This document shows positions 1 through 64,000 of a stretch of DNA of 64,000 nucleotides, piece after piece. The first letter of the stretch is position 1; each line of letters begins with the position of its first letter. Origin of the DNA: an uncultured Verrucomicrobiota bacterium (GTDB taxonomy: Bacteria; Verrucomicrobiota; Verrucomicrobiia; Limisphaerales; UBA9464); NCBI GenBank assembly GCA_903907995.1, contig CAIVQH010000041.1, positions 62,001 through 126,000 of the forward strand, written 5' to 3'. The position numbers were made by a program, and so were the translations under genes. The notes under the pieces are model-generated. The model saw only the letters and a list, made by a program, of their open reading frames with translations, did no database searches and had not been told where the DNA came from.

Positions 1-2
1 TG

Positions 3-2402
3 GGCGATCTCGACTTTACCGGCAAGCTCGGCCTGCTGCTCGCCTCAGCCGACGGCAAGCTGCGGAGCTTTACGAATCTCGGGTCCGGGACCTTCCGCGA
101 GCGTAAGGCCCCGGGCTTTGCCGCCGAAGGTGTCACCGAGATCACGGTGGACGATTGGAACAATGACGACCTCCCCGACGTGCTCCTCACGCGCACGAAC
201 CAGCCGCCGCTGATCCTGGCCAATGCCCGGGGCTCCGGTCTCGCCGCCACCAACGCGCCCGCTGAATGGCCCATCGCCCGCGCCCTCGCCGTCGGCGACT
301 TCAATAACGATCTGCGCAACGACGTCGCGCTCGTCACCGACCGGGCCATCGAGATTTTCTTCGGTGGCCTCCGGGAACCGCTGCGCCTCCCGGCCAAAGG
401 CAATCAGATCCGCCATGTGCGCGCCATCGATTACGACAATGACGGCTGGCTCGACCTGGTCGCCTGGGGGGCGGACGGCGTGCGTATCTGGCGCAATCGG
501 GGCAGCGCGGGCTTTCACGAGGTCACTCGCGATCTCGGGCTGTCGGCGCTCGCAACCGCCAACGTGAAGCACTTCGCGGTGGCCGACTTCGACAACGACT
601 GCGACCTCGATTTCATCGTGGACATCGAAGGCGTCGGCCTGAAATTCCTCCGCAACGACGGCGGCAATGCCAACGGCCTGCTGAAGCTGCGCCTGCTCGG
701 CAACCGCTCCAACGCCAGCGCGCTCGGCGTGAAGGCCGAGCTGTCCAGCGGCGGCTGGCACGGCCTCCGCTCGGTCCAGACGCTGCCCATCGAGATCGGC
801 GTGGGCAAACGCAAGCAGCTCGATTCGGTGAGCATCCGCTGGTTTGACACGCGGCAAGATACCACCGAGGTCGACGTCACCTGCGACGCGTTTACAATCT
901 TCGAGCTGATTCTCCCGACTGGCTCCTGCCCCTACCTCTACGCGTGGGACGGCCATAGTAACCGCTTCGTCACCGACATCCTCGGGGCCGCACCGCTGGG
1001 CTTGCCGGTCGCGCCGGGCCGCTTCATCGCGGCCGATCCCGATGAACTCGTCTGGATCGGCAACGGGCAGAATTTTGTCCCACGCAACGGTAGCTACGAG
1101 GTGCGCCTGACCGAGGAACTGCGCGAGGTGCTCTACCTCGATTACGCACGCCTAGTCGCCGTCGATCATCCCGCCGGCACCGAGGTGCATTCCACCAGCA
1201 AGCTGATGCCTGGCCCGCCCTTCCCCAAACACGAGCTCGTCACACTGGGGCAACGGATCCCACTACTCCACGCCACCGCCTTCAACGCCATCCTCACGTC
1301 GAATGCCCTCCTTTCATTAGGCGGCTCTCCGTCCCCCTCTCCCCTCAACGGGGAGAGGGCCGGGGTGAGGGGTGAAGCCGCCCACGACGCACCTTCTCCC
1401 ACGACGGAGGAACCCATCGACGTCACCGCCGCCCTACAATTGATCGATCACCAGATGGTTTCCCCCGCCCATCTCCGCGGCCCGCAATATCGCGGCCTCG
1501 CCGAACCGCACGGGGTCATTTTGGATTTTAGCTCGCTCGATCAGGTGCGCCATCCGGTGCTCGCGCTGACCGGCTGGCTGCGCTTTGGCGGCGGCATGGC
1601 CAACATCGCCGCCTCGCACGATCCAGATTTTCCTTTCCCCTTCCCCGTGCTCGAAGCGGAGACCGACCAAGGCTGGCAACCGGTCCCCGTGACCGTCGGT
1701 GCCCCCGCCGGCAAGACCAAAACCATCGTCGTGGACCTCGCCGGCCAATTGCCTGCCAGGACCAGGCGCCTGCGCCTCACCCAGGCCTTCGAAATCCACT
1801 GGGACCGCATCGCCCTCTTCGATGGCGCTTCCCCCAGCTACGTGGCTTTTCCGTCCGCCTCGCCCCTCAACGGGGAGAGGGGCGGGGTGAGCGGTGAGAA
1901 CGCCAATGGCGCGTATGTGATAGCCCCGGCGGCCACCGATCTCCGCTGGCGCGGCTACAGCGAATTCGTCGACCTGCCCTGGAACGAACCCCTCACGCCC
2001 CGCTACGACCGCGTGAAATCCAAGCCCGACTGGGCCGGTACGCCCTCCGGCTGGGCCACCCGCTACGGGTCAGTCACCGAACTGCTGACCAATGACAACG
2101 GCCTCGTGCTCATCGCCGGCGGCGACGAACTCACCCTGAAATTCGCCGCCGACCAAATGCCCCCTGTACCCGCCGGCCAGACCCGGGACTTCTTCCTCCA
2201 AGTGACGGGCTGGGACAAGGACGCCGACTACCACGTCGCCCGGGGCGACGAAATCGCCCCCCTCCCCTGGCGCGGCCTCGACGACCAACAGTACGGTACC
2301 CAAACCCGCCCCGCCTTCCCCAGCGACAGGCTGCACGAGCAGTACAATACCCGCTGGCTCGGCCCGAAGACCTTCGCCCGACGTTCCTCGCCTGGTCGAT
2401 AG
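3..2402 (+). CDS. FG-GAP/VCBS repeat protein with ASPIC/UnbV domain (5' end outside window)
   Basis: The frame is open from base 3, so the N-terminus lies outside the window. FG-GAP-like units (for example DDWNNDDLPDVLL, DYDNDGWLDLVAW, DFDNDCDLDFIVD) form a calcium-binding beta-propeller. An ASPIC/UnbV-like segment follows (LLKLRLLGNRSNASALGVKA to the EVDVTCDAFTIFEL region). About 500 further residues are beta-rich and I cannot assign them. Proteins of this CRTAC1-like type are usually exported or surface-bound. Two in-frame copies of a dispersed repeat (peptide SPLNGERxGVxGE) sit in the C-terminal part, at about 1335-1376 and 1857-1897. They look like insertions in loops, since the flanking protein reads on normally. 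Substrate and role are unknown. Confidence 0.85.
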   Translation, partial: GDLDFTGKLGLLLASADGKLRSFTNLGSGTFRERKAPGFAAEGVTEITVDDWNNDDLPDVLLTRTNQPPLILANARGSGLAATNAPAEWPIARALAVGDFNNDLRNDVALVTDRAIEIFFGGLREPLRLPAKGNQIRHVRAIDYDNDGWLDLVAWGADGVRIWRNRGSAGFHEVTRDLGLSALATANVKHFAVADFDNDCDLDFIVDIEGVGLKFLRNDGGNANGLLKLRLLGNRSNASALGVKAELSSGGWHGLRSVQTLPIEIGVGKRKQLDSVSIRWFDTRQDTTEVDVTCDAFTIFELILPTGSCPYLYAWDGHSNRFVTDILGAAPLGLPVAPGRFIAADPDELVWIGNGQNFVPRNGSYEVRLTEELREVLYLDYARLVAVDHPAGTEVHSTSKLMPGPPFPKHELVTLGQRIPLLHATAFNAILTSNALLSLGGSPSPSPLNGERAGVRGEAAHDAPSPTTEEPIDVTAALQLIDHQMVSPAHLRGPQYRGLAEPHGVILDFSSLDQVRHPVLALTGWLRFGGGMANIAASHDPDFPFPFPVLEAETDQGWQPVPVTVGAPAGKTKTIVVDLAGQLPARTRRLRLTQAFEIHWDRIALFDGASPSYVAFPSASPLNGERGGVSGENANGAYVIAPAATDLRWRGYSEFVDLPWNEPLTPRYDRVKSKPDWAGTPSGWATRYGSVTELLTNDNGLVLIAGGDELTLKFAADQMPPVPAGQTRDFFLQVTGWDKDADYHVARGDEIAPLPWRGLDDQQYGTQTRPAFPSDRLHEQYNTRWLGPKTFARRSSPGR
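1335..1376 (+). repeat. In-frame dispersed hairpin repeat, copy 1
   Basis: A perfect 10-bp stem with a 5-nt loop (ccctctcccc, tcaac, ggggagaggg; 1335-1359) is followed by a G-rich tail. It is translated as PSPLNGERAGVRGE. The element is open on both strands; the reverse reads PLTPALSPLRGE, a string I know from predicted proteins of many high-GC bacteria. It lies inside the FG-GAP protein gene. Confidence 0.8.
1857..1897 (+). repeat. In-frame dispersed hairpin repeat, copy 2
   Basis: This is a second, eroded copy of the element at 1335-1376. It shares 'cccctcaacggggagagg' and the tail 'cggggtgag', and is inserted in the same reading frame (SPLNGERGGVSGE). The stem is shorter because the outer left arm has diverged. 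Confidence 0.75.
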
Positions 2403-2517
2403 ACGAACGCAAAGCCCGGTAGGACTAGGCCGGGCGAAGTTCCTGTCTCAGATGAGAGCGGCACTTGCAGATGAATGTTCGCTTGCAAGGGAGTCGCTTA
2501 AAGCCACAGTGATACTA

Positions 2518-4131
2518 ATGGATTTATCACAGCAGACCGCATTGGTATTAGGGCTGCCCCTCTGGTTTGCGTTGGCCGGCAGCGGGATGGCCCAGGTGAC
2601 GCTCAACAGCGTTGATATCGGGTCCACCTCGCCGGCGGGCATCACAACCGTCGTCGATGGTGGCTATGATGTCGGCTCTTCCACCGGTGACATCTGGAGT
2701 GACGGTGATGATTGCCGTTTTGTGTACCGGGCGGTCACGGGGGACTTCGATTTCCAGGCGCGGGTGCAGAGCCTGACGGGGACTGCCTACTGGGCCAAGG
2801 CCGGCATCATGCTGCGCCACTCGCTGCTGAGTTCTTCCAGCGAATTTTCGATGCTGGCGACCCGGACGTCTGGCGTCGGCTATTACGCGTCCATGTCGCG
2901 GTTCCTCACCGGTTATTACGCCGACGCCCCATTTACCAGCGCGCCCAACACCGGCCGTGTCACCTATCCCAACTCTTGGGTGCGGCTGGTGCGTGTCGGT
3001 GACCAGGCCATGGCCCTGCACAGCACCAACGGCCTGGATTGGGCCCAGATCGGGGTGGAAACGCTTTACGAGGCCTACGGGCCGGCCGTGGTCGGCCTGA
3101 CCGTCTCGACGCACACCGACGCGATCGGCAGCCGCACCACCGCGCAGTTCCGCGATCTGCAACTGTTGCAGGGCCGGGTGGGCGCTCCCGCCATCCTTAC
3201 TCAGCCGGCCTCCAGCATCGTCAACCCCGGAACCACCTTGCGGTTGAACGTGGATGCGGTCGGTCAGCCACCGCTCTTCTACCAATGGTTCCGCAACGGG
3301 GAACCGATCGCGGGCGCGCAAACCAACCAGCTCGTGCTCGACAGCCTTTCCGCCACCAACGCCGGGAAGTTCGCCTGCTTCATCACGAACAGCGCCGGGA
3401 CGCTCTGGAGCTGGGCCGCAGCCGTCGAGGTCGCCGCCGCCCATGAACCCTTTGATGGCATCCCCTATGAGCGGTTCGGAACCGCGTTCAGCCAGCAGTT
3501 CGATTACGTCGTCAATCTGCCCATCTACCCGGACGCCCCGCAGTTGGCGGCCTACCGGCCGCTGGCCGAGCTGCCCAGCAATGTCGCCGACAGCATCGGC
3601 TCACGGCTGCGCGGCTACCTGCTCGCGCCGCAGACGGGCTTCTACACGTTTTGGATCGCCGCGGACGACAACGGCACGCTCTGGCTGAGTCCCGATGACA
3701 ATCCGGCCACGAAGCAGTATCTCGCGGAGTGCCCCTACTACGTGGCCTCCCGGCAATGGGATTACTACGATACCCAGCAGTCGAGCCCCGTCTATCTGGA
3801 GGCCGGCAAGCGCTATTATCTCGAAGCCCACTTCAAGGAGGCCGACGGCCCGGATAATGGGGCCATCGGCTGGCAGCTGCCCGACGGCAAGCTGGAACGT
3901 CCCATCGCCGCCGCCCGCTTTCGGGGGAATCCCGCCGTACTGACAGCGGATCGGGCAACGGCAGGCCGGTTCTCGGTGACCGGAACGACCAACAGCCCGT
4001 ACGTGCTGATGCAATCGTCGAACCTGCTGGATTGGACGCCGGTCTCCACCAACCGGGTGCCGTTCCAGTTCGACATATCAGACGCTTTGGTCGGCCCGGC
4101 CCTGTTCTACCGTGTGAGCACGCAACGGTGA
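2518..4131 (+). CDS. Secreted LamG-like / Ig-like / PA14 protein
   Basis: I chose the ATG at 2518 because it opens a signal peptide ([21 protein letters not shown], cut near AQ). The upstream in-frame ATG at 2452 would add 22 residues before it. Residues about 25-215 resemble a concanavalin/DUF1349-type beta sandwich. Residues about 222-308 form an Ig-like domain ([20 protein letters not shown], ending [12 protein letters not shown]). Residues about 315-470 are PA14-like ([33 protein letters not shown]). The last 50 residues ([14 protein letters not shown] to [10 protein letters not shown]) form a module that recurs at the ends of two other secreted proteins in this window. It probably binds glycans or polymers outside the cell. 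No catalytic residues are evident. Confidence 0.85.
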
Positions 4132-4204
4132 GTTGGGTTGCCGCCGAAGTAAGGCAGTGGAACGCGCTTCCGCTGTCTGCCCACCTTCGCCAGACTCGGC
4201 GCAG

Positions 4205-5290
4205 ATGAGCTGGTTTTACCGTCACTTCGCCCGCCCGCTGTTGTTCGCGCAGGATTCCGAGGCTGTGCACAATCGCACTCTGGCCGCCCTGTCCTGGGTG
4301 AGCCGCAGCGCGCCGTTGTGCCGGCTGGTCGAGGCCGTGAGCGATGTGCCGCCGCTGCCGGTGGAGCTGTTCGGCCTGAAGTTTCCGAATCCGCTCGGCC
4401 TTGCCGCCGGCATGGACAAACGGGCCGCCGCGGTGCCCGTGTGGCAGGCGCTGGGCTTCGGCTTCAGCGAGCTGGGCGGCGTGACGTGGCATGGGCAGCC
4501 GGGCAATCCGCAGCCCCGCATGTTCCGCGCGGTGGCGGATGAGGCGCTGGTGAACCGCATGGGCTTCAACAACGGCGGTGCCCCGGCCCTCGCCATCGCG
4601 CTGGCGGACTGGCGTGCCCGTGGTCTCTGGCCGGCGCATCCGGTCGGGATCAACCTTGGGAAGTCAAAGATCACGCCGCTCGATCAGGCCACCCAGGACT
4701 ATGCAGACTCCTTCCGGGCATTGCGCGATCTGGCCGACTTCTTCGTGGTGAACGTGAGTTCGCCGAACACGCCCAACCTGCGGCAGCTCCAGGACAAGGC
4801 CGCGCTGGATGAAATCCTCGCGGCCCTGCAGGCGCTGAACCAGGTCGCGCCGAAACCGATCCTCGTGAAGGTCGCACCGGACCTGAGCTTCGATGCGCTG
4901 GATGAAATCCTCGCGCTCGCCGGCCCACGGCAGTTGGCCGGCATCATTGCGACGAACACGACCATCGCTCGCCCGGAAACCCGCGACGCGGTGGCCGCGC
5001 AGATCTATTGCGAGACGGGCGGCCTCAGCGGACGCCCCCTGCGCGCCCGTAGCACCGAGATCATCCGGCACCTGTACCGGCAGACCCGTGGCCAGCTGCC
5101 TATCATCGGAGTCGGTGGAATCTTCAGCGCGGAGGACGCGTGGGAGAAGATCACCGCCGGCGCGTCCCTGGTGCAGATCTATTCCGGCCTCGTGTACGAG
5201 GGGCCAGGGCTGGTACGCGACATCGTCGAAGGGCTGAGGGACCGGCTTGCCGGGGCGCCGTGGCATGAGGTGGTGGGAAGCGGCCAGTGA
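4205..5290 (+). CDS. pyrD: Dihydroorotate dehydrogenase (quinone), class 2
   Basis: Oxidises dihydroorotate to orotate in pyrimidine synthesis, with FMN as cofactor and membrane quinone as acceptor. The N-terminal helix [20 protein letters not shown] is the membrane-associating segment of class 2 enzymes. The active-site motif [11 protein letters not shown] (Ser185/Ser186) carries serine as base, as in class 2. The FMN-binding motifs [10 protein letters not shown] and PIIGVGGI are present. The frame stays open upstream to a TTG at 4133, but the ATG at 4205 gives the normal 361 residues and the canonical start. The gene follows the PA14 protein by 73 bp and converges on the histidine-kinase operon. 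Confidence 0.96.
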
Positions 5291-5341
5291 GCCGGCAAAG
5301 GTGGGAGACAGCACATGAATCCAACCCGGGATTGCGTTCGA

Positions 5342-8300
5342 TCACGAACCCAGAGCTGTAGCCAGGGCCTCGTCCAACGACTGGATCCGCACCGGCTTGG
5401 TAAGATGGGCGACGAAGCCGGTCTTTTTGCTCTCCAACAGGTCCTCCTCCATCCCGTAACCCGTCAGCGCGATGCCCATCAGCCCGAAAGTCTGCCGCAA
5501 TTCATTCATCAGTTCGTAGCCGCTGCCGTCGGGCAGGCCGATGTCGGAAATCAGTAGGTCGATCTTCTCCTTGCGGGCTACGGCACGGGCCTCGGCCAGT
5601 GAAGACGCAGTCATGACCGTAAAATGCCGGCGTTTCAGCAGTTGCGCCAGTGCGCTGCGGGTCGGCTCATGATCTTCTACGAGCAGGATTCGCCGACCGC
5701 TCACTGGCAACGGGGAACCGGTCAGCGGATTCGGATCCTGCGCCACGCCCGGCCGGTTCGCGGCGCACAGAGGCAGCCGTATGATAAACGTCGCACCCTT
5801 GTCCCGGCCTTCACTGGAGGCCTGGATGTCCCCGGAATGGAGCTCCACCAGCCTTCGGGAAATTGCCAACCCCAGCCCCAGGCCGCCAAAGCGATGCGAA
5901 CCGCCTTCGGCGTGGTCGCCCTGGGCGAAGGCGGTGAAGACGCGCCCGAGTTCGTCGGGACTGAGGCCCATTCCCGTGTCGATGACCTTGATGAAAAATT
6001 CCTCACCCTGGACGAGCGTTTTGACGGTAACCCGTCCTGCCGCCGGTGTGAATTTCACGGCGTTCTTCAGCACGTTCCAAAAGACCTGATGCAGACGGAC
6101 GCTGTCGCCCAAAACCAGGGGCTCGCCGGCACAGAATTCCAATCCAAGGGTGATCCGTTTGGCGTAGGCATCCGCGCGCACAATGTTGAGGGCCTCCTGC
6201 AAGACCTGATGCACATTCAGCGCCCGGCCATTGAGCGACAGTTTGCCGTGCGTGATGCTCGTGAGATCGAGCAGGTCATCAATGAGCCGCGCCTCCAGTT
6301 CCACATTGTTGCGGATGGTGGCGAATTGCGCGCGCACTTCGGGAGGCAGCTGCGGGTCCTGCGCCGCCTCGCTGGCGAGCAACAGGACCGGGTTCAATGG
6401 TGTGCGGAGTTCGTGGGACAATGCCGCCAGAAAATCGTCCTTCGCGCGGCTCGCGGATTCGGCGGCGGTCTTGGCCTGCATCAATGCCTGTTCCGACCGG
6501 ATCCGTTCCGTGATGTCGTTGAAATAGCAGACCACCCCGTGCTGGCCGTTGGGCAGGGTCACGCGCCGGGTCTGCCATTCGTAAGTTTTTTCCACGCCAA
6601 TGTCGGCGCGGATGTTCGAATAACCCGGCGAGACATAGGGTTCGCCGGTGTCGAGCGTACGGCGGAAAATCGCCGTCAGTTCATCCCCCGCCTGCTGGCC
6701 CCACTGGATATGCATCACCTCGGTGAGGGTTCGGCCCATTTTCGGCTCCACTTTTTCAAACGCCGGCAGCGCGCGGGTGTTGATCTGCTGCACGCGAAAC
6801 TGCGCGTCGATGACATAGACGCCGACGGGCGCCTCCTCGATGAGCGCGGCAAACAGGGCCTCGTTCTGCCGCAGCAGCGAATCGGCGCGCACGCGCTCCA
6901 GCCGCGCCCAGATGCGCGCGGTCAGTTCGCGCACCAGGCTGATTTCATCCGCGCGCCAGTCACGCGGCTGGGAATCGTGGATGTTGAACATGAATTTCCA
7001 CCGGCCCTCGGCGATGAGTGGCACGCAGACGAACGAACGGATTTTCAATGTCGAATATCTTTGCGCGTCCGTGCGCGGGTCGGCGGCGGTGTCGTTCACG
7101 ATGAAACATTCATCCGCACGCAACAGCTTTTGGAAATCCGCCGAGAGATACTCCGACAGTTTATAAGTACCGATGAGGCCGGGCACGTACGCCCGACGCC
7201 ATTCGTGGGTGACGTTTGAGAGGTCGGCGGCCTCGTTGATTTCCACGAAACAGCCGATGGTCAGCCGAAGGTAGGCGCAGATTTTTGCGCAGACGTTGTT
7301 CAGGATGTGATCCACGGTGTCCAGCCGGAGCAGGTCGTCACTGATGGATGCTAGGAACGCAAGATTCGCCTTGTTGCGCTCGCTGTCGGTGATGTCACTG
7401 AAGTAACAGACCACGCCGTGCTTGCCGTCCGGCAAAGTAACGCGCTGGGTTTCCCATTCGTAAGCCTTGTCCTCGTTGAGGTCGTGGCGGAATTCGCTAA
7501 AGCGGGGGGAGTGGTAGGGTTCGCCTGTCACCAGCGTGTGATGAAAAATCTCGGCCAGCTGCGCGCCCACCTCCGGGCCCCAGAGGATTTCCATCACCTC
7601 GCCGAAATCGCGGCCGATCTTGGGCTCGACTTTCGCAAACGCCGGCAGGGCACGGGCGTTGATCTGTTGCAACCGGAACTGGCCGTCCACCACATAGACG
7701 CCGTTGGGAGCCTGTTCCACCAGCGCGGAAAAGAGGGCTTCGTTTTGGCGCAACATGCTTTCGGCGCGCTTGCGCTCGGTGGTCAGGCGCGTCGTGCCAC
7801 AAACGGCCGCGACGGTGCCATCGGCGGCCAGCACCGGGCTGAAGATGTATTCGTGATAATCTTCCACGCCGGCCGCATCGGTGAAATAGGTCTCGCCCCG
7901 GACGGGCTCGCGGGTCCGGACGACTTCCTTGACCTGCTCTTTCAGACGCTCCGCCAGTTCCGGGGGATAGCCGAGGTCCAGGGAGCTTTTGCCCACAATT
8001 TCCTCCAGCGGTTTCCCCCAGATTTGCAGCAGCGCCCGGTTGGCATACGTCCAGTTGCCCTCCAGATCAAACGTGTAGGCCAGATCCTTGATGGAGGAGA
8101 GCGTGGCGTCGAAAAGCCGCGCCTGCGCATCCTTCTGCTGCATCAGCCGGGCCAGTCTCACCTCCTGCCGTTTGCGGTCCGTGATGTCCACCAGGGTGTG
8201 AACGGCCCCGCGGGGCCGGCCCTGCCCGTCGAGAAGCGGTGTGCCGGAGCCCAGCAGGTTCAGCACCGTGCCGTCGTCGAACACGAGGTCGAACTCGAAG

Positions 8301-9664
8301 TCGCTAACCGGCTCGCCCCGCGCCGCGCGCTGCGCCGGCAATTCGTGCGGCAGCAGTTCCCGGCCGTCTTTGAACGACCTGAAATGTTTGGGCTTCAAGG
8401 TCTCCGGGGCCGATTTGGAGATTTCGCCGCCTTCGGGAATCCGCACGAGGATGTCCGCGGCGCGGTTGCCGGTCATGTGGCGACCTTCCGCATCGTGGAC
8501 AATGATCAGCGGCACCGGAACGGCCTCAATCACCACGGCGAGTTCTTCGGCCCGTTCGCTTTCCCGCCGTTCGCTTTCGCGGACCGCCTGCTCGGTCTTT
8601 TTGCGTTCGGTAATGTCCGTGTGCACGGCCACTATTCCAACGACCTCACCGGCCGCATTTTTTTCGGGCGCGTATTCGGCATGGCTCCAGCGGGTCTCAT
8701 TGCCCGGGCCGGGAAGTTCCAGCTCGTATTGCACCGGTTCGCCGGCGTACGCCCGGTCCAAGTAGGGTCGCGCGCGCGCGAAGAGCTCCGGGCCGACGAT
8801 TTCCAGCGCGTGTTTGCCGACGACTTCCTCGGGCCGGCGGCCGTAACGGGCGGCATACGGCTGGTTGACAAACTTGTAGCGAAATTCCCGGTCCACCTGG
8901 GCCAGCAGGACGGGCGCCTGGTCGGTCACCAGCCGGAATTGCGCCTCGCTGGCACGCAAGGCGGTGTCGCTGGCCTGGATGCGGGCCAGCATCTCGTTGA
9001 ACGCCTCGGTCAGGGAGCCCAGCTCGTCATCGCTCACCTTCGGTGCGCGCAGCGAATAATCATGTTTCCGGGAAATCGTCTGGGCCGTTTCGGCCAGCAC
9101 CAGGACAGGATCGGTGATCTGGCTCTGGAGCGCGGTGGAAAGCCAGAAGGCGACCGCCAACGAACTGGCCATGATCAGCAGCGAGATTACCGCGTACAGC
9201 TGCATGCGTTCGGTCAGCGCGATCAGATCGGACTGCAGATATAGCGTGCCCACTCTGGCCCCCGGGCGGGTCACCGGCTGGTACAGGGTCAGCCGTGACT
9301 CGCCAAACTGATGCCCTTCCGGCTGAGGTGCCGCTGGCAGGCCGGCCTCGGGGAGGGCCGCGGGGTACTTCACGAAGAGCCGGCCCTGCGCATCATACAG
9401 GGCGGCGGCGGTCACGTGCGGCTCCGCCCGCAGCGAGGCCAGGACGCCCGCCGCGTCGCCGTCATTCCGAAACTCGAGCGCCGCCGTGCTGTTTTCCGCA
9501 ACCATCCGCGCCTGGGTGGTCAGGTTGCGCACCATGCTCTGGCGGAACGTAACCCAGTCATACGCCATGAACGCCGCGACCGTGACCATCATCACGATGG
9601 CGCTGGCCAGCATGATGGCCCGCATCACCTTCCGCCGGATTGATGATTTCAGCGGACGGTTCAT
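5342..9664 (-). CDS. Hybrid sensor histidine kinase (CHASE8-like, HAMP, multiple PAS, GAF, HisKA, HATPase, REC)
   Basis: The 1440-residue inner-membrane kinase starts at an ATG overlapping the stop of the YfiR-like gene (ATGA, 9661-9664). Approximate order: membrane segment 12-35, periplasmic CHASE8-like region 35-150 (ENSTAALEFRNDGDAAGVLA), second membrane segment 155-178, HAMP 178-232, three PAS domains, a fourth PAS near 645-780, GAF 780-940, a fifth PAS 945-1085, H-box SHELRTPLNP with His1084, HATPase (NAVKF, DTGMGLS, GGLGLGLAISRRL), and a C-terminal receiver from about 1320 with Asp in LLISDIGLPDGSG. PAS units 4 and 5 are near copies of each other. The output partner is not in the window. 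A CHASE8-type sensor beside a YfiR protein resembles the YfiBNR arrangement, so the YfiR protein probably controls this kinase; that is inference. Confidence 0.95.
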   Translation of the reverse strand: MNRPLKSSIRRKVMRAIMLASAIVMMVTVAAFMAYDWVTFRQSMVRNLTTQARMVAENSTAALEFRNDGDAAGVLASLRAEPHVTAAALYDAQGRLFVKYPAALPEAGLPAAPQPEGHQFGESRLTLYQPVTRPGARVGTLYLQSDLIALTERMQLYAVISLLIMASSLAVAFWLSTALQSQITDPVLVLAETAQTISRKHDYSLRAPKVSDDELGSLTEAFNEMLARIQASDTALRASEAQFRLVTDQAPVLLAQVDREFRYKFVNQPYAARYGRRPEEVVGKHALEIVGPELFARARPYLDRAYAGEPVQYELELPGPGNETRWSHAEYAPEKNAAGEVVGIVAVHTDITERKKTEQAVRESERRESERAEELAVVIEAVPVPLIIVHDAEGRHMTGNRAADILVRIPEGGEISKSAPETLKPKHFRSFKDGRELLPHELPAQRAARGEPVSDFEFDLVFDDGTVLNLLGSGTPLLDGQGRPRGAVHTLVDITDRKRQEVRLARLMQQKDAQARLFDATLSSIKDLAYTFDLEGNWTYANRALLQIWGKPLEEIVGKSSLDLGYPPELAERLKEQVKEVVRTREPVRGETYFTDAAGVEDYHEYIFSPVLAADGTVAAVCGTTRLTTERKRAESMLRQNEALFSALVEQAPNGVYVVDGQFRLQQINARALPAFAKVEPKIGRDFGEVMEILWGPEVGAQLAEIFHHTLVTGEPYHSPRFSEFRHDLNEDKAYEWETQRVTLPDGKHGVVCYFSDITDSERNKANLAFLASISDDLLRLDTVDHILNNVCAKICAYLRLTIGCFVEINEAADLSNVTHEWRRAYVPGLIGTYKLSEYLSADFQKLLRADECFIVNDTAADPRTDAQRYSTLKIRSFVCVPLIAEGRWKFMFNIHDSQPRDWRADEISLVRELTARIWARLERVRADSLLRQNEALFAALIEEAPVGVYVIDAQFRVQQINTRALPAFEKVEPKMGRTLTEVMHIQWGQQAGDELTAIFRRTLDTGEPYVSPGYSNIRADIGVEKTYEWQTRRVTLPNGQHGVVCYFNDITERIRSEQALMQAKTAAESASRAKDDFLAALSHELRTPLNPVLLLASEAAQDPQLPPEVRAQFATIRNNVELEARLIDDLLDLTSITHGKLSLNGRALNVHQVLQEALNIVRADAYAKRITLGLEFCAGEPLVLGDSVRLHQVFWNVLKNAVKFTPAAGRVTVKTLVQGEEFFIKVIDTGMGLSPDELGRVFTAFAQGDHAEGGSHRFGGLGLGLAISRRLVELHSGDIQASSEGRDKGATFIIRLPLCAANRPGVAQDPNPLTGSPLPVSGRRILLVEDHEPTRSALAQLLKRRHFTVMTASSLAEARAVARKEKIDLLISDIGLPDGSGYELMNELRQTFGLMGIALTGYGMEEDLLESKKTGFVAHLTKPVRIQSLDEALATALGS

Positions 9665-10233
9665 CGGCTGTCGGGGGGAACGAGTTCCGCGGTGCGCAGC
9701 AGCTTGGAACTCATGGTGAGGTCGGCCGCCTTCAGGGCCTGAGGGCTGATCCGCAGCCGGATCTTGTTGTTCTCGGTGAGAAACTGGACGCACATGCCCT
9801 CATAGGGTGCGTTCCCCACGTCGCGGACCGTCAGTACGGGACGCCCCTTCAGGTCGGCCAGGACCTTGTCCAGCCGTCGCGTTTCGGGCTGGCCGACAAA
9901 CAGGATGTGGCAGGCTCCGATCGCTTCGCCCCGGCGATAGCGGGCGACCACAATTTTCCGGCCATCTTGCGTTTCATCCCGCACCACATCATCGAGCAGC
10001 GGGCCAAAGGGATCTTCCCCGTAGACCCCGATGACAAAGGGGGAATCCGGATGCTCGAAGGCATTGGTCGGCCAGCGGGTGTAATGCGCGAAGTTCAACA
10101 GGAATACCGCCTTGAGCGGGTATTCCCGGGAAACGCCCTGCCCCAAGGCCCCGCCGGCACCGAGACCGGCCCAAAGCAGCCACAGTCCAAAAACAAGCGT
10201 CCAACCCCGGAGTCCCCGCAAGTTCAAGCACAT
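9661..10233 (-). CDS. YfiR-family (DUF4154-like) periplasmic protein
   Basis: The 190-residue protein has a clear signal peptide (MCLNLRGLRGWTLVFGLWLL, cleaved near ALGQG). I preferred this Met to an in-frame start at 10287 for that reason. The mature part reads as YfiR family: EYPLKAVFLLNFAHYTRWP, then FVIGVYGEDPFGPLLDD, CHILFVGQPETRRLDKVLAD, and a terminal KIRLRISPQALKAADLTMSS. In Pseudomonas YfiR is a periplasmic repressor of the diguanylate cyclase YfiN, acting on its CHASE8 sensor. Here the next gene, coupled by ATGA, is a histidine kinase with a CHASE8-like sensor. A TonB-dependent receptor lies directly upstream. This protein may relay receptor state to the kinase. Confidence 0.92.
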   Translation of the reverse strand: MCLNLRGLRGWTLVFGLWLLWAGLGAGGALGQGVSREYPLKAVFLLNFAHYTRWPTNAFEHPDSPFVIGVYGEDPFGPLLDDVVRDETQDGRKIVVARYRRGEAIGACHILFVGQPETRRLDKVLADLKGRPVLTVRDVGNAPYEGMCVQFLTENNKIRLRISPQALKAADLTMSSKLLRTAELVPPDSR

Positions 10234-10274
10234 GCCGGACTCCTGGCGAGCCGCGCCCTGACCGTGAGCTGGAA

Positions 10275-12308
10275 TCAAAACCTCCATGTCACTTTCCCAT
10301 AGAAGCTCCGGGTGATCTGTTCCTGCGCGGGTCCCGGAACGCCGGCCTCGGCATGCTGGTCATGCAGAAGATTTTGGCCGACCACGGTGAAGTCGAGATT
10401 CTTGGTGGCGTGCCAGCTCAGCCGGACATTCATCTCGGCATAGTCGGGGATCGTTGAAGTCTTGGTGGCGCCCAGATCGGCCGCCTGGATGGCATCGATC
10501 CAGCGTACGGCCACGTCCAATTCCACGCGGCCGGGCAGATCCATCGAGGAGCGCAAAAAGACCTGGTTTTCCGGATCGGCGGTTTCGGCCAGGCCGTTGG
10601 AGAAGTCGGTCTGGCCGGCCTGGGGGTGGACCGTTTCCCGCAGGAAGTCATAACCGCCATGCAGCCGCCACCAGTTGAGCACCTGGTAATCGGTGCTCAA
10701 TTCGAATCCGTAACTGTCACCCGCGTTGTTATTGGCAAAGTACAGGGGCGTAAAACTGCCCGGCGTCGTGCTCAGGCTCCGCAAATCATCGTAGTCATTG
10801 TAAAAAACGGATAACGCCCCGGAAACTTTCTGGCCAAGCTGGGCGCGGTAGCCCAGCTCGTAGGCGATGACCTTTTCCGAATCGAACGTGGAGCTGGCCG
10901 CGCCCAGAAAGCTGCCGTACGCTGGGCTTGGCTCCATCAGGTCGCGATCATAGCGCGAGGGAGTGCGCACGGCGCGGGACACGGCGCCCCAGACCATCTG
11001 CCGGTCGGTGGCGTTCCACTGGAGCCGCACGCTGGGTTCATATTCGATGCCGGTGTAGTCGTTGTGCTCAATCTTGCTACCCAAGGTGAGGAACACCTTT
11101 TCCTGCAGCCGGATCTCATCCTGGATGAAGCTGTTGAAGATGTTCTGATCCAGCCGCTCCGGAACAAAGGTCACGATCGGGGCGGCCTGGATCTGGTCAT
11201 GCATGAACCGGTAGCCGAAGCCCCAGACGAGGCGGTTCCGCTCGCCCAGCGGAAAACGGTACTGGAAATCCAGATCGGCCGTGTCCCGGTCGTCCTTCAG
11301 CGGGCCGGCGGGAATGGCGCCCGAGGACTGAAAGGGCGCCGCCAGGTGGGTGCGATCGTAATAGACCTGCAGGCTCATGGAGGAATCCTCTGCTGTGGAG
11401 TGGGTCCAGCGTCCCAAAAGGTTGCCCCCGCCAATGTTTCCGGAAGCGGCCGGCGTGCCCTGTCCGCCCGGGACGGATTTGAAATTCCCACCGTAGAGGT
11501 CGCCCTGCAACGTGAACTGGTTCGGCCCCGAACCGGCGGTGTCGATGCGGAACCCGCCCTGCCCTTTCCGCCAGGGATCCTGCGCGCTGCTGCCGTCGGC
11601 AAAGACCTCCGAGCCCCGGTCAAAATACATGCCGTAAACCCGGTAATAGACATTGGGCGCCAGCAATCCGCCATAACGCAGCCCCGCAAAATCCTGCAAC
11701 GGAAAGCCACCTCCCGCCTCGACATACATCCCCTGCGTGTCCTTGGCGCTCTTGCTGGTGATGTTGATGACACCATTCACCGCATTTGCCCCCCAGAGGG
11801 TCCCGCCCGGACCGCTGATCACCTCGATGCGCTCCAGGTCTTCCAGCAGGTAGTCCTGCATGTTCCAGATGACGCCGGAAAAAAGCGGGGTGTAGATGCT
11901 CCGCCCGTCCATCAGGACGAGCAGCTTGTTGCCGACGGAAGGGTTGAATCCCCGCGCACTGATCGACCAGGCCGAGGAAGATTTCTGGGCCACATCCAGG
12001 TTGTCCGCCAGCCGCAGGGCTTCCGGGAGGTTGGAGGCATCGGAACGGCGAATCTGGTCCCCGGTGATGAGCTGGATCGCCGCCGGAGCCCGACCATAAG
12101 GCTCCGGCTGTTTGGTCACCGAGGTGACTTCCTGATTCATGAGCTCGTCGAGGCTCATTTTCTTGAACCTCTCAAGGACGTCGGCACTGGCCAGATCGCC
12201 GCCGGATGCAGGGGGCGACAACTCAGCTTTGGTGGACGGGGTGGCGGCAATGCTCAATCCGAGCAGTACGCCGGATGATATGCTGGCCAGGCGACCTGAG
12301 GTTTCCAT
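10275..12308 (-). CDS. TonB-dependent outer-membrane receptor
   Basis: The 677-residue protein starts at 12308, which opens a signal sequence (METSGRLASISSGVLLGLSI). The frame remains open to 12401, but that stretch looks like structured leader RNA. The mature N-terminus has the segment KKMSLDELMNQEVTSVTKQ, often seen in receptors of this type. A plug domain follows (APAAIQLITGDQIRRSDASN, VLMDGRSIYTPLFSGVIW, IEVISGPGGTLWGANAVNG), then a beta-barrel. The last strand ends in aromatic Phe (SFYGKVTWRF). Ligand unknown. It is first in an operon with the YfiR-like protein (42 bp downstream) and the hybrid kinase, so it may act as a sensor or as the regulated transporter. Confidence 0.95.
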   Translation of the reverse strand: METSGRLASISSGVLLGLSIAATPSTKAELSPPASGGDLASADVLERFKKMSLDELMNQEVTSVTKQPEPYGRAPAAIQLITGDQIRRSDASNLPEALRLADNLDVAQKSSSAWSISARGFNPSVGNKLLVLMDGRSIYTPLFSGVIWNMQDYLLEDLERIEVISGPGGTLWGANAVNGVINITSKSAKDTQGMYVEAGGGFPLQDFAGLRYGGLLAPNVYYRVYGMYFDRGSEVFADGSSAQDPWRKGQGGFRIDTAGSGPNQFTLQGDLYGGNFKSVPGGQGTPAASGNIGGGNLLGRWTHSTAEDSSMSLQVYYDRTHLAAPFQSSGAIPAGPLKDDRDTADLDFQYRFPLGERNRLVWGFGYRFMHDQIQAAPIVTFVPERLDQNIFNSFIQDEIRLQEKVFLTLGSKIEHNDYTGIEYEPSVRLQWNATDRQMVWGAVSRAVRTPSRYDRDLMEPSPAYGSFLGAASSTFDSEKVIAYELGYRAQLGQKVSGALSVFYNDYDDLRSLSTTPGSFTPLYFANNNAGDSYGFELSTDYQVLNWWRLHGGYDFLRETVHPQAGQTDFSNGLAETADPENQVFLRSSMDLPGRVELDVAVRWIDAIQAADLGATKTSTIPDYAEMNVRLSWHATKNLDFTVVGQNLLHDQHAEAGVPGPAQEQITRSFYGKVTWRF

Positions 12309-12347
12309 AACAGAGTTTGAATGCCGATTTGGAACGGTGACTGCCAT

Positions 12348-12415
12348 GGCTGCGCTGGGACCGGTGTTCTCCGCCTGCCCACGGGGCAGACTCCGTCCCA
12401 TCCTTCGTGACAGCC
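12348..12415 (-). promoter_or_regulatory. Nested stem structure in the leader of the TonB receptor operon (possible RNA element)
   Basis: Read as RNA on the minus strand there are three nested perfect helices: GGCUG/CAGCC (12411-12415 with 12348-12352), UGGGAC/GUCCCA (12395-12400 with 12356-12361), and CUGCCC/GGGCAG (12384-12389 with 12375-12380) closed by a 3-nt CGU loop. Asymmetric internal loops lie between them. The structure ends about 40 nt before the receptor ATG. I cannot match it to a named riboswitch; it may be a cis-regulatory leader or chance. Confidence 0.35.
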
Positions 12416-12609
12416 TTTCAAAAATTGCTGCACGGGCGGGGGGCCGATGTAAAGAGGCTCTATTATTGATGCATAATGCAACGGCGGGACGGATTTACGA
12501 TTTACGTTTTATGCGAGCATCCGCGCCATCTGTGGATTCCCCTGCCCACCGCTCTCACTCACTGGCTCACTGACTCATCCGCTCCCCGCTCCCCGCTTCC
12601 GCAGGCCGC
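12416..12609. other. Intergenic: spacer between agmatine deiminase and receptor operon
   Basis: Together with the leader at 12309-12415 this is a 301-bp gap. It must hold the promoter of the TonB receptor operon (minus strand), but I cannot point to a convincing -35/-10 pair. It contains low-complexity dispersed sequence: 'gatttacgatttacg' near 12489 and a tandem 'ctcactcactggctcactgac' near 12553, whose complement resembles the 29290-29330 region. Confidence 0.5.
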
Positions 12610-13659
12610 TCAGACCGGCTCCTGCTGCGAGATGCAGTGGAAGGAACCGAGGCCCCAGATGAGTTCCATCGAATCCACGCCGACCACCTGACGGCCGGGA
12701 AACTCGCGTTGCAGAATCTCAAGGGCGCGCGCGTCGTTGCGGTCACGATAGGTCGGCACGAGCACCAGACCGTTGGCGATGTAGAAATTCGCGTAGCTGG
12801 CGGGCAATCGCTGGCCCTCGTGCTCGATCCGGCCGGGCATCGGCAGCTCGACCACGCGCAACAATTGACCGTCCTGATCCTTCATCGTGCGCAGGCGTTC
12901 TAGATTCTCCTTCAGCGGGGCGTGGTTTTCATCCGCCGGGTCTTCCTCGACCACGGTGACGACGGTGGTCGGGTTCACGAAACGCGTGAGGTCGTCCACA
13001 TGGCCGTCGGTGTCGTCACCCACGATTCCGTCGCCGAGCCAGAGGATGTTCGTCACACCGAGATAATCGCAGAGGAACCGTTCGATCTCCGGCTTGGTGA
13101 GATCGGGATTGCGGTTGGGATTCAGCAGGCACGCCTCGGTGGTCAGCAGCGTGCCGCGACCGTTCACCTCGAGGGAGCCGCCTTCCATGACAATACCCGG
13201 TGAAAAGAGCGGCAGCCCGCGCAGCTTCGCGACATGCTGCGGCACGGCGTCATCGAGATCGAACGGCGGGTACTTGCCACCCCAGGCGTTGTAACCCCAA
13301 TCCACCATGGCCCGCTCATGCCGGCCCTTGTGTTCCCGCACGAGGAAGATCGGCCCGTGATCGCGGCACCACGGTTCGTAGCTGGGGAAATGGTGGAAGC
13401 TCACGCGGTCCAGCGGCGTGCCGTGCTCGCGCAACAGGCCCTGCACCCACGCCTCCATCTCCGCGTGCCAGACGTTGATGTGCACGTTCTCCACCGTCAC
13501 CAGGTGCCGGATGAGGGCGGCATAGACCGGCGGCACGGTCTCGTATTTGCCCGGGAAGCTGATGCCTTCGGGGCGCGGCCAGCTGAACCAGGTGCCGGCA
13601 TGGGGCTCCCATTCGGCGGGCATGCGGTATCCAAGCTGGGTGGGGGTCGCGGTATTCAT
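12610..13659 (-). CDS. aguA: Agmatine deiminase / peptidylarginine deiminase family protein
   Basis: Hydrolyses agmatine to N-carbamoylputrescine and ammonia, a route from arginine to putrescine. The 349 residues match the family length. Visible motifs: MPAEWEPHAGTWFSWPRPEG at the N-terminus, substrate loop FPSYEPWCRDHGPIFLV, MEGGSLEVNGRGTLLTTEAC, the catalytic-histidine segment DDTDGHVDDLTRF, and the C-terminal nucleophile Cys342 in GLGSFHCISQQEP. The ATG at 13659 was preferred to an ORF start at 13770 that adds 37 non-homologous residues. No partner amidohydrolase (AguB) is adjacent. A bacterial peptidylarginine deiminase is possible but less likely at this length without an export signal. 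Confidence 0.93.
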   Translation of the reverse strand: MNTATPTQLGYRMPAEWEPHAGTWFSWPRPEGISFPGKYETVPPVYAALIRHLVTVENVHINVWHAEMEAWVQGLLREHGTPLDRVSFHHFPSYEPWCRDHGPIFLVREHKGRHERAMVDWGYNAWGGKYPPFDLDDAVPQHVAKLRGLPLFSPGIVMEGGSLEVNGRGTLLTTEACLLNPNRNPDLTKPEIERFLCDYLGVTNILWLGDGIVGDDTDGHVDDLTRFVNPTTVVTVVEEDPADENHAPLKENLERLRTMKDQDGQLLRVVELPMPGRIEHEGQRLPASYANFYIANGLVLVPTYRDRNDARALEILQREFPGRQVVGVDSMELIWGLGSFHCISQQEPV

Positions 13660-13774
13660 CACGTTTTCGTTGTCGCTGTCGTTGTGCGCGGGAGTGAAGC
13701 GAAACGGCGTCCGGACGCAAAGCACTTGTCGTAGGTGTCGCCCCCAACGGACGGGTCCATGACACAGCACCGCT

Positions 13775-16138
13775 TCAGCGCCGCAGCCAGCGAACGTTGC
13801 GGACGGCGAACTTCACCTTGGCATCCTTGGTGTTGCAGCCGATCCGCACGGCCACGATCTGGTCCGGGTCCAGTTGCGAGTTGGCATCCGGCAGCGACCA
13901 GGTTGCGCCCCAGGTTGCGTCGTCAAACCAGGCGACGCAGTCAGTCGTGCGCCCCAGCCGGGGTGACGGCCGGATGGGCATGATATAGGAGGCACCGCCA
14001 AGCTCCTCGACAATGACCTGAAACTTCCCCTCGCCCTCCAGCGGAGTCAGCGCGACTTCAAGACCGACGATGTCGCGGTCCAACGGATCGACCGGGTCCA
14101 GCACCAGCCGGGGATAGCAGTAGCGGTTGTCGCTCCGGGGTGAGGCCGTAAAGGTCACGCCGACGCCTTTGGTCACGGATACCGCGACCCGGCCCTTGCC
14201 CGAAGCCGAGGGTTCCCAGCGTTTCACCACGTCGGCGCCGGACACCAGCGCCTTGCTCTTCACGGATAGGACCTCCGAAGCGGGCGCGAAGTTCAGTGAC
14301 AGCACGCTGTGGCCAAACCGCCCAAAATCGCCATCCACCCGGGCGGGCAGATCGAACCAGTCGGGCGCGGCCCGGCGCGCATCCACCACGAGTCCGAGCG
14401 CCTTGCGTTCGCCGGGTTCGAGGGTGATTGCCAGCTCGGACTGCGGTTCGCCCGGTCCCTCGCGCAGCCCCAGCACCAGCGGGCTGGGTTGATCCAGGCT
14501 TACGGTTCCCTGCACCCGTTGGCCGCTGAAGTTGTAGGCGTACAACGGGATGGTCTCCGCCCGACTGTCGGAAAGTCGCAACGCCGACCGGCTGCGCACC
14601 GCGCGGGCCGGTGGCCAGACCACCTGCAACACCACGGGTGAGGGTGATGCCTTCGCCCGCGCCGCCAGCCCGGGCGGCGGCGTGAGCTGCAACAGCTTTT
14701 CCGCACCGTAGGGCAGCAGCGCATACAGCGGCGAGGAGGTCAGCACCGGTGCATTGGTCAAACTGCGCAAAGGCCGTCCCAGATAGTCCATGACCGTCAG
14801 CGGCACCTTGGGGAGCGCCAGGGTATTGGTGCCTTCTTCGGACCACGCCACCACCACGATCTGGGGCCGCCCATCGGGCCGGGCGGCAAAGGCAAACGCG
14901 GTGACGTTGGTGGCCGTGTCGAGTCGCCCCAGCGGCTGCGCTTCGGCCAGGAAGCGTCCCGCCGCAGCCAGCGCCACGTAGCCCGGGCGCGGGGTCAGAT
15001 CGGCCCGGAGCAGCCCGAACTGCGTCGAGCCCTCGCTATAGTGCGGGAGCAGGAACCAGAACACCCGGCGCGCCCCCTCGTGGATGGCCGAGGCAAACAC
15101 CTTGGCGACCCGGGTGGCCGATTCCCGCGCATCCGCGTCCCGCAGTTCCCGGGATGCCTCGTCACTCCAGTGCAGGGGCCAGTTGGCCTCGGTCGTCCAG
15201 AGCGGACGTCCTGCCGCCGCCCTCCGAAACTCGGCGTAGAGCGCTCCATAATCCCTAGGCGCGGCGTAGTGATGCAGGTTGAACGTGTCGAAGTAGGCCG
15301 CCGGCTCGTTGGCCCTGAAATCCTCCAGAATCCGGTGCTGCGGCACGGCAAAGGCGCTCTGACAGGCGATCATGAGCGGATTGCCCGCCTTGATGCCCAG
15401 CCAAGCCGTCTTCTGGAAGGCCGCGATTTCGCACCCCAGATGACCGCCGAAGACATCCATCTCCGCCTCGTTCCAAGGCTCGATGGCGCTGATTTCCCCC
15501 TGCCACCGGGCCGACACGCCGCGAAAGAAACCGTACACATCCCGCAGGTCGGTCGGGAAGCGGCTGGAATCATCGCCACCCCACGGCGGGGTCAGGTGAT
15601 TGACGGTCAGGACGTGCAGTCCAGCGGCGTCCAGCACCGCCGCAGAATCATCGAAGCGCGTGTGCGGCGCGAGCAGCTTGGGCACCGGTTCCAGCTCGGA
15701 CCACGTAAAGCGGTCACGGACCCAGGTCACTCCCGAGAGACGGGCGAGACTGGCCGCTGCCGGCCAGTTGGTCAGGGCAATATTCCAGGCACTGGCGAGG
15801 TCGAGCGCGATGGGCGTGTTCTCCGAAGGTGGCACCAGCAACGGCGCAATGACCGCGAAGGCAACCCGGTTCGTCCGGTCATCACGAATCTCATAATAGC
15901 CCACGGGCAGCCGGCCCAGAACGGCGATTCCACCCATGCCCTGCGCCACCATGTCGCCCTCGGCCGTCTGTGCGCGCCACGCATCCACCGGCCCCAGCAT
16001 CGGCAGCGGGATCCGCACTTCTTCGCCCACGACGAACACGTTGCCCGGATGTGCTGCCAACGGGCGGGTGCCCGTGGTTTCGGCCAGCAAGGAAAGTCCG
16101 GCCAGCAGAAAGAGCAGCGCCGTGATCCGCAGGGACAT
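13775..16138 (-). CDS. Secreted glycoside hydrolase-like protein (clan A type TIM barrel)
   Basis: The 787-residue protein has a signal peptide (MSLRITALLFLLAGLSLLAE). After a beta-rich N-terminal segment, a TIM-barrel region (about 110-420) carries two glutamates arranged as in clan GH-A: EPWNEAEMD with Glu224 as acid/base and LWTTEANWP with Glu317 as nucleophile. NHLTPPWGG and FNLHHYAAPRDYG fit barrel strands. The remaining 350 residues look like beta-sandwich accessory domains. Family (GH5, GH39 or other) and substrate cannot be settled by eye. It lies 94 bp downstream of the large lamin-tail gene and 115 bp upstream of the agmatine deiminase gene, all on the same strand. Confidence 0.8.
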   Translation of the reverse strand: MSLRITALLFLLAGLSLLAETTGTRPLAAHPGNVFVVGEEVRIPLPMLGPVDAWRAQTAEGDMVAQGMGGIAVLGRLPVGYYEIRDDRTNRVAFAVIAPLLVPPSENTPIALDLASAWNIALTNWPAAASLARLSGVTWVRDRFTWSELEPVPKLLAPHTRFDDSAAVLDAAGLHVLTVNHLTPPWGGDDSSRFPTDLRDVYGFFRGVSARWQGEISAIEPWNEAEMDVFGGHLGCEIAAFQKTAWLGIKAGNPLMIACQSAFAVPQHRILEDFRANEPAAYFDTFNLHHYAAPRDYGALYAEFRRAAAGRPLWTTEANWPLHWSDEASRELRDADARESATRVAKVFASAIHEGARRVFWFLLPHYSEGSTQFGLLRADLTPRPGYVALAAAGRFLAEAQPLGRLDTATNVTAFAFAARPDGRPQIVVVAWSEEGTNTLALPKVPLTVMDYLGRPLRSLTNAPVLTSSPLYALLPYGAEKLLQLTPPPGLAARAKASPSPVVLQVVWPPARAVRSRSALRLSDSRAETIPLYAYNFSGQRVQGTVSLDQPSPLVLGLREGPGEPQSELAITLEPGERKALGLVVDARRAAPDWFDLPARVDGDFGRFGHSVLSLNFAPASEVLSVKSKALVSGADVVKRWEPSASGKGRVAVSVTKGVGVTFTASPRSDNRYCYPRLVLDPVDPLDRDIVGLEVALTPLEGEGKFQVIVEELGGASYIMPIRPSPRLGRTTDCVAWFDDATWGATWSLPDANSQLDPDQIVAVRIGCNTKDAKVKFAVRNVRWLRR

Positions 16139-16232
16139 GGTCAGCCCAGTTTGCCGAAAAGCCGGCGGCTTTAGGAGCGCGGAATCGGTTGTTCTGCGAT
16201 CAGCTGGCACGCGGCGGCTTCGACGGAGGCGG

Positions 16233-19200
16233 TTACTGGACCACGTTCACCCGATAATAGCGGGCGGCATCATCCGGGATTGGCTCGGCCACGGTCAGGC
16301 TTGAACTGCTGGCCTTCTGCGGTGCGCCGACGGGTGTCCACACCGGATTATCCAGGCTTGTGGCGGCTACCAGCAGATAGGTCACACCGGGGAGCGACTG
16401 CCAGGAAACCGTGGCGAAGCCGTTGCTGAGACTGATCGCAAACACCTGCGGTGCCGGGACGACATTCACGGCGCCCGGGGTGGGCACCTCCAGGGCCCCG
16501 GCAATCGGTCCGCCGTCCGGCACACGCCCTTCGCTGACATCGGGCAGCTGCTGTCCAAAGGTGACCGCATCGATGATCGTGCCATCTGCGGCGGAAAGCA
16601 CGATGGCCTCACCGGCGGCCGAGAGTTTGAAATTGACGTGCAGGTCCGGATCGGCCGGCAGGTTGGCCGCAGTCTTCTTGTCCGCCCAGACGAGCAGACG
16701 GCCGCCGGCGGGAATGACGTAGCCGGGCGGGATCGCAAAGCCGGTGCGGTTGGTCAGCGTGTTCGACAGGTAGAAACCGGCCAGGCTCACCGGACTGGTG
16801 CCGGCGTTGTAAAGCTCGAACCAGTCGCTGTAGCTGCCATCGGTCGGTTCGGCGATGGTGGACTTGTTGTCGGCCATCCACTCATTGATGAACACCGGGA
16901 TGGGCGGAGCGCTGAGCGTGTTCGTGGTGTCGGGCGTCGGCAGGGCGAAGAGATGCCGTGAACTCAGGTCGCCGTCCGGATAGTCACCGAGGGCCCGATC
17001 CGGCCCGACCGGACTGTAGCGGAGATAGTCCATGAGGTTGGTCCGGCCGCCCGCGACAAAGCTGAACACCAGCAGGCCATCACCGGAGTCAGCATGGAAA
17101 CTGGTGTGGGGTTCGGAGGCGAGCGACTGCCCCGGCTGACCATCCAGCCAGGTGAGCAGGAAACCGTGGGCCGGGATCTGTGCGCCGGCCGGGAAGGGCC
17201 ATTCGGTGAGGTTGGTGAGCGAGGAGGCCAGGTAGCAGTTGGTCAGCGGCAACGGGCTGGCGCCGCCGTTGTAGAGCTCCACCCAGGGGTCATGCTCGCC
17301 GAAGCGGTCCGTGGGACCGCTGAGATTCTGCTGGGCCAGTTCGTTCAACCAGACCGGCGGCAGATTCGGCAAGGTGACAGAGAGGGAATTTTCCCGGCCC
17401 GGGGTGAAAAGCGCGGCCTGGGTCGCCGACGGGTTGAGATCCACTGACATACCAATGCCGGTGCCGTTCAGGCGCAGGGTCAGGGTTCCGCCTTTTTGCT
17501 GGGTACGGTACCAGAAGCTGAGCGTGTAGGTGGCGTTCACGGTCAGCGTGGGGGTGATGTCCCGGGTGATGGCGGTGGTCCGGCCGGAACCGGGTGCCGT
17601 GGACACCATGTGCAGGCTGGCCTTGCCCGAATGCAAAATGCTGGTGCTGAGAGCGGACCCGCTGTGGTTGCTCGCGACGAGGTAGGGGCCGGGGAATCCG
17701 GACTCGAAATCACCGTCGGCCAGGAGGTTCGGCCCGCCATCCGGGTTGGTGCCGGCCACCAGCTTGATGTCGTCAATGTAGGCTTCTCCCGGATCATTGA
17801 GGTAGATGTAGAGTGCCGAGCTGGTCGCCTTGCCGGTGGCAACCTCGCGCTTCCATTCGGGCGTGATCAGCGGACCGCCGACCGTCACCGCATCCCAGTT
17901 GGCCACGCGGTTGTTGTCCTGGAGCGGATCGCGCAGCTGCAGCGCCGCACCCGCCAGCGCCCCGGCCGGCCATGGTGGCGCCGTCTCGTATGTGAAGGCG
18001 TCCACGACGCGGTCGGCCCCGGTGGCAGGATCCGGGCGAATGAGGCGGATGGTTTCGCCGACCTCCGCAAAGTGGCCGCTGTAAACGCCCATTGGCTGGA
18101 TCGGATTGCCGTAAAGCTGGGTGAAGACATTCGTGTTTTCCACGACCACCGCATAGGCCCCGGCCGCGAGATAGCTCGCCGGTGGGAACGTGAAGCCAAG
18201 CCCGTCGATCCGCCAACCCGTCAGGTCGTACGCGGTCGTGGTGGATATGTTCCGCAGTTCCAGATATCCGCCACCAGCCTGGCTCGGATGGTGCATCACC
18301 TCATTGATCACGAGGTGGCCCTCGGGAGCATCGGGCGTGGGTGACACGATGGCTGTGATGGACGCGGAACGGTTGGTGATGGGCGTGCCGTGCGGATCGA
18401 GGCCGCCAAGCACGAGCCGGTTCGTGCCGGAGTTCAGTGGCAGCTGGTAGGTCCAGTTGGACAGTGTGGTCCAGGTGACCTGGATTGGCACCCCATTGAG
18501 GGTGAGCGTGCGGGCCGCCAGCGGGGCAGTGCCGGTCAGCGTGACGAAGTTGTTGGCTGTGGTGAAATCGGTGCCGCCATTCGACGTGAAGGCCAGCGAC
18601 GCGCCTTTGCCGTTGATCAGGCCAAGGAGATAGGCGCGGCGGGAGGCAACGTAGGTCTTGATCGCGGCATTGGAGCCGATACCGGTGCCACCGTTGTTCT
18701 TGATGCCGTTGTAACGGGAATCAAGGATGGCACTGGAACGGGTTGCGACCAGCGGGCCGTTGACGGCGTCGATCATCGCCTGCCAGTACATCCGAGCGAA
18801 AGGCGGATGGGTGTTGATCGGGCCGACATTCTGCCCGCCGATGCCAAACATGTCAGAAGTGGCACCAGCGGAGGAGAACGCAAAGTCGATGTCCCAGATG
18901 AGCAGCCGCCAGGGTCCATTGGTCGGCTTGTAGGCGTACATGTTCTGGCCGCCGCCGTAGCTGTAGCTGTCGTTGTTGCCGACCAGGTGCTCCGTCACAT
19001 CTGTACGAAACCACTCGTCCACATCGGTCGCGCTGGACAGGGTGCGCGTGTAACTGTCGGCAGGGGCGGCGGATGAATTCACCGCATCCACCAGCGCAAA
19101 GAGGTTGGTGAAGTTGTCAGGGTCACCGCTATATGCGCGGGCGGGCCAGATCCAGCGGTAGCGGGCGGGCTTCTTCACTCCGCCCGTGGTGGTATATTTC

Positions 19201-22097
19201 GACAGGTCGGCGCCGATGGAATCGAAGTTCACACCGGCATTGTCGAATTCGAACCAGATTTGAATCTTACGGAGTTCGCCATTGGGATCGTCGGGGTACC
19301 ATTCCTTGACGAAGCCTGAGTTGGGCTGCTGCGCGTCGTCGTAGGTGATGCCGCGCTTGACCCCGTTCACATACATCAATACCGGCCGCCGATGGCAGTA
19401 GGGCAGGCCCAGTTCCTCGGCGATCCAGTAGGCATGGGTCTCCTGTTGGACAGTGGTGTCGCCACCGCCGTTACCGGGTTGGAGCAGTTCCATCTCCTCC
19501 TCGCCCAGAAATTTGTCATCGGGTGGGACGACGAGCAGATAATCGCAGTTGCTGGCGGTCGGCGTGGTATAGCCGGGAGCGTGATACGGGCTGCCGCTGT
19601 ACTGGCTGCCGGCATTGTAAATCACCCGGGTGTTGCCGTAGGCAAAAGTCACATCCAGCGGGTCGTTGCTCAGCTTCTCCCGCGTGGTCCAACGGCTGAT
19701 GGTCGCCGCCGTCGCCCACAGGCGGTAGCTGCCCAGGCCGCCTTTGACCAGGGTTTCCCCCCAGCGCACCAGGCATTCGTGGGCGGGCGCGTCGGCGGGA
19801 AAGCGGGCTTCTGCGGCGACTGCCGCTGCGTCGTTCGCCACAATGTGAAAGGCCACCAAGGAGCCCGACGCCTGCCCCGGGATCGTCGCGGTGAACAGCC
19901 CCGAGCCGCGGTCAACCATGACTACCTCATTGGTCGTAGCCACCGGATCGTGTCGCCAGCGCAGCACCAGCGTGCCAATCCCGTCCGGGTCGCTGACCCG
20001 GGCGGTTACCGTCACCGCCTGGCCGGCGGCGGGGAGAATGGGATAATGGCTGACCTCGGTAATGGCCGGGCCCTGATTGGCCACCGCCTGGGTATTGGGC
20101 GCACCCGGCGTCCCTAAACTGTGCGTCGCCAGGATCTGGCCCGGCGCATCCAGCCAGTTGCCGTGCAGGCGGAGGAGGATGGTGGGGCTGCCTTTCAGCC
20201 AGCGCACCTTGGCGCGCAGCGTCGCGGTCTGGCCGGCAGCCAGCGCGGTGCGGAGCGGCACCCGGATACGGTTGGGCCCGGTATGGCCCGCACCGGTCGT
20301 CCGGATATGCAGCGACTGTTTGCTCTGGTAGCCTTCATTGGCCTCCAGCGAGGTCGCCCCGTGGTTCCCTTGAAACACCCAGCCGGTGGTTCCGGTTTCA
20401 AAGTCGGGGTTGGCCAGCCGGTTGGTGCCGCCGGGACCGATCACTTCCACGTTGTCCAGGAGGCATTCGCCCGGGCCGTAGAGGATGATCTCCAGCCCGG
20501 CGGGCGGGTGGTTCTGGTTTCCGTTGTCGAGCACGCCGGTGTTCTCGACGGTGACCCAGGGGGATTTCGCCGTTTCGTCGCTGTCGCCCCAGCTCGGCGC
20601 CAGACTCCGGTCCGAATTGGGATCGCGCAGTTCCAGGCTGCTGCCGCCTCCATCGCTCCACTTGCCCCAGCGGCCGCCTGTTTCATAGGTGACATCTTCC
20701 ACCACCACCCGTCGGGCAATATTGGTGCTGACCTGCCCCGACTTGTTGGTGGTGACGGTATAAATCGGCTTGGCGAGTTCGAGCCGCTCCCCGCTGTGAC
20801 TGAGTTTGCCGCTGAAATCGCCGTAAAGATTGCTGTCCGTAAGGGTCGGATACAGCGGCTTCAGGGTCGCGGCGCTCTTGGCCACGACCGCATATCCGTG
20901 CGCCGGCAGCGAGCTGCCCGTTGGAAAGACGTAGGCCACCGCGCCCTGCAACGCCCAGCCGGTCAGCGGAACCGCCGCCGCCCCCGGATTGTACAGCTCG
21001 ATGTATTGCTCCAGATCATTTTCGCTGATGGGATGAATCATGATCTCGTTGATGACCACGGGCGAAACCGCCGGCCTTGCATTGGTACCCGCAGGCGTCG
21101 GGGCGGCCAACCGCTGCCAGCCCGGCGCGCCATCGGGCGAACGTCCGGTGCTGACATCCGCCTCCTGGGGACCAAAACGCACCACGTCCAGGACGCGGAA
21201 GCCGTCCGCCGCGATCAGGTAGACCGTCTCGCCGCCGGTGCGGAGGCCAAATCCCAACTGCGTCTCAGTCAGGCTCACAAAACCCAGGGCGTCCGTGATG
21301 CTGTTCGTCGGAAAGACGTACTTCGCCAGGGCCGGATCATCCGTCAGCACGCATCCGCTCAGATCCGCCGGCGTGTTGGCGTAATTGAACAGCTCCAGAA
21401 AGCCGGGCGATCCGTTCCCGCTTTTCGCCAGCACCTCGTTGATCACCATCGTTCGGAGCTGGTTGGTCACCGCCGGCTCCGCCACCCCGGGTGAGCCGCC
21501 CACATAGGCACTGGCATCCCAGGCGCGCACATCGGCCTCACCATAGCTTGGGCGCGCCAACACCAGCGAGTGCCCGCCGCCATCCGGCGCCACGGGCCAG
21601 GGTGGCTGGCTGTCGTAAGCCAGATCGAAGAACACACCGCCATTGCGGTGCATCAGCCGGAGCTTGCCGCTGCCGGCGGAGAGCGATCCGGTGAACGGCC
21701 CGAACACATTCGTCTGGCCGGTGACGGCGGCCAGGTCAGCCGGCACAGCGGCGATGACCGCATAGGAGAACGGATTGAGGACGAAATTGGCCGGAAAGCT
21801 GTAGCTGATGTCCCCGGCGATCGACCAGTCGGCCATGTCCTGGAACCACGGCAGGGAGTTGAAGATCTCGATGAACTGGAGATTCCGGCCGTCGGTGCGC
21901 TTGGCCGGGTGGTACATCACCTCGGATATGACGATCCCCGATCGGCGCGAGGAAGGCCCCGCCGTCTCTGGCTGCGGTCGGAAGAAGCTGGGGTCCACGG
22001 CCGTGCCGATCGGCGGTGCCGCCAGGGTCACGGCGGCGAAAAGCAGCGAAACGGCCGTCAAAATACGACGGAGCCAGGCAATGGGGCGCAATTCCAT
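16233..22097 (-). CDS. Giant surface protein with six lamin-tail domains and a CotH-kinase domain
   Basis: The 1954-residue exported protein has signal MELRPIAWLRRILTAVSLLF. Lamin-tail-like domains begin near residues 54 (IVISEVMYHPAKR), 216 (MVINEVLAKSGNG), 346 (PVVINEIMIHPISEN), 1261 (LVINEVMHHPSQ), 1580 (PVWLNELAQQNL) and 1737 (PVFINEWMADNKS). A CotH-kinase-like region at about 790-1155 shows the expected order HLVGNNDSYSYGGGQNMYAY then WRLLIWDIDFAF, with the paired acidic residues of the kinase. Two jelly-roll-like segments (around 515-660 and 1430-1560, NPDFETGTTGW and DGDFESGFPGPY) resemble carbohydrate-binding modules. The C-terminus (WTPVGA to ARYYRVNVVQ) matches the ends of other secreted proteins here. 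Likely a cell-surface or extracellular-matrix protein; whether it phosphorylates anything is unknown. Confidence 0.9.
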   Translation of the reverse strand: MELRPIAWLRRILTAVSLLFAAVTLAAPPIGTAVDPSFFRPQPETAGPSSRRSGIVISEVMYHPAKRTDGRNLQFIEIFNSLPWFQDMADWSIAGDISYSFPANFVLNPFSYAVIAAVPADLAAVTGQTNVFGPFTGSLSAGSGKLRLMHRNGGVFFDLAYDSQPPWPVAPDGGGHSLVLARPSYGEADVRAWDASAYVGGSPGVAEPAVTNQLRTMVINEVLAKSGNGSPGFLELFNYANTPADLSGCVLTDDPALAKYVFPTNSITDALGFVSLTETQLGFGLRTGGETVYLIAADGFRVLDVVRFGPQEADVSTGRSPDGAPGWQRLAAPTPAGTNARPAVSPVVINEIMIHPISENDLEQYIELYNPGAAAVPLTGWALQGAVAYVFPTGSSLPAHGYAVVAKSAATLKPLYPTLTDSNLYGDFSGKLSHSGERLELAKPIYTVTTNKSGQVSTNIARRVVVEDVTYETGGRWGKWSDGGGSSLELRDPNSDRSLAPSWGDSDETAKSPWVTVENTGVLDNGNQNHPPAGLEIILYGPGECLLDNVEVIGPGGTNRLANPDFETGTTGWVFQGNHGATSLEANEGYQSKQSLHIRTTGAGHTGPNRIRVPLRTALAAGQTATLRAKVRWLKGSPTILLRLHGNWLDAPGQILATHSLGTPGAPNTQAVANQGPAITEVSHYPILPAAGQAVTVTARVSDPDGIGTLVLRWRHDPVATTNEVVMVDRGSGLFTATIPGQASGSLVAFHIVANDAAAVAAEARFPADAPAHECLVRWGETLVKGGLGSYRLWATAATISRWTTREKLSNDPLDVTFAYGNTRVIYNAGSQYSGSPYHAPGYTTPTASNCDYLLVVPPDDKFLGEEEMELLQPGNGGGDTTVQQETHAYWIAEELGLPYCHRRPVLMYVNGVKRGITYDDAQQPNSGFVKEWYPDDPNGELRKIQIWFEFDNAGVNFDSIGADLSKYTTTGGVKKPARYRWIWPARAYSGDPDNFTNLFALVDAVNSSAAPADSYTRTLSSATDVDEWFRTDVTEHLVGNNDSYSYGGGQNMYAYKPTNGPWRLLIWDIDFAFSSAGATSDMFGIGGQNVGPINTHPPFARMYWQAMIDAVNGPLVATRSSAILDSRYNGIKNNGGTGIGSNAAIKTYVASRRAYLLGLINGKGASLAFTSNGGTDFTTANNFVTLTGTAPLAARTLTLNGVPIQVTWTTLSNWTYQLPLNSGTNRLVLGGLDPHGTPITNRSASITAIVSPTPDAPEGHLVINEVMHHPSQAGGGYLELRNISTTTAYDLTGWRIDGLGFTFPPASYLAAGAYAVVVENTNVFTQLYGNPIQPMGVYSGHFAEVGETIRLIRPDPATGADRVVDAFTYETAPPWPAGALAGAALQLRDPLQDNNRVANWDAVTVGGPLITPEWKREVATGKATSSALYIYLNDPGEAYIDDIKLVAGTNPDGGPNLLADGDFESGFPGPYLVASNHSGSALSTSILHSGKASLHMVSTAPGSGRTTAITRDITPTLTVNATYTLSFWYRTQQKGGTLTLRLNGTGIGMSVDLNPSATQAALFTPGRENSLSVTLPNLPPVWLNELAQQNLSGPTDRFGEHDPWVELYNGGASPLPLTNCYLASSLTNLTEWPFPAGAQIPAHGFLLTWLDGQPGQSLASEPHTSFHADSGDGLLVFSFVAGGRTNLMDYLRYSPVGPDRALGDYPDGDLSSRHLFALPTPDTTNTLSAPPIPVFINEWMADNKSTIAEPTDGSYSDWFELYNAGTSPVSLAGFYLSNTLTNRTGFAIPPGYVIPAGGRLLVWADKKTAANLPADPDLHVNFKLSAAGEAIVLSAADGTIIDAVTFGQQLPDVSEGRVPDGGPIAGALEVPTPGAVNVVPAPQVFAISLSNGFATVSWQSLPGVTYLLVAATSLDNPVWTPVGAPQKASSSSLTVAEPIPDDAARYYRVNVVQ

Positions 22098-22233
22098 GAG
22101 TGAGTGTATGGGCTGAGACTAGCAGTTTCCCCGCCGAATGCCGAAGGAAGTTTCTCGCCAAACCTCACAAAAATTGGCGCCACCTTCCCTTCATCTCCCC
22201 CGCACCCCCTGCCCCGTTTCCCCCTGCTCCGGG

Positions 22234-22857
22234 CTACTTCGCCGCCTTCGCCAAATCCACCGCCCGCCACAGATACCAGGCCGCCGTGGTCCGGTGCGGC
22301 CGCCACTTCTCGCCGAAGGCCAACAGCTCCTTGGGTTTGGGCATGGCTTCCAGTCCGTAGGCCAGTCGGAAACCGTTCTGCACGCCGAAGTCGTCGACGG
22401 GCAGCACGTCCTGCCGGCCCAGGGTGAACATCAGGAACATCTCGACGGTCCAGCGACCGACGCCGCGGCATTGGCTCAGGTGATCCACGATTTCGTCGTC
22501 ACCCCATTTCGCAATCACCCGACGGGTCGGCACTGTGCCATCGAGCGCCTTGGCCGAGATGTCGCGGATCGCCGCCAGCTTGGCCCGGGAGAAACCCGCC
22601 CCCCGGATCTGCTCATCGGTCACCGACGCCAGATCCTCTGGCGCCGGAAAGCGTTTGCCCGGAAACAGCGCGATGAACCGCCGGGTGATCGTCTCCGCTG
22701 CGGTGCCATTGAGCTGCTGGTGGGCGACCGCCCGGACCAGCGCCTCGTAGGGAGAGCGCTTCCGGTCCGGCTTCAGTTCGCAAGGCCCGACCTGCTTGAT
22801 GAGCCGCCGCATGATCGGGTCCGCCTTGTGGAGATGGGCATGTGCTTCCGGAGTCAT
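22234..22857 (-). CDS. DNA-3-methyladenine glycosylase II (AlkA-type, HhH-GPD)
   Basis: Removes alkylated purines from DNA as the first step of base-excision repair. The 207-residue protein has the HhH-GPD core: ALVRAVAHQQLNGTAAETI, the helix-hairpin-helix LSQCRGVGRWTVEMFLMFTL, and the catalytic aspartate in DVLPVDDFGVQNG. There is no N-terminal AlkA domain, so it matches the short AlkA/Mag1 form. The ATG at 22857 gives the standard start (MTPEAHAHLHKADPIMRRLI). It is downstream of the cysteine-cluster gene with a 50-bp gap, probably in one transcript. Confidence 0.93.
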   Translation of the reverse strand: MTPEAHAHLHKADPIMRRLIKQVGPCELKPDRKRSPYEALVRAVAHQQLNGTAAETITRRFIALFPGKRFPAPEDLASVTDEQIRGAGFSRAKLAAIRDISAKALDGTVPTRRVIAKWGDDEIVDHLSQCRGVGRWTVEMFLMFTLGRQDVLPVDDFGVQNGFRLAYGLEAMPKPKELLAFGEKWRPHRTTAAWYLWRAVDLAKAAK

Positions 22858-22907
22858 GGCTGCAAGGTTAGGAGGCGGGGATGACGCGGCACCTCTTTTT
22901 TTGCCGC

Positions 22908-24149
22908 TCAGCCACCATACCACGCACACAGCTTCGCGATGTCATCACGCTGGCTGAGCAGCCGAACGCGCGCCCGCAGATCGGCCGAGTAACCGTGGTG
23001 GTAATCGACCATGGCGATGGCGATGGCGACGTCGGCCTCCGTGAATTCAGCCCGACCGGCACTGACGGCGAGCCAGCGGCTCAGCCACACAATCACGGGA
23101 AACAACAGCGCCAGATTCTGAAACCCGGCGATCAGTGGCCGCCCATGAAAGGCGCTGCCGCAGAAGTGCAGGCTCTGGATCTTCACGCGGAAGAATCGCG
23201 TCAGCATCGCCTCGGCCCCCGCCGGCAACGGACCGAAGGGCTGCTCGATGTCCGCAAACCGGACGCGCTTCAGGCCCGGGCGCAGGGCCGGCGTGCGGCT
23301 GCCGGCCAGGCCGAAGCGCAGACTGGCCCACAACATTTGCAGACGGTATCGGCCCGGCGAGGCCAGATCCTTGACCGTGGTGGTACGGGCGTGCTCCACG
23401 ACCATCATGCGCAGGAAGAGCCGGCCGAACCCGCTCGGCGGCTCCGGTGGCTGGGGCAAGGTGGCCAGATTGCGCGTCGCGCTCTGGACCAGCGCCCCGA
23501 GAATCTCGTCCGCCCCTGCCCCACCGATCTGGTCGAAGCCACCCTGCTCGACCGCGCGCAGCCAGTGCAGCGCGCGCATCAGCTTGAGCGCCACCGGCGC
23601 GTCCGCGACGGCCAGGGTGGTGTCCAGCCATTGGACGAACCGCAGGAAGTCCGGCCACTCACCCGGCGGCCCGGCGGCCACCGGTGGCGGCGAGCCTTCG
23701 TTGTAATTCGCCGGCACCACCAGCGCCGCCAGTTTCTGAACCTCGCGGCCCTGCTCTGACAGCGCCTGACCGCGGTTGGCCACCGCCGAGGGACAGCTGA
23801 AGCGCAGGCCGGTCACGAGCTTCCGCCCCGCCGGATGGATGACCAACGGATAGAGCCGGCACGCGAGCGGTTTGGCAGCCTCGCCAAACTTCGCATGGAT
23901 GCGGCAGCGCCCGGCCGGATCGAGAAACACGCAGGCACCATCCTCCTGATGCCCCAGCCGGAAACCCTTCCCCGCCTTTACCATGATCGTGGCCGGATCA
24001 ACGCCATCCGCAGCCGTCCACTGCTGCTGCTTAAGCCGCTGCTGCTCCTCCGGCGAAAGCGTGATGAGCAGTTGGCCGCGACAGCAGTCCGAGCAGCCAT
24101 GGCAGCTCCAGTTCTGGATCGCCGGCAGCTCGATGCGGGTGGGCTTCAT
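22908..24149 (-). CDS. YkgJ-family cysteine-cluster protein (FliB-like)
   Basis: The 413-residue protein has an N-terminal metal-cluster signature (WSCHGCSDCCRGQLLITLSP) and a later segment GACVFLDPAGRCRIH followed by CRLYPLVIHPAGRK. This is the arrangement of the zinc/iron-chelating YkgJ family (PF03692), which includes flagellin lysine N-methylase FliB. No flagellar genes are in the window, so that role is not supported. The start at 24149 (MKPTRIELPAIQNWSCHGC) excludes an upstream extension that is only translated dispersed repeat. The C-terminal 250 residues have no motif I recognise. Confidence 0.8.
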   Translation of the reverse strand: MKPTRIELPAIQNWSCHGCSDCCRGQLLITLSPEEQQRLKQQQWTAADGVDPATIMVKAGKGFRLGHQEDGACVFLDPAGRCRIHAKFGEAAKPLACRLYPLVIHPAGRKLVTGLRFSCPSAVANRGQALSEQGREVQKLAALVVPANYNEGSPPPVAAGPPGEWPDFLRFVQWLDTTLAVADAPVALKLMRALHWLRAVEQGGFDQIGGAGADEILGALVQSATRNLATLPQPPEPPSGFGRLFLRMMVVEHARTTTVKDLASPGRYRLQMLWASLRFGLAGSRTPALRPGLKRVRFADIEQPFGPLPAGAEAMLTRFFRVKIQSLHFCGSAFHGRPLIAGFQNLALLFPVIVWLSRWLAVSAGRAEFTEADVAIAIAMVDYHHGYSADLRARVRLLSQRDDIAKLCAWYGG

Positions 24150-24226
24150 GCGGATGTCGCAGCGTATTTCCTCTGCCGCCCTACCAAAAGGGAAACCGTG
24201 TTCTTCTCGTTCGCATCCGCTCCAAC

Positions 24227-24360
24227 CCGGGAGGGCGCGGTTCCACCCGCGCCCCATAATCTTCTCCGCCGAGCGCACCGGAAAGAGAAGTGCCTTGGGT
24301 TAACCCACTCGCGCCCGGCGCGAGGGAATTTACGGCGCGGGTGGAACCGCGCCCTCCCGG
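24227..24360. repeat. 27-bp perfect inverted repeat flanking 80 bp, at the 3' end of rlmN
   Basis: Arms at 24227-24253 and 24334-24360 are exact reverse complements. The right arm supplies the last codons of rlmN (GAVPPAP) just before its TAA. The left arm reads into the frame upstream of the cysteine-cluster gene. It looks like a mobile or dispersed palindromic element that could also form a transcription-terminating hairpin. Confidence 0.85.
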
Positions 24361-25412
24361 CTTCCCTCATTCCTTCGCCGCAACTGCCCACAAGCGGCAT
24401 CAATATCCGGCCCGCGTGACCGGCGGAAGTGCGCCACGAGGCCCTGCCCGCGCAGCACGGCGACAAAGGCGTCAGCGGTTTCCTCGGAGGATGGCTCGTA
24501 GGCTATCCCGCGCAGGCTGAGACCGGTCGGATTGTACCGCAGCAGGTTGATGTGCATACGACGCGTCCGGAGCAGGTCGGCCAGGCGGTGCGCGTGTTCG
24601 GGGGAGTCGTTCACCCCCGCCAGCAGGCAGTACTGGATCGTGACCGGCCGGCCGCGACCCGCCTGAAAGCGGTCGGCAGCCGCGAGGATATCGGCGATGG
24701 CAAAGCGCCGGCCCATCGGCAGCAGCTTCGCGCGCGTCTCGTCATCCGGCGCGTGCAGTGAGACGGCGAGGTTAAAGTTCAGCCCCGTGGCCGTGAGCGC
24801 CTCGATGCCGGGCACAATGCCCACGGTGGACACCGTGATCTGGCGCCAGCCGAGTGCCCCGAGCGAATTGTCTGCCAGCCGGCGCACGGCGGTGAGCACG
24901 GCGTCGAGATTCAGCAGCGGCTCACCCATGCCCATGAAGACGATCGTCTGGAGCTTCCGCCCAGCCGTGCCGGCCTCCCGCCGGAGCGCGAGGAACTGCT
25001 CCACCATCTCGCCGGCCGTCAGGTTCCGCTCGAAGCCGGTCTTCGTCGTCGCGCAAAAATCGCAGCCCATCGCGCAACCGACCTGGGACGAGATGCACCC
25101 CGCCGCCCGGTCGTCGCGGTAGTCGGGCATCAGCACCGACTCGACCGTCCGCCCGTCATTGAGACGCAGCAGGAGCTTCGCTGTGCCATCGGTCGCGACT
25201 TGCCGCACGGCCAGGGTGGCCGCGCTCGCGGCCAGTTCAGTCCGCACGCGCTCACCCAAACCCTGCGGCAAACGCAGGGCCTCGGACTCGACCCCGCTGC
25301 GGCCTGCGTAATGCGCCCGGAGCACCCGCGCCGCATGGCTGGGTTTGTACCCCCAGCGCACGAACTGTTGCGCCAGGTCGGCGGGCTCCCAGTCGGCAAG
25401 CGCAAGCGACAC
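24330..25412 (-). CDS. rlmN: 23S rRNA (adenine-2503-C2)-methyltransferase, radical SAM
   Basis: Methylates A2503 of 23S rRNA (and tRNA A37) by the RlmN radical-SAM mechanism. The iron-sulfur cluster motif is CAMGCDFC (CxxxCxxC). The two mechanistic cysteines are visible: one in CISSQVGC and one in DIDAACGQL near the C-terminus. IVFMGMGEPLLN, ITVSTVGIVPGI and NLAVSLHAPDDETR are family hallmarks. The frame is open to a TTG at 25469; I prefer GTG 25412, which begins at VSLALADWEPADLAQQFV and gives 360 residues. The last residues (EGSREGAVPPAP) come from the right arm of the inverted repeat at 24334-24360 and are not part of the conserved protein. Confidence 0.95.
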   Translation of the reverse strand: MSLALADWEPADLAQQFVRWGYKPSHAARVLRAHYAGRSGVESEALRLPQGLGERVRTELAASAATLAVRQVATDGTAKLLLRLNDGRTVESVLMPDYRDDRAAGCISSQVGCAMGCDFCATTKTGFERNLTAGEMVEQFLALRREAGTAGRKLQTIVFMGMGEPLLNLDAVLTAVRRLADNSLGALGWRQITVSTVGIVPGIEALTATGLNFNLAVSLHAPDDETRAKLLPMGRRFAIADILAAADRFQAGRGRPVTIQYCLLAGVNDSPEHAHRLADLLRTRRMHINLLRYNPTGLSLRGIAYEPSSEETADAFVAVLRGQGLVAHFRRSRGPDIDAACGQLRRRNEGSREGAVPPAP

Positions 25413-25460
25413 GCCCCTATCCACACAGGGAATGCCCGCCAAGCCAAGCCACAGATGATG

Positions 25461-25590
25461 AAGCGCCAAATCTCAAGCTCCAAGCACCAGAGAAGCCCCA
25501 ACCTCCAAACCTTCAATCCCGCCCAAGCTCTTGAAGTTTGGCGCTTGGTGTTTCATTGGAGCTTGGCGCTTGGAATTTGGAGTTTTTGTA
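25461..25590. repeat. Dispersed low-complexity repeat between rlmN and the hydrolase
   Basis: Degenerate motifs recur in both orientations: 'caaatctcaagctccaagca' at the left, then 'gaagtttggcgcttggtg' and 'ggagcttggcgcttggaatt' at the right. The 236-bp divergent gap also has to hold promoters for rlmN and the hydrolase; none stands out. Confidence 0.6.
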
Positions 25591-25648
25591 AGCGGCGCCC
25601 GCAATTTTCCGGCTGCCCTCCGTCCTCCTTCCCCGTAAAACACCCCCC

Positions 25649-26488
25649 ATGGTGAATCGCCTCCGGATCGTTCCGCTATTCCTCCTTCTCCTGGCCAGCG
25701 TCACCGCCCGCGCCGCCGAGGTACGCGTCGAACTGGCCCCCGAACTCACCGGTGCCTGGCTCACGCCCGACTCCGGATGGCACGGCCGCACGATGTTACT
25801 GCTGCACGGTTTCGCCGACGACATGGATGGCGCGGGCGACCTCACCAAGCGTCTCGCCGAGGGACTCGCGGCCCGGGGCATTGCGAGCCTGCGGATCAAT
25901 TTCCGGGGCGAAGGCGACCGCAAACGCACTGACATCGCCTCCACCTTCCCCATGCGGTTGGAAGATACCGCTACCGCGCGCGCCTTCCTCGTGAAGCAGC
26001 CGGGCGTGGATGCCGCTCATCTCGGTGCGATGGGCTGGAGCCTCGGGGCTTCCACCGCCATCGAGACCGGCGCGCGGCATCCCGACTGGTTCCGCACGAT
26101 GGTTCTGTGGTCGAGCCCCAGCGGGGACGCCTACGCTGGCCTCACCAACAGCCCCACCGCTCAAAAGGCCCTCCGCAACGGCGTCGCCTCGGAAACCGTC
26201 CCGGGCTGGAAGACCATCACGACCCATCGCGAGTTCTACGAGAGCTTCCGGGGAATCAATCTCGACCAGTCGCTCGCCAAGTACCCCGGTGCGCTCCTGA
26301 GCGTCCGCGGCTCCCTAGACTTCCTGCCCCAACGCGACGCCGAACTGCTGAAGCTTGCCCCCGGCCATCCCACCGAGGCGGTCTTGATCGGCGGGGCCAA
26401 TCACATCTTCGACGTGTTCCAGCCGGAGCTGGGGCACGCCGAGCGGGCGCTGAAGGTCACGATGGAGTGGGCGGAGCGGACGCTGTGA
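25649..26488 (+). CDS. Secreted alpha/beta hydrolase
   Basis: The 279-residue protein has a signal peptide (MVNRLRIVPLFLLLLASVTA, cut after ARA). The hydrolase fold is clear: oxyanion strand RTMLLLHGFADDMDG, nucleophile elbow GWSLGAST (Ser in GxSxG), the acid loop near SVRGSLDFLPQRDAELL, and histidine in LIGGANHIFDVF. INFRGEGDR in the N-terminal half resembles acylaminoacyl-peptidase/dienelactone-hydrolase-like esterases. Substrate unknown. It stands alone between the rlmN repeat region and a small ORF. Confidence 0.88.
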   Translation: MVNRLRIVPLFLLLLASVTARAAEVRVELAPELTGAWLTPDSGWHGRTMLLLHGFADDMDGAGDLTKRLAEGLAARGIASLRINFRGEGDRKRTDIASTFPMRLEDTATARAFLVKQPGVDAAHLGAMGWSLGASTAIETGARHPDWFRTMVLWSSPSGDAYAGLTNSPTAQKALRNGVASETVPGWKTITTHREFYESFRGINLDQSLAKYPGALLSVRGSLDFLPQRDAELLKLAPGHPTEAVLIGGANHIFDVFQPELGHAERALKVTMEWAERTL

Positions 26489-26614
26489 AAAAGCAGTGAA
26501 TGCCCGGGACTCCGACCTCAGATCGGTGAGAGGACCATCGGGGTCCGAATCATTTGAATGAAATGACAGGGAGGGGCGTCGTGGTAATCCGAACATCCCC
26601 TGATCGCTCAACCT

Positions 26615-26821
26615 ATGAAAAAACTCGCACCAGTAATTCTATTCGTAGCGGCAATGGCGGCTGCCTGGGCTCTCCGGGGCGCCTCCGAAGCTCCCTCCAG
26701 CCCGGCTGGTCGTTACCAGATGACAATTGATCCATCAGGTTATATCCGCGTCATTGATACCACGACCGGAGAAGTAAGACGATCCATCAATCATGGAGGA
26801 TTCGATCAGCAACCGAAATGA
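26615..26821 (+). CDS. Small exported or membrane-anchored hypothetical protein
   Basis: The 68-residue ORF has an N-terminal hydrophobic segment (MKKLAPVILFVAAMAAAWAL) and a short polar tail (RYQMTIDPSGYIRVIDTTTG). No Shine-Dalgarno sequence is obvious before the ATG. The lysine start and clean hydrophobic core make a real secreted peptide plausible. I do not recognise a family, and a chance ORF is possible. Confidence 0.45.
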   Translation: MKKLAPVILFVAAMAAAWALRGASEAPSSPAGRYQMTIDPSGYIRVIDTTTGEVRRSINHGGFDQQPK

Positions 26822-27300
26822 TCACGAAGCATTTCTGATAGCCTTGGCAGGCCATAGAAATTCGAGATGCCAATAGCCCGCCGCAAAACGGGACGGAGGC
26901 CCATCGGAACTTAGCCGGTGGTCGAGCGAAGCGGCTACCACCAGGCTCCAGATCCTAAATGGGGTACGCCCCGGCAGGGGCATGGGAATCCGGGGTCCAA
27001 AGATTCCAGCTCCCCTCCGGGGCGCAAACCATATGGGTACGCGGGACCGGGGGTTGCGCTCGCGCGGCTCACTTACCCCCGGCTAAGTTCCGAGGCCCCT
27101 CCGGGGCGGCTTTGGCGGTAAGAAGGAGACAATGGGGACTCATTACCTCATCTCCTACGAGATCCCTGAAGTAGGACGGTGCGTCTCGCCCGTCCTCCGA
27201 TTTCTTTTCCCCCCAACGCGTCTGACCGTGGCCGACGTGTGGCGGAAAGAGAGAAATGGAAGACGGGCGAGGACTCCCGTCCTACATGGTTCTTGCGGCT
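26822..27300. other. 479-bp intergenic region with palindromic dispersed repeats
   Basis: No credible gene. It contains a short palindrome 'ggtggtcgagcgaagcgg' plus 'ctaccacc' (26917-26942), several 'cccctccggggc' type motifs (around 27011 and 27093), and the inverted repeat at 27171-27285 that sits just 3' of htpG. The short ORFs that can be drawn here are translated repeat. Confidence 0.6.
27171..27285. repeat. Imperfect inverted repeat downstream of htpG
   Basis: Arms of about 34 bp at 27171-27204 and 27253-27285 are imperfect reverse complements, sharing blocks such as 'gacgggcga' and 'cgtcctac'. The unit contains the motif 'gtaggacggtgcgtctcgcc'. Its place beside the htpG stop would let it act as a terminator in the minus direction, though no clean T-tract is present. 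Confidence 0.6.
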
Positions 27301-29145
27301 TTACGCCAGCACCCGTTCCAGCAGCGAGTTCATCCGCTTGAGCATGGCGCGCGGATCTTCCATAACGCCGGCGGCGACGCGGGCCTGGTCGAGGATGGTC
27401 TCCGCGATCTCAGTGGCGAAGGGCGCGTCCTTCTGCCGGGCGGCCTCGAGGCGCACGATGATCGGGTGCGCGGGATTGATCTCGAGGTCGAGCTTGGCCG
27501 GGGCCATGGCCTCCTCGTCCTTCTTCATCGCCTTCAGCATGCGGCGCATGCTGTTGGTCATGAACTTGTCGGCGTCCACCACCACGGCGGGGCTGTCCAC
27601 GAGGCGCTGCGAGACGCGCACGTCGGCCACCTTGTCGCCGAGGGCGGTCTTGAGCCACTCGGCGAGGGACTTGCCGGTGGCCTCGTCGAGCGCGCCGTCC
27701 TTCTTGGGCTCGTTGAGGTTCAGGTCGGCCTTCTCGGCGGCCTTGAGCGATTTGCCCTCGAACTCGCGCAGGTGCTCCATCACGAACTCGTCCCACGCGT
27801 CATACAGGAAGAGCACCTCGAACTTCCGCTCGCGGAAGACCTCGTAGTACGGGCTCGCCTCGGCGGCCTCGCGGTTCGGGGCCATGAGGGTGTAGATCTC
27901 CTTCTGCTCGGAACCCATGCGCTTCACATAGTCGGCGAGCGAGGTCGTCTTGCCCTTCTCCAGGTGCGAGGACTCGTAGCGCACGAGCTTGCCGAGGGCC
28001 TCCTTGTGGGTGAAGTCGGTGACGATGCCCTCCTTGAGGAAGCGCTGATATTCCGTGTAGAACTTCTCGTAGAGCTCAGGGTCCTTCTCGGCGGTCTCGT
28101 CGAGGAACTTCAGGAACTTCGTGGTGAGCACCTTGTTCAGCTTCTGCAGGAGCGCGGTGTCCTGCATGGTCTCGCGCGAGATGTTCAGGGGGAGATCCTC
28201 GCTGTCCACGACGCCCTTGAGGAAGCGCAGCCACTCGGGGAACAGGTTCTTGGCCTTGGCCTGGATGAGCACCTTTTTACAGTAGAGGTTCACCTCCGAA
28301 TCCATCCGGCCCATCCCCATGGTCTCGACGTTGTGCGACGGCACGAAGAGCAGCGACTGGATCGCGAGGGGCGCGTCGGCGGTGAAGTGCAGGCGCAGCA
28401 GCGGCTTCTCGTGGTCGTGCCCGATGAACTGGTAGAACTCGTCATACTCCTCGTCCTTGATGCTGCCCTTGCTGCGGGTCCAGAGGGCCTGGACGGTGTT
28501 GACCTTCTCGCCGTTCAGCTCGATGGGGTACGGCACGAAGCTGGAGTAGCGCTTGATGATCCGCTCGATGGTATGGGCCTGGGCGAATTCCTTGGCCTCG
28601 TCCTTCAGTTCGAGGGTGATCTTGGTACCGCGCGGCAGCTCGCCCTCGGCCGGGGTGATCTCGTAGCCGCCGGTGCCTTCGCTGACCCATTTCCAGCCGG
28701 GCTCGCCCGCGACGGCGGAACGGCTCTCGACGGTCACGCGCTTGGCCGCCATGAAGGCCGAGTAGAAGCCGACGCCGAACTGGCCGATCAGACCCACGTC
28801 GGGCTTCTTGTCCTCGGCGAGCTTCTGGAGAAAGGCCTTGGTGCCGGAGTGCGCGATGGTGCCGAGGTTCTTCACCAGCTCGTCGTGGGTCATGCCCACG
28901 CCGGTGTCGGTGAAGGTCAGCGTGCCCGCCGCCTCATCGGAGGTCAGCGAGATGCCCGGTGCGACCTCGGGCTGCTGGATCTCGGTGCCGGACACCTGGG
29001 TGAAGCGGAGCTTCTCGCAAGCGTCGGCAGCGTTGGAAATCAGCTCGCGGACGAAGATTTCTTTGTCGGTGTAGAGGGAGTGGATGACGATGTTCAGCAG
29101 TTGCTGAATCTCCGCCTGGAACGTGTGTTTCTCGGTCGAACTCAT
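27301..29145 (-). CDS. htpG: Molecular chaperone HtpG (Hsp90)
   Basis: Cytosolic ATP-dependent chaperone of the GHKL superfamily. The 614 residues match the family. N-terminal ATP-site motifs: FVRELISNAADACEKLRF, FTDTGVGMTHDEL, LIGQFGVGFYSAFM. The middle domain carries RGTKITLELKDEAKEFAQ and PLNISRETMQDTALLQKLNK. The C-terminal dimerisation domain ends NSLLERVLA. HtpG from many bacteria reads ELISNASDA; here the Ser is Ala. Monocistronic, with no CIRCE element in the upstream region. Confidence 0.98.
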   Translation of the reverse strand: MSSTEKHTFQAEIQQLLNIVIHSLYTDKEIFVRELISNAADACEKLRFTQVSGTEIQQPEVAPGISLTSDEAAGTLTFTDTGVGMTHDELVKNLGTIAHSGTKAFLQKLAEDKKPDVGLIGQFGVGFYSAFMAAKRVTVESRSAVAGEPGWKWVSEGTGGYEITPAEGELPRGTKITLELKDEAKEFAQAHTIERIIKRYSSFVPYPIELNGEKVNTVQALWTRSKGSIKDEEYDEFYQFIGHDHEKPLLRLHFTADAPLAIQSLLFVPSHNVETMGMGRMDSEVNLYCKKVLIQAKAKNLFPEWLRFLKGVVDSEDLPLNISRETMQDTALLQKLNKVLTTKFLKFLDETAEKDPELYEKFYTEYQRFLKEGIVTDFTHKEALGKLVRYESSHLEKGKTTSLADYVKRMGSEQKEIYTLMAPNREAAEASPYYEVFRERKFEVLFLYDAWDEFVMEHLREFEGKSLKAAEKADLNLNEPKKDGALDEATGKSLAEWLKTALGDKVADVRVSQRLVDSPAVVVDADKFMTNSMRRMLKAMKKDEEAMAPAKLDLEINPAHPIIVRLEAARQKDAPFATEIAETILDQARVAAGVMEDPRAMLKRMNSLLERVLA

Positions 29146-29459
29146 TGGTTGGCTTTAGGTAGGAAGCGGAGGGGAGCTCGTCAAGGGCACGGTGACGATT
29201 TCGAGGAGACAGGAGACAGGAGGGACTGCGTCCGGAGACAGGAGAAGCGGGGAAAGAAGCAGGGGAGAAAGGGGGCGGGGGTGCAGGGGAGCCAGTGAGC
29301 CAGTGGGTCAGTGGTCAGTAATCAGTGGTCAGGGACGCTGCTTTGGCGGTTCTTCAATTGGGATGGGGCAGGACGCGGGGCGGGGCATGGCAAAGCGCAT
29401 GATGTTGTGGCGTTGCTTTTTCCTTTTGCCTTTTGCCTTTTTCCTTTTGCCTTTAACCC
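29146..29459. other. Divergent intergenic region between htpG and esterase, with low-complexity repeats
   Basis: The 314-bp spacer is purine-rich ('gaggagacaggagacaggag' from about 29203). It then has a tandem 'agccagtgagccagtgggtc' and 'gtcagtggtcagtaatcag' run (about 29290-29330), and a 'ttttgccttttgccttttt' run (about 29424-29450) just before the esterase ATG. Similar strings occur near 12550 and 44770. No promoter is evident. Confidence 0.55.
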
Positions 29460-30527
29460 ATGCCACATCCGCTCTTCTCGGCCGCCTCGGCCCGTGTCTT
29501 CGTCGCCGTGGGTTGCCTCGGCCTGTTCAGCTCATGCGCTCACGCGCCAAGGGCTTACACCGAAAAACCCGGTTCCGCCGGCAACGGCAGCTTCACCGTC
29601 GGCCCGGAATACACGGTGGACCCCGATCTCACGGACAAGGGGAATCCCCGCGGCAAGACCTTCGAGTTCACGATGCGCCTGGCCGACAGCAAGATCTTCA
29701 AGGGCGACGACACCACGCTGGAGCCGGAGAAGAAGAAGGTGAACACGGAGCGCAAGATCACCGTGTATGTGCCGGCCGCCTACAAGGACGGTACCAAGGC
29801 GCCTGTGCTGGTCATCCAGGACGGGCCGGGCCAGCTCAAATCAACGAGCTATGCGCTGGACAACCTCACCATCTCCAAGGATCCAGAACGTCAGTTGCCG
29901 GCCTTCCTCGTGGTGGCTGTGCAGAATGGCGGCAACGACGGCAAGAACAGCGAGCGCGGCCTGGAGTACGACACGATGTCCGACCGTTATGCCCGGTTCA
30001 TCAACGACGAGGTCTTCCCCGCCGTGCTGAACGACGCGGCGATCAAAGCGGCGTATCCGCACATCGCGATCACCAGCAATCCTTGGGGGCGCGCCACGAT
30101 GGGTTGCAGCTCCGGAGGTGCGGCAGCGCTGACGATGGCGTGGTTCCGACCCGACCTTTTCCGCCGGGTGATCGCCTATTCAGGCACGTTCGTGGACCAG
30201 CAGGATGACGACGCGGCTGAGGAGGCGAAGTTCCCGCTGGGCGCCTGGGAATATCATTCCGGCATGAAGCTGATCGCGAACTCGGAGAAGAAGCCGCTGC
30301 GCATCTTCACGCACGTGTCCGAACACGACCTGCGCGAGAACTCCCCCGAGTCGGACCACCACAACTGGCCGATGGCCGGCCAGCGCACGGCGGCCGCCCT
30401 GGAGGAAAAGGGCTACGACCACCGCTTCGTCTTTAGCAAGGCGACCGGCCATTGCGACGGCCGCGTGTTCCAGCAGACGCTCGCCGACACGCAGGTGTGG
30501 GTCTGGCGCGGGTATCACGCGGAGTGA
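29460..30527 (+). CDS. Exported esterase, enterochelin-esterase (Fes/esterase D) like
   Basis: The 355-residue protein has an N-terminal export signal with a possible lipobox (LGLFSSC, Cys27). A beta-sandwich-like segment is followed by an alpha/beta hydrolase domain: RKITVYVPAAYKDGTKAPVL, LVIQDGPGQLKSTSY, nucleophile elbow GCSSGGAAALTMAW (Ser in GxSxG), and HDLRENSPESDHHNWPMAG. The likely catalytic histidine is in ATGHCDGRVFQQ. This is the layout of putative tributyrin or enterochelin esterases and of some carbohydrate esterases. Substrate unknown; no siderophore genes are nearby. Confidence 0.85.
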   Translation: MPHPLFSAASARVFVAVGCLGLFSSCAHAPRAYTEKPGSAGNGSFTVGPEYTVDPDLTDKGNPRGKTFEFTMRLADSKIFKGDDTTLEPEKKKVNTERKITVYVPAAYKDGTKAPVLVIQDGPGQLKSTSYALDNLTISKDPERQLPAFLVVAVQNGGNDGKNSERGLEYDTMSDRYARFINDEVFPAVLNDAAIKAAYPHIAITSNPWGRATMGCSSGGAAALTMAWFRPDLFRRVIAYSGTFVDQQDDDAAEEAKFPLGAWEYHSGMKLIANSEKKPLRIFTHVSEHDLRENSPESDHHNWPMAGQRTAAALEEKGYDHRFVFSKATGHCDGRVFQQTLADTQVWVWRGYHAE

Positions 30528-30563
30528 AGGAATTTACGAGTTACGAGTTGCGAAGGCGCGGGG

Positions 30564-30689
30564 CGTCTTGGAGTGCGGTAGTCCTCTACCGCTTTGAGCG
30601 CGGCAACCGGCAAGAGGCAGTCATGCTTCAGCCTATCGTAAACTTATTCGGCCGTTGAAAGCGCCAGAGGACTGGCGCAGTCCAAGACG
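30564..30689. repeat. Paired palindromic repeat with compensatory hairpins (REP/BIME-like)
   Basis: Two 33-bp arms, 30564-30596 and 30657-30689, are imperfect reverse complements. Each contains its own 7-bp hairpin with a tetraloop: gcggtag-tcct-ctaccgc (30575-30592) and gcgccag-agga-ctggcgc (30661-30678). The arms differ at two base pairs inside the stem, and both changes are compensated. It abuts the stop of the EF-hand protein gene. Confidence 0.8.
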
Positions 30690-31379
30690 CTACCGCGATT
30701 TCCCACCCCGGCGGCGAATTTGCAGGGCCACGGCCACGAAGACGGCCATGCCCACAGCCACCAATACTGGCAGCGGCGAACGCACGGGCTGAACTACGGG
30801 CGGGATGTTCGGAAGCGCCTTCAAGCCAGCAGCCGCAGTCGTCGTGACAGTGTACTCCAGCCGGATGGCGTTCTGGAGATAGTCACGCGTCTGCTGGGTG
30901 ATGGCGATGGCGGGGGATTCGGGCACCAGCGCGTTCACGAGATACACGCTGAGGTTCGTAAGGTGCCGGTTGGTGAACGCCAACTCGTGGACGCCGGGGG
31001 CAACGGAGGCCAGCGGGGCGCGGAAGTTCAGCCGGATGATTCCGAGGCCGGCTTGCAGCTCAGCGATGGGCGGGAAGCTTCTCCCGGTCAGGGACAATTC
31101 ACGCGGTGAATGATCCGCGGCGAGCGAGAGATCCCGGCGCACCTGTTCGGCGTAGGCCAATTCTTCCGCAGGGGAAAGACGTCCGTCGTGATCGGTATCG
31201 AGCTGGCTGAGGAGATTCGTGGACAGGTTTGCGCCAGGCGTCAGGCATAGCTCGAGCCGAACCTCCGTCGGCGCGACGGCGATGAAGGTGGCCTGGAGAT
31301 ATTCGTCGAGCCGATGCGCCCGGGCCGCCGGGGCGGACGCCAGCGCGAGCGCGCAGGCCAGCCATGCGGCCAGCCTCAT
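30690..31379 (-). CDS. Secreted EF-hand protein with C-terminal membrane anchor
   Basis: The 229-residue protein starts at an ATG overlapping the stop of the DUF3500 gene (ATGA, 31376-31379). It has a signal peptide (MRLAAWLACALALASAPAAR), an EF-hand-like calcium loop DTDHDGRLSPAEE (61-73), beta-rich sequence, and a C-terminal membrane helix (about 202-220) followed by RRRGGKSR. From family knowledge, DUF3500 genes are often next to a HupE/UreJ-type gene or its periplasmic relative. The N-terminal HRLDEYLQATFI segment resembles those proteins, but the multi-helix HupE channel is absent. Function unknown. Confidence 0.82.
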   Translation of the reverse strand: MRLAAWLACALALASAPAARAHRLDEYLQATFIAVAPTEVRLELCLTPGANLSTNLLSQLDTDHDGRLSPAEELAYAEQVRRDLSLAADHSPRELSLTGRSFPPIAELQAGLGIIRLNFRAPLASVAPGVHELAFTNRHLTNLSVYLVNALVPESPAIAITQQTRDYLQNAIRLEYTVTTTAAAGLKALPNIPPVVQPVRSPLPVLVAVGMAVFVAVALQIRRRGGKSR

Positions 31380-32440
31380 GGCCGGCCGAATTTGCGACCG
31401 TAGTCGTTGGTCGGATCGCGGTAGATGGTGTGGATGTGGTTGGTCGGGGCGCCCCCAAGGTTTTGCGGCGCGTATTCGATCACCACCGTCGGCCCCTGGA
31501 TGCGGAAGTAGGCCGCGCTGCCCGGCGTGGTCGGGCCGCTCCAGGCAAAGTACGTGTCCGCAAGGTTCGCGCGGATCTCCGCCAGTTTGGCCTTGGCGGT
31601 GGCCTCGTTGCTGATGCCCACCCATTCGTTTGCGAGATCAAGCAGCAGCTTCTGCTGGGCGGGCGTGAGTGCGGAGGCACGAATGCCCTCGGGCATGATC
31701 GTCTTGCCGTCCTGTCCAGGCCCGAGGACGAGATCACGGAAGCGTGAGCCGAGAATGGCCTTGGGTTGCTGCGTGGAGTCGAGGGAATTGATGAGCTTGA
31801 AAGCGAGATCGTTCTCCGCGCCGAGCGGCCGGATGGTCTTGCCGTTGAGCGTGTAGGTCGCCGGCTGCGCAGCCGTGTGGCTTGGCGTCAGCACGCCGTC
31901 GGCCCCGCGAATCGTGAGATTGAGCGCCAAATGATGCCCGCCGAACTGGAGCATCCACGGCGTCGTGGTCGAAGGCTTGCCGACGAAGGATATGTAGAAT
32001 TCGTCTTCACCGAAGGCGATCCCCTGAGGGCTGCCCGACTCTTTCAGCACCTGGTCGGCGGTCACGATGTCCACGGTCTTCTGGTAGCCTCGCGGGCTGA
32101 GCGCGGCCGCGAGCACGGCCATCGCGGCCTCGCGCTGGGGCTTGCTCAGGTCGCCGAAGCGGACGCCGGCACGGTGATAGATCCCGGTGGGCAGGTTCGA
32201 CCAGTTGGCGCGCTGCACGTCATCGGTGTAGGCGAACACGGCCTTGGCCCGCTGCGTCTCGTCCAGCTTTGCCAGGAACGCTTCCGCCGCCGCGACGGTC
32301 TTGCCGGTGACAGCGAGCGCCACGCTGCTGGCCGTTGAATCCGCAGCCAGACTGTGGACCGACCACAGCGGTTGTGAGACCGAGGTGAGAACCAAGGCAG
32401 CCACGAGAGCGCGGGTAGCCGGCGAAATTCGGGGAGACAT
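31376..32440 (-). CDS. DUF3500 family exported protein
   Basis: The 354-residue protein has an export signal (MSPRISPATRALVAALVLTS). The mature sequence reads as DUF3500: AFLAKLDETQRAKAVFAYTD, RANWSNLPTGIYHRAGVRFG, FGEDEFYISFVGKPSTTTPW, QFGGHHLALNLTI, and the C-terminal APTNHIHTIYRDPTNDYG. The several conserved His and Trp residues suggest a metal site, but no biochemical activity is established that I can name. It is coupled by a 4-bp overlap to the EF-hand protein. Confidence 0.88.
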   Translation of the reverse strand: MSPRISPATRALVAALVLTSVSQPLWSVHSLAADSTASSVALAVTGKTVAAAEAFLAKLDETQRAKAVFAYTDDVQRANWSNLPTGIYHRAGVRFGDLSKPQREAAMAVLAAALSPRGYQKTVDIVTADQVLKESGSPQGIAFGEDEFYISFVGKPSTTTPWMLQFGGHHLALNLTIRGADGVLTPSHTAAQPATYTLNGKTIRPLGAENDLAFKLINSLDSTQQPKAILGSRFRDLVLGPGQDGKTIMPEGIRASALTPAQQKLLLDLANEWVGISNEATAKAKLAEIRANLADTYFAWSGPTTPGSAAYFRIQGPTVVIEYAPQNLGGAPTNHIHTIYRDPTNDYGRKFGRP

Positions 32441-32517
32441 TATGCCTCGATGATGAAAAAAGCCGGCGCGGCGTAAAGCACTCATTGGGGGACCTAGGGT
32501 AGAAGCCAAGATATTCC

Positions 32518-32592
32518 AACCACTGATCCACGCTGATCCAGAATTGATCCCCGAGCAGATTTATCAGCGCAAATCAGTGTGGATCAGCGGTT
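32518..32592. repeat. 20-bp inverted repeat between DUF3500 and protease genes
   Basis: Arms 32518-32537 (aaccactgatccacgctgat) and 32573-32592 are reverse complements at 18 of 20 positions. It lies in the 157-bp gap downstream of the protease gene and upstream of the DUF3500 gene. It is probably another dispersed palindromic element. Confidence 0.7.
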
Positions 32593-32597
32593 CAATC

Positions 32598-33608
32598 TTA
32601 TCCGCCGTTTCGCGGACGTTCGCGTGGCGTGATCCAGAGGTGGAGCAGTTCGTGGCGGCGCAGGACCGTGAGGCGCGCCCGCTGGCCGAGAAGCTGTTCG
32701 CCCACGAGCAGTCGGTGCAGGTCGTGCGTCGAGCGGACTTCCTCGTGGTTGAACCAGACGATGATGTCCTCGGCCTGCAAGCCTGCTTCCGCCGCGGCCG
32801 CGCCGGCGGTGACCTCCAATACCAGCGCGCCGGACCGCTGCCGCAGCTTATGAAAACGCACCACGCGCTCGTGGATGGTCACTTCCTGAGCCATCAGCCC
32901 GAGGTGGCCACGCCGGATGCGTCCATCCTTGATCAGCCAGCTGGCGATGAACTCGGCCGTCTTGCTGCCGATGGCGAAGCAGATGCCCTGGGCCGACGGG
33001 ATCATCGCGGTGTTCACGCCGATGACTTCGCCCCGCGTGTTGACGAGCGGGCCGCCCGAGTTGCCCGGATTCAGCGGCGCATCGGTCTGGATGACGTTGT
33101 CGATCAGCCGCCCGTTGCGCGACGGAAAGGTCCGCCCCAGCGCGCTGACGATGCCGGCGGTCACGGAATGGTCGAAGCCGAGCGGATTGCCGATGGCGAT
33201 CGCGATCTGACCCACCCGCACCTGCCCAGACGGCGCAAAGGCGATGTGTTGAAGGCTCGGAAGATTGACGCGTAGCACCGCGAGATCGGTGTCGGGATCG
33301 TCACCGACGAGGTCCGCGCGCGCCTCGCGACCGTCGCTGGTCTGCATGGTCAGCTTGGTCGCCCCGTGAACGACGTGGCTATTGGTCAGGATGAAACCGT
33401 CCCGCGAGAGGATGAAGCCGCTGCCGCTGCCGCCGCCCTGGCCATTGCGCGTCTTCACATGCACCACCGACGGCCCGGCGCGTTCAACGACCTGAACCAC
33501 CGTGTTGGAATAGGCGTCGAGCAGCTCCGCGTCGGCAGCAGGTGCCGGAGGTTCGCGGCGGACCGTGTTCGCCCTTTCGGGCTCGTGATCAAGAAACTCG
33601 AATTTCAT
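32598..33608 (-). CDS. S1C (HtrA/DegP-like) serine protease with PDZ domain, no export signal
   Basis: The 336-residue trypsin-like protease has the full triad: His78 in ILTNSHVV, Asp108 in DPDTDLAVL, Ser184 in NPGNSGGPLV. One PDZ-like domain follows (GALVLEVTAGAAAAEAGLQA, EDIIVWFNHEEVRS). Unlike DegP/DegQ/DegS there is no signal peptide or membrane helix in MKFEFLDHEPERANTVRREP and no hydrophobic stretch before the protease domain. It appears cytosolic unless exported another way. The start at 33608 excludes 11 upstream residues; neither choice adds a signal. Confidence 0.92.
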   Translation of the reverse strand: MKFEFLDHEPERANTVRREPPAPAADAELLDAYSNTVVQVVERAGPSVVHVKTRNGQGGGSGSGFILSRDGFILTNSHVVHGATKLTMQTSDGREARADLVGDDPDTDLAVLRVNLPSLQHIAFAPSGQVRVGQIAIAIGNPLGFDHSVTAGIVSALGRTFPSRNGRLIDNVIQTDAPLNPGNSGGPLVNTRGEVIGVNTAMIPSAQGICFAIGSKTAEFIASWLIKDGRIRRGHLGLMAQEVTIHERVVRFHKLRQRSGALVLEVTAGAAAAEAGLQAEDIIVWFNHEEVRSTHDLHRLLVGEQLLGQRARLTVLRRHELLHLWITPRERPRNGG

Positions 33609-33660
33609 GGGGCACCATCGTTCAAGATGGGCGTCACTCAAGTCGGAGCGAAGTAGCCGG

Positions 33661-34884
33661 TCAGCCCAACCCGCTCAGACGGCGCTGGAGAAAGCGTCGT
33701 ACGGCCTCGTCTTCGCTCAGACCGATGGCGCGGGTGTAAGCTTCACGGGCGACGGCATGGTTCCCCTGCCCGGCGAGGACATGCGCCCGCACGGCCCAGT
33801 ACGATTGATAGCCCGCCACCGCATCGTCGGGAATCTCGTCCAGGACCGCCGCCGCTTCGTGCCAGCGGCTGGCTTCAGCGAGTGCGGCGGCGAGGCCCAC
33901 CAGCGCACCCAGCGTGGGGGAGCAACCGATCAGGGCATCGTAAAGCTGTAAAATGGCATCCCACTCGGTGCGGCCGGTAAATCGCCGGTGCACATGCGCC
34001 GACTGGATGGCGGCTTCCAGCTGAAACCGGCCGGGCGTTCGGAAGGTGGCCGCGCGAGCCAAGAGCTGTTCAGCGGCATCCATCAGCGGGACCGACCAGA
34101 GCGCAGGCGACTGCTCGGAAAGCGGGACGTAGTCGCCGGCGGCATCCCGGCGTGCGAGCCGCCTGGCTTCGCAATGGAGCATCAGCGCGAGCAGTCCCAG
34201 CGCCTCCGCCGCCTCGGGAACCAGCCGCACCAGTACCTGTCCCAGCCAGATGGCTTCGGTGGCCAGGCCTTGCAGCGTAGGGTCGGTGCCCAAGGTATGG
34301 TCCCAGGCGGTGCCGTAGGCGGCATAGATCGCCTCCAATACCGATTCGAGTCGGGCGGGCCATTCCGCAGGCTCAGGCAGCACGAACGGAATGCCGGCGA
34401 GCCGGATTTTCGCCTTGGCCCGCACCAATCGCTGGGCCATCGCCGCCGGCGCGACGAGGAACGCCGAGGCAATCCTCGTGGCGTCCAGACCGAGGACCGT
34501 CTGGAGCATCAGCGGCGTCCGGACGGCGGCATCAATGGCCGGATGCGCGCAGAGGAAGAGCAGCTTGAGGCGCTCATCGGGAAACGGTTCGTCGGGTTGC
34601 AGGGTCATCGCCTCCTCCACGAGCAGTTGGACGACCGGCTGATGGCGGTCGCGGACCTCGGTGCGACGGGCCTCGTCAATGAGCCGCCGCCGCGCGGTTG
34701 CAAGCAGCCAGGCCTCGGGCTTCTCTGGCACGCCGTCGCGAGGCCAGACGACCAGCGCGGTCTGAAGTGCCTCGCTCAGCGCATCCTCGGCACCGGCCAC
34801 ATCCCGTGACCGGGCCGAGAGATACGCGACCAGCCGCCCGTAAGAATCCCGGGCAACGGCCTCGACGGTGGTGAATGCATCCAT
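33661..34884 (-). CDS. ECF-type RNA polymerase sigma factor with TPR-like C-terminus (ECF42 group)
   Basis: The 407-residue protein has sigma-70 region 2 (VEAVARDSYGRLVAYLSARS, EKPEAWLLATARRRLIDEAR) and region 4 (LMLQTVLGLDATRIASAFLV, MAQRLVRAKAKIR). About 230 further residues of helical TPR-like repeats follow. That C-terminal extension and the neighbouring DGPF/YCII gene are the hallmark of ECF42. No anti-sigma factor is present, as expected for the group. I used the ATG at 34884; an in-frame start at 34923 would overlap the DGPF gene by 17 bp. The ECF42 -35 element reported in the literature (TGTCGA) is not clearly present upstream of the DGPF gene. Confidence 0.93.
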   Translation of the reverse strand: MDAFTTVEAVARDSYGRLVAYLSARSRDVAGAEDALSEALQTALVVWPRDGVPEKPEAWLLATARRRLIDEARRTEVRDRHQPVVQLLVEEAMTLQPDEPFPDERLKLLFLCAHPAIDAAVRTPLMLQTVLGLDATRIASAFLVAPAAMAQRLVRAKAKIRLAGIPFVLPEPAEWPARLESVLEAIYAAYGTAWDHTLGTDPTLQGLATEAIWLGQVLVRLVPEAAEALGLLALMLHCEARRLARRDAAGDYVPLSEQSPALWSVPLMDAAEQLLARAATFRTPGRFQLEAAIQSAHVHRRFTGRTEWDAILQLYDALIGCSPTLGALVGLAAALAEASRWHEAAAVLDEIPDDAVAGYQSYWAVRAHVLAGQGNHAVAREAYTRAIGLSEDEAVRRFLQRRLSGLG

Positions 34885-34906
34885 CCGCAATGCGACCCAG
34901 GCGGTC

Positions 34907-35272
34907 TCAGTCACCACAGCCAATGTCCAGCACCGGCCGGACCTCGACCGCGCCGCGCACGGCCGCCGGACAGCGTGCGGCCCATTCCAGCGCCTGATCC
35001 AGACCCGGCACCTCGATGATCATGTAGCCGCCGAGCTGCTCCTTCGCCGAGGCGAACGGGCCATCCTGCACGAGCCGCTTGCCGTCCTTCAGGCGGACGA
35101 CCGTGGCGGTATCCGGCGGTTGGAGGGCGTTGCCGATACCCTTGGTCACGCCGGCTTCGGCCATCGCCTTGCCGTAGGCCATCCAGGCGCCCCAGTAAGG
35201 GCTGGTCTTGGGGTCTTCACTGCGGGCGGCGAAGTCTTCCTTCGATTCGAGAAACAGGAGCATGTATTCCAT
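34907..35272 (-). CDS. YCII/DGPF-family protein, partner of the ECF42 sigma factor
   Basis: The 121-residue protein starts MEYMLLFLESKEDFAARSED. It contains the family signature DGPFASAKEQLGGYMIIEVP and RDxxRLxDGKRLVQ-type context. DGPF proteins are typical targets and genomic partners of ECF42 sigma factors. They share the YCII fold, with no catalytic role demonstrated that I can state. It lies immediately upstream of the sigma gene (22-bp gap to its chosen start), surely co-transcribed. Confidence 0.92.
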   Translation of the reverse strand: MEYMLLFLESKEDFAARSEDPKTSPYWGAWMAYGKAMAEAGVTKGIGNALQPPDTATVVRLKDGKRLVQDGPFASAKEQLGGYMIIEVPGLDQALEWAARCPAAVRGAVEVRPVLDIGCGD

Positions 35273-35275
35273 ATT

Positions 35276-35330
35276 GGGGTGTCGTTGAATGTTTTGTTTT
35301 GTGTCGTTTCGAGTCGTTTGTGTCGCACGG
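35276..35330. repeat. Short tandem-like repeat upstream of the DGPF gene
   Basis: Three or four degenerate copies of 'gtgtcgtt' or 'gagtcgttt' lie between 35279 and 35325. It falls where the DGPF-sigma promoter should be, so it may be regulatory. It also looks like the low-complexity strings scattered through this genome. Confidence 0.4.
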
Positions 35331-35444
35331 GGTCATCCCATGCACCTAGAAGACGGGCTGGCTCGGGGCATTTCGACAATGGAGATGATTATTTTGAAAA
35401 CATTTCGAAAAGCACTTGACGAAAAGACAAGGCTAACGCACATA

Positions 35445-35460
35445 CATACCAGTCGGTATG
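35445..35460. promoter_or_regulatory. Operator of the TetR regulator, overlapping its start codon
   Basis: The palindrome CATACC-AGTC-GGTATG ends in the tetR ATG (35458-35460). A -35-like TTGACG lies at 35416-35421. The reverse complement of 35448-35460 is identical over 13 bases to a site upstream of the efflux operon (36174-36186). Binding would block tetR transcription, giving autoregulation. Confidence 0.7.
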
Positions 35461-36096
35461 ACAACACGCTTGCAAAACAACGGACAGTCGGAAACCAAGA
35501 CCAAGCTGGTCGAGGCCGGGATCCGGCTCATGCGGGCCAAGGGCTACAACGCCACGACCGTGGACGACATCTGCGGAGCGGCGGGCATGACGAAAGGGGC
35601 CTTTTTCCACTACTTCAAGAGCAAGGAAGACATTGCCCGGTCGGCCATTGAGAGCTTCCGCGACGGCAAGTCCGAGGAGTTTCAGAACGCCCCCTTCCGC
35701 AAGCTGGAAGATCCCCTCGCCCGCCTGCATGGCCGCGTGGATTTCGTAAAGGCGTCCGTGGGCGGTCCCGAGCGCCTTACCAAAGGCTGCCTGGTCGGCG
35801 TGATGGCTCAGGAGGTCTCCCTGACCCACCCCGAACTGCGCGGCCTCTGCCAGCAGGCGTTCGCGAGGATTTCCGAGGAAGTGACGCGCGATCTGGCCCT
35901 GGCCAAGGACGCCTACGCCCCTCAGACCGACTTTGATCCGGCCAGCGTGGCGCGGTTCTACGTCTCGATCTTTCAGGGCTCCTCCATGATGGCCAAGGCC
36001 TCGGATACCAACACCGTGCTGATGGACAACATGGAGCACTTCCGGCGCTACCTGAATTTTCTCTTCGCCCCTGCCAACCCGGCATCAGCCAAGTAA
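35458..36096 (+). CDS. TetR/AcrR family transcriptional repressor
   Basis: The 212-residue regulator has an N-terminal TetR helix-turn-helix (LVEAGIRLMRAKGYNATTVD, DICGAAGMTKGAFFHYFKSK) and a helical ligand-binding domain. The ATG sits inside its own palindromic operator and has no Shine-Dalgarno sequence, so the message may be leaderless or nearly so. The next in-frame Met is inside the DNA-binding domain and cannot be the start. A matching operator precedes the downstream EmrA-like gene, so the likely targets are itself and the efflux operon. Inducer unknown. Confidence 0.95.
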   Translation: MTTRLQNNGQSETKTKLVEAGIRLMRAKGYNATTVDDICGAAGMTKGAFFHYFKSKEDIARSAIESFRDGKSEEFQNAPFRKLEDPLARLHGRVDFVKASVGGPERLTKGCLVGVMAQEVSLTHPELRGLCQQAFARISEEVTRDLALAKDAYAPQTDFDPASVARFYVSIFQGSSMMAKASDTNTVLMDNMEHFRRYLNFLFAPANPASAK

Positions 36097-36172
36097 ATCC
36101 GGCGCGCTTCTCCCCACTCCTTACCTTCCATGAACGCTACGAAAATCTCTTTGTCGAAGTTTTGCTCAAATT

Positions 36173-36194
36173 ACATACCGACTGGTTTGTATGT
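36173..36194. promoter_or_regulatory. Second TetR operator, upstream of the efflux operon
   Basis: The 22-bp palindrome starts ACATACCGACTGGT and ends GTATGT, with perfect 6-bp outer arms. The core CATACCGACTGGT equals the reverse complement of the tetR operator at 35448-35460. It lies 150 bp before the EmrA-like start, at promoter distance. Confidence 0.7.
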
Positions 36195-36344
36195 TCATTG
36201 CCAAACTTGGCTCGCTCGGACTCGGGTCAGCGAAATGCGGACCGCCGAGTCTGGATTCCGAACGCACGCCTCCTTCCGGCTGACCCGGACTACCTGGGAC
36301 GCCACCCACTGATTTCCAAGTAACACCATCAACCACTCCGCACC

Positions 36345-37544
36345 ATGAATGCCATCACCCTGAATTCCATCCCGCTGGTGAGCCAAATCCAGCGCGCCAC
36401 CCTGGCCCCCACCCCAACTATCCCCGCCGCCCGCAATGGCACCGAGCGTCCCGTCAGCCCGGCTCCGGAGCAGATCGCACCCAGCCCGAAGCGCCGTCCA
36501 TCCGGCAAGCAGATGGTGCTCGGCGCGCTCGTGCTCGCTGCCGCGCTCGGCGGGGCGAAGCTCGGGCACCACTGGTGGACCGAGGGACGCTTCATCGAGA
36601 GCACCGACGACGCCTATGTGGGTGGGGACGTGACGGTGATCGCGCCGAAGGTCTCCGGCTTCATTGCCGAGGTGGCGGTGGGTGACAACCAGTCCGTCCA
36701 TGCCGGGGATCTTCTCCTGCGGCTCGACGACCGGGACTATCGCGCAGCCCTGGCCAAGGCCGAGGCCGTGGTGGCCACGCGGCAGGCGGCGCTCGGCAAT
36801 CTGGACGCCACGCGCCACCTACAGGAGGCGATGGTCGCGCAGGCCGAGGCCGAGATCAGCTCGGCCGAAGCCGAGACCAGCCGGGCGCACGACGATGTGG
36901 TCCGCTATGCGAAGCTGTCGCAGGGCGCGGCGGTCTCGGTGCAGAGCTTTCAGAAGGCCGAAGCGGACTACAAACAGGCCCTTGCCGCCGGCGAACGGAC
37001 GCGCGCAGGCCTGGCCGCCGCGCAACGCCGGCTTGAGGTGATCGCGACGGAAAAGCAGGAGGCGCAGGCCGCCCTCGAACAGGCGAACGCCGAGCGGGAT
37101 CTCGCCCGGCTCAATGTGGGCTACACGGAACTGCGCGCCCCCATCGATGGCATCGTGGGCAACCGCAGCGCCCGGGCCGGCGCGTATGCGTCCATCGGTT
37201 CCCAAATGATCTCGCTGGTGCCCTCACACGGCCTTTGGATTGATGCGAACTACAAGGAGAGCCAACTCGCTCAGCCCCGGCCGGGTTCACCGGCGACGGT
37301 CCGGGTGGATTCCCTGCCGGGCCGCGAATTTCGCGGGCACGTGATCAGCGTGGCCCCGGCGACCGGGGCGCAGTTCAGTGTGCTGCCGCCCGAGAACGCG
37401 ACTGGCAACTTCACCAAGATCGTGCAGCGCGTGGCCGTGCGGATCGTGCTGGATGACGAAGCCGCCACCTGTGGCCAGTTACGGCCGGGCCTCTCCGTCA
37501 CCGCCGAAGTCGATGGCCGCAGCCACGGCACCTCCACGCTGTAA
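36345..37544 (+). CDS. HlyD/EmrA-type membrane fusion protein
   Basis: Periplasmic adaptor of a tripartite efflux pump, linking an MFS exporter to an outer-membrane channel. The 399-residue protein has a cytosolic N-terminus, one membrane helix (about 57-72, MVLGALVLAAALGGAK), the biotinyl-like half motif DAYVGGDVTVIAPKVSGFIA, and a long coiled-coil hairpin (about 120-260). The second lipoyl half is YTELRAPIDGIVGNRSARAG and the beta-barrel part WIDANYKESQLA. It is first in the operon after the TetR operator. The next gene begins 21 bp downstream. Confidence 0.94.
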   Translation: MNAITLNSIPLVSQIQRATLAPTPTIPAARNGTERPVSPAPEQIAPSPKRRPSGKQMVLGALVLAAALGGAKLGHHWWTEGRFIESTDDAYVGGDVTVIAPKVSGFIAEVAVGDNQSVHAGDLLLRLDDRDYRAALAKAEAVVATRQAALGNLDATRHLQEAMVAQAEAEISSAEAETSRAHDDVVRYAKLSQGAAVSVQSFQKAEADYKQALAAGERTRAGLAAAQRRLEVIATEKQEAQAALEQANAERDLARLNVGYTELRAPIDGIVGNRSARAGAYASIGSQMISLVPSHGLWIDANYKESQLAQPRPGSPATVRVDSLPGREFRGHVISVAPATGAQFSVLPPENATGNFTKIVQRVAVRIVLDDEAATCGQLRPGLSVTAEVDGRSHGTSTL

Positions 37545-37565
37545 ATCACCCAACTCATCACTGCC

Positions 37566-38666
37566 ATGAACACAGCCGCCGACCAGACCGCAGAATTGCC
37601 ACTCCGCACGAAGGTCTTCGCCTTTGCGGTGATGTGCGTGGGTCTTTTCATCGCCCTGCTCGACATCCAGATCGTGTCGGCCTCGCTCGCCGACATCGGC
37701 GGCGGTCTGTCCGCCAGCCATGACGAGGTCGCCTGGGTGCAGACCAGCTACCTGATCGCCGAGATCATTGTCATCCCGCTCTCGGGCTGGCTTTCGCGGG
37801 TGATGTCCACGCGGTGGCTGTTCAGCATCTCCGCGATCGGCTTCACCGCAGCGAGCCTGCTGTGCGGCTGGGCGTGGGACATCCGGAGCATGATCATTTT
37901 CCGTGCGTTGCAGGGCTTTCTGGGCGGCTCGATGATTCCCACGGTCTTCACCTCGGCCTTCTTCTATTTCAAGGGTCATCAGCGCGTGGTGGCGGCCGCC
38001 GTCATCGGTGCGCTCGCCTCGCTGGCGCCGACGCTGGGGCCGACGGTAGGCGGTTGGATCACGGATCATTCCTCCTGGCACTGGCTGTTCTTCATCAACC
38101 TCGTCCCGGGCACCTTCGTCGCAGTGGTGGTGCCGCTGCTGGTCCGCATTGACCAGGCCGATTTCTCGCTCCTGCGCGGAGCAGACTATATCGGAATGCT
38201 GCTGATGGGTGTCTGCCTCGGGTGTCTGGAATACACTCTTGAAGAAGGCCCCCGGTGGAACTGGTTCGAGGACCGCGTGATCTTGACGACCGCGTGGGTG
38301 TCGGTGCTGTCCGGCCTCGCCTTCGTGTGGCGCGGACTGAACTTCAAGAACCCGATCGTGGAGCTGCGCGCGCTGACCGACCTCAACTTCGCGTTGGGTT
38401 GCCTCTTCTCCTTCGTGGGCGGGGTCGGGATCTTCGCGACCATCTACCTCACGCCGCTGTTCCTGGGCCGGGTGCAGGGCTACAGCGCATTGCAGATCGG
38501 GCTCGCGGTGTTTTCCACCGGCGTGTTCCAGCTGCTGGCAATCCCCTTTTACGCCATGCTCGCGAAGCGGTTTGATCTGCGCTGGTTGCTGATGTTCGGG
38601 CTGCCCGGGTGGAACAGTCGCGCGCCACGGCCCGTGTCGCGCGCTCGGCGTTGCTGCCGAATCTGA
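37566..38666 (+). pseudogene. Truncated DHA2-family MFS drug exporter (EmrB-like), fused to foreign 3' sequence
   Basis: The first 346 or so residues are a good DHA2/EmrB transporter: VGLFIALLDIQIVSASLADI, WVQTSYLIAEIIVIPLSGWL, RALQGFLGGSMIPTVF, TLGPTVGGWITDHSSWHWLF. About ten membrane helices are visible. At about 38600 the MFS sequence stops (LLMFGL) and the DNA continues in another frame as the interior of a NodT-type outer-membrane factor, leaving an 18-residue out-of-frame tail. EmrB-type proteins have about 14 helices and 500-530 residues, so a third is missing. This is a deletion spanning the emrB 3' end and the start of the next gene, or an assembly join. The product should be inactive. 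Confidence 0.85.
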
Positions 38667-39798
38667 ACGCCGACCCCAGCTTCAGCCGGCAGGGCTATTC
38701 GCCGAACAAAGTCCCCACCTTCGGCAATCTCACAGTGAACACCTTCAGCGCGCCGCTGGATCTCAGCTATGAGGTGGACCTGTGGGGCCGCGTCCGGCGC
38801 GGCTTCGAGAGCGCCCGTGACGAGGCCCAGGCTTCCGTGGCGGCGCTGAACACAGTCCTGCTCACCCTGCAGGCCGATGTGGCGGAGAACTATTTCACGC
38901 TGCGCGCCCTCGATGCCGAAATCGCGACCGTGGCCGGCAACGTGAATCTGCGCCGCGAACAGGTCCGGCTCGTCCGCTTCCGGGAACAGAACGGCCTTGG
39001 CAATGCGCTGGAGATAGCCCAGGCGGAAACCGAACTCGCCAACGCCGATGCGGAATCGGCCAGCCTGGCGAAACACCGGGATGAGCTGGAGAACGCCATC
39101 GCCATTCTGGTCGGGTCCAATCCGTCCGGCTTCCGGCTCGCCGCCCTTACGGAGGCAGGCTGGAAAGTGCAGCCGCCGGAAATTCCGGCCGGTTTGCCCG
39201 CCGATTTGCTGGAGCGTCGCCCGGACGTCTCCGAGGCCGAACGGCAACTGGCCGCCGCCAACGCGAAGATCGGCATCGCGAAGGCCGCCTTCTTCCCCGT
39301 ACTCACGCTAACCGGCTCTGGCGGCTTCCTGAGCGCGGACGCCGACACGCTGTTCAACTGGAACAGCCGCACCTGGTCCATCGGACCCAGCCTGTCCCTC
39401 CCGATCTTTGCGGGGGTCGGAACCGCGCCAATTTCCACCGCGCGCAGGCCGCTTATGAGGAATCGGTCGCGCACTATCGTGAACGGGTGCTCGTCGCCTT
39501 CGGTGAAGTCGAGAGCAGCTTGTCCGGCATCCGCCACCTATCGGAACGGGCCGGTGCCCAGGATCGCGCCGTGGCCAATTCACGTCGGGCGGCCCAGCTT
39601 GCGGACGACCGTTACCGGTCGGGCGCCTCCGGCTATCTCGAAGTCGTCGATGCGAATCGCGAAGCGCTGACCACGGAGCGCGCCAGCGCGCTCCTCAACG
39701 GACAGCGTCTGGTCGCCACGGTGCAGCTCATCAAGGCCCTCGGTGGCGGTTGGAATGAGCGCGAGTTGTTCGCCGGCGTCACCAACCATCGGCGGTAA
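38603..39798 (+). pseudogene. NodT-type outer-membrane efflux protein, N-terminus deleted and frameshifted
   Basis: The frame begins abruptly at ARVEQSRATARVARSALLPN, which is roughly residue 85-90 in NodT-family proteins. The signal, lipobox and first helix are missing. It then matches well (LDLSYEVDLWGRVRRGFESA; LLERRPDVSEAERQLAAANA; SIGPSLSLPIFAG). At a run of five G (39412-39416) the frame is lost. Adding one G restores GGRNRANFHRAQAAYEESVA and links to the C-terminal part in the other frame (39487-39798: EVESSLSGIRHLSERAGAQD, ending WNERELFAGVTNHRR). The total of about 398 codons plus the lost N-terminus equals the family length. The gene is inactive as read. Confidence 0.88.
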
Positions 39799-39848
39799 GC
39801 GTCAACCTCAGCGTACGAAATACGTCACCATCTCACCAAAGAGTCTTT

Positions 39849-40379
39849 ATGAACCGTATCACCCAGCTCATTCCCACTGAAACCACCGGCAAAACGCGGC
39901 AGCTCCTGGAGGGGGTGCAGGCCAAGGCCGGGTCCGTACCCAACATGTTCCGCGTGCTGGCCAACTCGCCTGCCGCCCTGGATGCGTATCTCAGCTTCAG
40001 CGGCGCGATCGCCGCCGGAACACTCGGTGGCAAGGTGCGAGAACTGGTCTCGCTGACCGTCTCGGAGGAGAACCACTGCACGTATTGTCTCAGCGCCCAC
40101 AGCTTTTTTGCGCAGAAGCGCGGCATCAGCGACCCAGAAATTGCCGACGCGCGCCAGGCGGTGGCGACCACTCCGAAAACTGACGCCGTGCTCAAGCTCG
40201 CCCAAGCCATCACGACGGATCGCGGACAGGTCAGTGATGAAACGCTCGCCGCCGCCCGTGCTGCCGGACTGACCGACGGCGAGATCATGGAAGTGACTGC
40301 CACCGTCGCCCTCTGCACCTTTACAAACTACGTGAACCTGGTCGCCCGCAAGGTGTTGGATTTTCCCGAGGCAAAGTGA
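39849..40379 (+). CDS. AhpD-like / carboxymuconolactone decarboxylase family protein
   Basis: The 176-residue protein has the alkylhydroperoxidase D-like active site EENHCTYCLSAHSFF, with Cys77, Cys80 and His84 as in CxxC...H. The family includes peroxidase-related and carboxymuconolactone decarboxylase-like enzymes; the CxxC points to thiol peroxidase chemistry. TVALCTFTNYVNLVARKVLD closes the domain. It lies 50 bp after the broken efflux operon on the same strand and may share its control by the TetR protein. Confidence 0.92.
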   Translation: MNRITQLIPTETTGKTRQLLEGVQAKAGSVPNMFRVLANSPAALDAYLSFSGAIAAGTLGGKVRELVSLTVSEENHCTYCLSAHSFFAQKRGISDPEIADARQAVATTPKTDAVLKLAQAITTDRGQVSDETLAAARAAGLTDGEIMEVTATVALCTFTNYVNLVARKVLDFPEAK

Positions 40380-40430
40380 GGCATCCCGGGCCGCCTCCGG
40401 TCATCCGGAGACAAATCGTTTACGGCCCCG

Positions 40431-40468
40431 TTACAAGTCGGCGGCAATGCCTTACAGCATTGCCGTAA
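40431..40468. other. Perfect hairpin downstream of the AhpD-like gene
   Basis: Arms cggcaatgc (40442-40450) and gcattgccg (40457-40465) pair perfectly around cttaca. Outer gttac/gtaac (40431-40435, 40464-40468) nearly extends the stem. No T-tract follows. It could be a weak terminator for the AhpD-like gene or a protein-binding palindrome before the next gene. Confidence 0.4.
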
Positions 40469-40543
40469 CTTCGTGGCCGGTGACAGCATCTGGCTGCCTC
40501 GGATGATCCGATTGGATCGGTCCTTCGACCCGGGGAAATCATC

Positions 40544-41323
40544 ATGCGCGGCTTTTATCAGCAGCCCAAGTGGAGCCAGGTGGGATTGGCTTCCCTGCTC
40601 GCCCTGAGCTTCTTCGCGGTCTGGCTGGGACTGTTGGTCAGCCTGCCGCTCTGGCTGTGGTTGACCCTGTTTCCGCTGTGCGTCTTTCACTTCATGCTGG
40701 CCATGACGCCCTGGCTGCGTTGGGGCGGCGTCTTCATCTATCACTCGGCGATGTTGCGCGCGTTCACGCCCCGGGGCGGGGTCTGTGACCTGCATACAGG
40801 CACGGTCTTTGACTACGTGGCCAACTTTGGCTGGAACGGCTGGGGACCCGTGGCCTGCCGGAAAATCATGGCCTCCATCGTGGAAGGCCTGGCCGTCATT
40901 GGTGAGGAAATCCAAACCGGCCGGATGCCCGCGGATACGCAGGTGCAACTGACCTCGTACTTTGTCAGGCCCGAAACTCTCCAGCGCTACGGATTCCGCA
41001 CCGGCCCGCCCGACCGGATCTACTGGTTCAACTCGGTGCTGAGCCTGTTCAACATCGTGCTGATGTACTGCTACGCCCGGGGCCGCGTCGGTTTTCCGGC
41101 GCTGCACCAGGCCCGAAAAGCCGTGATCAGCGGACCCGATCTGGTGCGAGCCCTCCCCGCCCTGCGGGCACTGTCACGGCGCCTGGAACGGGACTGCCGA
41201 CCCGAAGCCTCCACCACCACGTCCGCCCTATCACCCCGAAACTGGCCGGCCCCGGGCACTGCCCGTGCGGGCACGCTGCCCCGCGATCAGGTCTATGTGA
41301 CCAAGGGGTTTGCCCGGAGGTAG
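40544..41323 (+). CDS. Hypothetical membrane protein
   Basis: The 259-residue protein has two hydrophobic helices near the N-terminus (VGLASLLALSFFAVWLGLLV, PLWLWLTLFPLCVFHFMLAM) and possibly a third around 165-180 (WFNSVLSLFNIVLMYCYARG). A soluble part rich in Arg follows. A purine-rich 'ggggaaa' precedes the ATG. I do not recognise a family or role. The codon pattern and hydrophobic arrangement favour a real gene. Confidence 0.65.
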   Translation: MRGFYQQPKWSQVGLASLLALSFFAVWLGLLVSLPLWLWLTLFPLCVFHFMLAMTPWLRWGGVFIYHSAMLRAFTPRGGVCDLHTGTVFDYVANFGWNGWGPVACRKIMASIVEGLAVIGEEIQTGRMPADTQVQLTSYFVRPETLQRYGFRTGPPDRIYWFNSVLSLFNIVLMYCYARGRVGFPALHQARKAVISGPDLVRALPALRALSRRLERDCRPEASTTTSALSPRNWPAPGTARAGTLPRDQVYVTKGFARR

Positions 41324-41360
41324 GCAAACCGCCAGCCGGTCAGGGGGCTGCCCGCGTCGA

Positions 41361-41687
41361 TCAAGGCTCGCCGGGGCTGATGGGATGATCCCACTCCCAG
41401 CGGCAGCGTCCTTCCAAGGCAAAGCCAGTCACAATTCCGGCTGCCCCGGTGGCAACACCAAACAATCCCATATCCCACACGGTCTGGAACGAATTTTTAA
41501 GCGGCCTGAATTCTCCGGTGAATCCCGGTCTTTCACCGGTCACTCGACCTTTTTTGGCGTCGAGATATATTCGGAAAACCTGCCCCGCAGCCATGAACAG
41601 GGTGAGCCCGATGGCCTCCATCGCCCGGACGTCAGATTTGAATGCCCTGGCGACAAAAACTCCGATGAGGCCTCCGACAAGGAGCAT
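41361..41687 (-). CDS. Small hypothetical membrane protein
   Basis: The 108-residue protein begins with a hydrophobic helix (MLLVGGLIGVFVARAF) and has at least two more apolar stretches (AIGLTLFMAAGQVFRIYLDA, GLFGVATGAAGIVTGFALEG). A good ribosome site 'aagagg' lies 8 bases before the ATG. A longer ORF on the other strand over the same bases (41310-41861) has no such features and I rejected it. Function unknown. Confidence 0.55.
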   Translation of the reverse strand: MLLVGGLIGVFVARAFKSDVRAMEAIGLTLFMAAGQVFRIYLDAKKGRVTGERPGFTGEFRPLKNSFQTVWDMGLFGVATGAAGIVTGFALEGRCRWEWDHPISPGEP

Positions 41688-41822
41688 GCCGCCCTCTTGA
41701 CCATTACCCCAGGGTTAACTGGGTCCGTTTTTGTACTCATAGATCCAAGTGAGCTGCTCAGTTCTTCCTTGAGCGAAGCTTTGACCAAGATTGGTGCAAT
41801 TCGAAGGGTTGAGAATTGGAAA

Positions 41823-41848
41823 GGCCGCCCCGGTTTCCCGGGGCGGCC
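41823..41848 (-). terminator. Intrinsic terminator of ppdK
   Basis: An 11-bp GC-only stem (ggccgccccgg with its complement) with a 4-nt loop is followed in the minus direction by a short T run. It lies 38 bp beyond the ppdK stop codon. Confidence 0.85.
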
Positions 41849-41885
41849 CATGTCTGGATGACGCTTATGGCGTCACCCGGTCAAA

Positions 41886-44648
41886 TCACTTCTTCTTCGC
41901 GGGCTTGGCCGAGGCCTTGGCCTTGGCGGCGGCGCGCTTTTCCTCGATCGCGGCCTGGGCGGCGGCAAGGCGGGCGACGGGCACGCGATACGGCGAGCAG
42001 CTCACGTAGGTCAGGCCGACCTTGTGGCAGAACTTCACGGAATCGGGGTCGCCGCCGTGTTCACCGCAGATGCCGAGCTTGATGCCGGGGCGGGTCGCAT
42101 TGCCCTTCTCGCAGGCGATCTTGACGAGCTGGCCCACGCCAGTCTGGTCGATCGAGGCGAACGGGTTCTTCTTCACGATCTCGTTCTCGGTGTACGCACC
42201 GAGGAAGGAGCCGGAGTCGTCACGCGACATGCCGAGGCAGGTCTGGGTGAGGTCGTTCGTGCCGAAGCTGAAAAACTCGGCGGTCTGCGCGATCTCGTCG
42301 GCCGTGAGGGCGCCGCGCGGGATCTCGATCATGGTGCCGACGCTGTAGGCGATCTTCACCTTCTTCTCCTTCTGCACCAGGGCGGCCACCTCGTGGACGA
42401 TCGCGACCTGCAGATCGAGCTCCTTCTTGAAGCCGACCAGCGGGATCATGATCTCGGGCTTGGCCTTGAAGCCTTCCTTCGTCGCATCGGCGGCGGCCTC
42501 GAGGACGGCGCGGGCCTGCATGCGGGTGATCTCCGGGAACTTGATGCCGAGGCGGCAGCCACGGAAGCCGAGCATCGGGTTGAACTCATGCAGCTCGTGC
42601 ACGCGCGCCATGATCTTCTCGACGGGGATGCCGAGCTTCCGGGCGAGGTCCATCTGCTGCTCCTTGGAGTTCGGGAGGAACTCGTGCAGCGGCGGGTCGA
42701 GGAAGCGGATCGTGGCCGGGTAGCCCTTCAGCGCCTTGAAGATGCCGTGGAAGTCGTCGCGCTGGTATGGGAGGAGCTTGGCCAGGGCGGTTTCGCGGTC
42801 CTTGAGGTTGTCGGCGAGGATCATCTCGCGCATCGCATCAATGCGGTCGCCCTCGAAGAACATGTGCTCAGTGCGGGTCAGGCCGATGCCGACGGCGCCG
42901 AAGGCGATCGCCTGGCGGGTCTGCTCCGGGGTGTCGGCGTTCGTGCGGACCGACATGCGGGTGGAGGCCGAGCACCACTTCATGAGCTGCACGTAGTTTT
43001 TATACTTCTCAGTCTTCTGGGCTTCCTTGTCGTCGCTCAAAAGGCCGGAGATGATCTCCGACGGAGCCGTCTTGATCTGGCCGGCATAGACAAGACCGGA
43101 GGTGCCGTCGATGGAGAGGAAGTCGCCCTCGGCGAACGTCTTGCCGTCGATGGTCGTGGTCTTCTTGTCGTAGTCGATCACGACGCCGGCGGCGCCGCAG
43201 ACGCACACCTTGCCCATCTGGCGCGCGACGAGCGCGGCGTGGGAGGACACACCGCCACGGGCGGTGAGGATGCCTTCCGCGGCGATCATGCCGCGAAGGT
43301 CTTCGGGAGAGGTCTCAATGCGGACGAGCAGAACCTTCTCGCCCTTGTCCGCAGCCTGCACGGCGCGATCGGCGTTGAAGTAGATCTTGCCGGTGGCGGC
43401 GCCGGGGCCGGCCGGGAGACCGGTGGCGATGACCTTGGCCTTCTTGACTTCGGCGAGGTCGAAAATGGGCGCGAGGAGCTGCTCGAGCTGGTCGGCGGGG
43501 TTCCGCAGCACGGCGGTCTCCACGTCGATGAGCTTCTCCTTCACCATGTCGGCGGCGAACTTCAGCGCGGCCGCGGCGGTGCGCTTGCCGTTGCGCGTCT
43601 GGAGCATGAACAGCTTGCCTTCCTGGACCGTGAACTCGATGTCCTGGACGTCCTTGAAATGCTTCTCGAGGGTCTTGCGGACCTGCATCAGCTCGGCGTA
43701 GCTCTTCGGCATCTGGTCCTTGAGCTTGAGCACGGGTTCCGGGGTGCGGACACCGGCAACCACGTCCTCGCCTTGGGCGTTGATGAGGAATTCGCCGTAG
43801 AACTCGTTGATGCCGTTCGCCGGGTTGCGGGTGAAGGCCACGCCGGAACCGGAGGTCTCACCCGTGTTGCCGAACACCATCGCCTGGACGTTGACGGCGG
43901 TTCCCCATTCGGTGGGGATGTTGTACTTGGCGCGATAGACCTTGGCGCGGTCGTTCATCCAGGAGCCGAAGACGGCACCGGCGGCGCCGCGAAGCTGGTC
44001 CCACGGATTGTTGGGGAAGGCCTTGCCGGTGCGTTCCTTGACGAGGGCCTTGAAGCGCTTGACGAGTTCCTTCTGGTCGTCGGCGGTGAGCTTCGAATCC
44101 TCGATGTCGCCGTGATACTTCTCATGCTTGAAGCCCTCGATGACGGTTTCGAACGGCTCATGGTCCTCGCCCTCGCGCTTCTGGACGCCCATGACGACGT
44201 CGCCGTACATCTGGATGAAGCGGCGGTAGCAGTCCCACGCGAAGCGAGGGTTCTTGGTGGCGTTCTCGAGCGCGACGACCGACTGGTCGTTCAGGCCGAG
44301 GTTCAGGATCGTGTCCATCATGCCCGGCATGGAATCACGCGCGCCGGAGCGCACGGCCACGAGCAGCGGCATCCCGGAGGTCGCACCGAACTTCGTGCCC
44401 ATGATCTTCTCCATGTTCACGACGCCGGCTTCCATCTGCGCCTGGAGGACGGCGGGATAGGTGCGCTTGTTGGCGTAGAAATAGGTGCAGACCTCGGTGG
44501 TGATGGTGAAGCCCGGGGGCACCGGCAGGCCGATGCGGGTCATCTCGGCGAGGTTCGCGCCCTTGCCGCCGAGGAGGGCCTTCATGCTGCCGTCGCCGTC
44601 AGCCTTCTTGTTGCCCCAAGTGTAAACGTATTTCGCTGCTTTAGCCAT
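41886..44648 (-). CDS. ppdK: Pyruvate, phosphate dikinase
   Basis: Interconverts pyruvate, ATP and phosphate with phosphoenolpyruvate, AMP and pyrophosphate. The 920 residues match the family (about 870-910) plus a Lys/Ala-rich C-terminal tail ([15 protein letters not shown]). The N-terminal nucleotide domain shows [20 protein letters not shown] and [20 protein letters not shown]. The phospho-His domain has [20 protein letters not shown]. The PEP domain has [24 protein letters not shown] and the catalytic-Cys segment [12 protein letters not shown]. Many relatives have TSH where this has SSH. The phosphorylation-controlling regulator (PDRP) is not in the window. Monocistronic with its own terminator. 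Confidence 0.98.
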
Positions 44649-45030
44649 GTGTCGTGATCGTGTTGCTAGTGATGAGCCGGGCGGATGCCGCCGGAAAAGT
44701 GAGGCGGGAAGCTACCAACTGGCCGGGAACCGTCAACGGGTAGTAATCGGAGGCGAGGAAGCGTAACAGAAGGAGACAGGAGGCGCTGGAGCGCGGAGTC
44801 AGGAGTCAGCAGTGCGGAAATCGTGACTCGCGTGTTCTTGCTCATGCTCTTGCTCTTGATCCGCCTTCCCTGCCAATCCGAATCCAAGCTCAATCGGGGG
44901 AGAAAAAGACAAGAGTATGACCAAGAGCAAAAGCAGGACGGGCACTTACTCCCCTGCACTGCTCCCTTTTACCCTGCACCCCTGCTCCGACGCCTTGTAA
45001 CGTTTCGCTTATGAACACAGCCGAGCTGCT
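44649..45030. other. 382-bp intergenic region upstream of ppdK
   Basis: Should carry the ppdK promoter. Contains low-complexity dispersed strings: 'gaaggagacaggaggcgctg' near 44770 (like 29203-29230), and 'catgctcttgctcttgatc' near 44842 with a partly complementary 'accaagagcaaaagcagg' near 44920. No gene, RNA or clear promoter was identified. Confidence 0.5.
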
Positions 45031-46401
45031 TCAGGCAGCCGCCGCCAGCTCCGGCCACAAAGCGGCGCTCATGCGCATGCCGGCGGCGTAGGCGTCGAGG
45101 GAGAATTTCTCGTTCGGCGAATGGGCGTTGTCGTCGGGCAGTGCCATGCCGAGCAGGAGGGTGTCGGCCTTCAGGTGCTGCTTGAACGCGGACACGATCG
45201 GGATGCTGCCGCCCTCGCGCATGAGGATGGCCTCGTGGCCAAAGCCGGCCTTGAGTGCCCGCAGGGCCGCCTGCGCAAACGCGCTCGTGGGCGACACCAG
45301 ATAGGGCGCGCCGCCGTGGCCAGGCGTGACGGTGAGCCTTACCGTGGGCGGGCAGAGCTTCTTCAGATAGGCCGTCACCGCCTTGATGACCTTGGCCGGC
45401 TTCTGGTCCGGCACGAGCCGGAGCGTGAGCTTGGCGCTGGCCCAGGAGGGAATGATCGTCTTGCTGCCGTCGCCCTGATAGCCGCTGGTGAGGCCGTTGA
45501 TCTCGAGCGTCGGACGCGCGGTGCGCTGCTCGTCGGGCGTGAAGCCGGCCTCGCCGAAGAGCTGCGGCACGCCGAGAAACCTCCGGTACTGCTCGGCCTT
45601 GAAGGGCAGCTTCGCCAATTGTTTACGCTCGTAAGCACTCAGCTTCACCACGTCGTCGTAATAGCCGGGAATGGTCAGCCGGCCCTTCGCGTCACGCAGC
45701 TTGCCGAGCAGCTGGCAGAGGGCCATCGCGGGATTTTCAAGCGAACCGCCGAAGATGCCGGAGTGCAGGTCGCGATTGGGCCCGTCGAGCCGCACTTCCA
45801 TGGCCGCGATGCCGCGCAGCGCGTAGGTGAGCGCCGGATGCTTCAGCGTGGGGATGCCGTTGTCGGAGATGACGACCGCATCGCAGGCGAGCTCGTCGCG
45901 GTGCTCCGGCAGAAAATCATAAAGGGCCGTCGAACCGACCTCCTCCTCCCCCTCGATGAGGAAGGTGAGATTGCATGGCAGTTCCTGTCCGGATTGGAGC
46001 CAGGCCTCGACCGCGTTCAGATGGGCGAGGTGCTGCCCCTTGTTGTCGCTGATGCCGCGCGCGTAAACATTGCGTCCCCGGATCACCGGCTCGAACGGCG
46101 GGGAATTCCACAGTTCGAACGGCTCCGGCGGCTGCACATCGTAGTGGCCGTAAACGAGAAAGGTCGGCTTGTGCGGATCGGGCCGCGGCGTCTTCGCGAT
46201 CAGGATGGGATTGGTCGCGGTCTCGTAACCGACCGTCTGCAGGCCCACGGCCTGGCAGCGGTGGGCGATCCAGGCGGCGCACGCCTTGAGGTCGCTGGCG
46301 TGCTTGGGCTGGGCGCTGACGCTCGGATAGCGCGCGTAGGCGATGAGATCCGCGACGAAACGCTCCTCGTTCGCCGCCAGGTAGGAAACGATAGACTCCA
46401 T
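45031..46401 (-). CDS. M20-family metallopeptidase (dipeptidase)
   Basis: Zinc-dependent exopeptidase of the ArgE/DapE/CNDP group; the 456 residues match dipeptidases of this type. Ligand and catalytic motifs in order: VYGHYDVQPPEPFELW with His86, YARGISDNKGQ with Asp119, LIEGEEEVGS with the Glu pair near 152-153, VVISDNGIPTL, and ALPDDNAHSPNEKF near the C-terminus. The lid domain sits between. No signal peptide, so cytosolic peptide turnover is likely. It lies 16 bp downstream of the AsmA-like gene on the same strand. Confidence 0.94.
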   Translation of the reverse strand: MESIVSYLAANEERFVADLIAYARYPSVSAQPKHASDLKACAAWIAHRCQAVGLQTVGYETATNPILIAKTPRPDPHKPTFLVYGHYDVQPPEPFELWNSPPFEPVIRGRNVYARGISDNKGQHLAHLNAVEAWLQSGQELPCNLTFLIEGEEEVGSTALYDFLPEHRDELACDAVVISDNGIPTLKHPALTYALRGIAAMEVRLDGPNRDLHSGIFGGSLENPAMALCQLLGKLRDAKGRLTIPGYYDDVVKLSAYERKQLAKLPFKAEQYRRFLGVPQLFGEAGFTPDEQRTARPTLEINGLTSGYQGDGSKTIIPSWASAKLTLRLVPDQKPAKVIKAVTAYLKKLCPPTVRLTVTPGHGGAPYLVSPTSAFAQAALRALKAGFGHEAILMREGGSIPIVSAFKQHLKADTLLLGMALPDDNAHSPNEKFSLDAYAAGMRMSAALWPELAAAA

Positions 46402-46416
46402 GGCGCGGGGATCGAA

Positions 46417-49400
46417 TCAGTTCTTGGGCTTGTTGAAAAGATCAAGCGGGTTGAACTTCGGTTTCGGCGCGTTGGGATCGGCAGGGGCCGCATTGGTCTT
46501 GGGCTTGCCGATCAGATCCAGGGCGTTGTTGATCAGGTTCGGCGCATTCGTGGCTGCCGGGGCGGCATTGGTTTTGGTGCCACCTCCCAGCAAGTTCAGC
46601 AGCCCTGCGGCCTTGTCACCTACGGCACCTGCAGTCCCGCCGACGATGCCCAGGCCGGCCTTGCCGGCCAGCAGCGCCAGCTTGGAATAGGCGATGTCGG
46701 GCTTGGGCACCCCGAGTGTGCCCCTCACCGTCAGGAAGTCCGGCATCGGCGTGTAGGCCGCACCGGTGGAGGTCAGGCCGACCTTCTTGGCCAGCGAATC
46801 CTTGAGCGCGACCGCCACGGGAAGCTCGATCGTGGAATTGGTGAGCACCGGCGCAAACGTGATGGGCCCCTTGGCGTCGATCTGGAAGGCGGGGCTTAGG
46901 ACCTCAGCCTTTTGCAGGTCCACCTTGCCGCCGCCGGCCACCGCATGGGCGGTGATCGAGGAGATAGGCGACTGGCTGAACTCATCCACCCCACCCGTGC
47001 CCTGGCTGCCGCCGCCCAGGCCGGTGAGCTTGCCGAGCGTGCCCAGTCCCGGGCTGCGGATCAGTTCCGGCAGGCCGATCACGATGTTCACGACCGTCTT
47101 GAGGATGGGCGATTTCACGTCGCCGACCTTGAGGTTGAGGTTGGTCGCGGCGAAATCAACCTGACCGTTCAGGTTCTTGCCCAGGCTCGTGCCGGTGACG
47201 CCGGCGCCCTTAAGGGAGGCCTTGACCACCACCGTACCGCCGATCTGGCCGGTGCGCTCGGGCTGGAATGAATTGACGAACGGTGGCAGCGGAATCGTGT
47301 CCCCGTTCAGGGCGAGATCATAGGTATAGCCCGGCACACCCACATCAAACCTGCCCTTGGCGGTCACCGGCGCGCCGTTGAGCCCGAGACTGAAAGGGTC
47401 GAGCGTGACGACGCTCTGACGGATGCTCACCTTGGTGACCCAGTTCGAGATGGCCACCTCGCGCAGCAGCACCTTGGCCAGATTGACATCGAGGTCAAAC
47501 TGCTGGAACGGCAGCCTGATCGCGGCCGGCTCCACGTCGGACGTGTCCTTTGAGGCCGGAGCGGTTCCCTTGGCCGGGGTGGCGGCGGTGGCGGCCGGCT
47601 TGTTCGTGGTGGTGCCCCCCGCGAAGAGGTTATAGAGGGCGGTGAAATCCAGCCCATCGCTCTTCAGGCTCAGCGAACTGGGGGATGGCGCATTCGTGCC
47701 CAGGTCGATCCTGCCGGCGATCAGCAGCTCATTGGCCAGGGTCGCCGTCGGCCCCAGGCCGAGTTGCAACGAATGGAGATCGGTGAGGCTGCCCTTCTGG
47801 CTGACGTCGAATTTAATCCCGAAGCCGAGCGGCGTGGTCGGCAGCCGTTTTGCGGGGTCATCAACGATAAAGTTCGCCACCTTGATTCCGCCCTGGACGC
47901 GGGACTCGCCGGCCAGGTCGAACGTGGCGCTGCCGCTGAGATCAAGACCGATCGAGACCAGCCGGTTCGGGGCGATGGCGGCCGCCACAAACGGGGCCAG
48001 GGCGTTCTGGTTCAGTTCGCTCGACTTGAAATCCAGCTTTCCCTTTTTGGTGGCCAGATCGTATTTCCCGTTCATGTCCACCGATCCGCCGGCCTTGAAA
48101 TTGTCCTGCATCACCACGTTCAGCCGCTGCAACGTGACGGTCCCGCGAATGAGATCAACCGCCGCCGCCACACTGGCTTGGTAGTCCTTGAACTGCATCT
48201 TGCCCAAGCTGCCGGTGAAGTCAGACAGGGCGAGGTCGGTCGAGGCATTGGTGCCGCCCACCTTGGCACCGTACTGCATGGAAAATTTCAGCGCCCCGCT
48301 GCTGGCCATGACATTTTCGACCGGATAGATGGCCAGCACTGCCGGGAGCGACACCTGGCCGTCCAGCTGGGTACCGAGCTCCTGGTCTTTGAAGTGGTAA
48401 TGCACCAGGCCGTTCCAGTTGGCGAGCGACTGGTCACGGTGCCGCAGATCACCCCGGAGTTCATCCACGTTGAACTTGACGAAATCCTCCAGCGAACCGG
48501 TGACCTGCAACGAGAGCGCCAGCTCGCTGAGCCGCCGGCTGCCGAGATCCAGAACGACATTGCGGACGCCGCTGCTGAGCGTGAATTTCAGCATGCGGCC
48601 ATCGTTTTGCGCGGTGATTTTCAGGGTGGTGTCAACGGTGCCGGACGGCAAGGAAGGCCCGGCCAGGGGGCGCCAGGAAGCGAGGTCCAGCCCGCTGAGC
48701 GTGAGCGTGTAGCTCGCCTCGCGGAAGCCGGGTTGGGCCCGGTCCCAGGCGATGTTCATGGGCCGGTCGAACGTGCCGCGGACCAGTTCGCGCCCCTTCT
48801 GGGTGACGGTCAGCTCCGCCCGCTCAATAAGGGCCGTTTTTTCGCTCAGGCTGAGGCTGGCCTTGTAATCGAGGGCAATGTCCAAGGTCGGAGTTACGCC
48901 ATTGGTCGTGGTCAGGCTCAGGTTGGAAACGGTGAGCCGGCCGTTCGAGGCCAGCAGGGTGCCGAGCTGCGCCACATCCACGCGGCCGGTCGCACTCAGG
49001 GTCGTGGCCCCGAAGTCGATCCCGACCAGCGCGCCGGCGATGCCGAGCACCCGCCGGTCGATGCCGGCGATCTCGTAGGTGATCCGTGTCTCCTTCTTTT
49101 CCAGGTCATACGGCCCGCGCAAGCTCAGCCGCCCCAGGTCCTGTCCTTGCTGGCGGAAGGCCAGCCGAAGCTGCGTCAGCTCGGTGGCGCTCACCTCCAG
49201 GTTCAGCGCGGTCCCGAGCGCGGCCACATCCTTGAACGCCCCAGTGGCAGTGGTGACATCCAGATTCAGATCGCCCTTCAAGGACTTCGGATGCAGCTGC
49301 TCGTCCAAGGCGATGGTGAAGGTACCGCCTGCCTTCGCCGCCAGCTGGTCGCCGGTGGCCTTGCTCATCCCGAGCACACTGGCAATTGTGAGTTTGCCCG

Positions 49401-49974
49401 AGGCCGCGTTGCCCAGCTGATCAAGCGTGATGTTCAGCCCGGTGATTTCAACCGTCTCCGCCTTGCCGCCCGCGACCTGCCGGGTCTGGCGCAGCGTGGC
49501 GTTTTTAAGTGTCACGTTGCGGACGTCGAGCTTGGCTGCGGAAGACTGCTTGGAACTGGAGCTCTTCTGGGATTTGCCCAGGCTGCCCAGCAGTTTTTGC
49601 AGGTTGCCGGTGCCATCCGCGCGCTCCAAGACGGTGATCACCGGTGAATCCACCGTTACCTCGTCCACCTTCAGGTTCCCGCGCAATAAGGCGACCAGAC
49701 TGTAACGCACGCGTACCTCCGCCACGGTTGCCAGCGTATCCTCGCCTTTCGGTGTCAGCTTCACCTGCTGCAAGGTGAGCGAGGAAAAAGGACTCAGGGA
49801 CACATCGCTCACACTCAGGTCGCTGCCCAGGCTTCCGCCCACCTGGGGCAGCACCACGGCTTTGAGAAAAGCACCGCTGGTGAGCACAAAATACAGCACC
49901 ACCAGCACCAACGCCGTGATGCCCAGATACTTCGGCCATTTCTTCTGCTTCGGAGGTAACAAGGGGGACGCCAT
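46417..49974 (-). CDS. AsmA-like / DUF748-type envelope protein
   Basis: The 1185-residue protein has a short cytosolic N-terminus, one membrane helix (about 14-36, LGITALVLVVLYFVLTSGAF) and a very long beta-rich periplasmic part. The N-terminal pattern ISDVSLSPFSSLTLQQVKLT-like with VRVRYSLVALLRGNLKVDEV and VDSPVITVLERADGTGNLQK is typical of the AsmA superfamily, whose members bridge inner and outer membrane and are linked to phospholipid transport. The last 100 residues contain degenerate repeats around GKPKTNAAPA and LDLFNKPKN. It is upstream of the M20 dipeptidase gene. The start at 49974 excludes 19 extra residues. Confidence 0.88.
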   Translation of the reverse strand: MASPLLPPKQKKWPKYLGITALVLVVLYFVLTSGAFLKAVVLPQVGGSLGSDLSVSDVSLSPFSSLTLQQVKLTPKGEDTLATVAEVRVRYSLVALLRGNLKVDEVTVDSPVITVLERADGTGNLQKLLGSLGKSQKSSSSKQSSAAKLDVRNVTLKNATLRQTRQVAGGKAETVEITGLNITLDQLGNAASGKLTIASVLGMSKATGDQLAAKAGGTFTIALDEQLHPKSLKGDLNLDVTTATGAFKDVAALGTALNLEVSATELTQLRLAFRQQGQDLGRLSLRGPYDLEKKETRITYEIAGIDRRVLGIAGALVGIDFGATTLSATGRVDVAQLGTLLASNGRLTVSNLSLTTTNGVTPTLDIALDYKASLSLSEKTALIERAELTVTQKGRELVRGTFDRPMNIAWDRAQPGFREASYTLTLSGLDLASWRPLAGPSLPSGTVDTTLKITAQNDGRMLKFTLSSGVRNVVLDLGSRRLSELALSLQVTGSLEDFVKFNVDELRGDLRHRDQSLANWNGLVHYHFKDQELGTQLDGQVSLPAVLAIYPVENVMASSGALKFSMQYGAKVGGTNASTDLALSDFTGSLGKMQFKDYQASVAAAVDLIRGTVTLQRLNVVMQDNFKAGGSVDMNGKYDLATKKGKLDFKSSELNQNALAPFVAAAIAPNRLVSIGLDLSGSATFDLAGESRVQGGIKVANFIVDDPAKRLPTTPLGFGIKFDVSQKGSLTDLHSLQLGLGPTATLANELLIAGRIDLGTNAPSPSSLSLKSDGLDFTALYNLFAGGTTTNKPAATAATPAKGTAPASKDTSDVEPAAIRLPFQQFDLDVNLAKVLLREVAISNWVTKVSIRQSVVTLDPFSLGLNGAPVTAKGRFDVGVPGYTYDLALNGDTIPLPPFVNSFQPERTGQIGGTVVVKASLKGAGVTGTSLGKNLNGQVDFAATNLNLKVGDVKSPILKTVVNIVIGLPELIRSPGLGTLGKLTGLGGGSQGTGGVDEFSQSPISSITAHAVAGGGKVDLQKAEVLSPAFQIDAKGPITFAPVLTNSTIELPVAVALKDSLAKKVGLTSTGAAYTPMPDFLTVRGTLGVPKPDIAYSKLALLAGKAGLGIVGGTAGAVGDKAAGLLNLLGGGTKTNAAPAATNAPNLINNALDLIGKPKTNAAPADPNAPKPKFNPLDLFNKPKN

Positions 49975-50237
49975 GATGTGGATGTAGCTTAGATTTGGGT
50001 CAGCCGTACCGGCCACCCGTGGAAAAAACACGAAAACGACCCGCTGACAATGTTTTGCCAGTCACATTCAGGCCGTCTTCCCCCGCCATCAGTGATGGAC
50101 GGTCGTGGCATTTTCGCCGGGCCGGGGAACGTAGGCGGCGGAACGCCCGGAGCAAGGCTTACTTACCTGACTCCGACCGGGTTGCGAATCCATGGGTCCC
50201 TAGTGTCGGGAAAGAACCGGTCGAAAGGCCTCGGACT

Positions 50238-51056
50238 TCAGCCTTTTTCGATGCAGGCGTAGGCGTTGTGGTTATGGATGCTCTCCTGGTTTTCGGCCTC
50301 AACGCGGTACCAGGTGATCTCACGCTGCGTGTTGAGCTTCAGGGCCACGTTGCGGACGAGATCCTCGACGAACACAGGATTCTCATAGGCCCGCTCCGTC
50401 ACGGCCTTCTCATCCTCGCGCTTCAGCAGCGAATACATCTCGCTGCTGCCGCTGGCTTCGATGAGCGCGATGAGGTCCTCGATCCAGATGATGCTCTCGG
50501 AGCGGACCTGCACGGTGACCTCGCCCCGCTGGTTGTGTGCGCCGTATTTCGCGATGGCTTTGGAACAGGGGCAGAGGGTGGTCACATTCGCCTTCACGGT
50601 CAGCAGGAAGTCCAGATCCCCGCCGCTCATCGTGGCGTCAAAGCGGACCGTGTAATCCATGACGCCGGCTTTGCCGGAAACCGGCGCCTTCTTGCAGAGG
50701 AAAAACGGGAACTCCATCTCCAGGTGCGCGTTGCTCGCGTGGAGCCGCGACTGCATGGCGCGCAGCATGTCCGGGATATTCTCCACATGAATGACGCCGC
50801 CGTGCGCGTTGAGCACCTCCACAAAGCGGCTCATGTGCGTGCCCTTGAACTCCTGCGGCAGGTCCACAAAAAGTCCGATGGTGGCGACCGTGCCCTGGAG
50901 CGTCTGCGCGTTCTTGTCGCGCACCTGCACCGGGAAGCGCAGGCCGCGCACGCCGACCTTGTCGATGCGGAGCTGACGGTGATCCGGCTCGCTCTGCTGG
51001 TCGGAGAGCGGCTTGGACGCGGTGGCGGGCAGAATGCGGGTCTCGGAAACGTTCAT
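50238..51056 (-). CDS. folE2: GTP cyclohydrolase FolE2 (type IB)
   Basis: Converts GTP to 7,8-dihydroneopterin triphosphate, the first step of folate synthesis, as the metal-flexible alternative to FolE. The 272-residue protein carries the family signature TTLCPCSKAIAKYGAHNQRG with the catalytic Cys, plus GTHMSRFVEVL, HVENIPDMLRAMQSRLHASN, and the C-terminal ESIHNHNAYACIE. No canonical folE is in the window. It lies 123 bp downstream of moaE; both enzymes belong to pterin-derived cofactor routes that begin from GTP. Zur control of folE2 is known elsewhere, but I see no obvious Zur box here. Confidence 0.97.
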   Translation of the reverse strand: MNVSETRILPATASKPLSDQQSEPDHRQLRIDKVGVRGLRFPVQVRDKNAQTLQGTVATIGLFVDLPQEFKGTHMSRFVEVLNAHGGVIHVENIPDMLRAMQSRLHASNAHLEMEFPFFLCKKAPVSGKAGVMDYTVRFDATMSGGDLDFLLTVKANVTTLCPCSKAIAKYGAHNQRGEVTVQVRSESIIWIEDLIALIEASGSSEMYSLLKREDEKAVTERAYENPVFVEDLVRNVALKLNTQREITWYRVEAENQESIHNHNAYACIEKG

Positions 51057-51179
51057 GGCTCGTACGCCCCGGCCCAAGGGCGACCGGCGGAGAGAAAGGC
51101 TAACATGGACGGCGGAAGCGGCAAAATTAGTTTTGGCCGGCCGGAGGGTGGAGCGGCTTCATCATTCATCCCCCATGAT

Positions 51180-51599
51180 TCATCCTTTTTCGTCATCCTT
51201 TCCCAACGGCCGCTTCCAGATCGGCACGACCCGCTTCATCTCGTCGATCAGCCATTGGCAGGCGGCAAAGGCCTCGGCCCGGTGCGGCGCGACCACTTCC
51301 ACCCAGAGCGACGGCTCGCCAACATTTACAACACCAAGGCGATGGACCAGGCGCACCGAATCGACTGGCCAGCGCTGCTCCAGTTCGTCGAAGAGCAGGC
51401 CAAATTGCCGCTCAACCATGGCGGAAAACCCTTCATATTCGATCCCCGCGATCGGCGCATCACCTTCCCTGCCCCGCACCACCCCGCTGAAGGCAATCGC
51501 CGCCCCCATGCCCGGCGACATCGCCCGGGCCGAGACCAGGGCAGGTTCGTCAATCGGATCCGTGGTCAGTGACAGGGTGCGATGCATGGCATGGCTCAA
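51180..51599 (-). CDS. moaE: Molybdopterin synthase catalytic subunit MoaE
   Basis: Large subunit of molybdopterin synthase, transferring sulfur from the MoaD thiocarboxylate to cyclic pyranopterin phosphate. The 139-residue protein shows GAAIAFSGVVRGREGD, IEYEGFSAMVERQF, RLVHRLGVVNVGEPSLWVEV, and the active-site Lys region IDEMKRVVPIWKRPLG. Its partner moaD is 12 kb away at 63647-63892 on the same strand and on the upstream side. The two are normally adjacent. Three large genes on the opposite strand fill the interval. Confidence 0.95.
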   Translation of the reverse strand: MSHAMHRTLSLTTDPIDEPALVSARAMSPGMGAAIAFSGVVRGREGDAPIAGIEYEGFSAMVERQFGLLFDELEQRWPVDSVRLVHRLGVVNVGEPSLWVEVVAPHRAEAFAACQWLIDEMKRVVPIWKRPLGKDDEKG

Positions 51600-51887
51600 T
51601 TGCGCGCCCCGTGATGCGTCAGGGACGTGCCGGTGGGCAATCGGAAAACCAGTGGAATGGCGAGCGATGGGGGTTCCGAATTTCGAATTGCGGAGTCATG
51701 CGCTGTTCGCCGTCCCCGTTGCTCCCCCCTCCCAGTCTCATCCAGCTCTTACTCTCCGAAAACCAAAAACCAATCACGGCCCTTCCAACCAAATCATTTC
51801 CGCACCGCAGAATTGCGGGCTGGTTTTCGGCCGCCTTTGCTGGTACAAACGCCCCCGTGTTCCGTGAGCTCCCGGCATCCCGCTGAG

Positions 51888-54800
51888 ATGAAAAATCTTC
51901 AGGCCATTCTGGTGATGGTGATGCTGGCCTGGCTCACGGCCCCGTTTGCGCTCGCGACCGGCACAGGAAATGATTCGATCCCCGATTACACAGGAATCCT
52001 GAGCGTCAATGGTGGCAATCTTCCCCCCGTCCCCGTGCAAGGCGACTTCGTGGTCAACGATTTCTCGACCACGAAACCGCTCAGCGGCATCTACCGGCTC
52101 GGATTCAAACTCATCCAGGCCGATGACAGCCCGGCGTCGGCGGAGGTATTTTCGTCCGCGTTCGCGGTCGGATTGCAGCCGCACACCTCGACGAACGGCA
52201 CCAAAAGCGTCGTCCTTTCGCCAGGCTCCCTCACCACCGGCGCACCCTACCGGGTGTTTTCCCAGCTCTACACCACCGGCCCCACCCCCGGGAGCTGGGT
52301 CGTGGCCGGCTTCAGCAGCACGAGCGGCGAGTACCGGTTCGCCCTGGTCGATGCCGGAACGGACAGCGGGGTGGTCGGGCAGCTCAACACCCTGACCCTG
52401 ACCCGGGCCTACGCCGTGGTCACGGCTCCGGCCAGTGATTCGTTCCAGGTCAGCGCGCAGGGCATCATTGGCCGCTTGGACCAAGTCACGCTGCCGGTGA
52501 GCACGGAAGACGACCAGATCTTCTTCGACGTGACGATCACAGGCGACCATACCGGGGTGATCCCGCTCACCAGTCCCCGGACGACGCTGCCGGTGGTCCT
52601 GGCCAATCACACTGCCGGCGGCACGACGGCGGCAGTCGGGATCGACCAGACCATCGACATCCGTCCCGCCGCCCAGATGGATCCGACCGATACCTACACC
52701 CTGACGGTCACAATGTCCCACGCCCGGCCCGATGGCGTGGAGGTGATGGACCGCCAGGTCGTCCTCACGGCGCAGCGGTTCCTGCATTTCAACGGGACGC
52801 TCAGATTTGGCCCGGTCACCACGACGGTGACCGCGATCTATAACGACCCGGATTTTGAAGGGACGGTGGCCGGCACCGGTGAGAACACCGCCCTCGGTAT
52901 CGACACCAATGGCGCCCACCTGGACTCCAACCCCGCCTATCTCCTCACCTCCGGCCAGAACTTCCAGGTCCTGCTCGGCCTCGATGGCACGGCCACCTCG
53001 AACGATCCCGCCACCGTGGACGCACCCACGGGTGCGACTCAGTCGTTGGCGGGTGTCTCCTTCACGCTCGCCGGGCTGACACTGGATTCATCGGGGGCGC
53101 ATGCGACCGGCGGCCGGGTCAGTTTCCCAGCCGGGTTTGGTGTCGCGGCAGCGCCCAATCTCCGCCGCCTGATGGCGGATTTTCCCTTCGGGGCGGTGGA
53201 TCTCGACGCGTCCATGAACCCGGTAGGTGTGGTGGCGCTCCCGCCCGGTTTGGTGGATGCCCTGCAACTGTACGCGGCGCATGAGGATCTGCCGGAGCAG
53301 TTCACGGCCTCCTCGATCTCATGGGACACGGCGGCGGGCACCTTCACGCTGCACCGGACCGACACACGCCACGTGCGCGCGGATGAAAACGCCGCGCTCG
53401 ACGCGCTGGCCCTCACACCGGAAACCCTGGTCGCGAAGATCCGCCCCTCGAACGACGGTTATCTGGCCGCCCCTGGATCAGGCGCCGGCGTGGATGTGGT
53501 GGTGCGCGCGGATGCCTCGGGGCGGGCCATCCTGGACGATGCGACCATCGATCTGCCGCCCTCGCAGTACACGCCGCATTTTCCGGCCGACGCGACGATC
53601 TCGTGGTCGCAGGCGGGGCAATTGGTGATCAAGGCCGGCCTGATCGACACGGCCCGCAGCACGCTGGAAGGCGCCGCTCCCGCCAGGTTCAACACGTTGC
53701 CGGGCGCGCCGGCGTTGACGCTCGTGGGCGGGCTCGAATCGTTCACGTTCCAGCCCACGAACAGCTCCTGGCACATCACGGCCGACGGCGGCCTCCACGC
53801 GGTGGGAACCTTCACCGACGGGACCGTCCGGTGGGGCGCCCGGAGTGGCGGCGCGTTCGTGCAAACGGCGGGCACTTTTACGACCGGTGCGGCCGAGGTT
53901 CCGGGAACCGTATTGCGGGGCGCGTTGGCGGCCTCGCCGACTGACCTCCGGCCCGGGGAGCTTCTGCTCAGCGGCCACGGGAAGCCCGGCGACGAAACCT
54001 ATGTCGAGCGCCCCTTCACGCCGGCTTACGCGGCGGGGTTCGCGGACTATCCAGGTTTGAACGTGCGCCCGGCGGGCGGCGGGGCCGAGACGGCGACGAG
54101 CCTGCTGGGGGACGCCAGCTTCGGGCCCTATCCGTTGGCGGCGGCCGCCAAATATTATTTCCGAAAAGCGGGCGCGAGCGGCATCCAGATGGCGGATCGA
54201 AGTGTCTTCGCCGGCGGCAGCATTAGTCTCCAGATGTATGGCTTCGCGCTGGCCCTGACGGACTACCAGCTCGCCTACCGCGACAACCGGGTGGTGGACT
54301 CGCTCGTCGCCGGCACTGTGAACGTTCCCGGCGCCCACGGGCTGGCGGGGTTCGCGCAGCCATTCTCGAAACTGTTCCTTGATCCGCAGGGCGAGCCCGG
54401 CGAAATGACGCTGCCGCAGAATGGCAGCCTCCAACATCCGCTGGCGTACTGGCACGCGCGCTTCCATCCGCTCAGCGCCGAGTTCGTGGCGAGCACCAGC
54501 GGCCCGAAGACCGAGGCGCTCGTGTTCGGTGCCGAGGTGCTGCTGCCCGCCGTCGTAAAGGACCCCGTGCGCGGGGGGCTCGGCTTTTTTCCCGACGGGC
54601 GGCTGGTGGCGGCCAAGGACGGAATTCCGGGCGTCAATTCGCGGATGAAGCCGCCGAAGAGCGTGGCCCTGCACGGGCCGGGTTCCGCCGCGAACAGCAG
54701 CATCCCCGGCTTCACGGTCAACCCGGTGACGGATTTCTATTTCAATGACCCGGCCGCCATCGGCGCACCGGACGACGGCTTCGTGGCGTTCGCCGGCACG

Positions 54801-57290
54801 ATCGACGTGCCGTTTTTCCAGGACCTGAAGGTCCACGTGCTGGCGCGCGCGGACACGGGCAAGACCGACATTCGCGCCGGCTGGGGGCTGGCCCGGGCCG
54901 GCTGGCCCAATGGCACGAACGACTTCTTCAACGACCGCAACTTTGACACCTCCAACACCGGTTTCCCCTCCGGGCCCGGCTACGCGGCCTATGTCAACGG
55001 GGCCGAGGCGACCAATTTCCTGTACTTCGACGAGAGCGATCCCGCGCACAACCAGCGCAACCTTTTCAACCCGATCGCACGCCAGTCCTGGCTGGGCGGC
55101 GTCAATTTCGCCCTCCCGCTGCTCTGGGACCCCGCGCGCCGCCGGTTTGTGTCGAGCGTGCCCGAGCAGCGCCAGTTCCTCGTGATGACCTCCGAGAGGG
55201 CGATCCAACAGCTCACGCCGTCGGGGGCCGAGATCCGGTTCGGCCTGCAGTTCGACAAGCTGCCGCGGCTCAACCTCGCCTCGCTGTTCATCGACGACCG
55301 CGAGGCGACCCAGGAGCTCGTTAATATCATCCCCGACGGGCCGAAACTGGCGGCCGCCGGGGCGGCATTTGACCAGCTGCTCAACGGCAATTCGGACAAG
55401 CTGGTGGCGGATGGCGTGGATCTCGTCATCGACCAGTTCCTGGACTACCTGCTGGCGAGCGACGGTCCGCTGAAGGGGCTGACGGCATCGGCCGACGCGG
55501 CCAATGCGATCGGTGCCCCGAACACGGCGTCTTTTGCGGCGATCCGGGACCAGCTGAAGGACAAACTGTCGGGCGTGGTCGGGGTCGTCGGCCAGGCGAA
55601 CTCCATCGCCGGCGAGGTTGCCGACGCCTTGGACACCGTGGACCAGGGCCTCACGACGGCCGACACCCTCTTGAAAAAGGACGCGGACGGAAACCGCGGG
55701 GAATTCATCACCGACTCGGTGAACTTGGCGGGCTCCTTCGGTCTGCCGACGGACGCCATCCAGCCGGTGACGGATTCGATCACGACGGAAATCAACGGCG
55801 AGCTGGCCCCCACGCTGGACGACATCGCCAGCACCCTGAACGACATCCACAGCCTGGCGAAATCGGCGCGGAGCCTGGCGGACGACGCCCGGCAGGTGAC
55901 GCAGGGGGCGCTGACGGCAGTGAACGCGGCGGGTGCCCTGCCCGACCAGATCCTGACGGCCCTGCACGACCACTTCGCCCAGGCGCACGATCCCACGGGC
56001 CGCCTGCTCGCCGAGACCGATCCCGCGCAACTGCGGGCCGACCTCAAGCGCGCCGCCCGCGACGTGGTGATGCAGTCGGATTTCCTGGCCCAGGTCCAGC
56101 AGACCGTGCGGGACCTGGTGGAACCGCTGCACGACGAGTTTGGCGTGATGTATGAGCAGGTGTTCGGCGTGATGAACAACGTCGTGCGCTCCGCGTTCGA
56201 GGAGCTGAGCAACCAGGTGGTGGACCACCTCAACGACCAGGTGGGCCAGCTGAACCGCGCGTACGGCGGCTTCAGCAAGACGCTCGAGATGACGAAGATC
56301 GAGGGCAGCGCGCAGATCCTCGGCGAGGTGCTCGACAACGCTCACCTCAACGCGACGCTCGGACTGCACGTGCCCGACAACGTCACCCTCATGGGCTCGG
56401 TAGATTTCAAGCACCTGCAGGGGACCCAGCCGGTGCCGCCTTCGACCATGGACACGCCGGACGGGCGGATGCAGATCACAGTAACGGCGCGGGGCGACGC
56501 CAGTATCGGCGGTTGCCAGGCCGCCCATGCCGAGTTGCACGGCCAATATACCATGAGCGCGAAAGGTGAGCCGCTGGCGCTCTCGGGCGGGCTCTCCCTC
56601 AACGCGGACGTCCACGTGGACATCGTATCGTTGAAGAAGGCCGACTTCGAATTCGCCTTCGGCCCGGTGGACAACTACGTGCGGGCGGAAGGCGCTGGCA
56701 GCATCCTGATATTCGACGTCAACACGCGGGCTTTCTTCGGCCGGACTGGCGATTCCGAACTGGTGAAGTGGATCGATCCCCAGATCGCCGAACTGTACAA
56801 GGCCTTGGGCCGTCCCCCGGTGGATTCCGGCAATCCGCTGACCGGCTACTATGCGATGGCGGACGGCGATGTCGTCCTGAACCGCATCCTCGACATCCCG
56901 GATTCCGTAGTCTTGCTGAAGGCGGGCGGTGGCCAGGGCAACTTCCTGTTCTGCGACAGTGGCCTCACCTCGATCATCCCGGGCATGCACTGGCGTCTGA
57001 GCATCGGCGTCGGGATTGGACCGGCGTCCGCCCGGGCGGACCTCGTGGCCCTCGGGGGCATGGATCCGATTCCGCTGGGACTCTCGGTGCCGGATAAGTT
57101 GCCCGAGATGTCTCTCAGCTACCTCAAGGATCCCCTCTCGCTCTTTCACGGAGCGGTGACTGGGCGGTTCACGCCGAAGTTCGAGGTGGGGCCGGCCTCG
57201 TGGTCCCAGGATTTTGATTTCACCGCCCAGGGCGAATACATCCCAGGACCACCCCCAGGTTTTTTCATTGTGAGAAAACTCAATTTCTGA
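51888..57290 (+). CDS. 1800-residue secreted protein of unknown function (cassette gene 1)
   Basis: The ATG at 51888 opens a signal peptide (MKNLQAILVMVMLAWLTAPF, cut near ALA). The frame is open to 51627, but that part is low-quality sequence overlapping the moaE flank. The first 1100 residues are beta-rich with Ig-like character and no motif I can name. Residues about 1130-1485 are strikingly different, a long helical stretch (for example GEVADALDTVDQGLTTADTL, IASTLNDIHSLAKSARSLAD, QTVRDLVEPLHDEFGVMYEQ). The final 300 residues return to beta structure. The next gene starts 3 bp after its stop. No catalytic motif, lipobox, anchor or C-terminal sorting signal is visible. Confidence 0.8.
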   Translation: MKNLQAILVMVMLAWLTAPFALATGTGNDSIPDYTGILSVNGGNLPPVPVQGDFVVNDFSTTKPLSGIYRLGFKLIQADDSPASAEVFSSAFAVGLQPHTSTNGTKSVVLSPGSLTTGAPYRVFSQLYTTGPTPGSWVVAGFSSTSGEYRFALVDAGTDSGVVGQLNTLTLTRAYAVVTAPASDSFQVSAQGIIGRLDQVTLPVSTEDDQIFFDVTITGDHTGVIPLTSPRTTLPVVLANHTAGGTTAAVGIDQTIDIRPAAQMDPTDTYTLTVTMSHARPDGVEVMDRQVVLTAQRFLHFNGTLRFGPVTTTVTAIYNDPDFEGTVAGTGENTALGIDTNGAHLDSNPAYLLTSGQNFQVLLGLDGTATSNDPATVDAPTGATQSLAGVSFTLAGLTLDSSGAHATGGRVSFPAGFGVAAAPNLRRLMADFPFGAVDLDASMNPVGVVALPPGLVDALQLYAAHEDLPEQFTASSISWDTAAGTFTLHRTDTRHVRADENAALDALALTPETLVAKIRPSNDGYLAAPGSGAGVDVVVRADASGRAILDDATIDLPPSQYTPHFPADATISWSQAGQLVIKAGLIDTARSTLEGAAPARFNTLPGAPALTLVGGLESFTFQPTNSSWHITADGGLHAVGTFTDGTVRWGARSGGAFVQTAGTFTTGAAEVPGTVLRGALAASPTDLRPGELLLSGHGKPGDETYVERPFTPAYAAGFADYPGLNVRPAGGGAETATSLLGDASFGPYPLAAAAKYYFRKAGASGIQMADRSVFAGGSISLQMYGFALALTDYQLAYRDNRVVDSLVAGTVNVPGAHGLAGFAQPFSKLFLDPQGEPGEMTLPQNGSLQHPLAYWHARFHPLSAEFVASTSGPKTEALVFGAEVLLPAVVKDPVRGGLGFFPDGRLVAAKDGIPGVNSRMKPPKSVALHGPGSAANSSIPGFTVNPVTDFYFNDPAAIGAPDDGFVAFAGTIDVPFFQDLKVHVLARADTGKTDIRAGWGLARAGWPNGTNDFFNDRNFDTSNTGFPSGPGYAAYVNGAEATNFLYFDESDPAHNQRNLFNPIARQSWLGGVNFALPLLWDPARRRFVSSVPEQRQFLVMTSERAIQQLTPSGAEIRFGLQFDKLPRLNLASLFIDDREATQELVNIIPDGPKLAAAGAAFDQLLNGNSDKLVADGVDLVIDQFLDYLLASDGPLKGLTASADAANAIGAPNTASFAAIRDQLKDKLSGVVGVVGQANSIAGEVADALDTVDQGLTTADTLLKKDADGNRGEFITDSVNLAGSFGLPTDAIQPVTDSITTEINGELAPTLDDIASTLNDIHSLAKSARSLADDARQVTQGALTAVNAAGALPDQILTALHDHFAQAHDPTGRLLAETDPAQLRADLKRAARDVVMQSDFLAQVQQTVRDLVEPLHDEFGVMYEQVFGVMNNVVRSAFEELSNQVVDHLNDQVGQLNRAYGGFSKTLEMTKIEGSAQILGEVLDNAHLNATLGLHVPDNVTLMGSVDFKHLQGTQPVPPSTMDTPDGRMQITVTARGDASIGGCQAAHAELHGQYTMSAKGEPLALSGGLSLNADVHVDIVSLKKADFEFAFGPVDNYVRAEGAGSILIFDVNTRAFFGRTGDSELVKWIDPQIAELYKALGRPPVDSGNPLTGYYAMADGDVVLNRILDIPDSVVLLKAGGGQGNFLFCDSGLTSIIPGMHWRLSIGVGIGPASARADLVALGGMDPIPLGLSVPDKLPEMSLSYLKDPLSLFHGAVTGRFTPKFEVGPASWSQDFDFTAQGEYIPGPPPGFFIVRKLNF

Positions 57291-57293
57291 CGG

Positions 57294-60200
57294 ATGCCCC
57301 CCCTGCGAACCATCCTGGCGGTCTGGACCGCGGCGCTGCTGGGCGGCGCGCTGGTGCTCGCGCCGGCGCGCGCGGCGGAACCGTTGCCGCCGTTGGTGAC
57401 GACCACCGCCACCAGCACGACCGATCCGGGCGGCCGGCCGTGGGGGTTCATCGCGCTCGGGGAAAACCGACCGGGCCTCATCAGGGGGCACAATTTCGCG
57501 GTATACTCCAAATCAACAGCGGGCGGGCCCTTCAGCCTGCGGGGCGTCATCGCGCCCACGGCGGATCCGACCGCGATCAGCGTGCTGCTGGCACGCGGAG
57601 CGGCCCTCGGCGACAGCCTGCCGGCGCTCGAAGCCCAGTTAGGTGCCTTGCACGCGCTGCTGCTCACGCCGCCGGGGCAACCCGCCCGCACCAATCCGCC
57701 GGCCATGTCACTGGCGCAGCGGCTGGCCGCGCTCCAGGCACGGGCGGCGGGCGACACGCGGATTGGCGGCCTGCTGGACCTGTACGGCCTTTCGCATCCG
57801 GCACTCCGGCTGGTGCGCGGGACCGCCTGGGCCGGGCGTCTGGACATTCCGGTAGGCACCGAGGTGGTGCTGGAGGTGCGCGAACGTGACCCGTCCGGAA
57901 CCGATCTCGCAGTGATTGGACGGGTGACGGTCCACGCCGGCCTGGCCGACTCCCTGCCCGCCCCCGGTCCGCTCGTGGCGGTGCCGGACACCACCGCCCA
58001 GGGCGACCTCACCGTGCGGCTGCGCTGGGCTACGTCGGATGCGCTCCGGCAGGCCGGTCCACGGCATCAGGGCGACGTCGTCTGGCGTCTGTCCAAGACC
58101 TTCGCCGAAGCGCGTGGCTTTGACGCAAAAGCGCCCTCGGCCGCCGTGCTCGATGGCCTTGCGCTGACCGGCGGAGGGGACGTCTTGCGCCTGCCGGGTC
58201 CGGTGTATCCGGCCAAGCTGTTTGACTTGGCGAGTGTGGGCGATTTCGCCCTGGACCGGACCAACTCCTATCTCGCCGATGACAATGGGCGCTTTCTGGC
58301 CGGCGGGGTGCCGTTCGTCGAGGGCGCGCAGTATTATTACTTCGCAGCGGCGGCCGACCCCCTCGGGCGGCCGGGCGACGTCTCTGGCGGGCTGCTGGCC
58401 ACCGCCTATCGTCGGCTGCCCCCGCACATGCCCTCGCGGCTCCGGGTCAGTCTCCAGTGGGACCGGACCAACCACCAGTATTGGGATGTCTCCTGGGCAC
58501 CCAATCCGCCCGACGGCGGTACCCCGACGACCGGCTACGAGCTGTACCGGGGGAGCGATTTTGCGCAGTTGACGGCGGCGCAGCGCGGCGGGCTGAACCT
58601 CGAGGCGAATCCCATCATCCCCGGCAACCCCGTGGCCATCCAACGGGTCGCGGTCGTGGACGATCCGGGCGCCGCGGCCGGACCGGCGCTGCATGTGCTC
58701 GTACCGGGTGACGGTTCGTATGGCACGAACTGGTGGTTCGCGGTCCGCGCGGTCCGCGCGGTCCACGCGAGTCCGCCGGGCGGCGCCAAGCTCGTGTCAT
58801 CCCTCAGTCCGCCCGCGTTGGGGGCCCTCCGCAACACCGCCGCCCCGCCGGCTCCTGATCCCTCCAGCTTTACGAAACCGGTGATCGACTGCCTGCGGGT
58901 CGCCTGCATCGTGGACCAGCCACCGGTGGCCGAGGTGGCGGACGCCGCGCTCGACGGGTCGGCGGTCGCCTACATCGCCCGCTGCCGGCGGCAGCCGGGC
59001 ATCGGCGCGGCGCACTTCCTGGTGAAGAACCTGGATGACGGCACCACCGTAGTCCCGGAAACGGTCGTGGTGTTTCCGCCCGATGAGGACGTGGTGGAAC
59101 TGGATTGGACGCTGCCCCTGTCCAAGGTGGGCGCGAACCTGGAAGTGAGCTGCGCCGGAGAGGTGCTCGGCACGCACCTGAGCGACTGGGCAACCTCGGC
59201 GCACGCCGGCGTGGTGCCCGCCGGAAATCAGCGCATGGCGTACGCCTTTCTCGCCGGTGCGATCGCGGAGTCGGAACGCAAGGCGTTGCCAGCGGGTGAC
59301 CGCCTGTTCGGTGGACTGACCCCGGGCTGTTCGGCCGACTGGCCGGCGAACACCCACCTGGTCGTGTCGCCCGGGACCGGCCTCATCCTGCATCCTTCCT
59401 TCAACGTCCCGCTGGGCGAAAAGGCCCGGCAATATCGCGTGTATCGCCGCATTGAAAATGGACCGATGACCCTCATTGCGCAGGGGCTCCATGATTACAC
59501 CGGCCCCGGGTCCAGCGTGGCCTGCGAGGATACTGCGCCGCCGGTTTCCAACGGGCGGGTCCACTATTTCTCGCAGTTCCTCGACGAGAACGGCCGCCCG
59601 AGCACGATGCACCTCCTGGCCCGGCTGACCTTCACGGGCGACGCGCCGCCGGTCCCGGTCTTGCTCACGCCAACGCCCACCGATTTCTCGGGCACGCTGG
59701 CCGCGCCGGTGGTAACGCTGTCCTGGGTTGAGCCGCCGGAACATGCCGAGCGGTTCGAGATCTTCTTCGCCACAGAGGCGCTGCCGCGGGACACTACGCC
59801 TCAGGTCAGCAGCCTGGTCGCGCACCTCAACCAGCAGCTGAACCCAACCCCGGTCGTCTGGAAAGTCCATGACCGGCTGGGCGGCTCCGTCCGGTCGGTG
59901 GTGCCACTGCAGCAAAGCTTCCTGACCGGGCGCGTCGGCGGCGACCTGGGGCCGGGACCGCGCTTCACGGTCACCATGGGGGTCAATCCGTCGCTCAAAT
60001 ACCGCGTCTGGATGCGGGCCCTGGGACCGGGCGGCGAACCCAGCGACCAGAGCCGGGTCGTCGAGTTCCAGTGGCAGCCGCCCGCCACGCCGCCCGCCAA
60101 CATCGCCTGGCCGGCGCGTCCGTTGCCGCCGGTCGCCGCGTTCAATGCCGGAATCCAGGCCGTCGATTTCCGGGATGTCCCGGATACCCGACTCATTTGG

Positions 60201-60767
60201 GGCTACACCCAGAATGGCGCGGTGGCGATCCCGTTGCGCTCAGTTCAGGTGGATTCGACGCCGGTCGGCATCCGCGTCGGCTCACTGGCCATCGACAACG
60301 ACGGCGCCCGGGCCAATTTCGACCCCAATCCCCCGAACGGCCCGATCTTCCGTACGCCCACTTTCTCCGCGACGTTCGGCAAGGCGGACCCGAACAAGCA
60401 GCTCTTCACCCGCGACGGCGACTCCAGGCAACTGCTTCTGCCCTGCGTGCTTTACCGGACCCAGGTCGCGAACGACCGTTTCCCCGCCGTAAGCGGCGAT
60501 GTGATCCAGTGCTCCCCGTTGATCAACGGCATCGCCTGGGTCTCTTTCCCTTCGGACGGCAACGGCTCCGCGGGCGAACTGGCGGACCCGCTGTTCCGTT
60601 GGGTCGGGCCGGATTATCCCACCACGCCGGTGCTGGACCTATATCTCGTGGACACCCAACCGGTGGTCCAGGGCGCGCGCTACCGGTATTGGCTGGTGCG
60701 GTTCTCGGACCTGGGTGAGCCGATCCAGACGGTTCCGTGCGGGGAGGTCACGGTGAAATCGCCATGA
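57294..60767 (+). CDS. 1157-residue secreted Fn3-like protein of unknown function (cassette gene 2)
   Basis: Signal peptide MPPLRTILAVWTAALLGGAL, cut near ARA. The protein is beta-rich with at least two fibronectin-III-like regions: about 377-515 (RVSLQWDRTNHQYWDVSWAP, then TPTTGYELYRGSDF) and about 785-925 (VTLSWVEPPEHAERFEIFFA, ending YRVWMRALGPGGEPSDQS). Other segments also read as Fn3-type (VARYRYWLVRFSDLGEPIQT near the end). It starts 3 bp after gene 1 and overlaps the start of gene 3 by ATGA, so the three are translated as a unit. No enzyme motif seen; likely a scaffold or adhesin-like partner of proteins 1 and 3. Confidence 0.8.
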   Translation: MPPLRTILAVWTAALLGGALVLAPARAAEPLPPLVTTTATSTTDPGGRPWGFIALGENRPGLIRGHNFAVYSKSTAGGPFSLRGVIAPTADPTAISVLLARGAALGDSLPALEAQLGALHALLLTPPGQPARTNPPAMSLAQRLAALQARAAGDTRIGGLLDLYGLSHPALRLVRGTAWAGRLDIPVGTEVVLEVRERDPSGTDLAVIGRVTVHAGLADSLPAPGPLVAVPDTTAQGDLTVRLRWATSDALRQAGPRHQGDVVWRLSKTFAEARGFDAKAPSAAVLDGLALTGGGDVLRLPGPVYPAKLFDLASVGDFALDRTNSYLADDNGRFLAGGVPFVEGAQYYYFAAAADPLGRPGDVSGGLLATAYRRLPPHMPSRLRVSLQWDRTNHQYWDVSWAPNPPDGGTPTTGYELYRGSDFAQLTAAQRGGLNLEANPIIPGNPVAIQRVAVVDDPGAAAGPALHVLVPGDGSYGTNWWFAVRAVRAVHASPPGGAKLVSSLSPPALGALRNTAAPPAPDPSSFTKPVIDCLRVACIVDQPPVAEVADAALDGSAVAYIARCRRQPGIGAAHFLVKNLDDGTTVVPETVVVFPPDEDVVELDWTLPLSKVGANLEVSCAGEVLGTHLSDWATSAHAGVVPAGNQRMAYAFLAGAIAESERKALPAGDRLFGGLTPGCSADWPANTHLVVSPGTGLILHPSFNVPLGEKARQYRVYRRIENGPMTLIAQGLHDYTGPGSSVACEDTAPPVSNGRVHYFSQFLDENGRPSTMHLLARLTFTGDAPPVPVLLTPTPTDFSGTLAAPVVTLSWVEPPEHAERFEIFFATEALPRDTTPQVSSLVAHLNQQLNPTPVVWKVHDRLGGSVRSVVPLQQSFLTGRVGGDLGPGPRFTVTMGVNPSLKYRVWMRALGPGGEPSDQSRVVEFQWQPPATPPANIAWPARPLPPVAAFNAGIQAVDFRDVPDTRLIWGYTQNGAVAIPLRSVQVDSTPVGIRVGSLAIDNDGARANFDPNPPNGPIFRTPTFSATFGKADPNKQLFTRDGDSRQLLLPCVLYRTQVANDRFPAVSGDVIQCSPLINGIAWVSFPSDGNGSAGELADPLFRWVGPDYPTTPVLDLYLVDTQPVVQGARYRYWLVRFSDLGEPIQTVPCGEVTVKSP

Positions 60768-63613
60768 AACCGAACCTCTCCCGGCTGTTCGCCGCGCTCG
60801 GCCTGCTGTTGCTGGTGGTTTCCGGCCACGCGCAGAATGCTTCGCTCCGGTCTTCCGTGGTCTTCTCGATCACTGATTTTGCCCAAAGTGGTCCCGCCCT
60901 GAGTGTCAGCACCAATCTCGTGGCCACCGGCAAATCGTCGTTCCTCACGCCCATCAGCGTGGGCGATGCCCGGACCTATGGAGCGGGCCGGGCGAGCGCG
61001 TACGCCACCGGGCGGGCCGGAGTACTGCGCTGCCTCAGCACCGGAGGGTTTGATTACTTCGTCCCCAGCACCACCGAGGGTGGTTACACCGAATGCACGG
61101 CCAGCGTGGCAGTCGAGGACTTCGTCACGGTGTCGTCCACCACCCTGCCCCCGGGCACCGTCGTGACCTTGTCCTTCACTTTGGGAGTGAAAGGAACTGT
61201 CTCCGCGCCGGCGGCCGATCAGCGGCGCCCCGGAATCACGGCGGACCTTTCCGTCAATGTGGTCGCCGCGACCCAGGTCGCCACCCAGTTCAAAGCCCTC
61301 TCCCACCTGCAGGGCACCCTGGGGACGGTCACCTACGACGTGCAGGCGACGGTCGGGGAAACATTCAGGCTGCTCTACGAGCTCGACGCCAGCACCTACC
61401 TGAGCAGCAGCATTGCCGACTATCGCGACCTTTCCAGCGACGGCTACACCGCCGATCAAGGCGCGACCCTGAGCATCATTCCGCAGGACGCTTCCAACGT
61501 CAGCCTCACCGCCGCCAGCGGCTATGACTATGGGACCACATCCAATCCGACCGGCGGTTCCGATCCCAATTCGGCGCCGTTCGTGACGGAGACCGACGCC
61601 GAGCTGGCCGCGCCGCTGGACGCCAATGCGGATGGCCAGCCGGACTATCTCGTCATCGACAAGGTCACCGGGATTCGCCGGCTCGGCTTGCAGCAGCCGG
61701 ATGGCTCCTTCCAATGGGCCGATCCTGCTTCCACTGGGATCGAGAATGTCACGGGCCTGGGAATCGGCCATTTTGCGTCGGCGGGGGCGGCCGAGGGTTT
61801 CGCCGTCGCGGCGCCGCTTTGGAACCGGGTCAATGTTTTCCCGGATGCCCAGGGCGATTCCACGGTGGCGCCTTCCGTGGGCATCGGGCCGGCCTTCGTG
61901 GTGGGCATCGACTTCGCCGGCGACACGAGGGAGGATTTGGCGATCGGCACGATCTGGGACCGGGCGGACATCCCGACCCATCTTTCCGGGCTGGTCTCCG
62001 ATGCCGGCGGATTGAGCCTGAACTTCGGCCCGCAAGCAGAAACGGGGCCGTTCTCCCGGGGAAACCGGACGCATCTGGCGCCCAATGCGCCCTGGTTGGT
62101 GGGTGCGTTCCGCGAGGGAGACCAGACCCGGGATTTTGTGCTCCGCTCAGTTTCTACTTCGGCCAGCCAGCCCGACGGACCGACCTTGCCGGGACTCGCG
62201 CCGGATACTGAATGGGCCTGGGGGCAGTTCCAGACGAACACTCCGGCCAGCTTCCTCTTTTATTCGCCCGGCGCTTCCAACCTATACGTGACCGCCGTCC
62301 AGGGCACGGCTCCCGGTCCCTACTCGTGGCCGGCGGGCAACACCTATGCCTTCGATCTGCCCATCAGCCGGGTGCTCGTGCTCCCGGCCGGGACCGTGGC
62401 CATGCTGCTGATCGTGTTCGAAGACGGGAACAGTGCGGCCACTTACGACTTTGACGGGAGGAGCGCGCCGGTCTTGCGGCAGCGTATGACCGCGCCAGCT
62501 GGCCTCAAATTCTCGGCCGGGGGCGCGTTGGCCAACGGCGCATTCATCCTGTTGGGAGGTCCCAACGGAGCGCATGGCACCTCCACGACCTGGCAGCACT
62601 GGGGCTTCGACGGCACCCAGCACAAGCTCCTCGCCAGCGGTGGCCTGCCCGGCTTGAACGTGTCCCAAACCCGCGCGAACCTGCTCCTCTTCACCGCCAA
62701 TCCCGACTTGGATCCGGACGCAGTGCTGGTCCACACCCTGCGCGTCGGCGACTGGAGTGACAGCGCAGCGCCCCTGGGGGGAACCTTGCAGGTGATCCGG
62801 GAGCAGTTCCTGGGGACCTCCCCCGGGCTGGGCTCGCCGGGCACGACGAATGTCACTGCGCTGGCGGGCCTGTTCCCGGTCGTCAACCAGCACGCCCCGC
62901 CCGACAGCGTGGCCGTATTTGAACCGCCCACGGCGGCGGCATTCACCGGGCTCTCATTTTCACCGGCCCCGGGCACCTACCACACCACGGGCGGTGCTGG
63001 GCTTCAGGTCCGGATGAGTTCGGCGTCGGGGGCACCCATCTTCTACCGCCTCGGCGTGTCGCAGCCCTGGGTGGCGTATTTGGATTCGGCTCCGCCCACG
63101 ATTCTCGCCACCACGACCTTCCAGGCCTATGTGGACGATCCGCAGCCCAGCCCCTTGCAATCGGCGACCTATGTCATTGCGGACGCCCCGGGCATCGTCG
63201 TTGGGCCGTCCGTGGACACCAACCACAATGGCCTGCCCGATGCGTGGGAGCAGGCCTTTGGCGTCAGCGATCCGAACGGCGATCCGGACGGGGACGGAGC
63301 GACCAACCTTCAGGAGTACCTCGCCGGCACCGACCCCCTGGACGCCACATCGGTCCCGCCCGTTAATCCGGTGGATCTCGGGTTGGTGGCGCGCTTCCCC
63401 GGAGCCGGCGCGCCCGCCGGCACCTTTTGCGAGATCGCCTGGCAGGTGACTTCGGCGACGGTCGTGCTGGAGACCACGGAGGATCTCAACGATCCCTCGT
63501 CCTGGGTGCCTGCCGCCGGAACCGAAATCACGGTCGGTTCGGAACGCATCCACTACGAACCCGCCAGCGACGCCCGTGACCTGCGCTATTACCGCCTGCG
63601 CGTGAATCCGTGA
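60764..63613 (+). CDS. 949-residue secreted protein with FG-GAP-like and calcium-binding C-terminal repeats (cassette gene 3)
   Basis: The start overlaps the stop of gene 2 (ATGA, 60764-60767). Signal peptide MKPNLSRLFAALGLLLLVVS, cut near GHAQ. Residues about 285-455 look like FG-GAP-type propeller blades (AAPLDANADGQPDYLVIDKV; GIDFAGDTREDLAIGTIWD). Residues about 819-860 carry thrombospondin-3/dockerin-like calcium motifs (DTNHNGLPDAWE; DPDGDGATNLQEYLAGTDPL). The last 80 residues (LETTEDLNDPSSWVPAAGTE to LRYYRLRVNP) match a C-terminal module seen in two other secreted proteins here. Its place at the end of a coupled three-gene unit suggests it is the surface-attached or ligand-binding member. 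Confidence 0.82.
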   Translation: MKPNLSRLFAALGLLLLVVSGHAQNASLRSSVVFSITDFAQSGPALSVSTNLVATGKSSFLTPISVGDARTYGAGRASAYATGRAGVLRCLSTGGFDYFVPSTTEGGYTECTASVAVEDFVTVSSTTLPPGTVVTLSFTLGVKGTVSAPAADQRRPGITADLSVNVVAATQVATQFKALSHLQGTLGTVTYDVQATVGETFRLLYELDASTYLSSSIADYRDLSSDGYTADQGATLSIIPQDASNVSLTAASGYDYGTTSNPTGGSDPNSAPFVTETDAELAAPLDANADGQPDYLVIDKVTGIRRLGLQQPDGSFQWADPASTGIENVTGLGIGHFASAGAAEGFAVAAPLWNRVNVFPDAQGDSTVAPSVGIGPAFVVGIDFAGDTREDLAIGTIWDRADIPTHLSGLVSDAGGLSLNFGPQAETGPFSRGNRTHLAPNAPWLVGAFREGDQTRDFVLRSVSTSASQPDGPTLPGLAPDTEWAWGQFQTNTPASFLFYSPGASNLYVTAVQGTAPGPYSWPAGNTYAFDLPISRVLVLPAGTVAMLLIVFEDGNSAATYDFDGRSAPVLRQRMTAPAGLKFSAGGALANGAFILLGGPNGAHGTSTTWQHWGFDGTQHKLLASGGLPGLNVSQTRANLLLFTANPDLDPDAVLVHTLRVGDWSDSAAPLGGTLQVIREQFLGTSPGLGSPGTTNVTALAGLFPVVNQHAPPDSVAVFEPPTAAAFTGLSFSPAPGTYHTTGGAGLQVRMSSASGAPIFYRLGVSQPWVAYLDSAPPTILATTTFQAYVDDPQPSPLQSATYVIADAPGIVVGPSVDTNHNGLPDAWEQAFGVSDPNGDPDGDGATNLQEYLAGTDPLDATSVPPVNPVDLGLVARFPGAGAPAGTFCEIAWQVTSATVVLETTEDLNDPSSWVPAAGTEITVGSERIHYEPASDARDLRYYRLRVNP

Positions 63614-63627
63614 ACTCACTCGCAACT

Positions 63628-63642
63628 CGCAACTCGTAACTC
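63628..63642. repeat. 15-bp dispersed motif, inverted copy at 30538-30552
   Basis: 'cgcaactcgtaactc' at 63628-63642 is the exact reverse complement of 30538-30552. It lies in the 33-bp gap between cassette gene 3 and moaD, within a longer run of 'actcgcaactcgcaactcg'. Confidence 0.6.
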
Positions 63643-63646
63643 CCCT

Positions 63647-63892
63647 TCACCCTCCCTGCACCGGCGGGAATAGCGACACCTCATCCCCGGCCCGGAGCAC
63701 CTGGCTGGGATCGGCATAATCCACCCCCACGGCAATGAGCGTGGATTTGCGCAGAGCGGCCAGTTGGGGATGACGCGCATAGACGGCATTCAGCACCTCC
63801 TCGACGGTGGCACCTTCCGCCAGTTCGACCTCGACACTCGCCACCCCGGCGAGATCGCGGAAGTAGGACCAGAGCTGGACAGGAACCGTCAC
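63647..63892 (-). CDS. moaD: Molybdopterin synthase sulfur-carrier subunit MoaD
   Basis: The 81-residue ubiquitin-like protein receives sulfur as a thiocarboxylate on its C-terminal glycine and donates it through MoaE. It opens MTVPVQLWSYFRDLAGVASV and has the core VELAEGATVEEVLNAVYARH. It ends with the essential diglycine in SLFPPVQGG. It is the partner of the moaE gene 12 kb downstream on the same strand. The upstream remainder of the window (63893-64000) has no gene that I can support. Confidence 0.93.
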   Translation of the reverse strand: MTVPVQLWSYFRDLAGVASVEVELAEGATVEEVLNAVYARHPQLAALRKSTLIAVGVDYADPSQVLRAGDEVSLFPPVQGG

Positions 63893-64000
63893 AAATTTCG
63901 AAGGGCGAATTTCAAATTACGAATCACGAGTGATGCGAGTGATCCCCAGCATGCGGAAACCCGGAGTCCGCGACAATGGAACTTGAAACGATGTATACCC

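Follow-up and report, generated by a model that had tools for sequence, protein, structure and literature searches.

Do three giant genes packed end to end in an uncultured Verrucomicrobiota bacterium encode a single system and, if so, of what kind? The genes lie towards one end of the window (the whole 64,000-nucleotide stretch of DNA analysed here), which belongs to a 5.1 Mb assembly of 60 contigs. A sequence-only reading had described proteins of 1800, 1157 and 949 residues, the first two genes separated by a 3-bp gap and the last two joined by an ATGA overlap; the coordinates of the three genes (P1, P2 and P3) and of the site in which they sit match this description exactly:

51180..51599 (minus strand): moaE-like gene, one edge of the insertion site
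51888..57290 (plus strand): P1 gene, stop included, 1800 aa; the family-defining giant protein
57291..57293 (plus strand): P1-P2 spacer, 3 bp (CGG)
57294..60767 (plus strand): P2 gene, stop included, 1157 aa; Fn3-like similarity marginal and in few relatives
60764..60767 (plus strand): stop-start overlap of P2 and P3, ATGA
60764..63613 (plus strand): P3 gene, stop included, 949 aa
63647..63892 (minus strand): moaD-like gene, the other edge of the insertion site

P1 runs from an ATG at 51888 to a stop codon at 57288-57290, P2 from an ATG at 57294 to a stop at 60765-60767, and P3 from an ATG at 60764 to a stop at 63611-63613. The table of open reading frames gives longer versions of P1 (1887 aa) and P3 (958 aa), because of upstream GTG codons; the ATG starts, which the earlier reading had also chosen, yield signal-like N-termini. 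A strict signal-peptide rule of our own is satisfied by each of the window's three proteins, in line with the earlier statement that each has a signal peptide. Among relatives the same rule is passed by 28/62 P1, 50/63 P2 and 42/58 P3, as against 29/165 neighbouring ORFs (read from an ATG or a picked start), these counts favouring the trio somewhat as the starts had themselves been picked with a looser signal rule; the start codon of P1 is also hard to place. The looser rule (61/62 P1, 60/63 P2, 56/58 P3) was discarded as a measure, since 112/154 control ORFs pass it too. Antisense to P1 there is a 1337-aa open frame (window 53478-57491, minus strand), probably an artefact of high G+C codon usage.

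Turning to how widely the genes occur, relatives of P1 (22-91% identical to the window protein) were found at every level sampled: 19 of 50 genomes from the family have one, as do 53 of 245 from the order (34 of 115 genera) and 24 of 387 from the phylum, some outside the class; the window's own genome is included in each count. In three of these genomes, G088 and G277 among the 53 and G457 among the 24, the match is limited to the helical segment of P1 (E 6e-5 to 6e-4) and could be a false positive. A contig search with the window P1, reaching close relatives only, returned two loci, both in Verrucomicrobia MAGs, and a full-text literature search (Verrucomicrobiota with FG-GAP, Fn3, giant or large secreted proteins; subscription papers and bioRxiv lying outside it) found no description of the trio.

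Flanking DNA was fetched for many, not all, of the P1 matches, giving 87 stretches, 86 of them with P1, window included. A same-strand P2 comes next after 80 of the 82 P1 genes whose end is closed and that are followed by 500 bp or more of sequence. The sequence-only reading had proposed a system, to be checked by whether homologues co-occur in the same order, and they do: P1-P2-P3 follow each other on one strand in 69 of the 71 P1 loci, the window's among them, for which 5 kb or more of downstream sequence is available, which excludes the possibility that the homologues occur mainly as unrelated singletons. Of the two loci that depart from this, one is a permuted trio (L111; order P2-P3-P1, with P2 split) and the other a P1 standing alone (L163) in a genome, G518, that has a P2-P3 pair on another contig and carries a further complete trio (L175). 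Two complete trios stand in tandem in G089, their P1 proteins being ~28% identical. Viewed genome by genome, P1 and P2 coincide exactly, 16 of 48 relatives having both and the other 32 neither; in seven further P1-bearing genomes of the family P2 was found in 7/7. The spacing is also close to constant, with an estimated median gap of 3.5 bp between P1 and P2 (n=80 loci) and of -4 bp between P2 and P3 (n=71; exactly -4 in 36/71), estimates that depend on a choice of start which favoured those near the preceding stop. At one locus (L167) 6.6 kb separates P1 from P2.

The surroundings of the trio bear on how it came to its present place. In the window genome and in G007 it sits between moaD and moaE, antisense to both (genes that we take to be moaD-like and moaE-like from their sequences), and in seven others of the ten genomes searched moaD and moaE are directly adjacent. 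Four of these empty-site genomes belong to the same genus and have no P1 match (G005, G006, G008, G010), the remaining three have P1 elsewhere (G004, G001, G040), and in G009, which is 54% complete, moaE was not recovered. The occupied and empty forms of the site imply that the trio entered it, or moved to it, as one block. Within the 12.0 kb moaE-moaD interval, where the trio makes up the only long plausible genes and the other ORFs overlap it in other frames, no transposase or integrase was recognised (judged by position). The G+C fraction of the trio, 0.673 against 0.643 for the remainder of the window, differs little. Degenerate short repeats, AATTTCGAATT / AACTCGCAACTCGTAACTC, occur at window 51675-51700, 63610-63645 and 63890-63945, that is, close to either end of the block and also further out; they may play a part in insertion. 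A moaE-like frame is also found upstream of a trio from another family of the order (L108, 2-349, plus strand), where, in contrast to the window, frame and trio share a strand; possibly this is chance, possibly a preferred site. The nearest relative of the window trio (L034, in G007, contig C42, 10784-17731, minus strand; contig shared with L032) has P1 and P2 fused in one 2315-aa frame that lacks P1 after ~residue 1574 and the first 428 residues of P2, with P3 intact; either a real deletion or an assembly error could account for this.

Movement over greater distances is suggested by a FastTree phylogeny of P1, in which L106, from the window's order, is sister with full support to L162, from another class, and L157, from the window's class and outside its order, stands next to that pair. 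We consider horizontal transfer the best reading of the sister placement; the tree (which has some long branches elsewhere) suggests transfer between classes. As for possible carriers, the window P1 matched none of 72,556 plasmids, and a two-pattern scan of IMG/VR returned no relatives from the P1 alignment.

The three proteins have also diverged in step, their pairwise divergences correlating with r of 0.949, 0.884 and 0.928 across 64 complete trios (mirror-tree); none of 500 label shuffles reached the observed value in any of the three cases, the shuffles ignoring shared species history, which also adds to such correlations. This set, used for the tree as well, comprises 64 of the 86 P1 loci, the requirement being 1100 aa or more of P1, 700 aa of P2 and 450 aa of P3 matched; the permuted L111 was omitted, as were, among others with a weak P3, L123, L125 and L126, in which the match is confined to the later part of the P3 profile. 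That P1, P2 and P3 form a conserved functional unit, inherited and transferred together, is well supported. The retention of their order in many Verrucomicrobiota makes it very likely that the three proteins work together, and when the conserved linkage is taken with the spacing and the block transfer we regard joint function as close to certain. A conserved operon of exported proteins that act separately and share no assembly is a reading of low probability: it can appeal to the one genome in which P1 lies apart from the P2-P3 pair, but across several classes the linkage is almost perfect, the spacing close to zero and the divergence correlated. What seemed to be three unrelated-looking giant proteins can thus be treated as one system, with a gene set, a phyletic range, an empty site and a division into constant and variable parts, directly testable in culturable Verrucomicrobiota.

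What, then, are the proteins? For P1, the sequence can be divided as follows:

52194..52400 (plus strand): P1 residues 103-171, copy 1 of the internal repeat (self-comparison of P1 by hhalign, probability 69 over 66 columns)
52638..52844 (plus strand): P1 residues 251-319, second copy (same hhalign match)
53145..55277 (plus strand): P1 residues 420-1130, conserved core by alignment; no convincing Pfam or PDB relative
55296..56288 (plus strand): P1 residues ~1137-1467, long helical segment flanked on either side by a probably beta-rich part (from the secondary structure in a low-confidence model)
56250..57287 (plus strand): P1 residues 1455-1800, C-terminal glycine-rich part, probably beta, by alignment; no convincing relative

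The internal repeat, the only match to exceed a probability of 40 when 530 pairs of blocks from the three proteins were compared by hhalign, is probably an Ig-like beta domain. Near-invariant residues of P1 are mostly glycine, proline and aromatics, with few polar positions (H564, K755, R759, D1020), and two cysteines are conserved in the C-terminal part (1519, 1621). The model of residues 601-1800, built from three sequences, has a mean pLDDT of 31.6. Matches of P1 profiles to the PDB fall mostly on the helical segment and are mostly to coiled coils and helical bundles; matches there are, in our judgement, coiled-coil noise. Sub-profiles of the core and C-terminal part found nothing in the PDB below E 0.35, Pfam scans of 44 core and 44 C-terminal members gave single-member matches only (best E 0.0013; EHN in 1/44 cores), and no convincing relative of the core emerged from Pfam, NCBIfam or the PDB. 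Among 16 full-length P1 proteins Pfam reports EHN in 3 (best E 0.0017), Big_5 in 1 (E 0.0063) and Baculo_PEP_C in 5 (best E 0.012). Identities for P1 based on ZorA, MCE, phrog_16352, Baculo_PEP_C or EHN were set aside as weak. The earlier description of P1 as almost wholly unassignable therefore holds even with 44 diverged members in hand, and we see in it a strong contender for a new fold family.

The glycine-rich, probably beta segments in the core and C-terminus of P1, which to our eye resemble AsmA-like strands, raise the idea of an export or lipid-conduit machine, in which P1, with a hydrophobic groove as in AsmA/TamB proteins, would carry lipid or polymer across the envelope and P2 and P3 would lie on the outside; weak MCE-family matches (NCBIfam; 2/16 P1, best E 0.0003) lean the same way. 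Those matches probably reflect the helical segment, however, where most PDB matches fall, and AsmA/TamB families are absent from the Pfam results for all 16 full-length, 44 core and 44 C-terminal P1 sequences, so we think such a conduit very unlikely.

P2 offers less to hold on to. Its pattern can be read by eye as Fn3-like, and for the earlier mention of Fn3-like segments the matches are marginal: Fn3 is matched in 2/17 P2 members (best E 0.0016) and in 1/37 of a larger set (best E 0.019), support that dropped rather than rose as members were added, and Pfam finds nothing in the window P2 itself. The model of P2 residues 28-1157 (three sequences) has a mean pLDDT of 30.3. Fully conserved polar residues include E194, R196, D329, D355, Q761 and D1098; together with those of P1, these may mark a catalytic site.

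P3 carries the most recognisable modules of the three, and has two parts that need placing:

60764..61558 (plus strand): P3 residues 1-265, extra N-terminal part, absent from most relatives (conservation profile ~zero to residue 250)
63281..63346 (plus strand): P3 residues 840-861, TSP3 repeat (Pfam TSP3_bac, E 0.0028, below the curated cut-off)

Most relatives begin to align at P3 residue ~268-286. At E <=0.1, the Pfam matches of 39 P3 proteins are FG-GAP_3 in 22, TSP3 in 21, FG-GAP in 14 (best E of any FG-GAP type 7.2e-5), CHB_HEX_C_1 in 11 and PD40 in 9, with RCC1, He_PIG, RibLong and Big domains in single members each. The proposal of FG-GAP-like and calcium-repeat segments is accordingly sound for the family (22 and 21 of 39, respectively), and for the window P3 it survives in its calcium-repeat half, Pfam matching TSP3 and leaving FG-GAP unmatched. 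Bacterial proteins with FG-GAP, integrin-type beta-propellers are described in PMC3192720, and P3 relatives resemble them in having FG-GAP-type repeats with Asp-rich, probably calcium-binding loops; unlike them, P3 is one of three linked proteins, of which P1 and P2 are not FG-GAP. NCBIfam models for the Myxococcus TSP3 surface proteins MtsD and CglD and for Akkermansia Amuc_1099 match 9, 6 and 11 of 14 P3 proteins (E <=0.1). For the window P3 the Amuc_1099 model is the only one of the three to match, at residues 837-867, which is the TSP3 stretch, where it scores 28.2 bits, the model's cut-off being 50.

Modules of FG-GAP, TSP3 and chitobiase-C-like type suggest extracellular binding. They also bring in the possibility of a polymer-degrading or nutrient-uptake complex, with P3 or P2 as enzyme or carbohydrate binder and P1 as scaffold, to which the chitobiase-C-like domain of 11/39 P3 proteins (E <=0.1) and the conserved polar residues of P2 would lend themselves. 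We find this improbable, given that no glycosidase, lyase or peptidase domain dominates the scans (Vgb_lyase has one match among 39 P3, EHN being confined to the few P1 matches above) and that no uptake genes were seen to recur beside the trio, among neighbour clusters named by eye.

Where the protein would go after export is less marked in the sequence. The whole genome of the window has no match to the Por secretion tail of type IX secretion cargo (PF18962); PEP-CTERM, LPXTG and T9SS models of NCBIfam match none of 14 P3 and 16 P1 proteins, the myxosortase- and rhombosortase-dependent M36 models match 1/14 P3 each, and neither a sorting signal nor a membrane anchor emerged.

A further property of P3 is its variable C-terminus. 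A front of ~570 profile positions is common to 58 proteins (selected for a long P3 match and having a placed start) and the tails differ: 37 share one long type, 10 a second, and 11, the window included, are short, the grouping needing alignments of at least 200 aa, so that short tails could not link. The number of PD40-bearing P3 proteins (9) equals that of second-type members in the 39-protein Pfam scan, and we infer that the PD40, RCC1, He_PIG, RibLong and Big domains are located in the tail. Length has a coefficient of variation of 0.066 for P1 (n=62), 0.053 for P2 (n=63) and 0.188 for P3 (n=58). Constant lengths of P1 and P2 beside a variable P3 tail suggest scaffold and specificity parts.

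The same variability could be read as the mark of a secreted antagonism or toxin system, P3 bearing an effector at its C-terminus and P1-P2 serving as delivery body, after the manner of Tc or polymorphic toxins; three giant, closely linked and probably exported proteins, signs of mobility and the presence of several different trios in one genome would all be in keeping with this. Tc (ABC) toxin complexes, which we take to be similar in comprising co-encoded giant proteins, one with propeller-type repeats, are marked by RHS/YD repeats and by SpvB/TcdB or TcA domains. The trio differs in having none of these, nor HINT or toxin domains, in Pfam scans at E <=0.1 of 16 P1, 17 and 37 P2, and 14 and 39 P3 proteins. 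To polymorphic toxin systems, as portrayed in PMC3482391, the likeness lies in an exported giant protein with a variable C-terminus; the trio departs from them in lacking a toxin or HINT domain and a widely recurrent immunity-like neighbour, no small downstream gene of that kind being widespread in 66 loci (ORFs of at least 80 aa). The extra domains of P3 are, moreover, of propeller, Ig-like and TSP3 types. The domain scans give the earlier suggestion of a 'toxin-like' complex no support, and we hold this reading to be very unlikely indeed.

We favour instead, at a probability of roughly 0.45 and thus somewhat short of even odds, the reading of the trio as a co-transferred exported assembly that binds a surface or polymer. 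The three genes would be expressed together and their products all exported through Sec, presumably meeting outside the inner membrane. P1 and P2, nearly constant in length, would form the scaffold, P1 as a large beta-rich body bearing a long helical segment and P2 as a rod of beta-sandwich domains. P3 would face outwards, with a constant FG-GAP-type propeller head, calcium-binding linkers and lineage-specific C-terminal modules. The job of the assembly would be to bind a surface or polymer (for attachment to other cells, to particles or to polysaccharides); P3 would determine the target, and specificity would change through an extra trio or a new P3 tail. A bolder version, which we put forward as doubtful, is that of an undescribed mobile extracellular machine of Verrucomicrobiota, composed of a new-fold beta body with a helical stalk (P1), a connector (P2) and an exchangeable, calcium-dependent propeller tip (P3), which lineages would re-target by swapping P3 tails or stacking trios. 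P1 and the trio fit no known family; the general kind, an extracellular assembly, may prove to be a known one.

Genes beyond the trio show little constancy, with no widely shared fourth gene beside it in 66 of the 86 P1 loci (ORFs of at least 80 aa). The biggest neighbour cluster (14 loci) consists of frames antisense to the front of P1 in one clade; further clusters, named by eye, are of histidine kinases (12 loci), Ser/Thr kinase/WD40-like proteins (9) and response regulators (9). Kinases and response regulators were taken for abundant families and not for parts of the unit. Elsewhere in the window, and all on the minus strand, lie a hybrid sensor kinase of 1483 aa, recognised by eye, that has multiple PAS domains and a receiver domain (5342-9793), a probably exported protein of 1954 aa (16233-22097), which by eye we take to resemble proteins with lamin-tail and CotH-kinase-like domains, and a 1204-aa protein (46417-50031) that is, again by eye, presumably AsmA-like.
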